From contig QCLK01000002.1 of assembly GCA_003214615.1 (NCBI GenBank), forward strand, positions 124,001 to 188,000: 64,000 nucleotides of DNA, read 5' to 3'. Shown here piece by piece: positions 1 through 64,000 of this stretch; position 1 is the stretch's first letter, and each line of letters opens with the position of its first letter. A program made the translations under genes and the position numbers. The notes under the pieces were generated by a model, which made no database searches, was not told the DNA's origin, and saw only the letters and a program-made list of their open reading frames with translations. Source of the stretch: Pelagibacteraceae bacterium AG-414-E02 (GTDB lineage Bacteria > Pseudomonadota > Alphaproteobacteria > Pelagibacterales > Pelagibacteraceae).

Positions 1-122
1 AAGAAGTTGGATTACAATTTTCTGTCACAAGAGAAAGAATTAGACAAATTGAAGCAAAGGCTTTGAGGAAACTTAAACATCCAAGCAGATCAAAACATTT
101 AAAAAGTTTCTTAGAAAAATAA
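1..122 (+). CDS. rpoD: RNA polymerase sigma-70 factor RpoD, C-terminal end (partial)
   Basis: Only the last 39 residues are present, read in the frame beginning at base 3 and ending with TAA at 120-122. They are the second helix-turn-helix of sigma region 4.2, which contacts the -35 element: the stretch [17 protein letters not shown] is diagnostic of the primary sigma factor family, followed by the usual basic tail ending SFLEK. The rest of the gene lies upstream of the window. It marks the conserved left border of the accessory island that follows after a 14-base gap. Confidence 0.93.
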
Positions 123-136
123 AATTTTAATCTTTA

Positions 137-1015
137 ATGATTAAATTATTTTGGAATACTCAAAATCAAAAAAACGATCCAAACAATAAAGAAGATAGAG
201 CTTTAATTTGGGGTAAATATCACAGTGATTATTCGAAAGAATGGATCTATGAGATTCTTAATAAAATTCAATATGAAAAAATCGCAAATGAAAAAGATAT
301 AGAAAGTGGAGATATTTTAATAATAGTGGATTCTTCAGTTGAACAGAAAAGTCAACTTTATGAAAAATTACAATTAGTATGCTCAAAAATGTTTTTAATT
401 CATCTCGGTGATGAGCATGGCACATATAATTTAGAGTCTGTTTATAACAATTTTAGTTACGTATGGAGAACATTTTGTTCAAGTAAATATTTTAATAATG
501 ATAAAATTAGGTGTTTTGGAATTGGATATAAATCTGGAATAATCCCAGTTAAAGAAATCAGTAAAAGGAAATATAAGTGGGCTTTTATGGGCACGCCTCA
601 CAAGTCGAGTAGGCACGATTTATTATTTCAACTTTCTAGCATAAAACCTTCATTTTCACACAAGACAAAAAAATTTAACGAGGGAATTTTAAATTCAAAA
701 GAAATGAACGAAATATTAGCATCAACAGAATTTGTTCCTTGCCCCAACGGTTTTGTACACCCTGAAACTTATAGACTTTACGAAGCATTAGAATCTGGCT
801 GTATTCCAATTGTTGAAAATGCATATAAATATTACGATCGACTATATCCACACAATCCTTTTTTAAAAATTGATAAGTGGGAAGAGGCTAAATCAATAAT
901 ATTAAAATGGGATAGTAAAAAAATTGAAAAAAAACAAGAAGAATGCAAATTATGGTGGAATCAATATAAAAATGAACTTCAAGAATTTATAAAAAAGAAA
1001 CTAAGCGATGAATGA
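137..1015 (+). CDS. Putative glycosyltransferase, exostosin-like C-terminal half
   Basis: A 292-residue soluble protein without signal peptide. The C-terminal half carries the segment PCPNGFVHPETYRLYEALES at residues 201-220 followed by GCIPIV. This proline/Glu-rich nucleotide-sugar-site pattern occurs in exostosin-like and other GT-B glycosyltransferases, and FMGTPHKSSRH at 150-160 resembles the start of the second Rossmann domain. The N-terminal third is not recognisable. The start at 137 is the first ATG after the rpoD stop, and the end overlaps the next gene by 8 bases, so the two are probably translated together. A role in surface polysaccharide or glycolipid synthesis is inferred from the neighbours; donor and acceptor are unknown. 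Confidence 0.6.
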   Translation: MIKLFWNTQNQKNDPNNKEDRALIWGKYHSDYSKEWIYEILNKIQYEKIANEKDIESGDILIIVDSSVEQKSQLYEKLQLVCSKMFLIHLGDEHGTYNLESVYNNFSYVWRTFCSSKYFNNDKIRCFGIGYKSGIIPVKEISKRKYKWAFMGTPHKSSRHDLLFQLSSIKPSFSHKTKKFNEGILNSKEMNEILASTEFVPCPNGFVHPETYRLYEALESGCIPIVENAYKYYDRLYPHNPFLKIDKWEEAKSIILKWDSKKIEKKQEECKLWWNQYKNELQEFIKKKLSDE

Positions 1016-1367
1016 CAGTAAATTACAAAAAATAAATATATTAATTAAAGAAAAGAAAGTAGACGAAGCACAATCTGAGATAGCAAGATTAGGACCAGAA
1101 TATTACAAAAATGCAGAGTATCTTTATTTAAGAAGCAAAATTTTTCATTCCAACAAGTTGTACTATTTAGCAATTGATACATTGCTTATATCTTTAGAAT
1201 TTGAACAAAACGATAAAGTTTATAATTCGCTTGCTGAAATTTATGATTTTTTAGGCAATAAAGAATTAAGTAAAAAACTTTTAGATTTAAATTTAAGAAT
1301 AACAACGGTAAATTCACTAAAAGATGAGTTATCAGGTATTTATCGAAAAGAATCTAAAGTAAATTAA
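1008..1367 (+). CDS. Small TPR-like helical protein
   Basis: A 119-residue protein that is almost entirely alpha-helical by composition. Residues about 35-95 show the spacing of tetratricopeptide-type helix pairs, with small residues and aromatics at A/B helix positions (for example YLYLRSKIFHSNKLYYLAI, then VYNSLAEIYDFLGNKELS). It has no signal peptide or membrane segment. It overlaps the upstream glycosyltransferase by 8 bases and ends one base before the next gene, so the three form one plus-strand transcription unit. Proteins of this type usually mediate protein-protein contacts; here it might hold the glycan enzymes together, but that is only inferred from position. Confidence 0.55.
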   Translation: MNDSKLQKINILIKEKKVDEAQSEIARLGPEYYKNAEYLYLRSKIFHSNKLYYLAIDTLLISLEFEQNDKVYNSLAEIYDFLGNKELSKKLLDLNLRITTVNSLKDELSGIYRKESKVN

Positions 1368-1368
1368 T

Positions 1369-2667
1369 ATGAGCTTAAACAAATTTTACATTAAAAAAAA
1401 AGAAGGTATTAATTTTGCAAAAATTAGTGGAGATAATAACAGTATTCATATAGATGAGATTTATGGTTACAACTCGATCTATGGGGAAAATATCGCACAC
1501 GGAGTTCTTGTAATTTTAAAATTTCTAAAAAAAATAAAAATTAAAAAAAATTTTTCTTACATTAAAGTTTTTTTTAATGAAGGTGCAAAATATAATCATA
1601 AAATTTCTTTAAAAAAAATTAAAAAAGGTAAAAAAAAATTATCGTATGAATTGGTTCAATTAAATAATACAATTGTTAGAATTGAATTGGGTTTTTTTCC
1701 AAATGATTTTAAAATTAGAAACCTTGAAAAAATATCTTTAGAAAGAAAGTTTCATACACCGAACATAAAAAAAAAAAATTTTTTTTCAAACTATATTCCA
1801 TCTGAACTAAATATAGCTCTTTATAAACTGACAGAATATGTTGGGACTATTTTTCCAGGAGAAAATTCTTTGATATCTGAAATTAATATATCAAATTTAA
1901 ATTTTAATCTAAGTGACAAAGTTATAATAAATTCTGACTCTACTTTATTAAAAAAAGGATTTCCAATAATCGAAAATAGACTCAAATATAAAAATTATAA
2001 TATTCAATTTAGAACATATGTAAGACCTAAACTAAAAATAAAATTGCAAAAACCACCAAAAAAAATAATAAATGAAATAAATTCGATAAAGGAAAATGTA
2101 TTAATAATTGGCGCCAGTTCAGGCATTGGAAATGATTTATTAAAACTATTTCTTAATAATAAAAAAATTAAAATAATTGCAACATATTATAAAAATAAAA
2201 TTTTAATAAAAAATAAAAATTTAATTATAAAAAAACTAAATATCGAAAAAAGCGTTTCTTTAGTTTATAATATCATCAAGAGGTATAGTCCGATTATAAT
2301 TTATTATTTTGCAACACCGAAAATTTTGTTCAAATCAATTAAAGATAAAAATTTTATTAAATTATACAATAAATATTTTATAGATATTCCTATTAAACTT
2401 ATTAAGTTTTCCAACAATTACGAATGTAAATTCTTTTACCCCTCAACCACTTATAACAACTCATTGTCAGAATATTCTTTGATTAAATTAAAAGCAGAAA
2501 GAAAAATTAAAAAATTGAAAAATAATAAAGTAAGAATTAATATAGCTAAAATTCCAGGAATTAATACAAGACAAACCTTATCTATGATTAGCAAAAATTT
2601 ACCTAACTTTAGAGATTTGATCTTCCAAGATGGGGAAATTTTTAAAAAGATATTTTTTAAAAATTAG
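1369..2667 (+). CDS. MaoC-like dehydratase fused to a short-chain dehydrogenase
   Basis: A 432-residue, very lysine-rich two-domain protein. Residues about 10-50 hold the (R)-hydratase signature of MaoC-like hot-dog enzymes, with FAKISGDNNSIHIDE at 16-30 giving the expected Asp/His pair, then a helix beginning IAHG. Residues about 243-430 are a Rossmann short-chain dehydrogenase: GASSGIG at 248-254 is the dinucleotide loop and Y369-SLI-K373 is the catalytic YxxxK, preceded by PST at 358-360 for the Ser. Together these activities reduce a 3-keto group and dehydrate a 3-hydroxyacyl thioester. The next gene is convergent, 5 bases away. The nearby acyl carrier protein makes an ACP-bound acyl substrate plausible, but this is not shown. 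Confidence 0.7.
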   Translation: MSLNKFYIKKKEGINFAKISGDNNSIHIDEIYGYNSIYGENIAHGVLVILKFLKKIKIKKNFSYIKVFFNEGAKYNHKISLKKIKKGKKKLSYELVQLNNTIVRIELGFFPNDFKIRNLEKISLERKFHTPNIKKKNFFSNYIPSELNIALYKLTEYVGTIFPGENSLISEINISNLNFNLSDKVIINSDSTLLKKGFPIIENRLKYKNYNIQFRTYVRPKLKIKLQKPPKKIINEINSIKENVLIIGASSGIGNDLLKLFLNNKKIKIIATYYKNKILIKNKNLIIKKLNIEKSVSLVYNIIKRYSPIIIYYFATPKILFKSIKDKNFIKLYNKYFIDIPIKLIKFSNNYECKFFYPSTTYNNSLSEYSLIKLKAERKIKKLKNNKVRINIAKIPGINTRQTLSMISKNLPNFRDLIFQDGEIFKKIFFKN

Positions 2668-2672
2668 GACAA

Positions 2673-3770
2673 TCAAAGATTTATTGGGCCGTCTCCATCG
2701 CCGCGTGTAATGTGTTTATGACTTTTATCTTTTATTTTGTCGTTTAGAGATTTTGAGGAAGCAAAAATAAAATTTGATACACCTTTTAAGAAGACATTTT
2801 TTCTAAGAGCATTTTGCCAAAAAATATGTGATTGATTAGATACTATTAGGTTTGAACCTTTTTTTTCAAGAATTTCAGTAGTTTTGGCTATAATTTCACC
2901 TTCGTAATTTTTTAGAGATAAACAGTCAATTATTGAACCAAGCTGCATATTTCCAAACTGTTTATGATTATTTAGCTTTGTACATAAAGAAATTGACCAG
3001 CCAACAATTTGGTTTTTATAATAAAATTTAAGTTTAATAAAACGTTTTTCAGAATATAAAGCATTCAAATATTTAGAATTACGGACAGCTATAAAAGAAT
3101 TATGTTTTTTTGTTTTTTCCCAAACTTCATCAAAATTTTTGTCAACTATTTTTATCTCTTCATAATTTAGTTCATTTTTTTTTATTTGAAAATTGAAAAT
3201 GTAGTAAAAAAATGTGATTAATTTTATACACAACCAACCTAAGCCAGAAACTGTAAGAATATCAATAAAAATAGATCTTAATTTTGTGCTTCTAAAATAT
3301 TTAATATTTTTTAAAAAACTATAAGGATTGATAATTTTGAAAAAAAATGGAATCTTTTCAAGCTCCCATTTCATTCCTTTTAAAAGTTTTGGTAGTGGCT
3401 CAGAAAGTCCACCCATGCCTAAGCTAAACAAATCAGATTTTTTTTTATTGGCGTCATTTAATAATAATATTCCACAAATATTATATTTTTTATTGAAAAG
3501 GCCTGCGGTAACTGGATTGTAATAATAACCCAACTGAACTAAATCATCGTTAATTTTAAACCATTGATATTTTAAATTATATCCTGCTCTAATTGTATTA
3601 TTATTTTCGGTAAGTATAAATCTTCTTTCAAATATAAAATTATTTTCATTTGATAATTTTTTATCGTGTTGCGGCAGGTTAAAATTAAAACCATGACTCT
3701 TTAATTCATCATTAAAGTTTTCTATTAAATCCTTATCTTTAGGATCGTTTTCTCTTATTAAATATTGCAT
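2673..3770 (-). CDS. GNAT-fold acyltransferase of surface-glycan loci
   Basis: A 365-residue protein, last gene of a four-gene minus-strand operon (ACP, FkbH-like, deacetylase, this gene) and one base after the deacetylase stop. Overall plan resembles the two-lobed acyl-CoA N-acyltransferase proteins found in polysaccharide clusters: an N-terminal lobe with FERRFILTENNNTIRAGYNL, a hydrophobic middle (about residues 165-195, possibly membrane-associated) and a C-terminal GNAT-like lobe with the acceptor-side stretch YYKNQIVGWSISL. The last residues, HITRGDGDGPINL, share a T-x-GD pattern with the other GNAT protein near 43571. The deacetylase next door could create the free amine it acylates; the acyl donor could be CoA or the operon's ACP. 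Family assignment is from overall resemblance only. Confidence 0.55.
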   Translation of the reverse strand: MQYLIRENDPKDKDLIENFNDELKSHGFNFNLPQHDKKLSNENNFIFERRFILTENNNTIRAGYNLKYQWFKINDDLVQLGYYYNPVTAGLFNKKYNICGILLLNDANKKKSDLFSLGMGGLSEPLPKLLKGMKWELEKIPFFFKIINPYSFLKNIKYFRSTKLRSIFIDILTVSGLGWLCIKLITFFYYIFNFQIKKNELNYEEIKIVDKNFDEVWEKTKKHNSFIAVRNSKYLNALYSEKRFIKLKFYYKNQIVGWSISLCTKLNNHKQFGNMQLGSIIDCLSLKNYEGEIIAKTTEILEKKGSNLIVSNQSHIFWQNALRKNVFLKGVSNFIFASSKSLNDKIKDKSHKHITRGDGDGPINL

Positions 3771-3771
3771 T

Positions 3772-4704
3772 TTAAGTTGAACCCAAAATCAATTTATTAA
3801 AAAGCCACTTCCATTCAAGCGCTCTTCTTTGATCTGAATTTATTTCCGTATTTTTATTTTCTGTTTTCAAAAATTCTAACAATGTGGATACTGTAACAAA
3901 CCAACCATCTCTTTTGCTTAACTTGGTCATCTGTTCTTTAAATTTTTCCGATATTTTTCCATTTTCTGAAAACCCATCAGCAAAATGTGTATACATAATA
4001 CACGCTCCTCCTTCTTGTTCTAATCGATCCTGATTTTTGTCAGAGATACATTTGGTAAACGTATTAACATTATTTCCTTCCGAAGAAGCAAACCAATAGT
4101 TAACATAAGGTTTTGTAATATCCTTGTAGGGCATAAATGGACAATTTTTTAATGTATTAATATCAGAAAAAACAAAGTTTCTTACATATGATATATTTTC
4201 TTTACATAAATCGCCCCAAAAAAATTTTGAATTTTTGTCATGACCTAAATAATATTTATTTTTTCTAAAAAGAGTTAAAATATTATAAGCTAGTCGCCTC
4301 GATCCTGACAACCTATGTGAACCCCAATATATGTTTTCTTTATTTTGTGAATGATTTGCCATTACAATTGGAATTTTTCCAAAAGTTTTTTTAAATTTTT
4401 CTAAACCATCCTTAATAACCTCTCGCTCTGAACTATTGCAAGTTGTATTATGGTATCCTATTTCAAAACCCTTTTTTTTTATTTCTAATAACCAGTCAAT
4501 ATAAAGTTTATCATCACATGTAATACCTTCGGTACTATTTTGAGTATTACTTTTATTAATCCAAACAGATCTAGTTGTTTTATATCCAAGATTATCTAGG
4601 CAATCATAGATTAATTGGCTATCTTTTAAATTTGAACGATCTGTGTCATCAAATATTGTAAAAGCGAATTTTTTATTATTTGGCCAGACTATCTTACGAT
4701 ACAT
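3772..4704 (-). CDS. NodB-like polysaccharide deacetylase family protein
   Basis: A 310-residue protein that looks like a divergent carbohydrate esterase 4 (NodB homology) member. FTIFDDTDRS at residues 16-25 matches the first motif, where the two Asp act as base and metal ligand, and histidines at GYHNT (H85) and ANHSQ (H118) could supply the remaining metal ligands. No signal peptide is seen, so it would act in the cytoplasm on a nucleotide-sugar or lipid-linked precursor. Its start overlaps the end of the FkbH-like gene by 11 bases and it stops one base before the GNAT gene, indicating tight coupling. Removing an N-acetyl group would leave an amine for the GNAT protein; this link is inferred. 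Confidence 0.6.
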   Translation of the reverse strand: MYRKIVWPNNKKFAFTIFDDTDRSNLKDSQLIYDCLDNLGYKTTRSVWINKSNTQNSTEGITCDDKLYIDWLLEIKKKGFEIGYHNTTCNSSEREVIKDGLEKFKKTFGKIPIVMANHSQNKENIYWGSHRLSGSRRLAYNILTLFRKNKYYLGHDKNSKFFWGDLCKENISYVRNFVFSDINTLKNCPFMPYKDITKPYVNYWFASSEGNNVNTFTKCISDKNQDRLEQEGGACIMYTHFADGFSENGKISEKFKEQMTKLSKRDGWFVTVSTLLEFLKTENKNTEINSDQRRALEWKWLFNKLILGST

Positions 4705-6403
4705 TAGCTTTTTCCAACATTTTGGGTTTTGTAATTTTGATGTTAGGTATGTTAATTTTTTCCTTACTAGGTAAAAGTGTAAAAGAGTTTTTGTCTTTTT
4801 TTAAAATTTTTAATTTTTGTAAAAACTGATAACAAAGAGTATTTTTTTGCGTTTTTATATATGTACCATTTATTTTCTTAATATTATTTTTACGGCAAAA
4901 ATCTTTTAGAAATTGAATAATTGTTTCTTCTATAAACCTTCCTACCACGCGGCAACTCATAACAAAATCGACTAAGTAGGCATTTTTTTCTTTAACCGAA
5001 ATGCTTAATATACCAATTATACCATAATCGCCGAACTTATCTTTTGCTCTTACCGTCCATAAATAGTTTGTTTTTTTTTGTATCCATTTCTGGAATTCAT
5101 TTTCTGTCATTCTGCGCGTAGATAAATTCATTTGGTTGGTTTTATTTAATAACTGGAGCGCTCTTGGGGAATTTTTGTTATTTATATTTTCAATTATTAT
5201 TTCCAAACCAAGAGTCTCAATCCATTTTGATAAAGATTTATTATTTTGTTTAAGTTTTTTTCTTTTAAATTCAGATTTGTATAAATCACCTCTTATTTTG
5301 TCTTCCTCAGTTACATGTACAAGATCAAAACATCTTAATTTTGACAGGAAGTTAGAATATTCAGTTGGATCTTTAGGTAAATCAGGCACATATACTTCAG
5401 GCAATATTTCTCTTACCCTTTCCCTTTCAAATGGACTGTCATCAAAAAATACAACCGATTGTAGTCCTAGATTTAATTCTTTAACCATCTCAGCAATATT
5501 TTTAGCTTTATCATCCCAATTAATTCTATGCGTTACAAAATCATCCATAGTTAAAACCATTTCAGGATGTTTGCTGAAGGCTTCGGTTGCGTTAGACTCT
5601 TCATTTTTACTTGCCACAGCCAAAAGTATTCCATGATTTTTTAAAGATTTAATTTTTGTTTGAAAATCATGGAACGCTTCACCTATATAATCATGACCGC
5701 CAATTCTTAATTTTTTCCATCCTACTTCACCCACTATTCCTCCCCAAACTGTATCATCTAAATCTAGAATTAATAATTTTTTTATAAATCCCAAGCTAGA
5801 CTTATAAAAGTTTAAAATATCTGAAATCGCTTCTTTAAAAAAATCATTTGAAAATGGACATTTCATTAAATACCAGAGTTTTGAATTGTAGGTATTTTTG
5901 ACGCCACAATTTGAAACCCATTTGTTTGTATTAAGTATATGTAAATTTTTTTCACTATTTAGTTCTTCAGATAAAATGTAATTAATGAAAGATAGGTTAT
6001 AATCGAGACCTCGACTTTTTGAATATCCCAGAGCAATATTGCTTTCGATAGGCTGTTTCAAAACCCAATTTGGAATCAGAACAAAATCGCTATTTTTTTT
6101 AATTGATTTCAAATAAGAGCAAAAAGAAACAACCTGTTCTTTCAAAATATCAGGATTGATTTTTTTGTTGTAAATTAGTTTTTTAAATTCAGGAAATATA
6201 TCTTCTGGTGTCGTCCAGACCAAAGATATATTACTTTTCTTTTTCCATATTTTATCTTTAGGATTAGTTAGAACTTGGAATACTTGGTTATAATTAACCT
6301 CATTAATCTCGAAATCATAGCTTTTATTATTTTTTAACAAACTAACAAGATTAGAGTGATTAAAACTCGAAATAATATTTATTGATATTTTATTTTTTTT
6401 CAT
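4694..6403 (-). CDS. FkbH-like HAD-IIIC phosphatase/acyl-ACP loading enzyme with GNAT-like C-terminus
   Basis: A 569-residue protein with the layout of FkbH-type enzymes: an N-terminal SGNH-like region (about 1-205), a HAD-IIIC domain starting LLILDLDDTVWGG at 210-222, with the second motif at AVASKNEE and the acidic motif FFDDSPFERERV, and a C-terminal acetyltransferase-like domain containing FGDYGIIGILSI and MSCRVVGRFIEE. In characterised pathways FkbH-type proteins move a glyceryl group from 1,3-bisphosphoglycerate to an acyl carrier protein while removing phosphate. The preceding gene encodes just such a carrier and overlaps this gene by 14 bases. Relatives also occur in O-antigen and capsule loci. 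The acyl group used here is unknown. Confidence 0.85.
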   Translation of the reverse strand: MKKNKISINIISSFNHSNLVSLLKNNKSYDFEINEVNYNQVFQVLTNPKDKIWKKKSNISLVWTTPEDIFPEFKKLIYNKKINPDILKEQVVSFCSYLKSIKKNSDFVLIPNWVLKQPIESNIALGYSKSRGLDYNLSFINYILSEELNSEKNLHILNTNKWVSNCGVKNTYNSKLWYLMKCPFSNDFFKEAISDILNFYKSSLGFIKKLLILDLDDTVWGGIVGEVGWKKLRIGGHDYIGEAFHDFQTKIKSLKNHGILLAVASKNEESNATEAFSKHPEMVLTMDDFVTHRINWDDKAKNIAEMVKELNLGLQSVVFFDDSPFERERVREILPEVYVPDLPKDPTEYSNFLSKLRCFDLVHVTEEDKIRGDLYKSEFKRKKLKQNNKSLSKWIETLGLEIIIENINNKNSPRALQLLNKTNQMNLSTRRMTENEFQKWIQKKTNYLWTVRAKDKFGDYGIIGILSISVKEKNAYLVDFVMSCRVVGRFIEETIIQFLKDFCRKNNIKKINGTYIKTQKNTLCYQFLQKLKILKKDKNSFTLLPSKEKINIPNIKITKPKMLEKANVS

Positions 6404-6665
6404 TTTTCTTTCTAATTATAAAAGCTTCAAGCGACCCTATAGTTTTTAATTTACTTGCGTTTTGAAGAATTTCATCAAAAGTTAAAACTAAGTTGTTTTT
6501 TTCTTTTAAATTTTTTTCTAAATTTACAAATAAATTTACTATGTCAATAGACTCTAATTTTGATTTTTCGTCAATTAAGGGTGTAGAATTTTTTATCACA
6601 AGTTTCTTATCTTTTGTTAAAACCTCATTTAACTGTTCAATTGATTTTTTAATTACATCTTGCAT
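6390..6665 (-). CDS. Acyl carrier protein-like protein
   Basis: A 91-residue acidic/helical protein, first gene of the minus-strand operon. KLESIDIVNLFVNLEKNL at residues 36-53 has the four-helix ACP layout, with S39 at the position that carries 4'-phosphopantetheine; the usual preceding Asp is Glu here (ESI instead of DSL). It closely resembles the second carrier protein at 43305-43568 around the same motif, so the two are probably paralogues. Its overlap with the FkbH-like gene indicates they work as a pair, the ACP holding the acyl group loaded by that enzyme. Neither is likely to be the housekeeping fatty-acid ACP, whose fab neighbours are absent. Confidence 0.75.
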   Translation of the reverse strand: MQDVIKKSIEQLNEVLTKDKKLVIKNSTPLIDEKSKLESIDIVNLFVNLEKNLKEKNNLVLTFDEILQNASKLKTIGSLEAFIIRKKNEKK

Positions 6666-6711
6666 TAGAATCAGATTTTGCTTGAATTAGTTTTATGATA
6701 TTACCTTAGAG

Positions 6712-6740
6712 TTGAAATTCTTTCAAATTAACTGTAATTT
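6712..6740 (+). promoter_or_regulatory. Probable sigma-70 promoter of the tRNA-Ile2 gene
   Basis: TTGAAA at 6712-6717 and TAATTT at 6735-6740 are separated by 17 bases, which would start transcription about 9 bases before the mature tRNA 5' end at 6756. The site lies in the only non-coding stretch between the divergent ACP operon and the tRNA. Predicted by eye. Confidence 0.5.
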
Positions 6741-6755
6741 GACGCTAATTTAAAT

Positions 6756-6832
6756 GGGCCTGTAGCTCAGCTGGTTAGAGCAGTACACTCATAATGTATT
6801 GGTCCCAGGTTCGAATCCTGGCGGGCCCACCA
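6756..6832 (+). tRNA. tRNA with CAT anticodon, probably tRNA-Ile2 (lysidine type)
   Basis: A complete 77-base tRNA with encoded CCA. The anticodon loop CTCATAA puts CAT at 6790-6792, the T-arm is CCAGG-TTCGAAT-CCTGG, and the acceptor stem is GGGCCTG/CGGGCCC. CAT tRNAs can be initiator, elongator Met or Ile2. This one has G1-C72, so it is not the initiator, and it has C4-G69 and C5-G68, the base pairs reported as recognition elements for the lysidine synthetase TilS. The acceptor stem also resembles alphaproteobacterial tRNA-Ile(GAT). I therefore favour tRNA-Ile2, with elongator Met as the alternative. The next gene starts only 28 bases after the CCA. Confidence 0.93.
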
Positions 6833-6860
6833 ATACATAGTTATTTGACTTTTTATTTAT

Positions 6861-7739
6861 ATGAGCAACATATTCGCAATGGTTACGTTAAAAAGCTCAA
6901 ATTTTTATACAGGCTATGCTCTAAAATCATTTTTTAACAACACTGAGATTGATCATAAAGATGAATTTTTATTAATTGATAATGATGGATGTACAACTGA
7001 CAAATTTTCTACTTTCAAAAAAATCAAAATAATCAAAAATAAACATCCTTTAAATTTTGCTGAGAATGTTAACCAAATTATTGATATTGCTTTAGAAGCT
7101 AAGAAAGATCTTATTTTTTTAACCAATGATCTTATTTTTACAAAAAATTGGGTAAAACCACTTTTATTAAATTCAACCACAATTTCCATACCTTCAAATA
7201 ATCAAATTTTTCAATATCACTCGGATTGTGGAAATTTAAAATTAAAAATTACAATGAATTTTGATGATTTCAATGAAAATTATAATCTATTAGATGATAT
7301 AGCAACAAAACATAAAAAAAAATTTAAATCACATCAAAAATTTCAAACATTACTAATGCCTTTTTCTTGTTTTAAAATACCTTACAAAATTTTATGTGAA
7401 GTAGGTCATTTAGATACTTCCTACGGCAATGGAGGCGGTGAAGATGTAGATTACAGAATTAGATGTGCCATTAAAGGACATGATGTAAATTTTTTGATTG
7501 ATTCATATTTGCTCCATTTTCATGGAAAATCAACTTGGGAAATTGAGACCAAAGATCAAACCGAAGAAAGAAATAAAAAATATATTAAAGTTTTTTCAGA
7601 AAAGTGGGGTAGTGATATGACTCAAATTTTTATATTAAGAAGAGATTTTTTTAACATTTTAGAAAAAAAAGGAATTAAAAATTTATTTAATGAAGGAAAA
7701 TTTGGCGATTTGATAAGGAAAATGTTACAGAAAAGTTAA
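6861..7739 (+). CDS. GT2-like (GT-A fold) glycosyltransferase
   Basis: A 292-residue protein. It begins with a beta strand and nucleotide-binding turn (IFAMVTLKSSNF), has a hydrophobic strand followed by LIFLTNDLIF at 84-93 where the metal/UDP-sugar acidic motif of GT-A enzymes sits, and carries GGGEDVDYRIRC at 191-202, the ED catalytic-base motif of family 2 glycosyltransferases, followed by the HFHGKST histidines at 219-225. Length and motif order fit rhamnosyl- or other O-antigen-type transferases. It starts 28 bases after a tRNA without an obvious own promoter, so it may be read through from that transcript, and it is convergent with the next gene 3 bases away. Substrate unknown. Confidence 0.75.
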   Translation: MSNIFAMVTLKSSNFYTGYALKSFFNNTEIDHKDEFLLIDNDGCTTDKFSTFKKIKIIKNKHPLNFAENVNQIIDIALEAKKDLIFLTNDLIFTKNWVKPLLLNSTTISIPSNNQIFQYHSDCGNLKLKITMNFDDFNENYNLLDDIATKHKKKFKSHQKFQTLLMPFSCFKIPYKILCEVGHLDTSYGNGGGEDVDYRIRCAIKGHDVNFLIDSYLLHFHGKSTWEIETKDQTEERNKKYIKVFSEKWGSDMTQIFILRRDFFNILEKKGIKNLFNEGKFGDLIRKMLQKS

Positions 7740-7742
7740 AAA

Positions 7743-8726
7743 TTATTTTACAATTTTTCTTGCCTGATTTAGAAAATTTTTCCACTCAATAGATCGTACA
7801 TCCCAAGAATAGTACATATTAATTACATCACTTTGTATTCTAAGTTTTTTTTGATTTTCGTCTGACCAAAAATTTTTAATGCGGTTACCAAGAGCAATGC
7901 TGTATCTTTTTTCTAAGTCATCTAAATTTTCACTAAAACCTACAAGAGTTCCAAAGGGGGCACAGGTTTCAAATAAAGCTCCCATGTTTGTTGCAACAAC
8001 CTCGCAACCAGCTGCCATTGACTCGATCGCAGCAATGCAACTTGTTTCTGGCCAAATACTCGGGTAGGCAAAAATATGCATTTTTTTTAAGAGCTCGATA
8101 ATTTTATCGTTATTTACAAAACCAAAATAATTAACATTTTTTGTATTTTTACATTCATCAAAAATGCTTTCATATTTTTTTCCTAAAATATCGTCAAATT
8201 TTTTCCCATATATTTTTGTTGATGTACAAATATTTAACTCTACATTTTCTAGATTTAATTTCTTAAATACTTTTAGGATATGTACCAACCCTCTCCAAGG
8301 AGTGGTGTGATAAATTAGATTTATTTTGTCAGTCGGCTTTTTTTGAAAATCTATTTTCTCAATAGCATTTTTAATTACTATAGATTTGCTTCCTGGTATC
8401 TTATACTGATAAACAAATTTTTCAAAATTCCAATTCGAATTAAAAACAATAAAATCAAGTTTTTCAACAAAATCTTTAGACCCTAAATTTTGAGCTTCTT
8501 TTTGGTTTACAAAATGATGCATCCACAAAACATTAATTTTGTCTTTTTCTATAAGATCATAACTTGCATTGTTAAGGATTAAATTAATGTCTTTAAAATT
8601 TTCATCTGGTAAATATTTTAATAGAAGTCTAAATTGATTTTCGCTACCGCCAAATGATTCTTTAAATGAAACCGCTCTTGTCTCGTCATCACTGGCTTTT
8701 TTTAAAATTCTAGATTTTTCGTCCAC
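7743..8726 (-). CDS. GT4-like (GT-B fold) glycosyltransferase
   Basis: A 327-residue protein. An N-terminal domain opens with the donor-side loop FGGSENQ at 25-31, typical of family 4 glycosyltransferases. The C-terminal domain has PSIWPETSCIAAIESMAAG at 222-240, with the two Glu at E227 and E235 in the EX7E arrangement used by retaining GT4 enzymes, then CEVVATNMGALFE. No signal peptide. It follows mlaC by 17 bases on the same strand, so it may be expressed from the mlaA-mlaC promoter, an unusual placement suggesting that the accessory island has grown into the end of a conserved operon. Donor and acceptor cannot be told from sequence. Confidence 0.8.
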   Translation of the reverse strand: MDEKSRILKKASDDETRAVSFKESFGGSENQFRLLLKYLPDENFKDINLILNNASYDLIEKDKINVLWMHHFVNQKEAQNLGSKDFVEKLDFIVFNSNWNFEKFVYQYKIPGSKSIVIKNAIEKIDFQKKPTDKINLIYHTTPWRGLVHILKVFKKLNLENVELNICTSTKIYGKKFDDILGKKYESIFDECKNTKNVNYFGFVNNDKIIELLKKMHIFAYPSIWPETSCIAAIESMAAGCEVVATNMGALFETCAPFGTLVGFSENLDDLEKRYSIALGNRIKNFWSDENQKKLRIQSDVINMYYSWDVRSIEWKNFLNQARKIVK

Positions 8727-8743
8727 AAGATAAGTTTTATTAT

Positions 8744-9346
8744 TTATTTATCAATAAATTTTCTCAAAGTATCAAATAATTTTGTGACATCTCCATTGTT
8801 AGATTCTATTACTGATGCAAATTCTTCTTTTTGAGTTCTTGCTAAGCTTAATCCTTCAACTATTAAATCTCTTATAAGTGGTTTATTTTGGTTTTTAGTA
8901 TAAACCCTCCAATCAATTTTTACTTCAGGCTTTTTGTCAGTGGCAAGCAATAAGCTTTTAACTATAGTATATTTTTCATTTTTAACATCTGCAGAAAGAA
9001 CTTCTATTTTTGGATCAGAATAGTCAGAAAGTCTTGAAGTAAAGCTTTTCAAAAAATATTTTTCGAATAAAGTATCGTATTCTTTTAATTGCTTTTCATT
9101 AAGTTCTTTTCTGTAGCCTCCAAGCGTGTATAAGCCTATTCCTTTTATATCAGCAACCTTTAAGGCAATTGCTGATAACTCTTTCTCTCTATTTTCTTTA
9201 CTATTAGAAGCAACCAGTATTTTTTTTGCCTCATCTACCACTTCTTGGATAAATTGTTTAGGATCACTACTATAGGCGCTAACTGAATTTTGAAATAAAA
9301 AAATAGAAAATATAAAAAAAACAAAAATGAAAAATTTTTTTTTCAT
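8744..9346 (-). CDS. mlaC: MlaC family phospholipid-binding periplasmic protein
   Basis: About 200 residues. MlaC shuttles phospholipids across the periplasm between the outer-membrane MlaA complex and the inner-membrane MlaFEDB transporter to keep outer-membrane lipid asymmetry. The ATG at 9346 gives a clean signal peptide (basic MKKK, a Phe/Ile-rich core, then SVSAYS as a signal peptidase I site near residue 25); an upstream in-frame ATG at 9391 would spoil it. The mature part shows the family's helical N-terminus and the late segment IDWRVYTKNQNKPLIRDLIV with GLSLARTQKEEF. It lies 23 bases after mlaA. mlaFEDB are not in this window. Confidence 0.85.
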   Translation of the reverse strand: MKKKFFIFVFFIFSIFLFQNSVSAYSSDPKQFIQEVVDEAKKILVASNSKENREKELSAIALKVADIKGIGLYTLGGYRKELNEKQLKEYDTLFEKYFLKSFTSRLSDYSDPKIEVLSADVKNEKYTIVKSLLLATDKKPEVKIDWRVYTKNQNKPLIRDLIVEGLSLARTQKEEFASVIESNNGDVTKLFDTLRKFIDK

Positions 9347-9369
9347 AATATTAATATTTTTTTCGATTA

Positions 9370-10176
9370 TTAGTTTTCTATTTCTTCCCAATCACTATCG
9401 TCTTGAGTATCGACTTTAGATTCGGTATTTAATATTTTTTTGCTTCTATTTTGTAAATATAAACTTTTCAATGAAGCGTAAAAATCAATAGAATTTTTTT
9501 CTAAACTATCAAACGATTCAATATTTTTAGCTCTAAAATCTACAGCACTTGTTGTTCTATAATAATAATAATTATGTTCTGAATAAGTTGAATTACCAAT
9601 TACTCCATTATCTATTTCAGTGTTGTGAGTAATTTGAAATACGGGGTCTAAAAATACATTACCAACTTTACCAATTGCATCTCTTGCAGTTGTGGGCCCA
9701 AGAATTGGTAGAACAAAGTAGCAGCCAGGGTCAGCACCCCAAACACCCAATGTTTGACCGAAATCTTCTTTGCCTTTTTCTTTAAGGCCAAGAGCTGAAG
9801 CTGGGTCAAAAATTCCTAAAATTCCAACCGTAGTATTAATTGCAAATCTTCCAGCGGTATTACCAGCTGCACTAAAATCTCCCTGTAGCAAGTTGTTTGA
9901 CAGAGTTAATAGAGAACGCAAATTATCCATAGCATTACCAGTTCCTCTTCTTATTGGTACAGGAAGGGCTCTATATCCTTTTGCGACTGGTTTGAATACA
10001 GCCTTATCTAAACCATGGTTAAATGTGAACATAGCTCTGCTAAAGCCCTCAAAACATTCATCAGCAGTTATTTTAGTAGGACTCTTTAAATCTTCGCTTC
10101 CTGTTGAACCTGCATTTGCAGTATTTGCCTGAAAAAACATTGCAAATATTGCTATGTATAAAATTTTTCGTATCAT
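9370..10176 (-). CDS. mlaA: MlaA/VacJ family outer-membrane lipid asymmetry protein
   Basis: About 268 residues. The first ATG (10191) has no ribosome site, whereas GAGG at 10183-10186 lies 6 bases before the ATG at 10176, so the start is placed there. Family signatures are FSRAMFTFNHGLDKAVFKPVAKGY, VPIRRGTGNAMDNLRSLLTL (read here as two neighbouring blocks), GRFAINTTVGILGIFDPAS, and EDFGQTLGVWGADPGCYFVLPILGPTTARDA, all characteristic of VacJ. E. coli MlaA is a lipoprotein, but here the signal peptide ends in NTANAGS with no cysteine, so signal peptidase I processing is expected. It is the first gene of mlaA-mlaC-GT4 and is divergent from the amidase gene. It removes misplaced phospholipid from the outer leaflet. 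Confidence 0.93.
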   Translation of the reverse strand: MIRKILYIAIFAMFFQANTANAGSTGSEDLKSPTKITADECFEGFSRAMFTFNHGLDKAVFKPVAKGYRALPVPIRRGTGNAMDNLRSLLTLSNNLLQGDFSAAGNTAGRFAINTTVGILGIFDPASALGLKEKGKEDFGQTLGVWGADPGCYFVLPILGPTTARDAIGKVGNVFLDPVFQITHNTEIDNGVIGNSTYSEHNYYYYRTTSAVDFRAKNIESFDSLEKNSIDFYASLKSLYLQNRSKKILNTESKVDTQDDSDWEEIEN

Positions 10177-10283
10177 TATATTCCTCAACATTTATGCTAT
10201 ATATATTATTTGTTAACAATAACTAGCTTTAATTGTATCAACAACAGGTTGTATTTATAAAATTTTGATGACAGTTTAACAAC

Positions 10284-11006
10284 ATGAAAATTAAGAAATA
10301 TTTTTCACCAAACTTTGATAGAAAAAAAAGGTCAATATATTCAATAAAAATAATAGTATTACACTATACAGGAATGCAATCTGAACGAGAATCTATAGTT
10401 AGGCTATGTAATTCAAGGTCTAAAGTAAGCAGTCATTTTGTAATTAGCAGAAATGGTAAAATTTATAGATTAGTTAAAGATAATTATATTGCTTGGCATG
10501 CTGGAAAATCCTGTTGGGGAAATTTTAAAAATTTAAATAAAAATTCTATTGGTATCGAACTTGTAAATAAAGGTCATCGATTTGGTTATACGAATTTTGG
10601 CAAAAAACAATTATTAAGTTTAATAAAAATTTGCAACAGCCTTTCAAAAAAATATAAAATTAAAAGCAGAAATATCATTGGCCATTCTGATATTGCTCCA
10701 TTAAGAAAAAAAGATCCTGGAGAAAAATTTCCATGGAAAGAGTTGGCAAGTAAAAAAATTGGAATTTGGCACAGCTGCAATTCTGGAGTATTAAAAAAAC
10801 TTAGAAAAGATAGAGATTTAAAGAAAAAAGAAAGAGAAAAATTTAGAAAAAATTTAATTAAAATTGGATACTGTTTTTCATCGAAAAAAAAATACTTCAC
10901 TAAAATTTTAAAAGCCTTTCAAATGCATTATAGGAAAGAGCTAGTTAATGGTATTTTAGATAAAGAGTGTTTGGTTATTGCTCAAAACCTATCAAAAAAG
11001 CTATAA
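10284..11006 (+). CDS. N-acetylmuramoyl-L-alanine amidase, AmpD/AmiD type
   Basis: A 240-residue amidase-2 protein that cuts the bond between muramic acid and L-alanine, typically in murein recycling. Zinc ligands are visible: H27 in VLHYTG, H134 in IIGHSDIAP and D144 in KKDPGEKFPW. IGIELVNKGH at 89-98 is the central family strand. A small C-terminal helical part (about 185-235) resembles a peptidoglycan-binding domain, as in AmiD-like members, rather than short AmpD. No clear signal peptide, so it may be cytoplasmic. It is divergent from mlaA across 107 bases and is followed by the RNase P RNA promoter. Confidence 0.88.
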   Translation: MKIKKYFSPNFDRKKRSIYSIKIIVLHYTGMQSERESIVRLCNSRSKVSSHFVISRNGKIYRLVKDNYIAWHAGKSCWGNFKNLNKNSIGIELVNKGHRFGYTNFGKKQLLSLIKICNSLSKKYKIKSRNIIGHSDIAPLRKKDPGEKFPWKELASKKIGIWHSCNSGVLKKLRKDRDLKKKEREKFRKNLIKIGYCFSSKKKYFTKILKAFQMHYRKELVNGILDKECLVIAQNLSKKL

Positions 11007-11013
11007 AAACTTC

Positions 11014-11042
11014 TTGATTTTAGGGCTTTTTTTGCTTAATAA
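11014..11042 (+). promoter_or_regulatory. Sigma-70 promoter of rnpB
   Basis: TTGATT at 11014-11019 and TAATAA at 11037-11042 are spaced by 17 bases. Transcription would begin about 7-8 bases downstream at 11049-11050, exactly where the P1 helix of the RNase P RNA starts. This agreement is the main support. Confidence 0.7.
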
Positions 11043-11049
11043 GCCTATT

Positions 11050-11414
11050 GCCAGACAATTGATTAGTCGCTTTTGTTGATTGTTCGACAAAAGAGGAAAG
11101 TCCGGGCTCTATAGGAACGCGGTGCCAGATAACTTCTGGCGAGGGAAACCTCAGGGATAGTGCCACAGAAAATAGACCGCCTTATCGAGGCAAGGGTGAA
11201 AAGGTGCGGTAAGAGCGCACCGGTTTTTTGGTAACAAAAAACGCATGGAAAACCCCACCGGGAGCAAGACCAAATAGAGATGGCAAGGCTCAAAATATAG
11301 CCGAAAACAGTTCTTAGTTAGCCATCTGGGTTGGTCGCAAGAGGTTAAGTGTGAGTTTGACCCCAGATAAATGACTAATTTAAATGACAGAACCCGGCTT
11401 ATAGATTGTCTGGC
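11050..11414 (+). ncRNA. rnpB: RNase P RNA component, bacterial type A
   Basis: About 365 bases. The ends pair perfectly as helix P1: GCCAGACAAT at 11050-11059 with ATTGTCTGGC at 11405-11414. The conserved core is clear: GAGGAAAGTCCGGGCTC from 11093 (P4 5' strand and CR-I) matches the distal CAGAACCCGGCTTA ending at 11401 (P4 3' strand). The internal GGTGCGGTAAGAGCGCACCG and the CCACCGGGAGCAAGACCAAATAG segments near 11250-11278 are the P13/P14 and L15 regions, L15 being the loop that pairs with the tRNA CCA tail. It removes tRNA 5' leaders. Two minus-strand open frames over this locus are chance. Confidence 0.96.
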
Positions 11415-11560
11415 TAATTTAAAACAAATCATTTAGTTGATAATTATTGAATGTTCTTGGTTTGACTCCAGAATGATTCCAAAATGTACCAAAAAATCAA
11501 CTTTTAGGACCTCATTCAAAATTAAAGAAAATTACCGAAAAAAGGGTAAAAATTAAAGTA

Positions 11561-11589
11561 TTGACGTATAGGTTGAAAACCCATATTAT
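11561..11589 (+). promoter_or_regulatory. Sigma-70 promoter of the mraZ-ftsZ-dcw cluster
   Basis: TTGACG at 11561-11566 and TATTAT at 11584-11589 are separated by exactly 17 bases, near-consensus for the housekeeping sigma factor. The predicted start is about 11596, giving a short leader of about 90 bases before mraZ. It is the only strong promoter I can see for the roughly 18 kb of tightly packed division and murein genes downstream. The -10 element is overlapped by the MraZ-type repeats. Confidence 0.75.
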
Positions 11590-11603
11590 CCCATGTATTC
11601 CCA
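11579..11603 (-). promoter_or_regulatory. MraZ box: three TGGGN direct repeats with 10-base period
   Basis: On the plus strand ACCCA (11579-11583), TCCCA (11589-11593) and TCCCA (11599-11603) are each separated by 5 bases; on the minus strand they read TGGGA, TGGGA, TGGGT. This is the TGGGN-N5 arrangement known for MraZ operators upstream of mraZ. The array covers the -10 box and predicted start of the dcw promoter, so bound MraZ would block transcription of its own gene and of ftsZ. Function is inferred from the family. Confidence 0.7.
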
Positions 11604-11615
11604 AGGGAGGGGGAT

Positions 11616-11747
11616 ATGGTGCCTAAAAAGCCAAATCATAGATTAAATCGTGATTTCTTTGAGGGTGCTGCTGACTTAAAAAAACATGTTTTTATCGACT
11701 TACGAAAACAAATTAGACAAAAAAATGAGGGTGTCAGTGCCAGCTAG
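11616..11747 (+). CDS. Candidate 43-residue leader ORF overlapping the start of mraZ
   Basis: An open frame starting with ATG at 11616, preceded by GGGAGG at 11605-11610 with 5 bases spacing, and running out of frame into mraZ to a TAG at 11745-11747. The product begins MVPKKPNHRLNRDFFEGAAD. It sits at the very 5' end of the dcw transcript predicted from the promoter. mraZ itself lacks a well-placed ribosome site (the nearest GAGGG is about 20 bases upstream), so ribosomes probably enter here. The mraZ ATG follows a run of seven A at 11678-11684; loss of one base would fuse the two frames. It may be a coupling leader, a frameshift-extended MraZ N-terminus, or a homopolymer sequencing error. 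Confidence 0.45.
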   Translation: MVPKKPNHRLNRDFFEGAADLKKHVFIDLRKQIRQKNEGVSAS

Positions 11748-12150
11748 CTTTAGATCTTATTTAGCAAGTATGGGTTATAACGGGGTAATTTGCTATCCTT
11801 CATTCAACAATCCTTCGATCGAAGGATGTTCGCAAAACAGAATAGAAAAATTATCAGATTCAATTGATTCACTAAACCCATTTGAAGAAAAAAGAGATGT
11901 TTTTGCAACTTCTGTCTTAGCAGAAAGTGTCAACCTTCAGTTTGATGGTGAAGGAAGGATATCTCTCCCAACTAAACTGTTAAGTCACGCAAAAATTAAA
12001 CAATCTATGCTTTTCGTTGGCCAAGGAAAAACTTTCCAAATTTGGGAGCCAAAGCTTTTCGAAAAATTCAAATTACAAGCTAGAAAAAAAGCTAATTTGA
12101 ATAGGGCAAGTTTAAAATGGGAAACACAATTTAAAAAGGAGGTTAAATGA
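11686..12150 (+). CDS. mraZ: Transcriptional regulator MraZ
   Basis: A 154-residue protein with two SpoVT/AbrB-like halves: LDKKMRVSVPASFRS at about 10-24 and FDGEGRISLPTKLL at about 84-98, the duplicated DxxGR(V/I)(S)(L/V)P signature of MraZ. The family forms ring-shaped oligomers that bind TGGGN repeats and repress the division and cell-wall cluster, and such repeats are present at 11579-11603. The N-terminus MFLSTYENKLD matches the usual MraZ beginning, which supports the ATG at 11686, although its own ribosome site is poor and a leader frame overlaps it. The stop overlaps the ftsZ ATG by four bases. Confidence 0.92.
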   Translation: MFLSTYENKLDKKMRVSVPASFRSYLASMGYNGVICYPSFNNPSIEGCSQNRIEKLSDSIDSLNPFEEKRDVFATSVLAESVNLQFDGEGRISLPTKLLSHAKIKQSMLFVGQGKTFQIWEPKLFEKFKLQARKKANLNRASLKWETQFKKEVK

Positions 12151-13643
12151 CAATTAATGTAAATGTAGCAGAATTAAGAGAATTAAAACCACGAATTTTA
12201 GTACTTGGTATTGGCGGGGCTGGCGGAAATGCAATAAATGGAATGATTGATGCTGGATTACAAGGCGTAGAATTTGTTGCGGTGAATACAGATGCCCAAG
12301 ATTTAAAAAATAATAAAGCGCATGCAAAAATTCAATTAGGTTCAAGTTTAACAAAAGGTTTAGGAGCGGGTGCTAAAACTGACATAGGACAAGCTTCTGC
12401 TGATGAGTCTTTAAATGAGATAATTAATTTTATACAAGGTAGCAACATGGTTTTCATAACTGCTGGAATGGGTGGCGGAACTGGAACTGGAGCATCACAT
12501 GTTATTGCAAGAGCTGCTAAAGAACTTAATATACTCACAGTAGGAGTGGTGACACTACCTTTCTTGTATGAGGGTCCAAGTCGAATGAGAAGAGCTTTGC
12601 ATGGATTAGAAGAATTAAAAAAACATGTTGATACAAATATAGTTATTCCAAACCAAAATTTATTTAAGGTGGCAAGTGAAAAAACTACCTTCGAAGAATC
12701 TTTTGAACTTTCTAATAGAGTTTTAAAACACGGAGTTCAAAGTATTACTGACTTAATGGTAAGACCTGGATTAATTAATTTAGATTTTGCTGATGTCGAG
12801 ACAGTAATGAGCGGAATGGGTAAGGCCATGATGGGAACTGGTGAAGCAGAAGGTGAAAAAAGAGCTCTGGATGCAGCTGAAGCAGCCTTAAAAAATCCTT
12901 TAATAGATGAATATTCTTTAAAGGGAGCAAGAGGACTTTTAATAAATATTACTGGAGGAAAGGATCTAACACTTTTTGAAGTAGATGAAGCGGTAAATAA
13001 AGTTAGAGCAGAGGTAGATCCCGAAGCAGAATTAATTATTGGCGCAATAACAGATACGGATATGCAAGGCAAGATGAGAGTATCTATAGTTGCCACAGCC
13101 CTAGATAATCAAGGTCCACAAGTAAAACCTATTGTCAGTATGGTTCATAGAATTCAAAACAGAAATACAGGTTACAAAGAAAATGTAATGAAAACTTTAG
13201 AAACTAATCAATCTGTTTTAAATGCAACTGAAGGAGCTACTGCTTTGGACATGAATGCAGCTATAGAACAGACAAAAGTTGTAGAAAATCAGAATCAAAA
13301 CAATGATTTACCTATTGAAAATATTTCTATGGAAAATGCTAATTATCTTCAAAATATGGAAGAAAACGCCAATAATTTCAACGATGAATCTATTAATCAA
13401 GAAAGTAAAGAACCAACTTTTGAAGTAGATAGTATTGAATTGGTAACTCCAGAACTATTTTCTCAAGATGAAGAAAACAGATCAATAGAAAATGAAAATA
13501 ATGAAATGAAAATGTTTGATGAATCAACTTCGAGCGAAGATTCTAAATCAATTGAAAATGAAAAAGCTCAAGAAATGTTTAGTGAAACAGACTTAGACGA
13601 AGATTTTGAAATACCAGCTTTTTTACGAAAACAAAAAAACTAA
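12147..13643 (+). CDS. ftsZ: Cell division protein FtsZ
   Basis: A 498-residue tubulin-like GTPase that polymerises at midcell to form the division ring. Visible hallmarks are GIGGAGGNAINGM at 21-33, the tubulin signature GGGTGTG at 109-115, and the synergy loop near DFADVETVMSGMGKAMMG. After the globular domain (ending near 320) comes an Asn/Glu/Ser-rich flexible linker of about 160 residues, then the conserved tail IPAFLRKQ at 489-496 that binds FtsA and partners. AAGGAGG at 12136-12142 gives a strong ribosome site, and the ATG overlaps the mraZ stop. In most Proteobacteria ftsZ follows ftsA; here it sits between mraZ and rsmH, 15 kb away. Confidence 0.98.
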   Translation: MTINVNVAELRELKPRILVLGIGGAGGNAINGMIDAGLQGVEFVAVNTDAQDLKNNKAHAKIQLGSSLTKGLGAGAKTDIGQASADESLNEIINFIQGSNMVFITAGMGGGTGTGASHVIARAAKELNILTVGVVTLPFLYEGPSRMRRALHGLEELKKHVDTNIVIPNQNLFKVASEKTTFEESFELSNRVLKHGVQSITDLMVRPGLINLDFADVETVMSGMGKAMMGTGEAEGEKRALDAAEAALKNPLIDEYSLKGARGLLINITGGKDLTLFEVDEAVNKVRAEVDPEAELIIGAITDTDMQGKMRVSIVATALDNQGPQVKPIVSMVHRIQNRNTGYKENVMKTLETNQSVLNATEGATALDMNAAIEQTKVVENQNQNNDLPIENISMENANYLQNMEENANNFNDESINQESKEPTFEVDSIELVTPELFSQDEENRSIENENNEMKMFDESTSSEDSKSIENEKAQEMFSETDLDEDFEIPAFLRKQKN

Positions 13644-13665
13644 ATGGAAGAAAGTAGAAAATTTT

Positions 13666-14679
13666 ATGAATGCCACCATGTCATCGGAACAAACAAAACA
13701 TTTTCCGGTGATGCTAAATCAAATATTAAGCATTATATCCCCTCAACATGGTGGCGTGTTTATTGACTGCACATTTGGCGGTGGCGGGTACTCTAAAGCA
13801 ATTTTAAAATATCCCAATACAATGGTTTTTGGTATTGACAGAGACAATTTAGCAAGAGAACAAGCCGACCAATTAACAAAACAATTTCCCAAAAGATTTA
13901 GTTTTTTGCATGACAAATTTAGTAATTTAAACAAACTTATAAAATTTAATTTAAAACCCAAAGCGATAATATTTGATTTAGGAATTTCTTCACTGCAGTT
14001 AACAGATAATCAAAGAGGTTTTTCATTTAAATCTAAAGACTCACTCAACATGCAAATGGGCTTTAATAAATATTCTGCTTATGATGTTGTAAATTCTTTA
14101 GATAAAAAAATTTTAGAAAACATAATTAAAATTTTGGGCGATGAAAAAGATGGTAAGTTAATAGCAAAGAAAATCGTTAGTTGTAGAAAGAAAAATCCAA
14201 TCAAAACTTCTCAAGAATTAAGCTACATTATTAAAGGTGCAAAAAAAAATTATGGCAATTATAAAAAAAATCCTGCAACTAAGACTTTTCAAGCCATAAG
14301 AATATTTGTTAACCAAGAACTAACAGAATTAATTTTAGGCCTGATCGAAGCTACCAAACTTCTTTCTAACGGTGGCATTTTAATTGTAGTAAGCTTTCAC
14401 TCGCTAGAAGACAAAATAGTTAAATATTTTTTTAATATATATTCAAATATAATAAAAAACCCTTCAAGATATTTACCAGTAGGTAAAAATAAAGCCGGCT
14501 TATTTGAATTGATTAGCAAAAAACCATTAGTACCAGACGAAAAAGAAATTTCTAATAATATACGTTCTAGATCTGCCAAACTTAGATACGCAGTTAGAAA
14601 TAATAACTCTTTTTTTTACTTAGATGAATTTAAAAAAAAATTTGAAAAATATTTAAATATTGAAAGAGGTAAAATATGA
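13666..14679 (+). CDS. rsmH: 16S rRNA (cytosine1402-N4)-methyltransferase RsmH
   Basis: About 337 residues. RsmH (MraW) methylates N4 of C1402 in 16S rRNA and is a standard member of the dcw cluster. The SAM-binding start is HFPVMLNQ followed by GGVFIDCTFGGGGYSKAIL and VFGIDRDN; further family blocks are IIFDLGISSLQLTD, RGFSFKSKDSLNMQM and ILIVVSFHSLEDKIVKYFF. The frame is open back to 13606 inside ftsZ, but homologues start just before HFPVML, so the ATG at 13666 (22 bases after the ftsZ stop) is chosen; 13678 is also possible. It overlaps the ftsL-like gene by four bases. Confidence 0.95.
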   Translation: MNATMSSEQTKHFPVMLNQILSIISPQHGGVFIDCTFGGGGYSKAILKYPNTMVFGIDRDNLAREQADQLTKQFPKRFSFLHDKFSNLNKLIKFNLKPKAIIFDLGISSLQLTDNQRGFSFKSKDSLNMQMGFNKYSAYDVVNSLDKKILENIIKILGDEKDGKLIAKKIVSCRKKNPIKTSQELSYIIKGAKKNYGNYKKNPATKTFQAIRIFVNQELTELILGLIEATKLLSNGGILIVVSFHSLEDKIVKYFFNIYSNIIKNPSRYLPVGKNKAGLFELISKKPLVPDEKEISNNIRSRSAKLRYAVRNNNSFFYLDEFKKKFEKYLNIERGKI

Positions 14680-15410
14680 GTATAGATCCTGGAAGATGGA
14701 TAAAAACTCTTCCAAATAATAAAAAAGAGTTTAATAGTGAAAATTTTAATTTGGACAACAGTAAGTGGATAGACACTCTTCCAAAGAAAAATAAAAATAT
14801 TTCCTTAAAAAGTTATTTTATAACAGCAATTTTCTTTATTATTGGCTTAGCTGCAGTTTCAGTAATTAAGGATCAAACCAGAAATCTGCAAAAAGAAATT
14901 AATAATTTAGAGGCGTCAATTAATGCAATTAATCAAGATCTATATAGGGCCACTTTAGACCATGATGTAATTACTTCACCAAAAAATTTATTAATTCTAG
15001 CAGAGAAACATTTAGAAACAGATTTAATTTCGTATAAAAAATCTCAAATTCAAAACTTAAACGGAAAAAATGAAGTTTTTTATTTAAACAAAACGTCAAA
15101 AGAAAAAAATGGAAAAAATATTAAAGAAATATCAAAAGAGGTAAAATATAAAATAAAACAAAATGTTGAAGCAAAAATTAAAGAGAAAAAAGTTGAGTTA
15201 AAAAAACTTAAGGAAATGTATTCCAAACCAGAAGAATTGCCAGTTGCATTAAAAGCAAAAGTTGAAAAAAAAATTAAACAAACAGAGGAAGGTTTACAGC
15301 AACTATATTCTGATCCTGAAGGTGTAATTCGTTCAGGAAGAGTTCAAAAATGGGCAGCCATTCAGGTAGTAAAAGCGTTTTTTGGAATGCCTATCATACC
15401 GGGAAAATGA
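14676..15410 (+). CDS. FtsL-like bitopic cell division protein with extended ends
   Basis: A 244-residue protein in the ftsL position between rsmH and ftsI. It has one membrane segment at about 46-64, followed by a coiled coil (DQTRNLQKEINNLEASINAI) and an FtsL-like stretch ITSPKNLLILAEKHL, consistent with the septal FtsB-FtsL-FtsQ complex. It is far longer than typical FtsL (about 90-120 residues): the cytoplasmic N-terminus has two copies of a short motif, GRWIKTLP at 6-13 and SKWIDTLP at 29-36, and a charged coiled-coil C-terminal half is added. It overlaps rsmH by four bases. The FtsL role is inferred from position and topology, not from strong sequence identity. Confidence 0.7.
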   Translation: MSIDPGRWIKTLPNNKKEFNSENFNLDNSKWIDTLPKKNKNISLKSYFITAIFFIIGLAAVSVIKDQTRNLQKEINNLEASINAINQDLYRATLDHDVITSPKNLLILAEKHLETDLISYKKSQIQNLNGKNEVFYLNKTSKEKNGKNIKEISKEVKYKIKQNVEAKIKEKKVELKKLKEMYSKPEELPVALKAKVEKKIKQTEEGLQQLYSDPEGVIRSGRVQKWAAIQVVKAFFGMPIIPGK

Positions 15411-15416
15411 CTTTAA

Positions 15417-17129
15417 ATGAAGAAAAAGCAAAAGAAATTTATTAAAAAAAAAAGTTTCTTTTTTAAAGACTACCCAGATCCAGAAATTAATTTTGATAAT
15501 ATACAGCACAAATCTGTAAAAGTTTCTTTAAATAGAACAACTTTTTTATTTTTTATTTTTTTTAGCTTAATATTTATTTTTAGCATAAAAATAATTTATC
15601 TTTCATTTTTTACAGAAAAAAATGTTTTTTCAAAAAAAAGTAACTATGATTTTGTAAAAAAAAGAGCTGACATAATTGACAGAAATGGAATAATTTTAGC
15701 TAGGAGTATTGATGTATATTCGGCAGGCGTTAGGAGTAAATTAGTACAAGATAAAAAAAAACTTTTAATAAATTTAAAACTTATTTTTCCTGAATTAGAC
15801 GCAAATAAAATTAGAGAAAAACTAAATTCAAATAATTTTTTTTACATTAAAAAAAGATTAACCGAAGATGAAAAAACAAAGCTCTGGTTAATCGGAAATA
15901 AGGCAATAGTGTTTGAAAAAAAACAGTTTAGAATTTATCCTCAACAAAACCTATTAAGTCATATTTTAGGACAAATAGATGATAACAATAATGGAATTTC
16001 CGGATTAGAAAAATTCTTTGATTCTGACTTGAAAAACAAAAAAATGATCGAATCTCCACTTCAATTAAGCTTGGATTCAAATCTACAGTTTTTGATAAGA
16101 GAAGAATTAATTAATGCTAAAAAAGATTTTAATCAAATAGGAAGCGCAGCATTTCTTATGGATATAAATAGTGGACAGGTATTGTCTTCAATATCTTTAC
16201 CTGACTATGATCTAAATAAAAGAATATTAATTGACAAAGATATTTATACGAACAAAATCACCAAAGGAGTTTATGAATTAGGTTCTGTTTTTAAGACATT
16301 TACTCTCGCCGCAGGTTTAGAAAATAAAAAAATTAAATCAAGTACTATTTTTAAAAACTTAGAAAGTAAAATTTATTGTGCTGGAAGAAAAATATCTGAA
16401 CATGATGATTTACCAAAAGATTTAAGCGCCGAGCAAATTTTAATTAGATCATCTAATATAGGGGCAGTCCGTATAGCTCAAAAAGTTGGAATTCAAAAAT
16501 ATAAAGATTTTTTAAATTCTTTAGAGCTTTTTCAAAAAATTAATTTTGATCTTGAGGAAATTGGAACTCCCCTTCCTTTTCGTTGGGGTAAATGTAAGTT
16601 GGCTACAGCTTCATTTGGGCATGGTATCACAACCACACCATTACAACTTGCTAAGGCCTATGCAATTTTAAGTAATGGAGGATACAGAATAGAACCAACA
16701 ATTTTAAAAGGAAATTCATTAGAATTAAAAAAGCAAATTATTTCTTCTGAAACAAGCAGAACAATTAATTCAGCTCTTAGAAAAGTTGTTGCAAATAAAG
16801 AAGGTACTGCAAATTTTGCCAATATAAAAGGTTATGAAGTTGGAGGAAAAACTGGCACAGCGTTAAAGTCTGTTAATGGCATTTATACTGACAAAAAATT
16901 AAATACTTTTATTTCAGTTTTTCCAACAAGCAAACCAAAATATATTTTGCTAGTAATGTTAGATGAGCCAAAACCTGCCCCACAGTATGTATATGAATTT
17001 CCAAATGGTTATAAACATAAAGGAGAAATGCGTAATACTTCTGGCTGGAATGCTGTAGTGGTTGCCGGCAAAATTATAGAAAAAATTGGTCCAATTTTAG
17101 CCATAAATAGTCTACAAGCTTCTAAATAA
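15417..17129 (+). CDS. ftsI: Septal peptidoglycan transpeptidase FtsI (PBP3)
   Basis: A 570-residue class B penicillin-binding protein. A basic N-terminus is followed by one membrane anchor at about 42-62, a pedestal domain, and the transpeptidase domain. The three penicillin-binding motifs are present: S290-VFK with catalytic Ser and Lys, S345-SN, and K478-TGTA. It cross-links septal murein together with FtsW, encoded further down the cluster. Start is 6 bases after the ftsL-like stop, and the following murEF gene begins 6 bases after its stop, so it is within one operon. Confidence 0.96.
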   Translation: MKKKQKKFIKKKSFFFKDYPDPEINFDNIQHKSVKVSLNRTTFLFFIFFSLIFIFSIKIIYLSFFTEKNVFSKKSNYDFVKKRADIIDRNGIILARSIDVYSAGVRSKLVQDKKKLLINLKLIFPELDANKIREKLNSNNFFYIKKRLTEDEKTKLWLIGNKAIVFEKKQFRIYPQQNLLSHILGQIDDNNNGISGLEKFFDSDLKNKKMIESPLQLSLDSNLQFLIREELINAKKDFNQIGSAAFLMDINSGQVLSSISLPDYDLNKRILIDKDIYTNKITKGVYELGSVFKTFTLAAGLENKKIKSSTIFKNLESKIYCAGRKISEHDDLPKDLSAEQILIRSSNIGAVRIAQKVGIQKYKDFLNSLELFQKINFDLEEIGTPLPFRWGKCKLATASFGHGITTTPLQLAKAYAILSNGGYRIEPTILKGNSLELKKQIISSETSRTINSALRKVVANKEGTANFANIKGYEVGGKTGTALKSVNGIYTDKKLNTFISVFPTSKPKYILLVMLDEPKPAPQYVYEFPNGYKHKGEMRNTSGWNAVVVAGKIIEKIGPILAINSLQASK

Positions 17130-17135
17130 TCTTAA

Positions 17136-19985
17136 ATGCAATTAGGAAGCCTTCTTAAATCTGTTAATAAAAGTTATAAAAAAATTCCTGTAAAAGGAAT
17201 TAGTTTTGATAGCAGAAAAACAAAAAAAAATGATATTTTTTTTGCTATAAAAGGAAAGCAAAAAACTGGATATCAGTTTATTCAAAGCGCAATATCAAAA
17301 GGAGCTTCAGCAATTGTTACTAACAAAATCAAAAAAAACAAAAAAGCAAAAATTTCTGTAATTAAAGTAAAAAATGTTAGAAAAAGTTTATCAGAAGCAT
17401 GTTCAAATTTTTATAAAAAAAAACCTCAAAATATTATTGCAGTAACAGGAACTAACGGAAAATCTTCAGTAGCAGATTTTTTTTATCAAATATTAAATTT
17501 AAATAAAAAATCAGCAGCATCTATTGGTACACTAGGAATAATTTCAAAAAAATATAATAAAAAAACAAAACTTACATCTCTTGATCCTTTGACTTTGCAT
17601 AAAAGCTTAGAAATTTTATATGAAAAAAAAATCAAAAATGTAATTTTAGAAGCATCGAGTCATGGATTAGATCAAAATAGATTAGATAATTTAAAAATAA
17701 AAATTGGCATATTTACCAACCTAAGCCATGATCATCTCGATTATCATCGGAATATGCGATCTTATTTTAATTCGAAAATGTATTTGTTTAAAAAATTATT
17801 AAAAAAAAATTCCAAAATTATTACCGATGCAGATAACAAGGAATTTTCAAAAATTAAAAATATTGCTTATAAACATAAATTAAAAAAAATAACTATTGGC
17901 TCTAGTTCAGGAAATTTGAGAATTTTAAATCATAAATACAAAGGCAATAAACAGATAGTTACAATTTCTATTAATTCAAAAGTTTTATTATTGACAATTC
18001 CCCTTATTGGTTATTTTCAAATAAAAAATTTGCTAATGGCAATTTTAGCAGCAACTCATTGTGGATTAAATGAAAGTAAAATTTTCAATGTAATTCATAA
18101 AATAAAATCCGTTCCTGGTAGACTTGAAAGTGTGGCAAAGTTGAAAAATAATTCTAATATTATAATAGACTTTGCTCATACTCCTGATGCTTTAGAACAA
18201 AGTTTAATAGCTTTGAAAAAACAATTTAGAAAAGAAATTATTTTAGTTTTTGGATGTGGTGGTGATAGAGATAAGAAGAAACGTTTTGCTATGGGAAAAA
18301 TTGCTAAAAAATATTGTAGAAAAATTTTTATTACTGATGACAATCCTAGAAATGAAAATCCTAAAAAAATAAGAAAAAATATTATGAAAGCTTGTAAAAA
18401 ATATGCAGTTGATATCGGTAACAGAAAAAAAGCTATAGAAACAGCTATAAAAGAATTAGGGCCAGAAGAAATACTTTTAGTTGCTGGCAAAGGCCACGAA
18501 GAGACGCAAGATTATGGAAGTAGAATAATAAATTTTTCAGACAAAAAAGTTATTAAAAAAATAATTAAAAATAAAAATTTTTCTTTCAAAAAAAGTTATT
18601 TATCTTCTACTGATATAAAAAAAGTTTTTGATAATGCAAAAATTACAAACGCAAACTATGATGGCGTCTCAATTAATTCTAAAACTGTTAAAAAAAATAA
18701 TTTATTTTTTGCGATAAAAGGTAAAAAAACTGATGGACATAAATTTGCAAAAGAAGCTCTAAAAAAAGGAGCTATTAAACTGGTAGTAAGCAAGAAAATA
18801 AAACGAATTCCTAAAAAAAATTTAATTAAAGTTAAAAATACTTTTTCATCATTAAATCGCTTAGGTAAAATTACAAGAAATAATTCTTCTGCTCAAATTA
18901 TTGGAATAACTGGGAGCGCAGGCAAAACTACACTTAAAAATCTTGTTAGTTTTACTCTTAAAAAATACGGGGAAGTTTACCATTCTCCACATTCTTATAA
19001 TAATAAATTTGGAGTTCCAATTAGTTTATCTAATTTAAAAAAAAACACTGAGTATGGTGTAATTGAAATTGGTATGAGTAAAAAAGGGGAAATCGATTAT
19101 TTATCTAAAATTGTTAGACCAGATATAGGTATAATTACCAATATTTCAGAAGCACACATTGAAAATTTTCGTGACTTGAAGGGAATAGCAAAAGCTAAAG
19201 CGGAAATAATTGATAACATTTCAAAAGGTGGAGATATAATTTTAAATAAAAATAATAAGTTTTTTAATTTTTTTTCTAATAAAGCAGCCAAGAATGGCAT
19301 TAATGTTATTTCTTTTGGAATTAAAACAAAATCTGATGTTTCTTTGTATAGTATTAATAAATATAAAAATATTTATAGATTAAAAATATTTGTAAAGAAT
19401 AAATTTTTTTATTTTGACGTTAAGCATAATTCTACCAATTTTATAAACAACATATTGGCCTGTATTTCTGTACTTTTGGTTCTTAATTTAAATTTAAATA
19501 AAATGAGAAAAAATTTCATTAATTTTCAAGTTCCAGATGGTAGAGGCGATATTAAAATAGTAAAGAAATTTAATAAAAAATTCAAATTTATTGATGAAAG
19601 TTATAATGCAAATCCATTATCTATGATTTCAGCTATTGAAAACATGAATCTTTATAATAGGAAAAAAAATGAAAAAAAATTAGTGTTTTTAGGAGATATG
19701 TTAGAGCTTGGTAAAAAATCTAAGAAACTTCACAGAACATTATCAAAAACAATTAATACAAGTGATATTGATCAAGTTTTTGTTTATGGAAAGCATATTA
19801 AAGAAACATTTAATTTTTTATCTGAAAATAAAAAGGGAAAAGTGTTCAAAAACCTTAAAGAAGCCTATGATCACTTTGGTAAAATTGTGCACAATAATGA
19901 TTTACTTATGGTAAAAGGATCAAATGCAACAGGATTAAATAATTTTTCAAAAATTATTAAAAGAGGTCATATCAGTGCTATATAG
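17136..19985 (+). CDS. murEF: MurE-MurF fusion: two consecutive muramyl-peptide ligases in one protein
   Basis: A 949-residue fusion. Residues 1 to about 485 are MurE: the UDP-MurNAc domain with GISFDSRKTKKNDIFFAIKG, the ATP loop TGTNGKS at 104-110, and DNPR at 402-405, the motif that selects meso-diaminopimelate. Residues about 500-949 are MurF: a second GVSINSKTVKKNNLFFAIKG segment, the ATP loop TGSAGKT at 592-598, ESYNANPLSMISAIENM and FLGDMLELGKKS. MurE adds meso-DAP to UDP-MurNAc-Ala-Glu, and MurF then adds D-Ala-D-Ala, so fusion joins successive steps. I see no stop or frameshift at the junction. Its end overlaps mraY by 11 bases. Confidence 0.95.
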   Translation: MQLGSLLKSVNKSYKKIPVKGISFDSRKTKKNDIFFAIKGKQKTGYQFIQSAISKGASAIVTNKIKKNKKAKISVIKVKNVRKSLSEACSNFYKKKPQNIIAVTGTNGKSSVADFFYQILNLNKKSAASIGTLGIISKKYNKKTKLTSLDPLTLHKSLEILYEKKIKNVILEASSHGLDQNRLDNLKIKIGIFTNLSHDHLDYHRNMRSYFNSKMYLFKKLLKKNSKIITDADNKEFSKIKNIAYKHKLKKITIGSSSGNLRILNHKYKGNKQIVTISINSKVLLLTIPLIGYFQIKNLLMAILAATHCGLNESKIFNVIHKIKSVPGRLESVAKLKNNSNIIIDFAHTPDALEQSLIALKKQFRKEIILVFGCGGDRDKKKRFAMGKIAKKYCRKIFITDDNPRNENPKKIRKNIMKACKKYAVDIGNRKKAIETAIKELGPEEILLVAGKGHEETQDYGSRIINFSDKKVIKKIIKNKNFSFKKSYLSSTDIKKVFDNAKITNANYDGVSINSKTVKKNNLFFAIKGKKTDGHKFAKEALKKGAIKLVVSKKIKRIPKKNLIKVKNTFSSLNRLGKITRNNSSAQIIGITGSAGKTTLKNLVSFTLKKYGEVYHSPHSYNNKFGVPISLSNLKKNTEYGVIEIGMSKKGEIDYLSKIVRPDIGIITNISEAHIENFRDLKGIAKAKAEIIDNISKGGDIILNKNNKFFNFFSNKAAKNGINVISFGIKTKSDVSLYSINKYKNIYRLKIFVKNKFFYFDVKHNSTNFINNILACISVLLVLNLNLNKMRKNFINFQVPDGRGDIKIVKKFNKKFKFIDESYNANPLSMISAIENMNLYNRKKNEKKLVFLGDMLELGKKSKKLHRTLSKTINTSDIDQVFVYGKHIKETFNFLSENKKGKVFKNLKEAYDHFGKIVHNNDLLMVKGSNATGLNNFSKIIKRGHISAI

Positions 19986-21060
19986 TTTTTTAATTTCTTT
20001 GGTGGATCAATTTTCAGCACTTAATGTTTTTCGATATTTAACATTTAGAACAGGACTTTCTGTCATGTCTTCCATGGCAATAGTGTTTTTAATTGGAGGT
20101 CCTTTTATTAAATTTATTGAATCTCATAAAATTACAGGACCTATAAGGGACGATGGCCCCTTGGACCATATAGTTAAAAAAGTTGGAACTCCTACTATGG
20201 GAGGAGTTTTGATTTTAATAGGAATTATTTTTGGTACTTTATTGTGGGCTGATCTAAATAATTCATATATTTGGGTTTTATTATTGGTTGCTACAAGTTT
20301 TGGTTTGCTGGGAGCATTTGATGATTATCTAAAAATAAAGCGAAATAACTCAAGAGGAATATCTTCTGGAATGAAAATAATTTTTCAAATTATTCTTTCC
20401 TTAATAGCTATTTTTTTATTAATAGAATTTGAAAACAGTAGCCATCTTAAAAATCTCTACTTCCCTTTTTTTAAAAATTTAACGCTTCACCTAGGTTTAT
20501 TTTTTATTCCATTTGCCATTTTTATAATTGTTGGATCTTCTAATGCAGTAAATCTTACAGATGGTTTAGATGGATTAGCTACTGTTCCTGTAATGTTAGT
20601 AGCATTATCATTTACTCTTATTTGTTACGTTGTTGGAAATACAGTTTTTTCAGAATATTTACAAATACCCTATATAGCTAATGTTGGTGAAGCTTCTATT
20701 TTTTGCGGATCAATAGTTGGTTCATGTTTAGGTTTTTTGTGGTTTAACGCGCCGCCAGCTAAAATTTTTATGGGCGACACAGGCTCATTATCTCTTGGAG
20801 GTTCTTTAGGAGCTGTAAGTATTATTTCTAAACATGAAATTGTTTTAGGAATCATAGGAGGTTTGTTTGTATTGGAAACAGCTTCGGTTATTATTCAAGT
20901 TATTTCATTTAAAATTACCGGAAAAAGAGTTTTTATGATGGCTCCTCTTCACCATCACTTTGAGAAAAAAGGATGGGCAGAATCAACAGTAGTAATAAGA
21001 TTTTGGATCATATCAATAATTTTGGCTCTAATAGGGTTAGCCACGCTCAAATTAAGATAG
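19975..21060 (+). CDS. mraY: Phospho-N-acetylmuramoyl-pentapeptide transferase MraY
   Basis: A 361-residue polytopic membrane enzyme (about 10 helices) that transfers phospho-MurNAc-pentapeptide to undecaprenyl phosphate, making lipid I. Key motifs are the Mg-binding pair in FDDYLK (D116, D117), NLTDGLDGL at 193-201, FMGDTGSLSLGG, and the HHH triad at about 326-328 in APLHHHFEKKGW. The start is a GTG at 19975, 11 bases inside murEF, giving the usual N-terminal length before the first helix. It lies in canonical order before murD. Confidence 0.96.
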   Translation: MLYSFLISLVDQFSALNVFRYLTFRTGLSVMSSMAIVFLIGGPFIKFIESHKITGPIRDDGPLDHIVKKVGTPTMGGVLILIGIIFGTLLWADLNNSYIWVLLLVATSFGLLGAFDDYLKIKRNNSRGISSGMKIIFQIILSLIAIFLLIEFENSSHLKNLYFPFFKNLTLHLGLFFIPFAIFIIVGSSNAVNLTDGLDGLATVPVMLVALSFTLICYVVGNTVFSEYLQIPYIANVGEASIFCGSIVGSCLGFLWFNAPPAKIFMGDTGSLSLGGSLGAVSIISKHEIVLGIIGGLFVLETASVIIQVISFKITGKRVFMMAPLHHHFEKKGWAESTVVIRFWIISIILALIGLATLKLR

Positions 21061-21063
21061 TGA

Positions 21064-22386
21064 ATGCCAGTTTTACCAAAATATCAAAATAAAAAAATAG
21101 CCATTTATGGCATGGGTTTAACAGGATGTTCTGCCGCAAAGGTCTTAAAAAAAGCTAAAGCCAAAGTATTTTGCTGGGATGATGATAAAAAAACAAGACA
21201 AAACATACAAAAATTAAATTTTACTATTGATAAATTTTGGGTAAATAAAAAAAAAATAGACTCCATAGTTGTTAGTCCAGGAATTGATATTTATAAATGT
21301 AAAATAAAAAATTTCTTAAAAAAAAACATAAAAAAAATTATTACCGATTTAGATTTATTTTTTGATCTTAACAAAGATCTAGAAGTTATTTCAATTACAG
21401 GTACGAATGGAAAATCAACTACTTGTAAGATTATAGAAAAAATACTACAAACCGCTAAGCTGCATGCTAAAACTGTGGGAAACATAGGTACCCCAATTTT
21501 AAATACGGCTAAAACTAAAAAAAAATGTTTTATTATTTTAGAAGTGTCTTCATATCAACTCCAATATTCAAAATTATTTAGATCTAGACACGCTGCGATA
21601 TTAAATATTTCACCCGATCATTTAGAAAGACATAAAAATATACGTAACTATACAAAAATTAAATCTAAAATTTTTTTTGCACAAAATAGTTCAGATTATT
21701 CATATATTAATTCAAGAAATAGACATTCTAAACTTATAAAAAATATTTTTAAATCTAAAAAAATAAAATCAAAGATGTTCTTAATAAATAATTCCAATTC
21801 TAATTTTTTGTTAAAAAAAGTTAAAAATAGTTATTTTAAAGGAAAAGGTAACATTGAAAATTTAAACTTTGCTTATCAAATAGCGAAAAATTTAAATATA
21901 AGCGATAAAGTGATAATAAAAGCTTTAAATAAATTTAAAGGACTCCCGCACCGGCAAGAAATTATAATTTCAAATAAAAATACTATTTGTGTTAATGATT
22001 CAAAAGCAACCAGTTTTGAAGCTTGCTCACAATCGCTGTCAAATTATAACAAAATTTTTTGGATAGTTGGTGGAAAACCAAAATATAAGGATAAATTTAA
22101 CTTTAAAAACTTTTCTAAAAAAATTATTAAGGCTTATATAGTTGGAAATACAGCTTCTTTTTTTACTAAAAAACTAAAAAAAAAAATACCTTATAAAATT
22201 TCCTACAATATTAGAAATGCTTTGAAAAATATTTATAAAGATTTGGAAAAAAGAAAAGATAAAAATGTCACAATTTTATTAAGTCCTGCTGCTGCGTCAT
22301 ATGATCAATTTAAAAATTTTGAGGAAAGAGGAAATTATTTTAAGACTTTAATTAAAAAAAAATTTAATAAAAATATTAATGTTTAA
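21064..22386 (+). CDS. murD: UDP-N-acetylmuramoylalanine-D-glutamate ligase MurD
   Basis: A 440-residue cytoplasmic ligase adding D-Glu to UDP-MurNAc-L-Ala. An N-terminal Rossmann-like domain begins IAIYGMGLTG; the ATP loop is TGTNGKST at 112-119; the central domain has EVSSYQLQY and ILNISPDHLERH, and the C-terminal domain has LPHRQE and NDSKATSFEA, all MurD blocks. It is placed between mraY and ftsW and overlaps ftsW by 8 bases. Protein composition is very Lys/Asn rich but no key residue is missing. Confidence 0.95.
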   Translation: MPVLPKYQNKKIAIYGMGLTGCSAAKVLKKAKAKVFCWDDDKKTRQNIQKLNFTIDKFWVNKKKIDSIVVSPGIDIYKCKIKNFLKKNIKKIITDLDLFFDLNKDLEVISITGTNGKSTTCKIIEKILQTAKLHAKTVGNIGTPILNTAKTKKKCFIILEVSSYQLQYSKLFRSRHAAILNISPDHLERHKNIRNYTKIKSKIFFAQNSSDYSYINSRNRHSKLIKNIFKSKKIKSKMFLINNSNSNFLLKKVKNSYFKGKGNIENLNFAYQIAKNLNISDKVIIKALNKFKGLPHRQEIIISNKNTICVNDSKATSFEACSQSLSNYNKIFWIVGGKPKYKDKFNFKNFSKKIIKAYIVGNTASFFTKKLKKKIPYKISYNIRNALKNIYKDLEKRKDKNVTILLSPAAASYDQFKNFEERGNYFKTLIKKKFNKNINV

Positions 22387-23524
22387 TTTTAGTAGAGAAA
22401 ATACAGGTACTATTGCCAAATGGTGGAGAAATGTAGATAGACAAATTTTATTTTCTTTTATTTTACTTTTTTTATTAGGATTATTTTTTTCCTTTTCTTC
22501 AACCTCATCCATTGTTAGTGAAAAACTAAATAAGGAAACATATTTCTTTTTTATTAAACACTTTGTTTTTGTTTTAGCTTCTTTATTCTTATTAATTTTT
22601 ATCTCAATACAAAGAAAGGATAAAATAATTAAATTATTAATTCCTTTATTTGTAGTTTCTATTTTATTTCTTTTTCTTGTCCCTTTGATTGGTGTAGAAG
22701 TTAAAGGATCAAAAAGATGGATTGATTTAATAGTTCTTCCGAGATTTCAGCCAATAGAATTTGTTAAACCTTTGTTTATAATATTTGTAGCAAAAGTAAT
22801 AATTTTAGATGAAAAAATGAATATTTATAATAGATATTTAATTTCTTTTTTTAGCTTATTTCTTATAGTAGCTTTATTGATTAACCAACCTGATCTGGGA
22901 CAAAGTTTTTTACTAATAGCATCTTGGATAGCAATGGTATTTGCCTCAGGTTTCAATATGATTATATTAATAATATTAGGTGTTGTATCTTTAAGTATAT
23001 TTTTTATTTTAATTTATTTTTTTCCATTAAAATTTGGTTATATATTTTTTAGAATTCAAACATTTTTTAATCCTAAAGCCGGAGATAATTTTCAATCCCA
23101 AAAAGCTTTAGATGCTATAAAGCAAGGAGGGTTGACAGGACAGGGAATGGGAGAAGGAATTTTAAAAGATAGAGTACCTGAAGCTCATACTGACTACATA
23201 GTAGCTGTAATCTCCGAGGAATTTGGAGCTTTATTTGTTTTATTTATAGTTATTGTTTTTTTATTTATTAGTTACAGAGTTTTAAATAAGGTGTTCACAG
23301 AAGAGGATGAATTTTTAAAATTAACGTTAATAGGATTAATTTCTCTGCTAATTATTCAAACTTTTATCCATATAGGTGTTAACACGAGATTACTTCCAAC
23401 CACCGGAATGACACTTCCATTCTTAAGTTATGGCGGCTCATCATTGACCGGAAGTGCAATAGTGGCAGGGGTTATTTTAAATTTTACAAGAAAAGATTCA
23501 TCGAGATATTTAACTAATGAATAA
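22379..23524 (+). CDS. ftsW: Septal peptidoglycan glycosyltransferase FtsW
   Basis: A 381-residue SEDS family membrane protein with about ten helices. The SEDS signatures are visible: VEVKGSKRWIDL after helix 3, RFQPIEFVKP, NQPDLGQSFLL, and HIGVNTRLLPTTGMTLPFLS ahead of YGGSS. FtsW polymerises lipid II into septal glycan strands and works with FtsI, encoded upstream. It overlaps both murD and murG by 8 bases each, typical of translational coupling across this cluster. Confidence 0.96.
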   Translation: MFNFSRENTGTIAKWWRNVDRQILFSFILLFLLGLFFSFSSTSSIVSEKLNKETYFFFIKHFVFVLASLFLLIFISIQRKDKIIKLLIPLFVVSILFLFLVPLIGVEVKGSKRWIDLIVLPRFQPIEFVKPLFIIFVAKVIILDEKMNIYNRYLISFFSLFLIVALLINQPDLGQSFLLIASWIAMVFASGFNMIILIILGVVSLSIFFILIYFFPLKFGYIFFRIQTFFNPKAGDNFQSQKALDAIKQGGLTGQGMGEGILKDRVPEAHTDYIVAVISEEFGALFVLFIVIVFLFISYRVLNKVFTEEDEFLKLTLIGLISLLIIQTFIHIGVNTRLLPTTGMTLPFLSYGGSSLTGSAIVAGVILNFTRKDSSRYLTNE

Positions 23525-24605
23525 AAAAATTATTTTCTCATCCGGTGGCACCGGTGGCCACATATTTCCAACAATTAATTTGATGGAGTATTTTTCAAAC
23601 AAGGGATATGAAGTAATATTAGTAACTGATAATAAAGGGAATAATTTTTTAAAAAATTACCCAAAATTTAAATCCTATATTATAACAACAGACACACCAA
23701 TGAAAAAAAATATCGTAAAACAATTTTTTTCCTTAATAAAAATTTCTTATTCAATATTAGAGTCAATATTTATTTTAAAGAAAGAAAAACCAAATTTGAT
23801 AATTGGTTTTGGTGGATATGTATCTTTTCCAATTTCTTTTGCATCAAAATTTTTCAATTTTCCATTGATAGTTTATGAGAATAACCTGATATTAGGTAGG
23901 GCGAATAAATATTTACTTTCGACTGTAAAAAAACTTTTTGTAGCAACGGCAATTCCAGAAAATCTTCCAGAAAAATATAAAAGTAAAGTTGAAAAAGTAG
24001 GTCCTATTTTAAACAAAAATATAGCTAACTATTCATACAAAAAAAAAAGTAAAAATGAAATTTTTTCGATTTTAGTTATGGGTGGTAGCCAAGGAGCAGA
24101 AGTTTTTGGAAAAATAGTGCCATCTACTATTAAAATGATTAAAGACAAAGGGTTTAACTTAGAAATTCATCAACAATGTCTAGAGAATCAAAAAAATTCT
24201 ATAGAAAAATTTTACGAAAAAAATAAAATAAAAAATAATGTATTTGTATTTGAGAGTAATATTCTAAATTTAATTTTATCTGCAGATTTGGCTATATCAA
24301 GATGTGGAGCATCTACGACAGCTGAACTGGTTCATACATGCACACCATTTATCGCTGTCCCTTATCCGTATTCACTAGATAATCATCAATATTTGAATGC
24401 CAAATACTATGAAGATAAAAATTATTGTTGGTTATTAGAGGAAAATAACTTTAGTTCGATTAATCTATTTAATTTAATAGTGAAAATTATTAATGATAAG
24501 AAAAAATTAGAAAATATTCGAGAAAATATGAAAAAAAATTATAGTGGAGATACGTACAAAAAAATTGAAAATTCAATTAAGGAAATAATAAAAAATGAAA
24601 ATTAA
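23517..24605 (+). CDS. murG: UDP-GlcNAc:lipid I N-acetylglucosaminyltransferase MurG
   Basis: A 362-residue GT-B enzyme that converts lipid I to lipid II on the inner face of the membrane. It starts with the glycine-rich loop SSGGTGGHIFPT at 8-19, has GFGGYVSFPISFASK, then the second glycine loop VMGGSQGAEVFG and the UDP-GlcNAc-binding block SRCGASTTAELVHTCTPFIA with PYPYSLDNHQ. Length matches the family. Start overlaps ftsW by 8 bases, and its stop overlaps murC by 11 bases. Confidence 0.96.
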   Translation: MNKKIIFSSGGTGGHIFPTINLMEYFSNKGYEVILVTDNKGNNFLKNYPKFKSYIITTDTPMKKNIVKQFFSLIKISYSILESIFILKKEKPNLIIGFGGYVSFPISFASKFFNFPLIVYENNLILGRANKYLLSTVKKLFVATAIPENLPEKYKSKVEKVGPILNKNIANYSYKKKSKNEIFSILVMGGSQGAEVFGKIVPSTIKMIKDKGFNLEIHQQCLENQKNSIEKFYEKNKIKNNVFVFESNILNLILSADLAISRCGASTTAELVHTCTPFIAVPYPYSLDNHQYLNAKYYEDKNYCWLLEENNFSSINLFNLIVKIINDKKKLENIRENMKKNYSGDTYKKIENSIKEIIKNEN

Positions 24606-25992
24606 TATTGCTATTAATGAAATAATTCATTTTATCGGGATTGGGGGTATTGGCATGAGCGGTTTAGCTCAAATCATGAAAAACATGGGATTTAAAGTTC
24701 AAGGAAGTGATTCAAGCGCCAGCAAAAATACAGACCGATTAAATGAATTAGGGATCAAAGTTAATATAGGACACGATAAAAAAAATATCAAAAAAGCAAC
24801 AATGGTTGTTATTTCTTCAGCAATTAAAAAAAATAACAAAGAATTAATTGAATCAATAAACAGAAAATTACCCATTTTTAAAAGAGGAGATATGTTAGCT
24901 AATATTGTTGCTCTTAAAAAAAATATAGTTGTGAGTGGCTCACATGGTAAGACCACGACAACATCATTAATTGCAAATATTTTAGTTGAAGCAGGATTAG
25001 ATCCTACAGTAATAAACGGAGGCGTAATTAATTCTTTTAAAAATACAGCTCATTTAGGTAAAGGAGAATGGGCTGTTATAGAGTCAGACGAGTCTGATGG
25101 AAGCTTTTTAAAATTACCCATAACGTATTCAATTGTAACTAATCTAGACAAAGAACATTTGGATTATTACGGCAGTTTTAACAAATTAAAAAATAGCTTT
25201 CTTTCTTTTATAGAAAAAACCCCGTCAATTGGAAAATCACTAATTTGTATTGATGACAATAATTTAAAATCGTTGTTAAGAAAATGTAACAAAGCTAACT
25301 TTTTAACTTATGGATTTAATAAAAAATCGAATTATCAAATTATCAATACAATAAAAAAAATAAATTATTCAATTTTTGATTTAAAAATAAAATTATCAAA
25401 TGGAAAATTTAGCAAAATAAAAAATATAAAGGTAAATCTACTTGGAGATCATAATATTACTAATGTCACAGCATCTATTGCCCTTGCGCTAAATATTGGG
25501 ATTAAAATTAATACAATAAAAATTGCACTTAAAAAATTTTCGGGAATACAAAGAAGATTTACCAAAGTTTTTTCAATAGGTCGCAGGGAATTTTATGACG
25601 ATTACGCTCATCATCCAACAGAAATAAAAGCGGTTATAAATAGTGCACGTCAAGTTTACAAAAATAGGAAAATTATTTGCGTTTTTCAACCTCATAGATA
25701 TTCAAGAATTCAATTGCTTGAAAAAGAATTTGCGTCTTCTTTTAAATTAATAGATGCCGTTGTTCTATGCCCACTTTATCCTGCTGGAGAGAAAAAAAAG
25801 TACAACTACAGTCAGAATAGTTTTGCAAATTTAATTTCTAGAAAATCAAAAACCCAGGTAATAAATATAAAAGATAAAAATGATCTAAAAAACTATTTAA
25901 AAAAGAATTTAATAAATGATGAAATGATTATTTGTATGGGAGCAGGAAGCATATCAAATTGGATCAGAGAAATTGGAAGTGAATTAAAATGA
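24595..25992 (+). CDS. murC: UDP-N-acetylmuramate-L-alanine ligase MurC
   Basis: A 465-residue ligase that adds the first residue of the murein stem peptide. HFIGIGGIGMSGLAQ at 12-26 is the UDP-MurNAc-binding start; the ATP loop is SGSHGKTT at 114-121; ESDESDGSFL and TNLDKEHLDYYG follow, then the C-terminal FYDDYAHHPTEI and FQPHRYSR. All are MurC hallmarks. It overlaps murG by 11 bases and murB by 4 bases in the standard murG-murC-murB order. Confidence 0.96.
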   Translation: MKINIAINEIIHFIGIGGIGMSGLAQIMKNMGFKVQGSDSSASKNTDRLNELGIKVNIGHDKKNIKKATMVVISSAIKKNNKELIESINRKLPIFKRGDMLANIVALKKNIVVSGSHGKTTTTSLIANILVEAGLDPTVINGGVINSFKNTAHLGKGEWAVIESDESDGSFLKLPITYSIVTNLDKEHLDYYGSFNKLKNSFLSFIEKTPSIGKSLICIDDNNLKSLLRKCNKANFLTYGFNKKSNYQIINTIKKINYSIFDLKIKLSNGKFSKIKNIKVNLLGDHNITNVTASIALALNIGIKINTIKIALKKFSGIQRRFTKVFSIGRREFYDDYAHHPTEIKAVINSARQVYKNRKIICVFQPHRYSRIQLLEKEFASSFKLIDAVVLCPLYPAGEKKKYNYSQNSFANLISRKSKTQVINIKDKNDLKNYLKKNLINDEMIICMGAGSISNWIREIGSELK

Positions 25993-26900
25993 ATCTAACA
26001 TCACAAATAGAAAATATAAAAAATAAAATATCAGGGAAGATCATTCTTAATGAAGATCTTTCAAAACTTTCATGGTTTAATTTAGGTGGTCCCGCCAAAG
26101 TATTATTTAAACCAAAAAATTTAAATGAACTTTCATTATTTTTAAAAGAAATTAATAAAAATGAAAAAATAAAAGTTTTAGGAGCGGGGTCTAACACCTT
26201 AATAAGAGATGGTGGTTTTGAAGGCATCATAATTAAACTTGGAAAATCATTTAATCATTTATCATTATTTGACCAAGATACTTTAATAGCTGGAGCCTCC
26301 GTTCTAGATAAAAATCTTTCCAGTTTTGCACTTGAAAATTCATTATCAGGATTTGAGTTTTTATCTTGTATTCCAGGCACCGTAGGTGGAGCTATCAGAA
26401 TGAATTCTGGTTGTTATGGTGAAGATATTTCAAAAATTATTATTTCAGTTCAGGTTATGGATTTAGATGGTAAAATGAGAGTAATTTATTCACCAGATAT
26501 AAAATTTTCATACAGGAATTGTAATTTAGATGAAAATTTGATTTTTATAAGCGCAACATTTAAAGGAAAAAAAAATAAAAAAATAAATATTAAAAAAAAA
26601 ATTAACACCTTAGTTAAACAAAAAAATGAAACTCAACCTTCAAGAATAAAGACTTGTGGAAGTACTTTTAAAAATCCAGAAAATTATAAAGCCTGGAAAT
26701 TAATTAAAGATTCTGGCTGTGCAGGAATGAAAATAGGAGATGCTTATATTTCTGAAAAACATTGCAATTTTTTTGTAAATAAAGGTAAAGCTAATTCGAA
26801 AGATTTAGAAACTTTAATTAAAAAAGTAAGAAATAAAGTTTTTGAAAAAACAAAAATAAATTTAGAGCTTGAACTTCAAATCATCGGAAAAGAAAAATGA
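25989..26900 (+). CDS. murB: UDP-N-acetylenolpyruvoylglucosamine reductase MurB
   Basis: A 303-residue FAD enzyme that reduces UDP-GlcNAc-enolpyruvate to UDP-MurNAc. Motifs are LSKLSWFNLGGPAKVLFKP near 22-40, the FAD loop VLGAGSNTLIRDGGF, FLSCIPGTVGGAIRMNSGCY with the substrate Tyr/Ser region, and KTCGSTFKNP, where the catalytic Ser lies. The short length and lack of an extra C-terminal domain fit type II MurB. Its 4-base ATGA overlap with murC and a further overlap with ddl keep it in the operon. Confidence 0.95.
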   Translation: MNLTSQIENIKNKISGKIILNEDLSKLSWFNLGGPAKVLFKPKNLNELSLFLKEINKNEKIKVLGAGSNTLIRDGGFEGIIIKLGKSFNHLSLFDQDTLIAGASVLDKNLSSFALENSLSGFEFLSCIPGTVGGAIRMNSGCYGEDISKIIISVQVMDLDGKMRVIYSPDIKFSYRNCNLDENLIFISATFKGKKNKKINIKKKINTLVKQKNETQPSRIKTCGSTFKNPENYKAWKLIKDSGCAGMKIGDAYISEKHCNFFVNKGKANSKDLETLIKKVRNKVFEKTKINLELELQIIGKEK

Positions 26901-27817
26901 AAAAATTTGTTGTTGTCCTCATAGGAGGGCTATCTGGTGAGAGACAAATTAGTTTTTTAACAGGGAAAGCATGCGCCAAAGCTCTAAAAAAAAAGGGCTT
27001 TAAAGTAAAATATATAGATGCCAAAGGTCATTTTGTTGAAAAACTAAAAAAGTTAAAACCAAAAATAGTTTTTAATGCATTGCATGGAAGATACGGAGAA
27101 GATGGTTTTGTGCAAAGTATATTAGAGACACTAAAAATACCTTATACACATTCTGGAGTTCTTGCTTCAAAGCTGGCAATGGATAAAGAGTTATCCAGAT
27201 TAGTTTTTAAAAAAAACAATATGAGAGTTCCTAATTATTTTTTATTAAAAAATGAACAAAAAAAATTTTTTAATAAAAAAATGAAAAATAAAAAAATTAA
27301 ATTTCCAATTGTAATTAAGCCGATTAACGAAGGGTCTAGTTTAGGAGTTTATATTTGTAAAAATAATGAGCAATTCATTAAAAATTATAAAAAACTAGAA
27401 AAAAATTATGACAAAATTCTTATTGAAAAATATATTCCCGGAAGAGAAATTCAGGTTGCTGTTATGGGAAGAAAAGCTTTAGGGGCCATAGAACTTATAC
27501 CAAAAAGAAAATTTTACGATTATAAAGCTAAATATTCTACAAAAGCTAAAACTAAACATATTATGCCAGCTGAACTAACAAAAAGAAAATATAAGGAAGT
27601 TCTTGACCAAGCAAAAAAGGCGCATAAATTATTAGGCTGCCGAGGTATTACTAGATCAGATTTTAGATTTTATAAAAATAAATTTTATTTGCTAGAGGTA
27701 AATACTCAACCAGGAATGACAAAATTATCACTAGTTCCAGAAATAGCACAGTATCGTGGTATAAAATTTGAAGATTTGGTTGTTTGGATGACTAAAGATG
27801 CAAGCACTAATAGATGA
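26897..27817 (+). CDS. ddl: D-alanine-D-alanine ligase
   Basis: A 306-residue ATP-grasp ligase that makes the D-Ala-D-Ala dipeptide used by MurF. It begins with the conserved GGLSGERQISFLTG, has FNALHGRYGEDGFVQSILE and PYTHSGVLASKLAMDKELSR, the ATP-grasp lysine strand FPIVIKPINEGSSLGVY, and the metal site FYLLEVNTQPGMTKLSLVPE. It sits between murB and ftsQ as is usual for ddlB of dcw clusters, overlapping each by 4 bases. Confidence 0.95.
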   Translation: MKKFVVVLIGGLSGERQISFLTGKACAKALKKKGFKVKYIDAKGHFVEKLKKLKPKIVFNALHGRYGEDGFVQSILETLKIPYTHSGVLASKLAMDKELSRLVFKKNNMRVPNYFLLKNEQKKFFNKKMKNKKIKFPIVIKPINEGSSLGVYICKNNEQFIKNYKKLEKNYDKILIEKYIPGREIQVAVMGRKALGAIELIPKRKFYDYKAKYSTKAKTKHIMPAELTKRKYKEVLDQAKKAHKLLGCRGITRSDFRFYKNKFYLLEVNTQPGMTKLSLVPEIAQYRGIKFEDLVVWMTKDASTNR

Positions 27818-28497
27818 TAAATATTTATAGAATAATTTTATTACTTATTACTTTCATTTTATTATCAACATATAACCCTAGTGATATTAATTTATCGCAT
27901 AATAAAAAAAAAGTTTTTTTCAAAATAAATGATATTGAAATAACAAATACTAGAATAATCAAAGAAAGTGAAATTTTTGAAAAACTTAATTATTTATATA
28001 ACAAAAATATTTTTACCATTAACAAACAGGATATAGAAAACCCTATTTCAGAATTAGACTTTTTAGAAAGAATTGAAGTAAAGAAAAAATATCCAAACAA
28101 AATAATTATAAAAATTTATGAGACAGAACCTGTTGCAATTTTAATTAAAAATGAAAATAAATACTATTTAGATAGTTCAGCAAATTTAATTATTTTTAAA
28201 GAAAATTTAGGTTTTAGCGATTTACCGAATATTTTTGGAGATGGAGGAGAAAATCATTTTATAAATTTTTTGACACAATTAAAAAATAACAATTTTCCAA
28301 ACCAAAAAATTAAAAGCTACTATTATTACAAAATAGGAAGATGGGATTTGCAACTTTTAAATGATAAAGTTATAAAATTTCCTGACAGTAAAATTGTTGA
28401 AGCTATCCAAAAGTCTGTTGAATTGTTAAATCGTGAAGATTTTAAAAACTATAATATAATTGATTTACGGATCCATGATAAGATAATAGTAGAGTAA
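27814..28497 (+). CDS. ftsQ: Cell division protein FtsQ
   Basis: A 227-residue bitopic membrane protein. One N-terminal membrane segment (about 4-20) is followed by a POTRA-like region (FFKINDIEITNTRIIKESEI, then LDFLERIEVKKKYPNKIIIK and IYETEPVAILIKN) and a beta domain containing YLDSSANLI and LPNIFGD. These are the recognisable FtsQ/DivIB blocks. FtsQ holds FtsL and FtsB at the septum. It is in canonical order ddl-ftsQ-ftsA, overlapping ddl by 4 bases and ftsA by one. Sequence is divergent, so order contributes strongly. Confidence 0.9.
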   Translation: MINIYRIILLLITFILLSTYNPSDINLSHNKKKVFFKINDIEITNTRIIKESEIFEKLNYLYNKNIFTINKQDIENPISELDFLERIEVKKKYPNKIIIKIYETEPVAILIKNENKYYLDSSANLIIFKENLGFSDLPNIFGDGGENHFINFLTQLKNNNFPNQKIKSYYYYKIGRWDLQLLNDKVIKFPDSKIVEAIQKSVELLNREDFKNYNIIDLRIHDKIIVE

Positions 28498-29732
28498 TGG
28501 ATTCCAACAATTCAATAGGAATAATCGAACTAGGTAATATCAACATAAAATGTCTTATTTTTAGAATCAATAACGATGATACTTCAGAAATTTTATCATC
28601 ATCATTAGTTAAATCTGAAGGCATCCATAATAGTAAAATAGTTAACCCTGTAAAAGCTGCTAATGCAGTTAGATCTTGCATAAGCATTGCAGAAAAAAAA
28701 GCTAAGGTTTTTTTGAAAAAAATAAATGTGGTTATAGAACAACCAGAATTTTTATGCACTAAATTTTCTAAACATAAAAAAATTGATGGATCAAAAATAC
28801 AAAAAGAAGATATTGAATTTCTCTTAAAGGAAGCAAAAAAACAGGTAACACTTAATGATAGAACTCAAAAAATAATTCATATTTTTAATCACAACTATAT
28901 CGTAGATAACAAAACATTTATTGAAGAGCCAATAAATGTTTATGCAGATTCTTTAAGACATGAGATGACTTTTATTACTATGCCAAAAGATAACTTAAAA
29001 AATATTAATCAAGTGTTTATTGACTGTGATATTGAAGTAGAAAGGTTAATCTCATGCATATTTTCTCTTGGTGTAGAATTATTAAATTATAAACAACTTC
29101 AAAAAGGTTCAATTTTAATAGATTTGGGATTTGAAAAAACAAGTTTAGGAATATTTAAAGATTTAGCATTGATACACATTCTTACCTTACCTATTGGGGT
29201 GAACCATATTGTAAAAGATATTTCAAAAGTCTGTTCTTTAAATTTAGATGAATCTGAAATTATTAAAAATAATATTGATTTTTCTTTTATTGATAATGCA
29301 AAAGTATTTGATGACAGTGATTATTTAAAAAAAGATTTTTTTAATACTTCACATTTTAGAAAAATAAAGAAAAGTTTAATAGCAAATGTTTTAAAAGCTA
29401 GATTAAACGAGATTTTGGAGATTGTAAAAAAACAAATAATTGTAACTGGATTAAACACAAACTCAGAAACTAACATTTTTATTACTGGAGGAGGTTCTAA
29501 TATTTTAAACCTAGAAAAATATTTTTCTAATTTTTTTGATTTAAATGTCAAAAAAATAGGGGTGAAAAGCAATGAAGGAAAAAATGAAAAAAATTCTTAT
29601 GCCAATTTTTCTTCATGTTTAGGAGCTTTTAAAATAATCAAAGATGGTTGGGAAACTGAAGCTATTCCTGAAAGTGTTAATAAAAATGAGGGTAAATTAG
29701 GATTTTTTGCAGGAATTTTTAAAGGACGATGA
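28497..29732 (+). CDS. ftsA: Cell division protein FtsA
   Basis: A 411-residue actin-like ATPase that tethers FtsZ filaments to the membrane. It starts with the phosphate-1 strand IGIIELGNINIKCLIF; later blocks include GSILIDLGFEKTSLGIFKDL (phosphate 2) and NIFITGGGSNILNLEKYF (adenosine motif). The last residues, LGFFAGIFKGR, form a short amphipathic helix of the kind that anchors FtsA to the membrane. The usual downstream partner ftsZ is absent here; instead there are 73 non-coding bases and then lpxC. Confidence 0.93.
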   Translation: MDSNNSIGIIELGNINIKCLIFRINNDDTSEILSSSLVKSEGIHNSKIVNPVKAANAVRSCISIAEKKAKVFLKKINVVIEQPEFLCTKFSKHKKIDGSKIQKEDIEFLLKEAKKQVTLNDRTQKIIHIFNHNYIVDNKTFIEEPINVYADSLRHEMTFITMPKDNLKNINQVFIDCDIEVERLISCIFSLGVELLNYKQLQKGSILIDLGFEKTSLGIFKDLALIHILTLPIGVNHIVKDISKVCSLNLDESEIIKNNIDFSFIDNAKVFDDSDYLKKDFFNTSHFRKIKKSLIANVLKARLNEILEIVKKQIIVTGLNTNSETNIFITGGGSNILNLEKYFSNFFDLNVKKIGVKSNEGKNEKNSYANFSSCLGAFKIIKDGWETEAIPESVNKNEGKLGFFAGIFKGR

Positions 29733-29805
29733 GTAAGTAGGGTCGTATTCTTTGGTAATATAATTTGTCTTTTAAGGTTTTTAGCCCTTTTGTATACCGG
29801 TATTT

Positions 29806-30732
29806 ATGGGGACTGGCCTACAAAAAACAATAAGCGAACCAATAGAGTTTAATGGTGTAGGACTGCACAACGGTATTAAGGTAAAACTTTGCTTAAAACC
29901 CGCAGAAGCTAACTCAGGCATTAAATTTAAAAGAACAGATATTGAAGATTCTAAGAATATAATTGAAGCAAATTATAAAAATGTAACTTCGCCAATACTC
30001 TGTACTAAAATAAAAAATTCACACGGAGTTACAGTTTCTACAATAGAACATCTAATGGCAGTTTTTTATGGAGAAGGTATTGACAATGTGTTGGTTGAAA
30101 TTGACGCTCCAGAAGTTCCAATTATGGATGGTTCATCTTTTGATTTTGTTACAGCCATAAGATCTTTTGGCACTCAAGAACAAAACCATACTAAAAAATT
30201 TATAAAAGTTTTAAAAAAATTTGAGTTAAAAGATGGATCAAAGTATATTTCCATTGAGCCACTTAAAAATGATTTAATAATTGATTTTGAAATAGTATAT
30301 AAAAACCCAATAATTAGAACTAGAAGAAAAGAATTTAAATTAAGTAATGGAGATTTAACCTCAATATATAACTCAAAAACATTTTGCCTGTATGAAGATA
30401 TTGATCAAATAAAAAGTCAAGGTTTAGCTAAAGGCGGTTCCTTAGAAAATGCAATTGTAGTCAAAGAAGATAAAATTCTTAACGATGATGGTTTAAGATA
30501 TAGAGATGAGTTTATAAACCATAAAATATTAGACTGCCTCGGAGATTTAATGCTATCTGGATACAGAATTTTTGGTCATATTAAAACTTCACGTGGCGGA
30601 CACCAGCTTACAAATGCTTTATTGAGGGAGTTTTTATCAGATAATTCAAATTGGGAACTTGGAACTATTGATGGAAAAGAAAAAGATAGTAAAGACAGTA
30701 GCTACACAAGACCTATAGCTGTTAGCGCTTAA
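29806..30732 (+). CDS. lpxC: UDP-3-O-acyl-N-acetylglucosamine deacetylase LpxC
   Basis: A 308-residue zinc deacetylase performing the committed step of lipid A synthesis. Motifs are EFNGVGLHNGIKVKLCLKPA at about 13-32, TVSTIEHLMAVFYGEGIDN with a zinc His, the strand VPIMDGSSFDFV, DEFINHKILDCLGDLMLSG with the second His and the Asp ligand, and GHIKTSRGGHQLTNALL with the catalytic His. It shows that this organism makes a lipid A-containing outer membrane. It follows ftsA after 73 bases, the spot where ftsZ normally lies. Confidence 0.96.
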   Translation: MGTGLQKTISEPIEFNGVGLHNGIKVKLCLKPAEANSGIKFKRTDIEDSKNIIEANYKNVTSPILCTKIKNSHGVTVSTIEHLMAVFYGEGIDNVLVEIDAPEVPIMDGSSFDFVTAIRSFGTQEQNHTKKFIKVLKKFELKDGSKYISIEPLKNDLIIDFEIVYKNPIIRTRRKEFKLSNGDLTSIYNSKTFCLYEDIDQIKSQGLAKGGSLENAIVVKEDKILNDDGLRYRDEFINHKILDCLGDLMLSGYRIFGHIKTSRGGHQLTNALLREFLSDNSNWELGTIDGKEKDSKDSSYTRPIAVSA

Positions 30733-30779
30733 GCTAACCGATAATTAAGAAAATTGTAAAAGTTAAATATTTTGGTAAA

Positions 30780-31625
30780 ATGTTTTTTATCCAAATGTTT
30801 AAAAAGAATCTAATTTTATTGCTACTAACTTTTTTAGTATTTTCTTGCGCAAAAGAAGAGCAAGTTTCATTGGAACCAACCGATGAAGAAATGGCCATTA
30901 GCACTTATGCTGAAGCAATTGAGTCTTTAAAAAAAGGAGATGCTTTTTATGCTGCAAAGAAATTTAGAGAAGTTGAAAGTTTACTACCGCAGACTGAATG
31001 GGCAGCAAAGTCTAGTCTTCTAGCAGCCTACGCGGAATATTCTAGAAATGCCTACACGAAAAGCATTTTCTCTTTTGAAAGACACATTAATAATTATCCT
31101 GCAGATAGAAATATACCTTATGCACATTATTTAATTGCAATGTGTTTTTATGAACAAATTTTAGATGAAAAAAAAGATTTAGAACCTCTATTAAAATCGA
31201 AAAAAAAGTTTGAATTTTTAATAGCAGAATTTCCAAATACAGATTATGCAATTGATGCACGTTTTAAATTAGATCTTATACAAAATCAATTAGCAGCTAA
31301 AGAAATGTCAATAGCAAGATACTATATGAAAACAGAAAAATGGATACCAGCTCTTAATAGGCTAAAAAAAGTTGTTAATAAATATGACAGAACAGTTTTT
31401 GTGGAAGAAGCTCTGCATAGGTTGGTTGAGGTTTATTATAAAATTGGTTTAGTTGAAGAATCTAAACAAGCGGCACTAATATTAGGATATAATTATGGTT
31501 CCAGCGCATGGTATGAGCAAAGTTATAAAGTATTTAATAAAAAATACCGACCACAAAATATCCAAAGAGATAAAAAAAGAGAATTGGGTTTAGTGAGAAG
31601 AACCATAAAAGGCTTATTTAATTAA
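30780..31625 (+). CDS. bamD: Outer-membrane assembly lipoprotein BamD
   Basis: A 281-residue lipoprotein of the BAM complex that inserts beta-barrel proteins. The signal peptide ends with the lipobox LVFSC, then a helical TPR-rich mature part: YAEAIESLKKGDAFYAAKKF, REVESLLPQTEWAAKSSLLA and a strongly conserved AHYLIAMCFYEQ block. In-frame ATGs at 30780 and 30795 both give a workable signal peptide, the second being of more usual length. lpxC-bamD-(recN)-ligA is a common alphaproteobacterial order; recN is not present between bamD and ligA here. Confidence 0.93.
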   Translation: MFFIQMFKKNLILLLLTFLVFSCAKEEQVSLEPTDEEMAISTYAEAIESLKKGDAFYAAKKFREVESLLPQTEWAAKSSLLAAYAEYSRNAYTKSIFSFERHINNYPADRNIPYAHYLIAMCFYEQILDEKKDLEPLLKSKKKFEFLIAEFPNTDYAIDARFKLDLIQNQLAAKEMSIARYYMKTEKWIPALNRLKKVVNKYDRTVFVEEALHRLVEVYYKIGLVEESKQAALILGYNYGSSAWYEQSYKVFNKKYRPQNIQRDKKRELGLVRRTIKGLFN

Positions 31626-35387
<3,762 letters not shown>

Positions 35388-35391
<4 letters not shown>

Positions 35392-37427
35392 TTAATTCTT
35401 TTTAATCTTTTTTTTTGTAATCTTGCCCATCCAGGACTTCTTATACCTTCCTCATAATCTATATCCTGGTTGAAAAAAAAATCTTCACTGTTTTGTTCTT
35501 TTATTTCCTCTTTTTTAATATTTTCTTCTGGAAGTTCATCTATGAATCTTGATGCTAAAGATTCTACCCAATCTCCTCGATACATTCTGTTCATTACAAA
35601 AGATATAAAAGATTCTTTCTTTGCTCTTGTAAGCCCTACATAAGCGAGTCGTCTTTCTTCTTCCAAAGCTAAATCACCTTTCTCTTCCAAAGATTTCTGA
35701 TGAGGGAATAACCCTTCTTCCCACCCCGGTAAAAAAACTGCATCAAATTCCAATCCTTTAGCAGCATGCATAGTCATTAAATTTACTTTCTCGCCATCCC
35801 AATCCTGATCTATTGATGTAGCTAATGCGACATGTTCTAAGAACCCTTGAAGATTATCAAAATCATGCATTCCTCTAATTAATTCTTTTAAGTTTTCCAG
35901 TCTTCCTTCGCTTTCTAAATCTTTTTTATCTTTTAACATTTTAGAATATCCGGACTCATCCAAAATAATTTCCATTAATTCATAATGCTTTTTAATTTTT
36001 AAATCTGATCTCCATTTATTAAATAGATTTAATATTTTAACTAGACCTAATTTTGTTTTTGGCTTAATTTTATTTAATTGTAATAGTTCATAAGCCGAAT
36101 CTTCCAAGCATTTTTTATTTTTCCTTCCCCAATCATATAGTTGTTTAATTGAGCTATCTCCCACAGATCTCTTAGGAACATTAATGATCCTTTCAAAAGC
36201 TAAGTCATCATTTTTTTGATTTATAATTCTTAAAAACGCGACACTATCTTTAATTTCAGCTCTTTCATAAAATTTTGTTCCTCCGACCACCCTATAACCC
36301 ATCCCAATTTTTAAAAATCTTTCTTCAAATTCACGTGTCTGAAAAATTGCTCTAACTAAAATAGATATATTATTTAAGGAGTATTTTTTTTTAAGTTTTT
36401 TTTCAATAATATCGCTAATTCCTACCGCTTCTTCCCTTCCATTTTTGTAACAGGTTAATTTTACAAGCTCCCCTTCTTTACCATCTGTCCATAATTTTTT
36501 TCCCAACCTATCACTATTATTTAAAATTAACCCTGAAGCAGCACTAAGTATATTTTGTGTGGATCTGTAATTTTGCTCAAGTCTGATAATTTTTGTGTTT
36601 TTATATATTTTGCTAAAATCTAAAAAATTTTTTATTTCTGCTCCTCTCCAACTGTAAATTGATTGATCATCATCTCCCACACAACATATATTATTTTTTT
36701 TCTTAGCAAGTAGATTAAGCCATTTGCTTTGAATATAATTTGAATCTTGATATTCATCGACTAAAATATATTTAAAATTATTTAGGTATAACTCTAATAT
36801 GTTATTGTGATTTTCAAAAATATTTACGCACAATAATATTAAATCACCAAAGTCGCATGAATTTAAAATTTGAAGTCTTTCTTGGTAAAATTTGTAAACA
36901 TTTAATATTGTCTTTTCTAAAGGGATTCCTTTTTTAGCAACTACATTTTTTGGAAGTAAACCTTTATTTTTCCACTGATTAATAAAAGATAAAATAAATT
37001 GAGGTGATATTTTTTTTGTATCTATATTTTCAGCTTTACATATGTTTTTTATTAATCTTAGCTGGTCTTCTTGGTCAATGATTGTAAAACGTGAGTTTAG
37101 ACCAGCGGCCTCAGCATGCCTTCTCAAGATCTTGGCACTTACAGAATGAAAAGTTCCTAACCATGGTATTGATGATTGTTTTTCCTTTAATAATTTTGCA
37201 ATTCGATTTTGCATTTCTCTAGCTGCTTTATTAGTAAATGTGACGCAGAGAATTTGGTTAGGCCAAGCTTTTTTTTCTTTTATAATGTGTACTACTCTTG
37301 AAGTTATAACTTTTGTTTTTCCAGATCCTGCACCAGCTACTATTAAACAAGGTCCATCCAGATTTATTATTGCTTCTTTTTGATTTTTATTTAAGTTGCT
37401 TAAATAATTTTGTTTGATAATTTCCAT
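35388..37427 (-). CDS. uvrD: UvrD/PcrA-type superfamily I DNA helicase
   Basis: A 679-residue 3'-5' helicase used in nucleotide excision and mismatch repair. The Q motif NLNKNQKEAI and Walker A AGAGSGKT at 31-38 start the protein; motif II is VDEYQDSN; motif III GDDDQSIYSWRGAE; motif IV RLEQNYRSTQNIL; motif V NLMTMHAAKGLEFDAVFLPG; motif VI EEERRLAYVGLTRAK. The C-terminal tail ends with a basic stretch after GWARLQKKR, as in the UvrD/PcrA family. UvrD versus PcrA naming is a convention. The ATG lies 34 bases from the divergent AsmA-like gene. Confidence 0.95.
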
Positions 37428-37461
37428 GAAATTTATAATTTACTAATTTAAATTAAAATAA

Positions 37462-39099
37462 ATGAAATACATCAATTTTAAAAGATATTATTTTTCCACA
37501 GTAGCAAAAAGCCTTAATACATTAAGATATAATTTTATAAAAATTTTTAAATTTGTAAATTTTAGCGGATACAATCTTAAAACAATTTACAAGTATCTAG
37601 ATGTTAGAAGATATAACTTTACAAAAATTCTTAAATACTTTAATCCAAAAACATACAGTATTAATCGTTTCAAGAAAATCAATTTTATAGGAAATAAATT
37701 TTTAAAAATACACCTTCCTGCTTCAATTATTTTTTTTGGTTTTCTTTACTTAGTTATACCAACTTTTTATAATTACGATAAATCTGATATAGAAAAACTT
37801 ATATGCAAAAAACAAAATATTGAATGTATAATACAAGGTAAAGTAAATTATCGTTTTTATCCAACTCCAAGAATCCTAATAAAAGATTTAATAGTAAATG
37901 ATTTTTTTAAAAAAAAAAGAACTCTAATTACAGCTGAAAACACTGCAGTAAAACTTTCTATTAAAAATTTATTGGCTAAAGAAAAACAAAAATTTAAAAA
38001 AATAGAGTTAAATAATTTTGAAATTAATTTAAATTTGGAGAATTGGAAAAAGTATAAAAGTATTTTTAGCAAGAAAACCAATCTAATTCCTGTAACTTTC
38101 GTTAAAGGAAAAGTTTTACTTTTTGATAAAAATGATTATGTAGCTACCATAAGTGATTCAAAAATAAATTTAAAATTTGTTCCGAACTCTATTAATTTTA
38201 AGTTGTGGGGCAAAATCTTAAATGATAAAATTCATATTAATTTAAATAGCGAAAGGATTGATAATTCTACTTTCTCAGAATTTTTATTAAAAATGTCCAA
38301 TTTAAACTTGCTTACAAAAGCTAGTTTTATTAATTCTGAAAAAGATAAAAATGTAGTAAGTGGTAATGTTTTAATAAAACAGGACAAGAATAAAATCACC
38401 GCAATTATAGACTATAAGGATAATAAAATAGTAATTAATAAATCTAATTTAAGAAACACTTTTATAGATGGAAAAATGGAAGGTATAATTACGATATTAC
38501 CCTATTTTAATTTCAATTTAGATGTAAATTTAAACAGTATAAATTTTACAAAATTGTATAGTTATTTTTTATCTCTAGATAATAATCAAAGAAAAGAAAT
38601 ATTTAAAATAAATAAAAAAATCAACGGAGAGTTAATCTTAGCTTCTGATAAAATATACTCTAGTTATAATTTAATAAAATCCTTTGAATCTAATTTAAAA
38701 TTTAATAATGGAAAAATTTCAATTAAACAATTTTTAATTAATTTAGGTAAATTAGGTGCGGCCGACATTTTAGGCACAATTAATGATGATAAAAAATTTA
38801 GTAATTTAAAATTCGAGAGCAATGTTTTTGTAGATAATCAAAAAAAGTTTTTGAGCAAATTTGGTATCTATAACAAAAAAAATATTTCATCTAACTTTTT
38901 TGTTTCAGGAAATTTTGATTTGGATAATTTAAGAATGAGTTTTTATGAAATATCTAATGATGAAAAACTTAGTAATGAAGATGTTAATTATGTAGAAAAA
39001 GAATTTAATGATTTAATGCTAGGCGAAGGTTATAAAAGCTTATTTTATTTTCCGACATTTAAGGAATTTATCCGATCAATATCAGATGAAACGAATTAA
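37462..39099 (+). CDS. AsmA-like inner-membrane protein with repeated N-terminal segment
   Basis: A 545-residue protein. One membrane segment at about 85-101 ([17 protein letters not shown]) leads into a beta-rich domain starting [20 protein letters not shown] and [20 protein letters not shown], the pattern of the AsmA N-terminal (YhdP/TamB-like) region; AsmA-like proteins are thought to bridge lipids between the two membranes. Before the membrane segment lie about 80 residues that repeat a short aromatic/basic unit (for instance [41 protein letters not shown]). The end overlaps the convergent fumC by 4 bases. Assignment to AsmA is by topology and the post-membrane motif. Confidence 0.6.
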
Positions 39100-40484
39100 C
39101 TTGGCTTAATCATTTTTTTGGGATTTACAATTTTATTGTATTCTTTTTCTGTTATTAACCCTGATTTTATAGACTCTTCCTTCAAAGTAGTTCCGTTTTT
39201 GTGAGCTTTTTTTGCTATTATAGCAGCATTATCGTAACCAACTTTTGGAGACAATGCAGTTACCAGCATTAAGGAATTGTCCAAAAATTTTTTTATTCTT
39301 TTTTTATCTGCTTTAAGATCTTTAATACAATAGTTTGCAAAACTTTTTGAAGCATCAGCCATTATGTGAATTGATTGCAATATATTATGTATGATTAGTG
39401 GTTTAAAAACATTTAACTCAAAGTGTCCATGAGATCCAGCCATAGTTATCCCATTATGATTTCCAATTACTTTTACACAAACCATAGTGACAGCTTCACA
39501 CTGTGTTGGATTTATTTTTCCTGGCATAATAGATGAGCCCGGCTCGTTTTCTGGTAAAATTAATTCACCATATCCAGCTCTTGGACCTGAGCCTAAGAAT
39601 CTAATATCGTTTGCTATTTTCATTAAACAAACAGCTGTTGTATTTAACGTCCCAGAAAAATTTACTATAGCATCATGTGCTGCTAGTGCTGCAAATTTGT
39701 TTGTAGCCGGTTTAAAAGGAAGTTTTGTAATTTTTTTAAGTTCAGAAACAATTTTTTTATCAAAACCTTTTTTTGTATTTAAACCTGTTCCAACAGCCGT
39801 TCCACCTTGAGCTAAAAAATATATTTCTTTAAGAGCTAATTCTATTCTTTTAATACATTTACTTAATTGTGAGTGATATCCCGAAAATTCTTGTCCTAAG
39901 GTAATAGGAGTAGCATCTTGAAGATGTGTTCTCCCAACCTTTATAATTTTTTTAAATTCTTTAGTTTTTTTTCCCAATTCTGAATTAAGCAATTTTAGAA
40001 AAGGTAATAATTTCCCCTTTGTTCTAATTGCTATAGCCATATGCATTGCAGTTGGAAAAACATCATTTGTAGATTGAGATTTATTAACATGATCATTTGG
40101 GTGAACAGGTTTCTTGCTGCCCAATTTTCCACCAAGAATTTCAATCGCTCTATTTGCGATTACTTCATTAACATTCATATTTGTTTGTGTGCCTGAACCA
40201 GTTTGCCAAACTTTAAGGGGAAAATGATCGTTGAGCTTTCCAGTAATTACTTCATCAGCTGCTTTAATAATCGATTTACTTATTTTTTTATCTAAGTTTC
40301 CATTTCTAGTATTTACTATCGCAGCAGCCTTTTTTATCATAGCAATAGATTTGATTACTATTGGTCTAACCAAGAAATCTCCAATATCAAAATGTTTATT
40401 GGATCTTTGAGTAGAAGCTCCCCAGTATTTACTGTTAGGAACTTTAACAACTCCTAGGCTATCGTGTTCTTTTCTAAATTTCAT
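39096..40484 (-). CDS. fumC: Class II fumarate hydratase
   Basis: A 462-residue iron-independent fumarase converting fumarate to L-malate in the TCA cycle. It has the early [15 protein letters not shown], the substrate loops [20 protein letters not shown] and [40 protein letters not shown] with the catalytic His, and the fumarase/aspartase signature [11 protein letters not shown], whose Ser is the catalytic acid. The first group could suggest aspartase, but HPNDHVN and length fit fumarase C. Probably monocistronic. Confidence 0.96.
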
Positions 40485-40517
40485 ATGTTATAACGAATTT
40501 TAATATATTAATTTAAT

Positions 40518-40709
40518 TTACATAAAAAACCATAAAATTAGCGAAACTAAGGCAATGATGATAATTAGGATTCTGACACCAAATAAATATCTTGTAATCT
40601 CTGGAGTAGGTGAGGATTTATTTCCTATTCTCGCTCCTAGCCGAATAATTAAATAAAATGCCAAAAGAAGAGCAAAAATTACAATTAAAATTTCAATTTT
40701 TCCTAGCAC
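40518..40709 (-). CDS. Small membrane protein with two helices
   Basis: A 63-residue protein with two hydrophobic segments, at about 5-25 (ILIVIFALLLAFYLIIRLG) and 46-62 (RILIIIIALVSLILWF), joined by a short polar loop. No recognised domain. It lies 33 bases upstream of fumC's start on the same strand and could share a transcript with it. Its frame is clean and its composition fits an inner-membrane protein, but I cannot give a function. Confidence 0.5.
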   Translation of the reverse strand: MLGKIEILIVIFALLLAFYLIIRLGARIGNKSSPTPEITRYLFGVRILIIIIALVSLILWFFM

Positions 40710-40751
40710 TAGTGTAATTTAACATAATTAAACAAAAAAATACAAAATAAT

Positions 40752-41411
40752 ATGAATATAAAAAATTATAAAGTGAAAAAAATTTCATTAGTATTTTTGA
40801 TATTTTTTTTGTTTTCTGCAGCATGTTCAAATCCAATAGATCAAACAAAACAAAATGAACTTGTACAAAGTAATCAAATTAGAATTGGAATGGGTTGTCG
40901 AACTTTGACTGAAATGATCGGTGGCTATAGAGCTATAACGTATTTATATTTGGAAAAAAAGAACTTGCCTCAGAACTTGGCAAATAGTTATTTATTAATG
41001 TCTACTGCATCTAAAAGTGCTAATAAAAATTTTTTCTTATGTGAAAGAAAAAGGATTGATAATATTCGCATCAGACAAAGAATTAAAAAGCATATTTACG
41101 ACTATGACTTAATAAAAATATATAAGGACCCTAATGACATGATCAGATATGTATTAAGCGTATCTTCAGCGTATACTCGGATGCATATTTTATCGAGAGT
41201 AAATCTTATTGACTATAATTTAAGTCGTCCTGAAGTGAACGTGATTCTAGACGAAATTGTTGTAAAAGAAAGGAAGTTACTTGATGAGGAAGCTAAGAGG
41301 GCAGAAAAAATTTTAAAAGAAGAAATAAAAAAAGAAAAATTAAATGTGCCTGAGGATGAAGATCAAAAAATACTAAGGAAAAAAATATTAGAAGAAATAA
41401 ACAATCAATAA
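40752..41411 (+). CDS. Putative lipoprotein of unknown function
   Basis: A 219-residue protein with a lipoprotein signal peptide: basic MNIKNYKVKK, a hydrophobic core, and lipobox FSAAC with lipidated Cys at 25. The mature part is helical; residues 50-160 (GCRTLTEMIGGYRAITYLY, later YVLSVSSAYTRMHILSRV) are not recognised, and the end (about 165-219) is a charged Lys/Glu coiled coil. It is divergent from the small membrane protein gene and 19 bases upstream of the methyltransferase, so it may be co-transcribed with it. Function unknown. Confidence 0.55.
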   Translation: MNIKNYKVKKISLVFLIFFLFSAACSNPIDQTKQNELVQSNQIRIGMGCRTLTEMIGGYRAITYLYLEKKNLPQNLANSYLLMSTASKSANKNFFLCERKRIDNIRIRQRIKKHIYDYDLIKIYKDPNDMIRYVLSVSSAYTRMHILSRVNLIDYNLSRPEVNVILDEIVVKERKLLDEEAKRAEKILKEEIKKEKLNVPEDEDQKILRKKILEEINNQ

Positions 41412-41430
41412 GTAAGAAAAATAATTAAAT

Positions 41431-42537
41431 ATGGAGCTACAAGCCAAAAAAAAATCTTTATGGGGCACTTTTAAGAATGCCTATTTAAGGCAAAAGAATC
41501 TAAAAAAATTTTGGAATAAGCTAGATAAATCAAAATTGCCAAAAGATTTAATTGAGACATTCAATTTATATATAAACTCTCCCAGTTATAATTGGTCTTC
41601 AAAATTTTGGCGTCATGTAATGATGCTTCACTTAAATTTAATAGCAAGTGGAAAATATAAAAATTACGAAAACATAATGTCTAGACTTTATTTTACCTGG
41701 GTTGAAATGGAAGAAGATTTAATTAACAATTCTTGTAAGGAAATTCAAAATAATAAAATTGATCTAAAAGTGAATTTATTTAAAAAACAAGAAAATTTAA
41801 ATTGGACAGCTTCTATAAATCATAATTTAATTTTATTGCTTTTATATGAAAATATTAAATCAAAAAAAGTATTTAAATATTTAAATAAAATAAACAAAAA
41901 TAGCTCTATAGTTGAAAATTCTTTAAATATAAATGACTTAGAAATTACTCAAGATAATCTAAATTCATTAAGTGAATATGAAAAAATCGAAGATTTATTG
42001 GGCAACTTATCTTCAAGAAAAAAGAGATTTTTGGAGGTAGGAGCAGGTTCTGGTAGAACGGCTAAAGTTATATTGTCCATTAACGATGATGCGAAGTATG
42101 TTATTGCCGATTTGCCTCCAGCAATAGATGTTAGTTTTAAAAATATAAAAGCGAGTTTTCCAAATAAAAAAATAACAAAAGGTTTTAATCTTAATGAAAT
42201 GGATTTAAAAACAGCTTTCGAAAAAAATGATATTTTATTTATTTTTCCTCATCAAATTAAATTTTTTACAGAAAAAACATTTGATATATCTATTGCGATT
42301 GATTGCTTACATGAAATGGATAAAAAAATTGTTAAGGATTATATGTCCAGTTTTGAACAAGTATCCAAACTGTTATATTTTAAAGTTTGGGAATACGCGG
42401 GACTACCTTATTCCTTTTACCAACATTATTCAGTTCACAAAAAGGAAGATTATTTTATTAAAAATTCTTGGAAGGAGCATCTTAAAGAAAGATGCATTTA
42501 TCCTGCAAAATTCTTTCATCTTGGTTATGAATTTTGA
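41431..42537 (+). CDS. Putative sugar O-methyltransferase
   Basis: A 368-residue protein. The Rossmann SAM-binding motif is FLEVGAGSGRT at 200-210, followed by YVIADLPPAIDVSF, where the acidic residue ends the second strand, and AIDCLHEM in the third; the arrangement matches the putative sugar O-methyltransferase group found in polysaccharide loci. The N-terminal 190 residues are helical and carry WSSKFWRHVMMLH. Its neighbour downstream is another methyltransferase, supporting a role in capping or modifying a surface glycan. Target sugar and position are unknown. Confidence 0.7.
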   Translation: MELQAKKKSLWGTFKNAYLRQKNLKKFWNKLDKSKLPKDLIETFNLYINSPSYNWSSKFWRHVMMLHLNLIASGKYKNYENIMSRLYFTWVEMEEDLINNSCKEIQNNKIDLKVNLFKKQENLNWTASINHNLILLLLYENIKSKKVFKYLNKINKNSSIVENSLNINDLEITQDNLNSLSEYEKIEDLLGNLSSRKKRFLEVGAGSGRTAKVILSINDDAKYVIADLPPAIDVSFKNIKASFPNKKITKGFNLNEMDLKTAFEKNDILFIFPHQIKFFTEKTFDISIAIDCLHEMDKKIVKDYMSSFEQVSKLLYFKVWEYAGLPYSFYQHYSVHKKEDYFIKNSWKEHLKERCIYPAKFFHLGYEF

Positions 42538-42570
42538 ATAATTTATATTTAATGTTAGTTTAATTTTATC

Positions 42571-43296
42571 ATGTATTTAATTAAAACGTTTATAAAGTTT
42601 TTATCTTCTAAAATTTTAACTCTAAAGTTTTCAGAAAGACTTTCTCAAAATATAATTAGAAGAAATATTATCGCTCAGAAAAATCCTAAAATCGTTTCAA
42701 CTGCCGCTGGAAATCCAAAATCTTTTAAAATTAATTCTTGGAATGAAATATTAAGATATAAGGTTTGGAAAAAAATCCCCGAATATATTGATACTAGCAA
42801 AGATATTCTTTATTTAGAATTTGGTGTTTGGGAAGGGCATTCCATTAAATTCTTTGCAGAAAAATATAAAAGTAAAAATTCTGAGTTTTATGGTTTTGAT
42901 ACTTTTTATGGTTTTCCCGAAGATTGCCTAGATATGAAAAAAGGTCATTATTCTACTTCTGGAGATATACCTAAAACAAGCGACTCCAGAATTAAATTTA
43001 TTAAAGGACTTTTTCAGGAAACACTTACTGATTTTTTAGAAAAACTTGCAACAGAATCAAAAAAAAAAACAGTTCTGATTCATTTTGATGCACCTTTGCA
43101 CTCTGCTACTCTTTTTACTTTATTTAAATTAGATGAAAAATTTAAAAATTATTATTTTATTTTTGACCAATTTGGAACTGATGAATGCAGAGCTTTTAAT
43201 AGTTATAGTCAATCAACGATGAGAGAGTATGATTTATTTTTAGCAAGTATGTGGAATCGTGCCCCCGAAGTAGTTTTCGGCAAATTTAATAGTTAG
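42571..43296 (+). CDS. TylF/MycF-like class I methyltransferase
   Basis: A 241-residue protein. LYLEFGVWEGHS at 80-91 is the SAM loop of the TylF/MycF macrocin O-methyltransferase group, and FYGFDTFYGFPEDCLDM at 107-123 is its highly characteristic second block; later IHFDAPLHSAT provides the acidic metal site and QFGTDECRAF the third. Such enzymes methylate sugar hydroxyls in a metal-dependent way and are common in O-antigen and glycoconjugate clusters. It lies 33 bases after the other methyltransferase and converges on the ACP gene with 8 bases between them. Confidence 0.8.
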   Translation: MYLIKTFIKFLSSKILTLKFSERLSQNIIRRNIIAQKNPKIVSTAAGNPKSFKINSWNEILRYKVWKKIPEYIDTSKDILYLEFGVWEGHSIKFFAEKYKSKNSEFYGFDTFYGFPEDCLDMKKGHYSTSGDIPKTSDSRIKFIKGLFQETLTDFLEKLATESKKKTVLIHFDAPLHSATLFTLFKLDEKFKNYYFIFDQFGTDECRAFNSYSQSTMREYDLFLASMWNRAPEVVFGKFNS

Positions 43297-43304
43297 TTTT
43301 TAAT

Positions 43305-43568
43305 TTAACTTTCTAAAATTGAAACAAGATCTTTTATATTTAACTTTTCTTTTTTTTCAAGAAAAACTTTATCCATCAGATTTATTTTTATATTTAGATC
43401 TTTAAGAAGTTTCTTTTCTAATAACATCAAAAAATTAACAATAGCCATGGAGTCCAAAGTGCTGTTCTGGCCAATTAATTCAAAATCATCTATATTTTGA
43501 ATTTTAAATTTGTCTTGGGATTTATTGAATTCTTTTATTGAACTATCAACCGCTTCTTTAATATCCAT
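43305..43568 (-). CDS. Acyl carrier protein-like protein (second copy)
   Basis: An 87-residue carrier-protein-like product. STLDSMAIVNFLMLLEKKLL at residues 36-55 holds S40 in the D-S-M context expected for phosphopantetheine attachment, and it aligns well with the other carrier at 6390-6665 (ESIDIVNLFVNLEKNL). It is two bases downstream of the GNAT gene on the same strand. Unlike the first copy, no FkbH-like loader is adjacent, so it may be loaded by another enzyme or share that one. Not the housekeeping fatty-acid ACP judging by context. Confidence 0.72.
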   Translation of the reverse strand: MDIKEAVDSSIKEFNKSQDKFKIQNIDDFELIGQNSTLDSMAIVNFLMLLEKKLLKDLNIKINLMDKVFLEKKEKLNIKDLVSILES

Positions 43569-43570
43569 GT

Positions 43571-44650
43571 TTACAAACTAAATATTGCATCTCCATCTGT
43601 CAATGATAAGTCCAACATAGTTTCATTATTAAATAGGATATTTTCTATTTCAGGATTTGAATTTTTAACAAGAAAGCTAAAGTTGTTAATTTTTTTATCT
43701 ACAAAACCTATTTTTTTAAACAAATTTTTTTTATATTTATTAAAGCCAATAACATCTACCAGATCACAATTTAATTTTTTTGAAATTAAAATACACTTCT
43801 TTATCATCTCACTTATTTTAAGTTCATCTTCATTAATAAATGATAACTCTACCACAGTTGATTTTTTCAACTTGTAATTTTTTTCATAGTTAACAACAAA
43901 AACTAAAAATCCCGTAAGTTTATGGCTATCATAATTTTTAATAACCCATAAATTGTCTGTATTTATTAGTCTTGCGTATTTCCAATTGAGCCACTCACAA
44001 TCTTTCGAAGAATACAAAATTTCTTTTTTTTTTAAATTATTATTGAAATCATCAAAATCTGAACCAAAATTATTACTTATACTGAAATTATTACTTATTC
44101 CTAAATCGGTTTTTTTAAATAAAATATTTTTAAAACTTTTTATATCTTCGATTAGACTTTTGTTAAAAGAAAATTTTTTTATATAATTAATTATGATTTT
44201 TCTTTTATTTAGCATGTAGACCATTCTATTAAAATATTCGTATTGTGAAATTTTTTTAGCTTTAAATGCTTCCATCACCTTTTCCGAAATTTCATTTGCT
44301 GTATTGGTAATATAGAGATCTATGTTTTTTTGATTAAGAAATTTTGATCTAATGTCTAGGGCAAATGACCTATATTTATTATCAATGACCCAATTACCAC
44401 AAATAGCTGCTAAATAATTTCTATTTTTGTAATAAAAGGTAAACGGTATATTATGTATAAGCCCAACTATCTCATTTTTTGGATCTACTAATTTCCAACC
44501 AATTGTCCAATCTTTTTGTGATTTAATTATAAATGGATTTTTTCCCCATATACTAGTCCAATCATTTTTTTTTAGTACATCTAGTTTATATTTTTTTGAA
44601 AGATTTTTAACTTGCTCATAATCCTCAAGTGTCAATTTTTCCAAATTCAT
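43571..44650 (-). CDS. GNAT-fold acyltransferase paired with an ACP
   Basis: A 359-residue protein resembling the two-lobed N-acyltransferases of glycan clusters. It begins LEKLTLEDYEQVKNLSKKYK and has WTIGWKLVDPKNEIVGLIHN, a beta-hairpin/acceptor region typical of the first GNAT lobe, then GNWVIDNKYRSFALDIRSKF, where the cofactor loop is expected; the last residues are LSLTDGDAIF, echoing the tail of the 2673-3770 protein. It starts only 32 bases after the initiator tRNA's 3' end on the same strand, so it may be read through from rpsU-tRNA. The next gene encodes an ACP-like protein, two bases away. Confidence 0.6.
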   Translation of the reverse strand: MNLEKLTLEDYEQVKNLSKKYKLDVLKKNDWTSIWGKNPFIIKSQKDWTIGWKLVDPKNEIVGLIHNIPFTFYYKNRNYLAAICGNWVIDNKYRSFALDIRSKFLNQKNIDLYITNTANEISEKVMEAFKAKKISQYEYFNRMVYMLNKRKIIINYIKKFSFNKSLIEDIKSFKNILFKKTDLGISNNFSISNNFGSDFDDFNNNLKKKEILYSSKDCEWLNWKYARLINTDNLWVIKNYDSHKLTGFLVFVVNYEKNYKLKKSTVVELSFINEDELKISEMIKKCILISKKLNCDLVDVIGFNKYKKNLFKKIGFVDKKINNFSFLVKNSNPEIENILFNNETMLDLSLTDGDAIFSL

Positions 44651-44682
44651 AAGATATTTAATATATATTTATACTTAAATTT

Positions 44683-44759
<77 letters not shown>

Positions 44760-44768
44760 ATAATGTTT

Positions 44769-44798
44769 ATTTTAAATAAATTTTATATCCTAAAGCAA
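44769..44798 (-). promoter_or_regulatory. Possible promoter of the initiator tRNA
   Basis: Reading the minus strand, TTGCTT (44798-44793) and TAAAAT (44774-44769) are separated by 18 bases, ending 9 bases before the mature 5' end. The -35 match is weak, so read-through from rpsU is an alternative. Confidence 0.3.
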
Positions 44799-44802
44799 AA
44801 AA

Positions 44803-44997
44803 TTAATAGTTATTTTTCATTCTTTGAATTTTTCTTGATCTTTTAATATTTTCTTGCTTTTCTCTCTTTTTTCTTTCTGAAGGTTTTTCGTAATTGCTTT
44901 TGATTTTTAAAATTTTAAAAAAACCTTCTCTTTGAAGCTTTCTTTTTAAAATTTTTAAAGCTTGATCAACATTGTTATCTTTTACCTCTATTTTAAT
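44803..44997 (-). CDS. rpsU: 30S ribosomal protein S21, apparent AUU start
   Basis: A 64-residue basic protein. The product is clearly S21: KIEVKDNNVDQALKILKRKL, then QREGFFKILKIKSNYEKPSE and RKKREKQE, with the family's NNVDQAL and YEKPSER blocks. In frame there is no ATG, GTG or TTG between the upstream TAG and the conserved start. The codon placed like an initiator is ATT at 44997-44995, five bases after a perfect AGGAGG (45008-45003 on the minus strand), giving M-KIEVKDN, exactly the expected N-terminus. AUU starts are known for infC, where they allow control by IF3. It lies between purE and tRNA-fMet. Confidence 0.85.
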   Translation of the reverse strand: MKIEVKDNNVDQALKILKRKLQREGFFKILKIKSNYEKPSERKKREKQENIKRSRKIQRMKNNY

Positions 44998-45002
44998 AAC
45001 TA

Positions 45003-45008
45003 CCTCCT
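45003..45008 (-). promoter_or_regulatory. Perfect Shine-Dalgarno AGGAGG of rpsU
   Basis: On the minus strand AGGAGG is followed by five bases and then the ATT codon that begins the S21 reading frame. The UAG immediately upstream in frame overlaps this site, so the start cannot lie further upstream. This site is what decides the noncanonical start. Confidence 0.8.
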
Positions 45009-45058
45009 AGTTTAAAGTGGACTAAGTATCATTAATAAAAAAGATTGTCTAGCAAGAA

Positions 45059-45541
45059 CTAAAAGGGTTTTTTTGGTACCTTTTTCTCAAAATTTTTTCT
45101 GTAAATTAAGAGTCTTTTATGAATTTTTTCGTACCTTGTAGACAAAATTGAAACTGCCAATAAAGCAGCGTTTATTGCTCCAGCTTTTCCAATAGCAAGA
45201 GTTCCAACAGGTATCCCGCTTGGCATTTGAACTGTCGAAAGTAAACTGTCTAAGCCTTTTAACTTACTTTCTGTTGGCACCCCAAGCACGGGCAATGTAG
45301 TCAAAGAAGCTGTAACCCCAGCTAAGTGTGCAGACATTCCCGCTGCAGCAATTATTACTTCCATTTTATTTTTTTCAGCTTCTTTAAGAAATTTGTGTAA
45401 TCTTTTTGGTGTTCTGTGAGCAGATATAACTCTTACATCATGTTTAATTTTAAATTTTTTTAAAGTGTCGCTGCAATGTTCCATGACACCATTCCAATCA
45501 GATTTGCTACCCATTATTATACCTACTAAACTTTTTGACAT
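45059..45541 (-). CDS. purE: N5-carboxyaminoimidazole ribonucleotide mutase PurE
   Basis: A 160-residue class I PurE that rearranges N5-CAIR to CAIR in purine synthesis. Conserved parts are GIIMGSKSDWNGVMEHC at 7-23, the SAHRTP loop near 40-45 that binds the phosphate, and IIAAAGMSAHLAGV with the catalytic His, followed by LPVLGVP and LLSTVQMPSGIPVGTLAIGK (two blocks). The usual partner purK, which makes N5-CAIR, is not beside it. It is the last gene of the minus-strand run, 26 bases after the regulator gene. Confidence 0.95.
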   Translation of the reverse strand: MSKSLVGIIMGSKSDWNGVMEHCSDTLKKFKIKHDVRVISAHRTPKRLHKFLKEAEKNKMEVIIAAAGMSAHLAGVTASLTTLPVLGVPTESKLKGLDSLLSTVQMPSGIPVGTLAIGKAGAINAALLAVSILSTRYEKIHKRLLIYRKNFEKKVPKKPF

Positions 45542-45567
45542 AATGTTTTTATTTATAACAATTTTTT

Positions 45568-46134
45568 TTAAGACTCTATTTTTTGATTCTCTTTTTCTTT
45601 CTTTTTTCTTGCAATTCTTCTTTCAGCTTTTTCGTTAGCTTTTATAATATCAAATTGAGAGCATAAATTAGAAGCAACGGGGTCTTTTTGTATTAAATTT
45701 GAGGAGTTCCAATATTTATTATTTTTAATCAAAGTAACTGTATTTTTTGTGCTACCGATAAGTTTTCCTATTTGTCCATCTGAGAGCTGAGGATAATTTT
45801 TAATTAGCCACAGGGCAGCATTGGGCCTATCTTGTCTTTTTGATAACGGGATATATTTCTGTACTTTTTTTTCTTCTTTTATATCTATGGTTTTTTTTGT
45901 TATTACAAGAGGCTTACTAGTATCATTTGAACAAGCTTCTATTTCTTCTCTGGTTAATTGACCTGCTAAAATTGGATTATATGCTTTTATTCCTTTAGCC
46001 ACATCACCATCAGCAATACCTTTAACTTCAAGTTCATGAAGGTCACAAAAATCAGCAATTTGTTTAAAACTTATTTTTGTATTTTCAACGAGCCAAACAG
46101 CGGTCGCCTTTGGCATAAAAGGTTTTTCTTTCAT
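45568..46134 (-). CDS. trcR: TrcR (DUF1013) cell-cycle transcriptional regulator
   Basis: A 188-residue protein of the alphaproteobacteria-specific DUF1013 family; the Caulobacter member TrcR associates with RNA polymerase and supports cell-cycle gene expression. Two helix-turn-helix-like repeats are visible: MPKATAVWLVENTKISFKQI with ADFCDLHELEVKGIADG, and RPNAALWLIKNYPQLSDGQI with GKLIGSTKNTVTLIKNN. The C-terminus is a charged helix ending in KKKEKENQKI. It lies two bases after rpmE on the same strand, so a ribosomal-protein transcript may carry it. Family assignment is firm; the role here is from the family. Confidence 0.88.
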   Translation of the reverse strand: MKEKPFMPKATAVWLVENTKISFKQIADFCDLHELEVKGIADGDVAKGIKAYNPILAGQLTREEIEACSNDTSKPLVITKKTIDIKEEKKVQKYIPLSKRQDRPNAALWLIKNYPQLSDGQIGKLIGSTKNTVTLIKNNKYWNSSNLIQKDPVASNLCSQFDIIKANEKAERRIARKKKEKENQKIES

Positions 46135-46136
46135 TA

Positions 46137-46367
46137 TTATTTTTTAGTTTCAGAACGCAAATTTTTAAATTTTTTGAAAAATTTACTTACTCTGCCTTTA
46201 TCCAAAACCTTTTGATTTCCACCTGTCCAAGCAGCATGTGATTTTGGGTCAATTTCAAGTTTTAATGTTTCACCTTCTTTACCCCAGGTTGACATAGTTT
46301 CAAAATGACTACCATCGGTCATTACAACCTTAATTTTATGATAATTTGGATGTGTATTTTTTTTCAT
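46137..46367 (-). CDS. rpmE: 50S ribosomal protein L31
   Basis: A 76-residue ribosomal protein. The frame opens at 46406, but L31 proteins begin MKKxxHPxY, so the ATG at 46367 is used. Features are [47 protein letters not shown] and the C-terminal [12 protein letters not shown]. The CxxC zinc-binding motifs of the C+ form are absent, so this is a zinc-independent type. It lies 50 bases downstream of suhB, the largest gap in this run, and two bases before trcR. Confidence 0.95.
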
Positions 46368-46417
46368 ATCGGACCATTTAATATAATAAAACAAAATAAT
46401 TAACAACAGTAAATTAA

Positions 46418-47203
46418 CTACTTTAAAATCTCAATCATTTCTCTATTAATTTTGGAATTGCCAGCCAAAAGAGTTTTATTTTGATTGTATTTATTTTCTC
46501 CGTTAAAATCAGTTACATATCCTCCGGCTTCTCTAACAAGGATTATTCCAGCAGCAATATCCCAATAATTTAAATCTCTTGACCAAAAACCATCACATCT
46601 TCCCGCAGCGACATATGCCATATCTAATGAACCGCTACCAAATTTTCTTATGGGAATACCTACTTTTAATGAAAATTTTTTGTATTCTTTAAAAGTTAAT
46701 TCTCTATTTTCAGAATCATATCTAGGACCTCCAGAAAAAATAATACAATCTTTCAAATCTGATCTAGAAGAGACTCTCATACGCTGATTATTTATATAAG
46801 ATCCATTACCCTTCTCAGCGGTAAACATTTCATCTTTGATAGGATCATAAACTATCCCGCAAATTATTTCTTTATCATGCTCTAGACCTATGGATATTGC
46901 AAAATGAGGTATTCCATGTAGAAAGTTTGAAGTTCCATCAATGGGATCAATAATCCATCTAAAAGACTCATCGTTATTTATTTCTCCGATTTCTTCACTT
47001 AAAATTGAATAATTCGGTCTTGCTTTTTGAAGCTCTTCAATCAAAATTTTTTCTACCTTTTTATCAGAGGCTGTTACAAAATCTCCTGGTCCTTTAAGAG
47101 AGACCTGCAGTTTTTCAATTTCTCCAAAATCTCTTATTAAAGTTTTGGCAGCTTTCCTGCATACTTTAATCATTACGTTTATATTTGCGGAAGTAAGTTT
47201 CAT
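46418..47203 (-). CDS. suhB: Inositol-1-monophosphatase family protein SuhB
   Basis: A 261-residue Mg-dependent phosphatase. The three metal-binding blocks are [11 protein letters not shown] (Glu), [20 protein letters not shown] (two Asp and the GT), and [16 protein letters not shown] (Asp near the C-terminus). Family members hydrolyse inositol-1-phosphate and related sugar phosphates, and SuhB also binds the rRNA antitermination complex in E. coli. It begins directly after the efp stop and belongs to the same minus-strand transcript. Confidence 0.93.
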
Positions 47204-47767
47204 TTATTTAATTTTTTTTATGTATTCCAAAGTTCTTGTATCCAATAAAATTTTATCTTCAGAATTAATAAATGGCGGAACCATAATATTTATTCCATTT
47301 TCAAGAGTTGCAGGTTTATAGGAAGATGAAGCGGTTTGACCTTTGATAGCAGCGTCTGTAGTAACAATTTTTAGCTCAATGGATAATGGTAGATCAACAG
47401 CTAAAGCTTGATCATCGTAAAACTGTACATTCACCTCCATATTTTCTTTTAGTAGTTTACTTTTTTCTCCCAGCAAAGATTTACTGATTTGAATTTGTTC
47501 AAAATTAGCTTGATCCATAAAATGGCAATTTTCTTTATCTTCATATAAAAAATTAAATTTTTTATCTTCTAAGATAGCCCTTTCGATTGTATCGCTTGAT
47601 CTAAATCTTTCATTTAATTTTGTTCCCCTTTTTATGCTTTTTAATTCTAGCTGATTAAACGCACCACCTTTTCCAGGTTTTACATGTTGAGCTTTTACAA
47701 CTGACCATAAATCATCTTTATGTTCAATTATCATTCCTGGTTTAATTTCATTTCCTGATATTTTCAT
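47204..47767 (-). CDS. efp: Translation elongation factor P
   Basis: A 187-residue EF-P that rescues ribosomes stalled on consecutive prolines. The N-terminal KOW-like domain has MKISGNEIKPGMIIEHKDDL and the tip HVKPGKGGAFNQLELKSI, where the Lys between glycines (KPG-K-GG) is the residue usually lysylated by EpmA. Two OB-fold domains follow, ending in VPPFINSEDKILLDTRTLEY. Modification genes are not visible here. It sits between thiE (two bases) and suhB (no gap). Confidence 0.96.
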   Translation of the reverse strand: MKISGNEIKPGMIIEHKDDLWSVVKAQHVKPGKGGAFNQLELKSIKRGTKLNERFRSSDTIERAILEDKKFNFLYEDKENCHFMDQANFEQIQISKSLLGEKSKLLKENMEVNVQFYDDQALAVDLPLSIELKIVTTDAAIKGQTASSSYKPATLENGINIMVPPFINSEDKILLDTRTLEYIKKIK

Positions 47768-47769
47768 TT

Positions 47770-48378
47770 TTATTTAAATTTTTTTATTGCTGAAACAGGA
47801 TCCAATTTTTTGTTATTCCAAACATAATTGGAGCAAGCAATAAAATTCGCTCCATTGGACAAAATTTTTTTATAATTAGAACTATTAATTCCACCTATTG
47901 CAACGGTGGGCATATTAATTTTTTTTTTAGTCCAACGCAATATTTCTAAGTTGGCTCTAAAGTTAGTTTTTTTTGTTGAAGATTTGAAAAAAGATCCAAA
48001 GGCAACATAATTTGCTCCATTTTTTTTTGCTTTAAGAGCTAATTTTTTTGAGTTATGACAAGTTATTCCAATAATTTTATTTTTACCTAAAATTTTTCTA
48101 CTATTAATAAAATTCATATCTTTTTGACCAATATGACATCCATCAGCACCAACCTTTTTTGCTAAAAGTGGCTTGTCGTTGATCAGAAATTTAACATTGT
48201 TTTTTTTAACTATTTTTTTAACTTTTTTGGATATTTTAAATAAGTTTGAATTAGATATGTTTTTTAATCTTAACTGAAAATATTTTACTTTATTAGTTTT
48301 TAATACATCATTAAGATCTTTATAAAACTTCGCTCCCCTTATTTTTTGAGGAGATATCAAGTAAATATATTTTTTCAA
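47770..48378 (-). CDS. thiE: Thiamine-phosphate synthase ThiE
   Basis: A 202-residue TIM-barrel enzyme that couples the HMP and thiazole moieties of thiamine. It has the start YLISPQKIRGAKFYKDL, FQLRLKN, the diphosphate loop FLINDKPLLAKKVGADGCHI, GQKD, IIGITCHN, NYVAFGSFFKSSTK, and the phosphate-binding PTVAIGGINSSN with GANFIACS. It lies alone, without thiC or other thiamine genes nearby. This fits SAR11 thiamine biology, where thiC is missing and HMP is imported, but the window alone does not prove it. Confidence 0.88.
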   Translation of the reverse strand: MKKYIYLISPQKIRGAKFYKDLNDVLKTNKVKYFQLRLKNISNSNLFKISKKVKKIVKKNNVKFLINDKPLLAKKVGADGCHIGQKDMNFINSRKILGKNKIIGITCHNSKKLALKAKKNGANYVAFGSFFKSSTKKTNFRANLEILRWTKKKINMPTVAIGGINSSNYKKILSNGANFIACSNYVWNNKKLDPVSAIKKFK

Positions 48379-48384
48379 TTTAAA

Positions 48385-49404
48385 TTAGGCCGTTAATTGT
48401 TTTTCTAAATTCAAGTTCCATTTTGCTGAAGTAGAAAGCCCATTCATTTTAGATCTATGATTAAAGATTTTTTGAGTTTTATTTATATCTTTAATATCTC
48501 TTGCCCAACTTTTCAGTGCACTTTGTTGTAACGCTCTACCGTATGAAAAGCTCATTAAAAAACTTGTATCATTAATTTTATTTATTTCATTTAGATTCTG
48601 CGTTGCTTCAATTTCGGTCTGTCCGCCTGATAAAAAAGCAATACCAGGAACTTCACTAGGCACATTTTCTTTTAAACATTTGAGTGTCATTTTGGCTATT
48701 TCCTGAGAGTTATTTTTAGTTTTTGATTTATTTCCAGGCAATATCATATTTGGTTTTAATATTGTTCCTTTAAGATTGATATTGTGTAATTTTAACTCTT
48801 TGTAGCATTCCTTCAAAACAGAAGATGTAACATCATAACACCTATTAATATCATGTTCGCCATCCATTAACACTTCTGGTTCAACAATTGGAACCATTTT
48901 TGCTTCTTGTACTAAAGCAGAATATCTTGCTAGAGCATGAGCATTAGATTTTATTGCTAGCGCAGAAGGATATTTTTTGGAAATAATGTATACAGCTCTC
49001 CATTTTGTAAATCTTGCGCCTAAGTTGTAATATTCAGCTAATCTTTCTCTAAGACCATCCAACCCTTCAGTAATTTTTTCGTCGGGAGAACCAGCTAGTT
49101 TCTTTGCGCCAGTATCCACTTTAATTCCAGGGATTGATCCAAAACTTTTAATTAGTTCTGGCACAGTTTTTCCAGAAGAGGTTTTTTGTTTTATAGTTTC
49201 GTCATAAAGTATCACACCACCAATATGATTTTTCATTCCTTCAGCAGAAAACAATGTTTCTCTAAATTTAAGTCTATTTTCTGGAGTAGATTCAACATTC
49301 ACACTAGATAATCTTTTTGTCATTGTTCCAGTACTTTCATCGGCAGCTAATATACCTTTACCTTTAGCTACCATTTGTTTTGCAATATTTTCTATTTCAT
49401 TCAT
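48385..49404 (-). CDS. fba: Class I fructose-bisphosphate aldolase
   Basis: A 339-residue Schiff-base (metal-independent) aldolase, the class found in animals and a minority of bacteria. Conserved segments are GKGILAADESTGTMTKRL, IGGVILYDETIKQ, GARFTKWRAVY, VPIVEPEVLMDGEHD and the Schiff-base Lys in LKGTILKPNMILPG, followed by FLSGGQTE and SFSYGRALQQSALKSW. It splits or forms fructose-1,6-bisphosphate. It overlaps pgk by 8 bases, placing it in a tkt-gap-pgk-fba triose module. Confidence 0.95.
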   Translation of the reverse strand: MNEIENIAKQMVAKGKGILAADESTGTMTKRLSSVNVESTPENRLKFRETLFSAEGMKNHIGGVILYDETIKQKTSSGKTVPELIKSFGSIPGIKVDTGAKKLAGSPDEKITEGLDGLRERLAEYYNLGARFTKWRAVYIISKKYPSALAIKSNAHALARYSALVQEAKMVPIVEPEVLMDGEHDINRCYDVTSSVLKECYKELKLHNINLKGTILKPNMILPGNKSKTKNNSQEIAKMTLKCLKENVPSEVPGIAFLSGGQTEIEATQNLNEINKINDTSFLMSFSYGRALQQSALKSWARDIKDINKTQKIFNHRSKMNGLSTSAKWNLNLEKQLTA

Positions 49405-50593
49405 TTATTTCTAAAGCTTTTATACCAGGTAAATTTTTACCTTCAAGAAGTTCTAAAAAAGCTCCACCTGCAGTTGATATATATGTAAATCCATTAGAAC
49501 AACCAAATTTATTTATTGCCGCCACAGTATCTCCTCCACCGGCAACTGATGTAAGAGATCTATTTTTAGTATTTTCAGTTATTTTTTTTGCAATTTTGTT
49601 ACTGCCTAATGAAAACGCTTCCTCTTCAAAATAGCCTGCGGGCCCATTCCACAAAACCGTTTTTGACTTATTAATTATTTCGCAAATTTTTTGCACAGTT
49701 TTATCACCAATGTCTAAAATTAAATCTGAGCTATCAATATTATTTATATTTTTTAAAGTACCTTGTGATTTATGATTTTTTGCAACTATTACATCTTCAG
49801 GTATTAAAAGATCACAATTATTTTTTTTACATTGTTCAATTATATTTTTTAATACATTTTCCTGATTTTTTTCGAACAATGATTTTCCAATATTATAACC
49901 TTTTTGATTTATAAAATTGTTTGCCATTGCTCCTACGATAACAATAGTTTGAATTTTTTTTACAAGATTATTAATAATACCTATTTTGGTTGAAATTTTT
50001 GATCCACCTATTATACAGACAACAGGTTTTCTGGGGTTATTTGTTAGCATTTTTATTACACCCACTTCTTCGCAAAGCAATTTTCCAGCATAAGAATCGA
50101 CATGTTTTGTTATTTCAAATACTGATGCATGAGCCCTGTGAGAACAAGAAAAAGCTTCATTTACGTAAATATCACCCATTTTAGAAAGCTCTATGGCAAA
50201 AGATTTGTCATTTAATTCTTCTTCTTTATTAAATCTAATATTTTCGAGTAATAACACCTCACCAGGCTTGATATTTTTACTTTTTTCCATAGCTGCGGGT
50301 CCATAACTTTCATTAGAAAAATAAACATTGGAATTTAATACATCTTTCAAAACAGATGTTATTGGCTTTAAAGATAACTTCTGATCAATTTTTCCCATAG
50401 GTCTTCCTAGATGAGAGATCAAAATTATTTTAGCTTTTTTATCTATAAGATTTTTTATTGTAGGAACAATTTTTTTAATTCTAGATTTGTCAATTATTCG
50501 GCCTTCTTTGATAGGTACATTTAAATCTACACGTAAAATTACTCTTTTATTATTTAAATTTAAATTTTCATCAAGAGCCTTTAATTTGCCCAT
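49397..50593 (-). CDS. pgk: Phosphoglycerate kinase
   Basis: A 398-residue kinase transferring phosphate between 1,3-bisphosphoglycerate and ADP. N-terminal domain motifs are KRVILRVDLNVPIKEGRI, the triose-phosphate-binding LISHLGRPMGK and FNDEAFSCSHRAHASV-like YVNEAFSCSHRAHASV; the C-terminal nucleotide domain has CIIGGSKISTKIGII and the ATP-binding end SVAGGGDTVAAI with TYISTAGGAFLELLEG. It starts 3 bases after gap. The first product, 1,3-bisphosphoglycerate, is also the acyl donor used by FkbH-type enzymes. Confidence 0.97.
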   Translation of the reverse strand: MGKLKALDENLNLNNKRVILRVDLNVPIKEGRIIDKSRIKKIVPTIKNLIDKKAKIILISHLGRPMGKIDQKLSLKPITSVLKDVLNSNVYFSNESYGPAAMEKSKNIKPGEVLLLENIRFNKEEELNDKSFAIELSKMGDIYVNEAFSCSHRAHASVFEITKHVDSYAGKLLCEEVGVIKMLTNNPRKPVVCIIGGSKISTKIGIINNLVKKIQTIVIVGAMANNFINQKGYNIGKSLFEKNQENVLKNIIEQCKKNNCDLLIPEDVIVAKNHKSQGTLKNINNIDSSDLILDIGDKTVQKICEIINKSKTVLWNGPAGYFEEEAFSLGSNKIAKKITENTKNRSLTSVAGGGDTVAAINKFGCSNGFTYISTAGGAFLELLEGKNLPGIKALEINE

Positions 50594-50596
50594 GAT

Positions 50597-51601
50597 TTAT
50601 TTTAGATTTCCTAGGTATATTGCTAAATCGCACATTCTGTTTGCGAAACCCCACTCATTGTCATACCAAGCTGAAATTTTTGCCATTTTACCATCAGCAA
50701 CTTTTGTCAAAGAAAGATCTACAATAGAGGAATGGGAGTTGTGATTAAAATCTGCAGAAACAAGCTGTTCGTTAGTAGTATCAATTATATTTTTTAATTC
50801 AGATTTCGAACTTTTTAAAAATGAATTATTAATTTCCTCTACAGTCATATTCTTCTTTGAAGAAAAGATAAACTCAACTAGCGATACGTTAGGAGTCGGG
50901 ACTCTAATTGAAATTCCTTCTACTTTGCCTTTTAAGTCAGGAATAACATCTCCAAGGGATTTTGTTGCGCCCGTAGTTGTTGGTATTATTGAATTAGGAG
51001 CACTCCTTGCTCTTCTTAAATCTTTATGGGAATTATCCAACAATCTTTGATCTGATGTATATGAATGAATAGTTGTCATGAAGCCTCTTTCAATTCCAAA
51101 ATTGTCATTTATTACTTTAGCAACAGGAGCTAAACAATTTGTGGTACAAGAAGCAGCAGAGATTACCTGATCGCTATTTTTTAATATTTTTTGATTTACT
51201 CCAAAAACAATATTTATTGTTCCCTTACACGGAGCGGAAACCAAAACTCTTTTGGCTCCCGATTTAATATGTTGTTCAGATTTTTCCTTGGTGTTGAATT
51301 TACCTGTGCATTCTAAAACAACATTAACATTATATTTCTTCCAATCTATTTTAGAAATATCTGTTTCACGAATTAAACTTATTTTTTTTCCGTTAACTTC
51401 GATTGCTTTTTCTGAGTGATTTATTTTGGCTTTTAACCTCCCATGTATGGTATCATGTTTTAGTAAAAAACTACTAATTTCAGAGTTGCCCCTATTGTTA
51501 ATAGCCACAACTTCAAGATCTTTTATATTATTTTCAATTATAGATCTAAGAATCATTCTTCCAATTCTACCAAATCCATTTATTCCAATTTTTATAGCCA
51601 T
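50597..51601 (-). CDS. gap: Glyceraldehyde-3-phosphate dehydrogenase
   Basis: A 334-residue GAPDH. The Rossmann start KIGINGFGRIGRMILR and the catalytic SAASCTTNCLAP with nucleophile C152 are intact, as is His in MTTIHSYTSDQRLLD. The cofactor-selecting loop reads VVAINNRGNS: residues 36-37 are Asn-Arg where NAD-specific enzymes have Asp-Leu, which may permit NADP(H). It lies between tkt (2 bases) and pgk (3 bases), so it likely serves a reversible triose-phosphate module. Confidence 0.95.
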   Translation of the reverse strand: MAIKIGINGFGRIGRMILRSIIENNIKDLEVVAINNRGNSEISSFLLKHDTIHGRLKAKINHSEKAIEVNGKKISLIRETDISKIDWKKYNVNVVLECTGKFNTKEKSEQHIKSGAKRVLVSAPCKGTINIVFGVNQKILKNSDQVISAASCTTNCLAPVAKVINDNFGIERGFMTTIHSYTSDQRLLDNSHKDLRRARSAPNSIIPTTTGATKSLGDVIPDLKGKVEGISIRVPTPNVSLVEFIFSSKKNMTVEEINNSFLKSSKSELKNIIDTTNEQLVSADFNHNSHSSIVDLSLTKVADGKMAKISAWYDNEWGFANRMCDLAIYLGNLK

Positions 51602-51603
51602 AA

Positions 51604-53586
51604 TTATTTACTCAACATTTTTTTAGCAATCATAACTACATGATCACTAGTTAAATTAAAATCTTTGTATAACGTTTTATATGGAGCGCTTTTTCCAAAA
51701 GATTTTATACCTAAGGAGGCTCCTTCAGAACCAACATATTTTTCCCACCCAAACACACTACCAGCTTCTATGGATATTTTTTTAGACATTTTATCAATAA
51801 CTTTTTCTTTATATTCTTTTGACTGTTTATCAAACAACTCCTGACAAGGCATAGAAACTACTTTTGAATCAATATTTACATCTTGCAATTTTTTTTGAGC
51901 ATCTATGGCAATTTGAACTTCTGAGCCAGAAGCAATTAATGTAACTGCAGGATCAGAGCTAGTTTTTTTAAGCTCGTAACCACCTAGTTTGCTCATATTT
52001 TTTTTAGAGAGCGATTCAGTTATAAACGGAATTTTTTGTCTTGATAAGGCTATCACGCTGGGATTAGTACTACTTTTTAAGGCGATTTCCCAACATTCAA
52101 GTGTCTCAATTGTGTCTGCTGGTCTAAATACATTTAAATTTGGTATTGCTCTTAAGTGTGCCAAATGTTCGACAGGTTGGTGTGTTGGACCATCTTCTCC
52201 CAATCCTATAGAATCGTGAGAAAAAATATATATAACTTTTAAACCCATTAAAGCAGACAATCTTAAAGAAGGTTTGCAATAATCTAAAAAAATTAAAAAG
52301 GTTCCACCGTAAGGAATAACACCTCCGTGAAGTGCCATCCCATTCATAATTCCAGCCATTGCATGTTCTCTCACACCATAGTGGATATAATTTCCTAGAA
52401 AATTAGAGGGTTTTATTATAGTTGAATGTTTGGTTTTTGTGTTATTAGAGCCACTTAAATCTGCAGATCCACCTATTAATTCTGGTAATTTTTTTGTTAT
52501 TGATTCTAATACCGAAGAAGAAGATTGTCTTGATGCTATTTCAGGTTTTAAGTCAAAAAATATTTTTTTTTGTTCATCTATAAGCTCATCAAAATCATCA
52601 GGTAATTTATTGTTAATTACTCTTGAAAAATCATCTTTTATTTTCCTACTTTTCTTACTGTAAATTGCATTCCATTTTTTTTCTAACAAAGATCCTTTTT
52701 CACCAATTTTTCTCCATTCATTAATAATTTCTTTTGGAATTTGGAAAGCATCAAATTTCCATTTTAATTTTTTCCTAACAAGAGAAACTTCTTCTTCTCC
52801 AAGAGCTGCTCCATGTGAAGAAGCTTTCCCCGATTTATTTGGAGAACCATATCCAATAATAGTGTTGCATGAAATTAAATTTGGTTTATTTGAAGTCAAA
52901 CTTTTTTTAATAGCTTTTGATATTTGTTTTTCATTATGTCCATTAACTTCTTGAAAAGACCATCCGTAGCTTTCAAATCTTTTTTTGTAATTATCCGATA
53001 CTGTTAAGTTTGTAGAACCATCAATAGATATCTTGTTATTATCAAATAGAACTATAAGATTTTTAAGTTTTAAATGTCCAGCTAAGCTCATTGCCTCATG
53101 ACTTATTCCTTCCATTAGATCACCATCACTTGCGATGACATAAGTTTTGTGATTAATTAAATTTGAGCCATATCTTTTTTTTAAAATCTCTTCTGCAATT
53201 GCTATACCGACAGCATTCGTTAAACCTTGTCCGAGTGGGCCAGTTGTAGTTTCTATTCCAGAATTTTTTTCATATTCAGGATGTCCAGCACAAATAGAAT
53301 TAAGTTGTCTAAAATTTTGAATATCTTTTATGGATACACTTTTGTATCCAGTTAGATAAAGCAGAGAATATAAAAGCATTGATCCATGCCCCGCAGAAAG
53401 TATAAAGCGATCTCTATTAATCCAATCGGGATTTTTTGGATTAAACCTTAGGTAGTATTTAAATAATACAGTAGCTACATCCGCCATGCCCATGGGTAAA
53501 CCTGGGTGACCGGAGTTTGCTTTTTGCACAGCATCGATCGAAAGAAATCTAATTGCATTTGCTAAATCTTTGAAGATTGGACTCAC
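51604..53586 (-). CDS. tkt: Transketolase
   Basis: A 660-residue thiamine-diphosphate enzyme moving two-carbon units between pentose and triose phosphates. The N-terminal block has DAVQKANSGHPGLPMGMADV, AGHGSMLLYSLLYL and the TPP/metal motif IASDGDLMEGISHEAMSLAG; the pyrimidine domain has HDSIGLGEDGPTHQPVEHLA with catalytic His/Glu residues, and the C-terminal domain is present. It is the first gene of the run leading to gap, pgk and fba; its start lies 60 bases from the divergent coiled-coil gene. Confidence 0.97.
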   Translation of the reverse strand: MSPIFKDLANAIRFLSIDAVQKANSGHPGLPMGMADVATVLFKYYLRFNPKNPDWINRDRFILSAGHGSMLLYSLLYLTGYKSVSIKDIQNFRQLNSICAGHPEYEKNSGIETTTGPLGQGLTNAVGIAIAEEILKKRYGSNLINHKTYVIASDGDLMEGISHEAMSLAGHLKLKNLIVLFDNNKISIDGSTNLTVSDNYKKRFESYGWSFQEVNGHNEKQISKAIKKSLTSNKPNLISCNTIIGYGSPNKSGKASSHGAALGEEEVSLVRKKLKWKFDAFQIPKEIINEWRKIGEKGSLLEKKWNAIYSKKSRKIKDDFSRVINNKLPDDFDELIDEQKKIFFDLKPEIASRQSSSSVLESITKKLPELIGGSADLSGSNNTKTKHSTIIKPSNFLGNYIHYGVREHAMAGIMNGMALHGGVIPYGGTFLIFLDYCKPSLRLSALMGLKVIYIFSHDSIGLGEDGPTHQPVEHLAHLRAIPNLNVFRPADTIETLECWEIALKSSTNPSVIALSRQKIPFITESLSKKNMSKLGGYELKKTSSDPAVTLIASGSEVQIAIDAQKKLQDVNIDSKVVSMPCQELFDKQSKEYKEKVIDKMSKKISIEAGSVFGWEKYVGSEGASLGIKSFGKSAPYKTLYKDFNLTSDHVVMIAKKMLSK

Positions 53587-53646
53587 TGTAAAACCTATAT
53601 AGACTTGAACCTATCAAATCAATAATATGATTTTTAGATAAATCAA

Positions 53647-53970
53647 ATGAAAAATTACGAAGAAAAAGAAAAAAAGTTGGAAAATGTTCTAAAAAAATTA
53701 AACACAATGTCAAATGAAGTCGTAAAAATGAATAATGACATTAATTCACTTACTATAGAGAAAAATCAATTAATAGGTGAAAAGCAGGAATCGGAAAAAA
53801 ATTTCCAAATTTTAGTAAAACAGCACGAAAAGCTAAAATCAGAGCTAGAAAAAGTAAATAGAGATTTGGGTGATAAATTTGGTGGTCAAAATAATTTTGA
53901 TCAAAAAATTGACGAATTAAATCAAGAAACAGAGACGCTAATAGGTGAAATCGAAAAATGGCAAACGTAA
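53647..53970 (+). CDS. Coiled-coil protein upstream of zapA
   Basis: A 107-residue protein that is nearly all heptad-type coiled coil with alternating Glu/Lys/Leu/Asn (for example VLKKLNTMSNEVVKMNNDIN, then KQHEKLKSELEKVNRDLGDK). It overlaps zapA by 13 bases, so the two are probably translated together. A small coiled-coil gene directly before zapA is common in alphaproteobacteria (DUF4164-like). I cannot confirm the family by eye; a division-related role is inferred from the neighbour. Confidence 0.6.
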   Translation: MKNYEEKEKKLENVLKKLNTMSNEVVKMNNDINSLTIEKNQLIGEKQESEKNFQILVKQHEKLKSELEKVNRDLGDKFGGQNNFDQKIDELNQETETLIGEIEKWQT

Positions 53971-54410
53971 ACATAAAATTTAATAATAAAGATTATTTGT
54001 TGTCCTGTGATGATGGGCAGGAAGAAAGCTTAAAAGTATTAGCTAGTCATTTAGATAAAAAGTATAGCGAGTTAAAAAAAAATCTTGGAAATATAGGTGA
54101 AAATAAACTTTTATTAATAACAACTATTAAAATTATCGATGACTATTTTGACCTATTTAAAAAAGTTAAAAATACAAAAAATGATTTTGAAAAACTGTCT
54201 ATTAAATTTAAGGAGCTTAAATCTTTAGCAATTAATTATAAGGAAGAAAAAGAGTTAGAAATTCAAAAATTAACAAACGAGCTAAATGAATTTAAGAAAA
54301 AGGCGGAAGAAAGTAAAGATTTATATGAAGAAGTTTTAGACAAGACCACAAAGTCGATTGAAAAATTTATTGAAAGTGTGGAAGTAAAGTCAGAAACAAA
54401 AATACAATAG
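53958..54410 (+). CDS. zapA: Cell division protein ZapA
   Basis: A 150-residue ZapA-like protein that bundles FtsZ filaments. The N-terminal globular part has VNIKFNNKDYLLSCDDGQEE and SLKVLASHLDKKYSELKKN, matching ZapA, and LLLITTIKIIDDYFDLFKK begins the coiled-coil stalk. It is longer than the usual 100 residues because the coiled coil continues to the end. The formyl-THF cyclo-ligase gene starts at the next base, so there is no room for the 6S RNA gene that sits between zapA and fau in many bacteria. Confidence 0.85.
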   Translation: MANVNIKFNNKDYLLSCDDGQEESLKVLASHLDKKYSELKKNLGNIGENKLLLITTIKIIDDYFDLFKKVKNTKNDFEKLSIKFKELKSLAINYKEEKELEIQKLTNELNEFKKKAEESKDLYEEVLDKTTKSIEKFIESVEVKSETKIQ

Positions 54411-54977
54411 ATGAGATACGACAAGCCTTTCTTAAGGGGAAAGTTACTTCTATTAAGAAAAAAAAAATACTCTACAGTAAAAAAATTTAATTATAATTTA
54501 ATATTTCAGTTAATAAAAAAACATTTTAATAGTAAAAAAATTATTATTGGCGGATACTACCCTGCAAATTATGAGGTGAATATTTTGAAATTTCTTGAAG
54601 AAGCTTCAAAAAAAAAATTCAAAATAACATTGCCAGTTATAAAATCTCAAAACAAAATGCATTTTAAACTATGGACTTTTAACGAACCTCTTAATGTAAA
54701 TAAATTTGGTATACTAGAGCCACAGAATACTAAAAAAAAAATTATTCCAGATTTAATTTTGGTGCCTCTTGTGGCTTTTGATCGTCATTTAAATCGTATT
54801 GGTTATGGAAAGGGATATTACGATAGAAGCTTAAAAAAAATTATTAAAACAAAAAAACATGCGATCTTTTTGGGAATTGCCTATTCTTTTCAAAAGTGTA
54901 GAAGAATACCAGTAAACAAATATGATTTTAAATTAAATTATATTTTTACTGAAAAAGGAATTATAAACTCTAACTAA
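54411..54977 (+). CDS. fau: 5-formyltetrahydrofolate cyclo-ligase
   Basis: A 188-residue enzyme that converts 5-formyl-THF to 5,10-methenyl-THF with ATP, salvaging folate. It has an N-terminal basic helix (LRGKLLLLRKKKYSTVKK), IIGGYYPANYEVNILKFLEE, PDLILVPLVAFDRHLNRIGY and the diagnostic ATP site GYGKGYYDRSL, then FLGIAYSFQ. Start directly abuts the zapA stop, and a YmdB-like gene follows after 6 bases, so it is in one operon. Confidence 0.92.
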   Translation: MRYDKPFLRGKLLLLRKKKYSTVKKFNYNLIFQLIKKHFNSKKIIIGGYYPANYEVNILKFLEEASKKKFKITLPVIKSQNKMHFKLWTFNEPLNVNKFGILEPQNTKKKIIPDLILVPLVAFDRHLNRIGYGKGYYDRSLKKIIKTKKHAIFLGIAYSFQKCRRIPVNKYDFKLNYIFTEKGIINSN

Positions 54978-54983
54978 TTAAAC

Positions 54984-55793
54984 ATGAATATTTTAATACT
55001 TGGTGATATCGTAGGACCTTCCGGCAGAAAAGCAGTTGTTAATACATTACCTAACTTAATTAGAAAAAAAAAATTAGATTTTGTAATTGTTAATGGTGAG
55101 AATGCTGCAGATCCTGGAGTTGGAATAACTAGAGAAAATACCGAAGATTTTTTTCAAGCAGGGGCCGATGTAATTACGACTGGTAATCACGTCTGGGACC
55201 AAAAAGAGACAATGGAATTTATCAATTCAGAAAAAAGATTATTAAGACCTGAAAATTTAAACAAAGGATCTCCTGGTACCGGAATAGGTATTTTTAATTC
55301 CAGAAATAATAAAAAAGTAGCAGTAATAAATTTAATGGGAAATATTTTTATGAAAAAGTGCGAAGATGTTTTTGAAGCTGCAAAAAATTTTATTCAAAAA
55401 GTGAAATTAAAAAAAGATGCAGACTTTATAATAGTTGATTTGCACGGGGAGATTACTAGTGAAAAAATGGCTATGGGATATTTTTTTGATGGAAAAGTTA
55501 CTATGCTTGTTGGAACACACACTCATGTTCCAACTTCAGATCATAGAATATTAGAAAAAGGCACAGCATATCAAACCGATGTAGGGATGTGTGGGGATTA
55601 TAATTCCGTCATAGGAATGAATAAAGATAATTCCTTAAAAAAATTTTTTAAAGATCCTTCAGCATCAAAACATTATCCTGCGCTTGGTGAGGCGACTATT
55701 TCAGGATTAATGGTAGAAGCTGATGACAAGACTGGTTTGGCTAAAAAAGTTGAACCTATTATTATTGGTGGCGTTTTAAAAAATAAAATATAA
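54984..55793 (+). CDS. YmdB-family metallophosphoesterase (TIGR00282)
   Basis: A 269-residue dimetal phosphoesterase. Conserved blocks are MNILILGDIVGPSGRKAVVN with the first Asp, DFVIVNGENAADPGVGIT (Glu/Asn), VITTGNHVWDQKETMEFI (His/Asp), NLMGNIFM, IIVDLHGEITSEKMAMG and VGTHTHVPTSDHRILEKGTA with YQTDVGMCG. The B. subtilis relative YmdB hydrolyses 2',3'-cyclic nucleotides. It lies between the cyclo-ligase and yebC, a frequent alphaproteobacterial order. Confidence 0.9.
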   Translation: MNILILGDIVGPSGRKAVVNTLPNLIRKKKLDFVIVNGENAADPGVGITRENTEDFFQAGADVITTGNHVWDQKETMEFINSEKRLLRPENLNKGSPGTGIGIFNSRNNKKVAVINLMGNIFMKKCEDVFEAAKNFIQKVKLKKDADFIIVDLHGEITSEKMAMGYFFDGKVTMLVGTHTHVPTSDHRILEKGTAYQTDVGMCGDYNSVIGMNKDNSLKKFFKDPSASKHYPALGEATISGLMVEADDKTGLAKKVEPIIIGGVLKNKI

Positions 55794-55796
55794 TTT

Positions 55797-56543
55797 ATGG
55801 CTGGTCATTCACATTGGGCAGGTATTAAGCACAAAAAGGGAAAAGCGGATAAGCAGCGGTCAAAAATTTTTTCTAAACTTTCCAAAGAAATTACTGTCGC
55901 AGCAAAATTGGGCTCAAAAGATCCTGACTCAAATCCAAGATTAAGATCTGCAATGCAAGCAGCCAGATCAGCCAATATGCCAAAAGAAAATGTAGAAAGA
56001 GCAATAAATAAGTCGGAAGTAAACAAAAATTTAAATTATAATAGTCTTTTATATGAAGGTTTTGGTCCTGAAAAAATAGCGATTATTGTTGAGGCTCTAA
56101 CTGATAACAAAAATAGAACAGCATCAAATATCCGAACATTATTTCAAAAATTTGGAGGAAATTTGGGAGAGTCAGGTGTAGCTTCTCATCAATTTAAGCA
56201 GGCAGGAGTTATTAGAATTGATAAAAAAAAAATTTCTGATAATGACATTTTAGAATTAGCAATTAATGCAGGAGCTGAAGATTGTTCCTCGCATGAGTTT
56301 TATCACGAAGTGATTACCTTGAAAGACAATTTTTATAAAGTTAAAATTAAGATTGAAAAAAAAATTGAGGAGTTTATCTCATCTGGTATTGAGTGGTTAC
56401 CTATAAACAAGGTTTCTTTAAACAAAGAAAAAACCAAATCTGTGGTAAATTTTTTAGAGGCGCTAGAAAACGAAGACGATGTACAACATGTTTACGCAAA
56501 CTTGGAAATAGATAAGGATTATTTAGATAAAATTTCAACATGA
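55797..56543 (+). CDS. yebC: YebC/PmpR family protein
   Basis: A 248-residue TACO1/YebC family member. It begins with the invariant MAGHSHWAGIKHKKGKADKQ, then RSKIFSKLSKEITVAAKLG, ARSANMPKENVERAINKSE, YEGFGPEKIAIIVEALTDNK and LGESGVASHQFKQAGVI. Such proteins regulate transcription and are also reported to relieve ribosome stalling. It overlaps the RuvC-like gene by four bases, keeping the conserved yebC-ruvC adjacency. Confidence 0.95.
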   Translation: MAGHSHWAGIKHKKGKADKQRSKIFSKLSKEITVAAKLGSKDPDSNPRLRSAMQAARSANMPKENVERAINKSEVNKNLNYNSLLYEGFGPEKIAIIVEALTDNKNRTASNIRTLFQKFGGNLGESGVASHQFKQAGVIRIDKKKISDNDILELAINAGAEDCSSHEFYHEVITLKDNFYKVKIKIEKKIEEFISSGIEWLPINKVSLNKEKTKSVVNFLEALENEDDVQHVYANLEIDKDYLDKIST

Positions 56544-57019
56544 TAGTTTTTGGAATAGATCCTGGAGTTAGTGGAGCCATCAGTATTTTAGAAAATAAAA
56601 AGGTCATAGAAGTTTTTGATATGCCCACCATGATTGATGGAAAGAAAAATAAAAAGCAAGTAAACGGCTCTCAAGTATCAAATATTATTAAAGAGAGACT
56701 AAACGATAACAAAGAAATTATTGTTGTTGTTGAACATGTTAATGCAATGCCAGGACAGGGAGTAACTAGCATGTTTAATTTTGGTCAGTCTTTTGGTGTA
56801 ATTAAAGGGGTTTGTTCAGCCTTAAGTTTACCTATTTATTTTGTAAGACCAACTAAATGGAAAAAACATTTTAACTTAATTAAAACAAATAAAGATGCAA
56901 GTAGGACAAAAGTGATCGAAGTCTATCCTGAAATATCAAGTAAACTTTCTAGAAAAAAAGACTCAAATAAAGCTGATGCAATTTTAATAGCCAGATATTT
57001 CAGCGATACACAACTTTAA
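56540..57019 (+). CDS. Phage-type RuvC-like Holliday-junction resolvase
   Basis: A 159-residue RNase H-fold nuclease in the ruvC position. Catalytic acids are visible: D7 in FGIDPGVSGAI, Glu in IVVVEHVNAMPGQGV and Asp in KADAILIARYF. The middle differs from cellular RuvC: MPTMIDGKKNKKQVNGSQVS, GQGVTSMFNFGQSFGVIKGV and FVRPTKWKKHFNLI are the pattern of RuvC-like proteins common in phages, rather than the QVFxxxNxxSxxxLGxARG of cellular RuvC. ruvA and ruvB, which normally follow, are missing; tolQ comes next after 62 bases. I leave the symbol blank because orthology to ruvC is doubtful. Confidence 0.8.
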   Translation: MIVFGIDPGVSGAISILENKKVIEVFDMPTMIDGKKNKKQVNGSQVSNIIKERLNDNKEIIVVVEHVNAMPGQGVTSMFNFGQSFGVIKGVCSALSLPIYFVRPTKWKKHFNLIKTNKDASRTKVIEVYPEISSKLSRKKDSNKADAILIARYFSDTQL

Positions 57020-57081
57020 TTCTCATAAAAGCTTAGTTTTAGTGCCAAATTCATGACACATTTAAATGCACATTAACCTGA

Positions 57082-57762
57082 ATGGAGCAAGAAGTAGTAT
57101 CACAGGTTGTTGGATTAGGCGGATCAACAGATTTTTCTTTAATGCAGCTTTTCCTAAGAGCTGATTTTATTGTAAAAGCGGTTATTATTATTTTAATTTT
57201 AGCGTCAATTTATTCGTGGGCTTTAATTTTTGACAAATACAAACTTTTTAGAAAGATAGATAAAAGCACTTCTGTTTTTGAAGATAAATTTTGGAAATCT
57301 AAATCTGCCGTAAGTTTTTATAATACACTTTCAAATAAAGATAAAGATCCTCTAACAAATATATTTCAGTCAGCAATGGTTGAAGTAATAAAAACTAAAT
57401 CCAAATCCACAACCGAGCAAATTTCTAGAGTAAGTAGAGTTATCGAAATTTCAAGCGATAAAGAAATTAAATTAATTGAAAAACATTTTACATTTTTGGC
57501 AACTGTAGGTTCTACAGCACCATTTATTGGTTTATTCGGTACGGTTTGGGGAATAATGAATTCATTTCAATCAATTGCAATTTCTAGAAACACTAGTCTT
57601 GCAATAGTTGCGCCCGGAATAGCAGAAGCTCTTTTTGCAACAGCGTTAGGTTTGCTGGCCGCGATACCTGCTGTGGTTGCTTATAATAAATTTAATAGCG
57701 ATTCAAAAAAATATAGTGCAAGAATAGAAAATTTTTCTAAAAGATTTTTATCAATTATTTAA
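57082..57762 (+). CDS. tolQ: Tol-Pal system proton channel subunit TolQ
   Basis: A 226-residue ExbB/TolQ family protein with three membrane segments (about 29-49, then near 135-155 and 170-192). The characteristic late blocks are FLATVGSTAPFIGLFGTVWG with IMNSFQSIA, and VAPGIAEALFATALGLLAAI, which line the channel. It is the first gene of tolQ-tolR-tolA-tolB-pal; the combination shows it is TolQ rather than ExbB. It powers outer-membrane constriction during division. Confidence 0.95.
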   Translation: MEQEVVSQVVGLGGSTDFSLMQLFLRADFIVKAVIIILILASIYSWALIFDKYKLFRKIDKSTSVFEDKFWKSKSAVSFYNTLSNKDKDPLTNIFQSAMVEVIKTKSKSTTEQISRVSRVIEISSDKEIKLIEKHFTFLATVGSTAPFIGLFGTVWGIMNSFQSIAISRNTSLAIVAPGIAEALFATALGLLAAIPAVVAYNKFNSDSKKYSARIENFSKRFLSII

Positions 57763-57771
57763 AATAATTTT

Positions 57772-58185
57772 ATGGGTTTTCAATTTAATCGTTCATCCAA
57801 GGAACCAATGAGTGAGATTAATGTTACACCTTTCGTGGATGTGATGCTTGTTTTACTTATAATTTTTATGGTAACAGCTCCACTATTGACCGTAGGAGTT
57901 CAAGTTGATTTACCAGAATCAGCAGCTGATTCTCTACCTGATGATCAAGAACCCTTAACTTTATCAATTAATTCTAAAGGTGAAGTTTTTATTCAAGAAC
58001 ACCAAGTTGGCTTTGATAAAATAATACCTAAAATTTTAGCTATTTCAAACAACAGAACCGATACAAGAATTTATGTGAGAGGAGACAGAACCATTAATTA
58101 TGGAAGAGTACTTGAGGTTATGGGCATGCTGTCTGGGGCAGGGTTTTCAAAAGTGGCATTAATATCTGAACCTTATAAAAATTAG
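57772..58185 (+). CDS. tolR: Tol-Pal system proton channel subunit TolR
   Basis: A 137-residue ExbD/TolR family protein. One membrane helix follows the conserved MSEINVTPFVDVMLVLLIIF, in which the Asp is the proton-carrying residue, and the periplasmic part has VQVDLPESAADSLPDDQEPL, SINSKGEVFI and the dimerisation/peptidoglycan-binding end. It lies 9 bases after tolQ and one base before tolA. Confidence 0.95.
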   Translation: MGFQFNRSSKEPMSEINVTPFVDVMLVLLIIFMVTAPLLTVGVQVDLPESAADSLPDDQEPLTLSINSKGEVFIQEHQVGFDKIIPKILAISNNRTDTRIYVRGDRTINYGRVLEVMGMLSGAGFSKVALISEPYKN

Positions 58186-58186
58186 C

Positions 58187-58996
58187 ATGACTAAAAATGT
58201 TTTGTTATCTATAATCTTTCATTCCGTAATGATTGTTATAACAGCATTGAGCTTGCCATTTATGAAAAGAGTTCCAATTGATTTACCACCAATTTTATCT
58301 GTTGATTTAATTCAAATTACTGACAAAACTAGTATTCCCTATGCAGCTAAAGCAGCGGAAACCTTAAAAAAAATAAAAGAGGACGAAAAAAGACTGGTTT
58401 CGGAGCAAGCACCTCCGTCTGAGAAAAAAAAAGAAAAACCGGATAGGATTCCATTACCAGAAGATTTAGATAAAGAAAAAAAAAAATTAGTTAAAAAAAA
58501 ACAAAATCCTGAAGAAATTAAAGAACAAATTAGACAAGCTTCTGAATTTGAAAAAAAAGAGCTTTTCGACCCTAACCAAATAGCTGCACTTATTGATAAA
58601 TCAAAAGAAGAAAGTGCAGAAACACTAAAGAAAAATGAAAAGTTGACACAAAGTAGTGTAAAAACTTCCTTTGCTACCGGGTTAACGTTAAGTCAAGAGG
58701 ATGCTTTAAAGGCTCAAATTTTTGGCTGTTGGAGTTTGCCTCTAGGTTTACCTTACAAAGAGAATTTGTTGGTAAGAATAAAATTAAGACTAAAGCCTGA
58801 TGGTAATGTTTTAAGGTCTGAAATATTAGATCATGCACGCATGAATCAACCTGGCCAAGGTTTTTATAAAGTTTTGGCTGAGAGTGCTTTGAGAGCAATA
58901 AGAATTTGCCAACCACTTAGAGTTCCACCAACCGGATATGAAAAATGGAAAGATTTACAGTTGAATTTTGATGCCAACGAAATGCTAAAGGGGTAA
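58187..58996 (+). CDS. tolA: TolA, energy-transducing link of the Tol-Pal system
   Basis: A 269-residue protein with the TolA plan: a short N-terminal membrane helix (about 3-25), a long charged helical stretch rich in Lys/Glu/Pro (about 55-155), and a C-terminal TonB/TolA-like domain (about 165-269) with [20 protein letters not shown] and [14 protein letters not shown]. It connects TolQR at the inner membrane with TolB/Pal. The gene lies one base after tolR and one base before tolB. Confidence 0.9.
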
Positions 58997-58997
58997 T

Positions 58998-60341
58998 ATG
59001 AAAAAATTATTTTTAACTATTTTTTGTTTATTTATTTTTAATGTTAAAGCAATTGCATTAGTTGAAATTGATATTACAAGGGGAAATCTTGATCCTTTGC
59101 CAATTGCAGTTTCTCCACTTTATGTAACACCTGGATCGTTAGACATAAAACAAGGCGATAAAATCATTAAAAATGTGGGAGAAGAAATTTCTAAAGTTAT
59201 CGAATTAAATTTTAAACGATCAGGACTTTTTAATCCTTTAAAAAAAGATTCTTTTGTTCAAAAACCGGATATAGCTCATGTGAAACCAAGATTTGAAGAT
59301 TGGAGACTAATAAAGGCACAAGCACTTATTACAGGCAAGGTTACAGTTTCAGAAGAAAGATTAAGAGCTGAATTTAGATTATGGGACACTGTTGCAGCAA
59401 AAGAAATGACTGCTTTAGCTTTTTCCACAACTCCTCAAAACTGGAGAAGAGTAGCACATATAATTTCTGATAAGATTTATGAAAGATTAACAGGAGAAGA
59501 AGGTTATTTTGATACTAGAATTATTTATGTTTCTGAAACTGGTGAAAAAACTCAAAGATTTAAAAAATTAGCTATAATGGATCAAGATGGAGCAAATGTT
59601 AAATATTTAACATTAGGAAACGAATTAGTTCTTACACCAAGATTTAGTCCAACAAATCAATTAGTAACTTATTTATCTTATTTTAGAAATTTACCAAGAG
59701 TATATTTACTTGATATTGAAACTGGAGTTCAGGAAGTTGTTGGTGATTTTCCTGGAATGACTTTTGCTCCAAGGTTTTCTCCTGATGGAAAAAAAATTAT
59801 TATGAGTTTTGCTAAAGATGGAAATTCAGATATTTATACAATGAATTTAGAAACAAGAGTTGTTGAAAAAATTACTGAACACACTTCTATAGATACTTCG
59901 CCTTCGTATTCACCAGATGGCAAATTTATTTGTTTTAATTCTGATAGAAGCGGGTTACAGCAGATTTATGTAATGAGAAGTGACGGTTCTAATGTGAAAA
60001 GAGTTACTTTTGGAAAAGGTTTGTATGGAACTCCTGTATGGTCACCTAGAGGGGATTTGATTGCATTTACAAAAGTCCATAAAGGTAGATTTTATATTGG
60101 TGTAATGAGACCTGATGGTAGTGGTGAAAGATTGTTAACAGAAAATTTTTATCAAGAAGCTCCTTCATGGTCACCCAATGGCAGAGTGTTAATTTTTTAT
60201 AGAGAAACCAAAACAGATGCTGAAGGAAAAGGTTTTTCAGCTAAGCTATGGTCAATAGATTTAACTGGTTATAATGAGCGTTTAATAGAGACCGAAACCG
60301 ATGGGTCTGACCCATCCTGGTCTTCTTTGTTGTCAAAGTAG
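58998..60341 (+). CDS. tolB: Tol-Pal system periplasmic protein TolB
   Basis: A 447-residue periplasmic protein. A signal peptide ends near residue 20 (IFNVKAIA). The N-terminal alpha/beta domain has [17 protein letters not shown]-like [16 protein letters not shown] and [17 protein letters not shown], and a six-bladed beta-propeller follows with repeated FSPDGKKI-type turns ([48 protein letters not shown]). It relays between TolA and Pal. Two bases after tolA. Confidence 0.97.
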
Positions 60342-60356
60342 GCCTTAATTTAAGGC
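60342..60356 (+). other. Small hairpin between tolB and pal
   Basis: GCCTTA (60342-60347) pairs with TAAGGC (60351-60356) across three bases, directly after the tolB stop. No T-run follows, so it is not a good terminator; it might stabilise an mRNA 3' end or partially attenuate. Confidence 0.25.
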
Positions 60357-60450
60357 AAATTTAACTTGCAACTTGAACGTTATTTTGAAATATTAGTTGA
60401 GATTTTTATTAATTTTTGAAAAGATTAAAATAAATAGGGAGAATTATCGT

Positions 60451-60933
60451 ATGAAATACGCAGCACATATAAAAAGAATTTTATTAGTCATCTTTGCAAG
60501 TATGGCACTGACGGCTTGCGCTACGCAAAAAAAATCAACAGGAATGATGCAAGGTGATGTTTATACAGGAACAGATACAGTAGAATATTTAGCTACTGGA
60601 GTTAAAGACAGAGTTTTCTTTGCAACAAACAAATCAACATTAACAACTGCTTCAAGAGACACGCTGCGTAAACAAGCAGCTTGGATGAGAAAAAAAGGCA
60701 AAAGTCTTACATTTACAATTGAAGGTCATGCCGATGAAAGAGGCACAAGAGAATATAACTTAGCGTTAGGTGAAAGAAGAGCAAACGCTGTTAAAGACTA
60801 TTTAATGACTTATGGTATTTCTGGAAACAGATTATCAGTAATAAGTTACGGAAAAGAAAGACCAGTAAACTCTGGATCTAATCCATTAGCTTGGTCACAG
60901 AACAGAAGATCTGTAACGGTTAAAGCTAATTAA
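60451..60933 (+). CDS. pal: Peptidoglycan-associated lipoprotein Pal
   Basis: A 160-residue outer-membrane lipoprotein that binds peptidoglycan. The ATG at 60451 is preceded by AGGGAG at about 60436-60441 and gives a normal signal peptide ending in lipobox LTAC; an in-frame ATG at 60397 would put extra residues ahead of it. The OmpA-like domain has VFFATNKSTLTTASRDTL, IEGHADERGTREYNLALGER and RRANAVKDYL, with the Asp/Arg pair that contacts diaminopimelate. It completes tolQRAB-pal and is followed by a strong terminator. Confidence 0.97.
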   Translation: MKYAAHIKRILLVIFASMALTACATQKKSTGMMQGDVYTGTDTVEYLATGVKDRVFFATNKSTLTTASRDTLRKQAAWMRKKGKSLTFTIEGHADERGTREYNLALGERRANAVKDYLMTYGISGNRLSVISYGKERPVNSGSNPLAWSQNRRSVTVKAN

Positions 60934-60962
60934 CTTATACAACATAATATATAAAAAAAAAT

Positions 60963-60996
60963 GACCCCCAGAATCAGTTTTGGGGGTCTTTTTTTT
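60963..60996 (+). terminator. Strong intrinsic terminator after pal
   Basis: GACCCCCA at 60963-60970 pairs with TGGGGGTC at 60981-60988 across a 10-base loop, followed by eight T at 60989-60996. A run of A upstream would let it also work on the minus strand. It is the clearest rho-independent terminator in the window and probably sets Pal as the end of a highly expressed unit. Confidence 0.92.
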
Positions 60997-61028
60997 GCCA
61001 TTTTTTTCTATAAGTATCAAAAATCAAG

Positions 61029-61991
61029 ATGAACAAAACTTTAATTTCTTTAACAAAAATATTTTTGTTTTTAATCGTATTTATATCTTTTTCAAATAAA
61101 ATTTATGGAGAAGAGTCTGACTCAATTTTAGAGACAATTGAAGCTTTGCAACAAGATATAAAAACACTCGAAAAAGCAGTTTATGCTCGAGATTCGGAAG
61201 TTGGTAGTTCAAATATAGCTTTGAGCGGTGACAGCAATGATGTGTTAACTAAGCATTTATTAAAATTATCAGAACTCGAAGAACAATTTAGAATTTTAAC
61301 AAATAATTTTGAGGAAATTAATTTTAAATTGGACAAATTATCAAGCAGAATAACTAAAGCACAAACAGATAATCAAATGCGTTTTCAAGATTTAGAGAGA
61401 TCAGGCGTATCACAAGGTGAAGGTTCTGTTTCTAAAAAAAAGAAATTACCTGGTTCAGATGAACCTAAAGATCTTGGAGGAGTTTCAGATGCTGACGTTG
61501 CTTCTCTAGAGCAAGTTCAAAAAACACAATCGGTAGAATCTGTTGGGACTGTAGTCACTGAAAAAGCAGAAAGGGCTGAAAAAATTATTCCAGATGGTTC
61601 ACCCGAAGAACAATATGAGTTTGCAACAAGCTTTTTAAAAGTTGGTGATTATGAAACAGCAGAATTTGCTTTAAGACAATTTATTGATATTAATCCAAAA
61701 CATAAGCTTGCCGGTAACGCACAGTATTGGTACGGAGAAACTTTTAGAGTTAGACAACTTTATCAAGATGCAGCTACAGCATATTTAGATGGATATCAAA
61801 AATATCCTGAGAGTGGCAAAGCTCCTATTAACTTGTTAAAGTTAGGAGTTATGTTAGTTCAGATAGGTGAAAAAGAACAAGGATGTTCTATGATTACTGG
61901 TCTCAAAGTGCAGTATCCAGAAGCTAATCAATCCGTTATACAGAAAGCGGAATACGAAAAGAAAAAATTTAATTGTGAAAAGAAAAGTTAG
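61029..61991 (+). CDS. cpoB: CpoB/YbgF, Tol-Pal associated TPR protein
   Basis: A 320-residue periplasmic protein. The signal peptide ends near residue 28 (FSNKIYGEE), followed by a trimerising coiled coil (about 32-125) and, after a variable linker, a C-terminal TPR domain from about 193: SPEEQYEFATSFLKVGDYET, QFIDINPKHKLAGNAQYWYG and FRVRQLYQDAATAYLDGYQK. This is the YbgF/CpoB plan, linking peptidoglycan synthesis to Tol-Pal constriction. It overlaps tilS by 17 bases. Confidence 0.93.
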   Translation: MNKTLISLTKIFLFLIVFISFSNKIYGEESDSILETIEALQQDIKTLEKAVYARDSEVGSSNIALSGDSNDVLTKHLLKLSELEEQFRILTNNFEEINFKLDKLSSRITKAQTDNQMRFQDLERSGVSQGEGSVSKKKKLPGSDEPKDLGGVSDADVASLEQVQKTQSVESVGTVVTEKAERAEKIIPDGSPEEQYEFATSFLKVGDYETAEFALRQFIDINPKHKLAGNAQYWYGETFRVRQLYQDAATAYLDGYQKYPESGKAPINLLKLGVMLVQIGEKEQGCSMITGLKVQYPEANQSVIQKAEYEKKKFNCEKKS

Positions 61992-63018
61992 GAAAAAGAA
62001 ATTATTAATTGATAATTCAAAAGTCAGAGAATTTTACTCAAAATTTAAAGCAGTAATTTGCAAAAATATTAAAAATAAGGATTTTGCACTAGCAGTTTCG
62101 GGTGGGCCAGATAGTTTGTGTTTAGCTTATTTTGGTAAAATATATCAGTCAGAATTTAAAAATAAGGTTCATTATTTAATCGTTAATCATAACTTAAGAA
62201 AAGAATCATCAGCGGAGGCTTTAAAGGTTAAAAAAATTTTAAAAAAAAAATATATAAATAGCAAAATTATTGAATGGAAAGGAAATGTACCAAAAAGCAA
62301 TATTCAAAAAAATGCTAGAGATATGAGATATTCTCTGCTTTCTGATTTTTGTATAAAAAACAACATAAAATATTTAATTACAGCACATCATTTAGATGAT
62401 CAAATTGAGAATTTTTTTATAAGGTTATTAAGAGGAAGTGGATTAAAGGGATTATCTTCTATGTCAGAAATTGTCAATTATAACAAAAATTTAAAAATTG
62501 TTAGACCTCTTTTAAAATTAGAAAAAAAACAATTAAAATATGTAACGTTAAATTATTTTAAAAATTATATTAAGGATCCTTCAAATAATAATAAGAATTT
62601 TTTGCGTGTAAGAGTGCGAAAATATAGACGTGATATGGAAAGAGAAGGATTGGATACTAGAAAAATAATTAAAACAGTTAATAATCTTTTATCAGCTAGT
62701 AAAGCTATAAATTTTTATAAAAATAAGGCTATTAATAAATATGTATCATTTTTGTCAGGACAAAAATGTATTATAAACAAAAAGATATTTTCTGAAGAAG
62801 CAGATGAAATTATTTTTAAATCATTTTCTGATGTTTTGTCACTTGTTTCAGAAACATATTATCCGCCAAGATCTAAAAAAATTTTAAACTTGATTGGTCG
62901 CCTTAAAAAAGGCAAGTTCAATAAATCCACTTTAGGGGGATGTCTTGTGGAAAAAAATGATAACTTTATTTCAATTTCAAAAGAACAAAAGGTCAAAAAA
63001 ATGTCATTAAGGCTATAA
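61975..63018 (+). CDS. tilS: tRNA(Ile)-lysidine synthetase TilS
   Basis: A 347-residue N-type ATP pyrophosphatase that converts C34 of tRNA-Ile2 (CAU) to lysidine so that it decodes AUA. The PP-loop SGGPDS lies at 42-47, followed by VNHNLRKESSAEA, TAHHLDDQIENFFIRLLRGS and RPLLKLEKKQLK, all TilS blocks; the C-terminal extension is shorter than in E. coli. The GTG at 61975 is used because it gives a normal length and lies inside the cpoB end. A candidate substrate tRNA is encoded at 6756-6832. Confidence 0.94.
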   Translation: MKRKVRKKKLLIDNSKVREFYSKFKAVICKNIKNKDFALAVSGGPDSLCLAYFGKIYQSEFKNKVHYLIVNHNLRKESSAEALKVKKILKKKYINSKIIEWKGNVPKSNIQKNARDMRYSLLSDFCIKNNIKYLITAHHLDDQIENFFIRLLRGSGLKGLSSMSEIVNYNKNLKIVRPLLKLEKKQLKYVTLNYFKNYIKDPSNNNKNFLRVRVRKYRRDMEREGLDTRKIIKTVNNLLSASKAINFYKNKAINKYVSFLSGQKCIINKKIFSEEADEIIFKSFSDVLSLVSETYYPPRSKKILNLIGRLKKGKFNKSTLGGCLVEKNDNFISISKEQKVKKMSLRL

Positions 63019-63093
63019 AACCCAATATTTTCTTAGACAATGTGCTTAAATGCTACTTGTTTAGTTAAAAATAATGATTATCTTTATTATCAT

Positions 63094-64000
63094 ATGAATC
63101 TGAAGAATTTAATGATGTGGGGTGTCATAATCTTTTTAATAGTTGGTCTTTTTCAACTATTTCAAAACCCTGATCGTGTTGTTTCCGGAAACAAAATTGC
63201 ATTTTCAAACTTTTTAAAAAACGTTGAAGATGGAAGAGTGGTTCAAGTAGAAATTAAAGGAAATAATATTGATGGAGTTTTGTCTGATGGAACTGTTTTT
63301 AGCACTTATGCTCCCAATGATCCAAATCTTGTTGAAAAATTAACTTCAAAAGGAGTTAGCATAACCGCTTCTCCACAGGAAGATAAAATGCCATCCTTGC
63401 TTGGAGTTCTTCTGTCGTGGTTCCCAATGCTTTTGCTTATTGGTGTGTGGATATTTTTTATGAGACAAATGCAAGGAGGAAAAGGTGGAGCTATGGGTTT
63501 CGGTAAATCAAAAGCTAGACTTTTAACCGAAACAAAAGGAAGAAAAACTTTTAATGATGTTGCTGGAATTGATGAAGCTAAAGAAGAAGTAGAAGAAATA
63601 GTCGAATTTTTAAAGGACCCAAAAAAATATAGAAGATTAGGAGGAAAGATTCCAAAAGGCGCGCTTTTAATTGGACCTCCTGGTACAGGAAAAACTTTGC
63701 TTGCTAGAGCAATAGCAGGTGAAGCAGATGTACCTTTTTTTACAATTACAGGATCAGATTTTGTTGAGATGTTTGTAGGCGTTGGAGCTTCAAGAGTAAG
63801 AGATATGATGGAGCAAGGAAAAAAAAATGCCCCTTGCATTATTTTCATAGACGAAATCGATGCTGTAGGAAGAAGTAGAGGAGCTGGACTTGGCGGAGGA
63901 AATGATGAAAGAGAGCAAACATTAAACCAATTACTTGCCGAGATGGATGGTTTTGATACTCATGAAGGAGTAATAGTTATAGCAGCAACTAATAGACCTG
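63094..64000 (+). CDS. ftsH: ATP-dependent zinc metalloprotease FtsH (5' part)
   Basis: The first 302 residues of a membrane-bound AAA+ protease; the gene runs off the window. Two membrane helices (about 5-23 and 101-122) flank a periplasmic domain. The AAA module begins [19 protein letters not shown], has Walker A GPPGTGKT at 194-201, the pore loop [16 protein letters not shown], and Walker [11 protein letters not shown] at 251-260. The zinc site HExxH would lie downstream. FtsH degrades misassembled membrane proteins and LpxC. The ATG at 63094 follows tilS by 75 bases, in canonical tilS-ftsH order. Confidence 0.97.

Follow-up and report, generated by a model that had tools for sequence, protein, structure and literature searches.

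A probable acyl-carrier-protein-based acyl-decoration cassette in a variable region of a Pelagibacteraceae genome

Within the 64,000-nucleotide stretch of Pelagibacteraceae bacterium AG-414-E02 DNA that we analyzed (hereafter, the window), four minus-strand genes form an operon that we take, with somewhat more confidence than doubt, to be an ACP-based cassette for the acyl decoration of an amino sugar in a surface glycan or glycolipid. The cassette probably attaches a three-carbon glycolytic acid to an amino sugar of the surface coat via a small carrier protein, and Campylobacter flagella are already known to carry a chemically similar decoration. A first-pass annotation of this DNA had proposed that an FkbH-type enzyme charges an ACP, a deacetylase frees an amine, and a GNAT transfers the acyl group to it: of this scheme, the FkbH, the ACP, the operon, its recurrence and the pairing with N-acyltransferases stand, but the identities of the deacetylase-like (P0003) and GNAT-like (P0004) proteins, and plain glyceryl as the acyl group, are not established. 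Judged from sequence, the loader-ACP-acyltransferase logic is likely right and the deacetylase step plausible. The relevant genes are:

1369-2667, plus strand: MaoC-like dehydratase fused to an SDR reductase (P0005, 432 aa), probable acyl-tailoring enzyme, convergent with the operon
2673-3770, minus strand: GNAT-like protein with two possible lobes (P0004, 365 aa), predicted from sequence pattern as an ACP-to-amine acyltransferase
3772-4704, minus strand: divergent CE4/DUF2334-like protein with no visible signal peptide (P0003, 310 aa), predicted from hhalign, conserved residues and the loci of its relatives to act in the cytosol as an amide hydrolase (deacetylase) on an amino-sugar precursor
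4694-6403, minus strand: FkbH-type HAD-IIIC protein (P0002, 569 aa), predicted to load the ACP as a glyceryltransferase/phosphatase
6390-6665, minus strand: acyl carrier protein (P0001, 91 aa), with a candidate phosphopantetheine Ser39 in 'KLESIDIVNLF'
43305-43568, minus strand: second ACP (87 aa, 'TLDSMAIVNF'), its Ser aligning with Ser39 of P0001 and with no FkbH beside it
43571-44650, minus strand: second GNAT-like protein (359 aa), encoded immediately upstream of the second ACP

The open reading frames reproduce the coordinates first assigned to the operon and its architecture of overlapping or abutting genes, with overlaps of 14 nt (between ACP and FkbH) and 11 nt and a gap of 1 nt; the 14-nt overlap also occurs in a congener (G010) and in Pelagibacteraceae AH-287-E08 (L013). 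All four genes have orthologues in the congener, at 63-71% identity and with pN/pS of 0.29-0.37, and are therefore real genes, kept there by purifying selection. The cassette sits in a variable region containing glycosyltransferases, and those at 137-1015 and 6861-8726 flank it. No amino-sugar synthesis gene adjoins the cassette. No AAC(3), O-methyltransferase or DUF4910 gene lies beside the FkbH gene of the window.

That P0002 is an FkbH is certain from its profile matches: it exceeds the curated cut-off of TIGR01686 (E=6.2e-89, 298.3 bits against 146.65) and that of the FkbH_N domain PF21211 (E=5e-8, 33.5 bits against 27), and matches the solved relative 3slr at E=6e-52, which bears out the original FkbH-type HAD call, for which a profile search had been proposed. 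Residues D214, D216, T218, S265, K299, D321, D322 and C484, which make up the HAD motifs (DxDxT, S, K and DD) and a conserved cysteine, are identical in all eight FkbHs compared, and C484 would be the acyl-carrying cysteine. A match in another genome (G004) was rejected as a genuine GMP-reductase-FkbH fusion and is probably a contig-end chimera.

The adjoining P0001 is well supported as an ACP by alignment, as the first-pass annotation had it: its candidate pantetheine serine, Ser39, at the start of helix II, occupies the only column that is invariant across 12 aligned ACPs, and a 10-row profile combining P0001 with more canonical ACPs retrieved solved ACP structures with E between 3e-4 and 1e-3 (best named match, E=5e-4). 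Searched alone, P0001 gave no sensible Pfam or NCBIfam match. It is 66% identical to its congeneric orthologue (pN/pS 0.29), and in every locus with the flank covered the ACP adjoins FkbH or stands one gene away. No AcpS (phosphopantetheinyl transferase) was found in this incomplete genome (86.6% complete); AcpS is present in 15 of the 23 genomes of the genus.

The resemblance of P0003 to CE4 enzymes is remote only. It has no Pfam match, and two distant relatives match DUF2334 at E of about 1e-3, under the family cut-off; a seven-row P0003 profile compared by hhalign with a DUF2334/deacetylase set scored 95.6% over motifs 1-2, against less than 1% for unrelated controls. The family keeps the Asp pair of motif 1 (D19 and D20), the first His of motif 2 and a C-terminal Thr-His, and D19, D20, H85, H118, R175 and H240 are retained in all six rows covering those positions. 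The CE4 metal triad with HxxxH is incomplete, the position of the second motif-2 His being occupied by C, Y, F or S, and H118 could stand in for this ligand. The description of P0003 as a NodB-like deacetylase lacking a signal peptide thus holds for its remote CE4 likeness and the lack of a visible signal peptide, but not for Pfam membership or the second motif-2 His. Direct comparison of its profile with the deacetylase of L013 detected no similarity, and structure prediction without an alignment gave a useless model (pLDDT 32-38 for the P0003 and P0004 models). Relatives of P0003 sit in polysaccharide loci, where they adjoin a GNAT (L026) or a DegT-like aminotransferase and a sugar-phosphate transferase (L033), or lie near a WecB-like gene (L034). 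Relatives also occur without FkbH (G021, L025 and L032-L034), and the deacetylase link is therefore looser than that between FkbH and ACP. One relative is plasmid-borne and none was found in phages; scans of viral contigs for relatives of P0003 and P0004 likewise found none.

For P0004, the label of two-lobed GNAT draws on an N-terminal pattern (MxYLIRExxxxDKDxI) that by eye fits GNAT and on the predicted order of secondary-structure elements, but neither the full-length protein nor either half has a meaningful match in any profile library at E up to 10, and the AlphaFold2 model made without an alignment (pLDDT 37.5) is of low confidence, so that the GNAT-like order of strands and helices in its second half is unreliable. 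Direct profile comparison with the GNATs of L013 or L026 detected no similarity, and the only orthologue among the 147 family genomes searched is that of the congener, again beside FkbH.

As a neighborhood search of the kind first suggested revealed, the four kinds of gene occur together outside this locus, in G010 and L013. The congener has the orthologous set plus an inserted VOC gene, whose product matches TIGR03081 at E=4.6e-15 with 56 bits against a cut-off of 115, a score that marks it as a relative of methylmalonyl-CoA epimerase and not an equivalog. The L013 set is an independent version: its ACP and FkbH share the 14-nt overlap, a polysaccharide deacetylase overlaps FkbH, and a GNAT-like gene is divergently adjacent, but its FkbH is only 35-36% identical to that of the window, its deacetylase is canonical (PF01522, Polysacc_deac_1, E=7e-14), and its GNAT-like protein resembles the second one of the window (30% identity over 335 aa with L013:8482-9537) and not P0004. 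In seven further loci an N-acyltransferase lies near FkbH/ACP, either of AAC(3) type (L024, L042, L007, L010 and L012, the last two assigned by their close similarity by eye to L007) or of GNAT type (L043 and L015), as would be predicted if FkbH charges the ACP and the acyltransferase empties it. Such pairs extend across SAR11, Flavobacteriales and Nitrospirales. The Flavobacteriales loci (L007, L010 and L012), which contain the FkbH group closest to ours outside the genus (tree support 98/98), are arranged as ACP-FkbH-VOC-(TylF-type methyltransferase)-AAC(3)-FemAB; the VOC protein they encode is a homolog of the congener's insert (36%), but they have AAC(3) and FemAB instead of any P0003- or P0004-like gene and no evident glycan locus. 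In SAR11 genomes G055 and G193, FkbH, ACP and AAC(3) genes lie near those of DUF4910 proteins. In the flagellar locus cj1295-cj1302 of C. jejuni, to which we return below, we take cj1295 to encode a DUF4910 protein and cj1299 an ACP.

The MaoC-SDR fusion and the second ACP and GNAT-like pair were absent from the first-pass annotation. P0005 matches MaoC (PF01575) at E=1.5e-6, its residues D22/N24/H27 and a Gly-rich stretch with S359/Y369/K373 are invariant in four sequences, and three other SAR11 genomes (L023, L042 and L043) have relatives adjacent to FkbH/ACP or not far from it; P0005 is a probable acyl-tailoring enzyme of the cassette. Four of five genomes with the full-length fusion also have FkbH, against seven FkbH genomes among 147 (hypergeometric P=9e-6), an association that is biased because the profile was partly built from FkbH neighbors. 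We rejected the fusion as an obligatory part of the cassette: it is absent from G010, and a relative in G156 has a housekeeping context. The second GNAT-like protein has no profile match.

FkbH-family enzymes such as OzmB load a glyceryl group from 1,3-bisphosphoglycerate onto an ACP. By the same chemistry, P0002 would transfer the 3-phosphoglyceryl group of 1,3-bisphosphoglycerate to C484, remove the phosphate at its HAD site and hand the glyceryl group on to the 91-aa ACP at its pantetheine. The MaoC-SDR fusion here and the epimerase-like VOC gene in G010 suggest that the acyl group may first be tailored on the ACP and so not be plain glyceryl; one possibility is that MaoC-SDR dehydrates it to an enol/pyruvyl form and reduces this to lactyl. 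P0003, apparently cytosolic, might uncover an amine on a sugar precursor by stripping an N-acyl group from it, a step we put forward more tentatively, and P0004 would then transfer the acyl group from ACP to that amine, as suggested by the repeated occurrence of FkbH/ACP together with N-acyltransferases. The product would be used by glycosyltransferases of the same variable region. Counted against this explanation are the lack of amino-sugar synthesis genes beside the cassette, the failure of GNAT profiles to recognize P0004, the missing canonical CE4 metal ligand of P0003, the lack of an AcpS in the incomplete genome, the relatives of P0003 without FkbH, and the distribution of MaoC-SDR in G010 and G156. 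A bolder version is quite unlikely: the genome's single FkbH would charge both ACPs of the window, each with its own GNAT-like acyltransferase, and the C3 group, remodeled on the carrier (by MaoC-SDR here and the epimerase in G010), would pass to freshly deacetylated amino sugars as swappable N-acyl surface decorations.

The same two doubtful proteins leave some room, though limited, for a partial module in which activity is confined to FkbH and ACP, P0004 is no acyltransferase, and P0003, instead of a deacetylase, is something such as a CE4-fold protein with altered catalysis. The lack of a profile match for P0004 and of the second motif-2 His in P0003 would fit, but both proteins are under purifying selection, the six retained residues of P0003 look like an intact, rearranged active site, and L013 pairs a canonical deacetylase with a GNAT-like gene. 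It is unlikely that the same cassette makes an O-linked product or acylates a non-sugar amine (of a lipid, peptide or small metabolite), with the deacetylase-like protein serving another step: the flanking glycosyltransferases, the polysaccharide loci of P0003 relatives and the C. jejuni precedent, a sugar (PMC3068675), all argue against this, even though amino-sugar genes are not next to the cassette, P0003-like genes occur without FkbH, and the Flavobacteriales ACP-FkbH pairs follow TonB-like/WG-repeat genes and not obvious glycan genes, with AAC(3) and FemAB near. We consider it very unlikely that FkbH and ACP supply a small natural product resembling a polyketide or tetronate among unrelated residents of a hypervariable region. 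Known FkbHs do serve methoxymalonyl-ACP and tetronate biosynthesis (PMC7489565), and the SAR11 relative G024 has KAS III, a NodU-like carbamoyltransferase and MaoC-SDR beside FkbH, but no KAS, PKS or NRPS gene was found near the window's cassette, whose four genes overlap or abut and stay together in G010.

If the amino-sugar decoration that we favor is correct, 1,3-bisphosphoglycerate, a central glycolytic intermediate, decorates the cell surface of very abundant ocean bacteria, and the decoration is encoded in a variable part of the genome, of a kind believed to control recognition by phages and grazers. It would also yield a testable rule: FkbH and ACP adjoining a gene for a GNAT or AAC(3) would denote an ACP-dependent N-acyltransferase and not a polyketide pathway.

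Among known systems, the tetronate and methoxymalonyl-ACP FkbHs (Mad7/Mad8, Mad14/Mad12, and OzmB, the last cited in PMC5318452) supply polyketide synthases by way of FabH-like proteins or dehydrogenases, whereas the window has no ketosynthase and has acyltransferase-like and deacetylase-like genes instead. In our literature search nothing turned up that linked FkbH with O-antigen, with lipopolysaccharide or with SAR11, and FkbH with glycan led to PMC7099621 only. The first-pass view that no characterized pathway is known with this set of genes needs amending: in C. jejuni, the flagellar glycosylation locus cj1295-cj1302, the nearest characterized system, leads to pseudaminic acid decorated with dimethylglyceric acid and comes close in its chemistry (PMC3068675, PMC7099621), though its gene set is not exactly the same. 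There, cj1295 is needed for the dimethylglyceric-acid form (PMC3068675), which strains 12664 (a cj1302 fkbH pseudogene) and 12661 (no cj1301) both lack (PMC7099621). Compared with that type, the window has FkbH and ACP, an acyltransferase by pattern only and no acceptor pathway next to the cassette; its CE4/DUF2334-like protein, GNAT-like protein and MaoC-SDR fusion set it apart from the C. jejuni locus as described in the literature. That surface-glycan locus combines an FkbH-domain gene, an epimerase-annotated gene and an N-acetyltransferase gene, and yields an amino sugar decorated with glyceric acid (PMC3068675, PMC7099621), a kind of product that the cassette of the window would probably share; our reading, if true, would extend the glyceric-acid glycan decoration of Campylobacter flagella to a different set of enzymes.

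Four minus-strand genes form a cassette that runs up to an oppositely oriented neighbor:

6665 down to 2673, minus strand: four-gene cassette encoding an ACP-like protein of 91 aa (P0001), an FkbH-type HAD protein of 569 aa (P0002), a 310-aa protein (P0003) and a 365-aa protein (P0004)
1369-2667, plus strand: MaoC-SDR fusion gene (P0005), convergent with the last cassette gene, P0004, and five bases from it

The ORF coordinates bear out the first-pass annotation of four overlapping or touching genes, the junctions being, in order, a 14-base overlap, an 11-base overlap and a one-base gap. Because a congener (G010) carries full-length orthologues of all four in unchanged order, at 63-71% identity and with pN/pS of 0.29-0.37, sequence comparison indicates that these are real genes kept by selection. 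P0002 is certain to be the predicted FkbH: it scores twice the curated cut-off of TIGR01686, matches the FkbH_N domain and has a relative of solved structure, and its catalytic HAD residues and one cysteine (C484) are identical in all eight FkbH proteins compared. P0001 alone had no Pfam match as an ACP, but Ser39, the proposed pantetheine site, is the sole invariant column in an alignment of 12 ACPs, and a joint profile of P0001 with others matches solved ACPs. AcpS was found in 15 of 23 genus genomes and not in the window's own (G000, contig C2; 86.6% complete). The first-pass annotation took this genome for SAR11, and the Pelagibacteraceae labels of related loci are consistent with that.

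The remaining two assignments are weaker. P0003, called a NodB-like deacetylase, was unrecognized by Pfam and NCBIfam, but a seven-row profile of it aligned to the DUF2334/deacetylase set at 95.6% probability (unrelated profiles, <1%), and two of its distant relatives matched DUF2334 weakly. P0003 retains the Asp pair, first His and C-terminal Thr-His but lacks the second histidine of the canonical HxxxH motif, a defining CE4 feature, and is therefore only remotely CE4-like. Bacteroidota polysaccharide loci hold P0003 relatives, one of which is carried by a Bacteroides plasmid and adjoins a GNAT gene. P0004, described as a two-lobed GNAT, looks like one by sequence pattern, but matched none of the profiles searched.

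FkbH occurs in seven of 147 family genomes (six above cut-off) and the P0004 gene in two, and the cassette is therefore accessory. All four gene kinds recur outside the window, as orthologues in G010 and in an independent version in another Pelagibacteraceae genome (L013), which has a GNAT-like gene, ACP and FkbH (also overlapping by 14 bases) and a true polysaccharide deacetylase. A sulfotransferase gene (12412-13263, minus strand; PF00685, E=5e-16) beside the L013 cassette hints at a sulfated glycan there. The G010 cassette shares the window's rpoD side, differs at the opposite flank, and has a VOC gene inserted between its third and fourth genes, whose product is related to methylmalonyl-CoA epimerase (E=4.6e-15, under the equivalog cut-off). 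ACP-FkbH adjoins pntB instead in G006, and G021 has a P0003-like gene, without the rest of the cassette, in a glycan region near pntAB. In a tree sampled by similarity to the window protein, the window FkbH, together with those of its two congeners, clusters with FkbHs of Flavobacteriales (98/98) and apart from other SAR11 FkbHs, which fits horizontal transfer. One further candidate, a GMP reductase gene that continues in frame as FkbH where a contig ends (G004, L004 817-1869), was rejected as a probable assembly chimera.

FkbH and ACP are recurrently paired with acyltransferases, an N-acyltransferase lying near them in most loci read: GNATs in L043 (E=5e-12) and L015 (E=6e-9), GNAT-like genes in the window, G010 and L013, and AAC(3)-type genes in SAR11 loci L024 and L042 and, a few genes downstream, in Flavobacteriales loci L007 (profile-tested), L010 and L012. 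The Flavobacteriales loci share a conserved block, in no evident glycan cluster, of WG-repeat protein, TonB-like protein, ACP, FkbH and VOC, then methyltransferase, AAC(3)-like protein and FemAB. MaoC-SDR fusions related to P0005 lie near FkbH/ACP in G024, G193 and G067; full-length MaoC-SDR occurs in five of the 147 family genomes, and FkbH is present in four of those five, a count biased by a profile built from FkbH neighbors. In the SAR11 genome G024 (L023, 4613-10650), a NodU-like carbamoyltransferase, ACP, KAS III, MaoC-SDR, second ACP and FkbH stand in a row, apparently a small fatty-acid-like pathway for which FkbH supplies the primer.

FkbH enzymes take the phosphoglyceryl group of 1,3-bisphosphoglycerate onto themselves, dephosphorylate it and load it onto an ACP (PMC7489565; for OzmB, as cited in PMC5318452). 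On the most economical reading, P0002 would do likewise, the acyl group might be tailored (by MaoC-SDR in the window genome, by its epimerase-like VOC product in G010), P0003 would expose an amine on a sugar precursor, and P0004 would probably empty the ACP onto that amine; we infer each chemical step, the sugar, the linkage and the acyl group. A second variable stretch (37462-44650) holds:

41431-42537 and 42571-43296: two methyltransferases (TylF-type, E=8e-6), ahead of the following pair
43305-44650, minus strand: a GNAT-like gene with a second ACP ('TLDSMAIV') immediately downstream, the pair adjoining the second tRNA-Met gene

No FkbH adjoins this pair, and only one was found in the genome; since the second GNAT-like protein is 30% identical to that of the L013 cassette, a single FkbH might serve two carriers. 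Elsewhere in the window, ftsZ (12147-13643; TIGR00065, E=3e-113) is flanked by mraZ and rsmH, and lpxC directly follows ftsA (28497-29732), so ftsZ is displaced from its usual place after ftsA.

The first-pass annotation knew of no characterized pathway with exactly this set. Similar chemistry nevertheless has a precedent in Campylobacter jejuni, whose flagellar pseudaminic acid carries dimethylglyceric acid and requires cj1295 for it (PMC3068675); of two strains without this sugar, one has no intact cj1302 (fkbH-domain) and the other no cj1301 (epimerase-annotated), a correlation from two strains rather than a cj1302 knockout (PMC7099621). The proposed transfer from FkbH-charged ACP to a deacetylase-freed sugar amine is thus plausible and not unprecedented. 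The gene sets differ: the window cassette has no adjoining AAC(3) or DUF4910 and does have CE4-like, GNAT-like and MaoC-SDR proteins. In two SAR11 lineages, DUF4910/DUF2172/HTH_47 proteins (L024, 16197-18500, fused to an extra N-terminal region, ~340 aa; L042, 4591-5886) near FkbH, ACP and AAC(3) recall the cj1295 locus.
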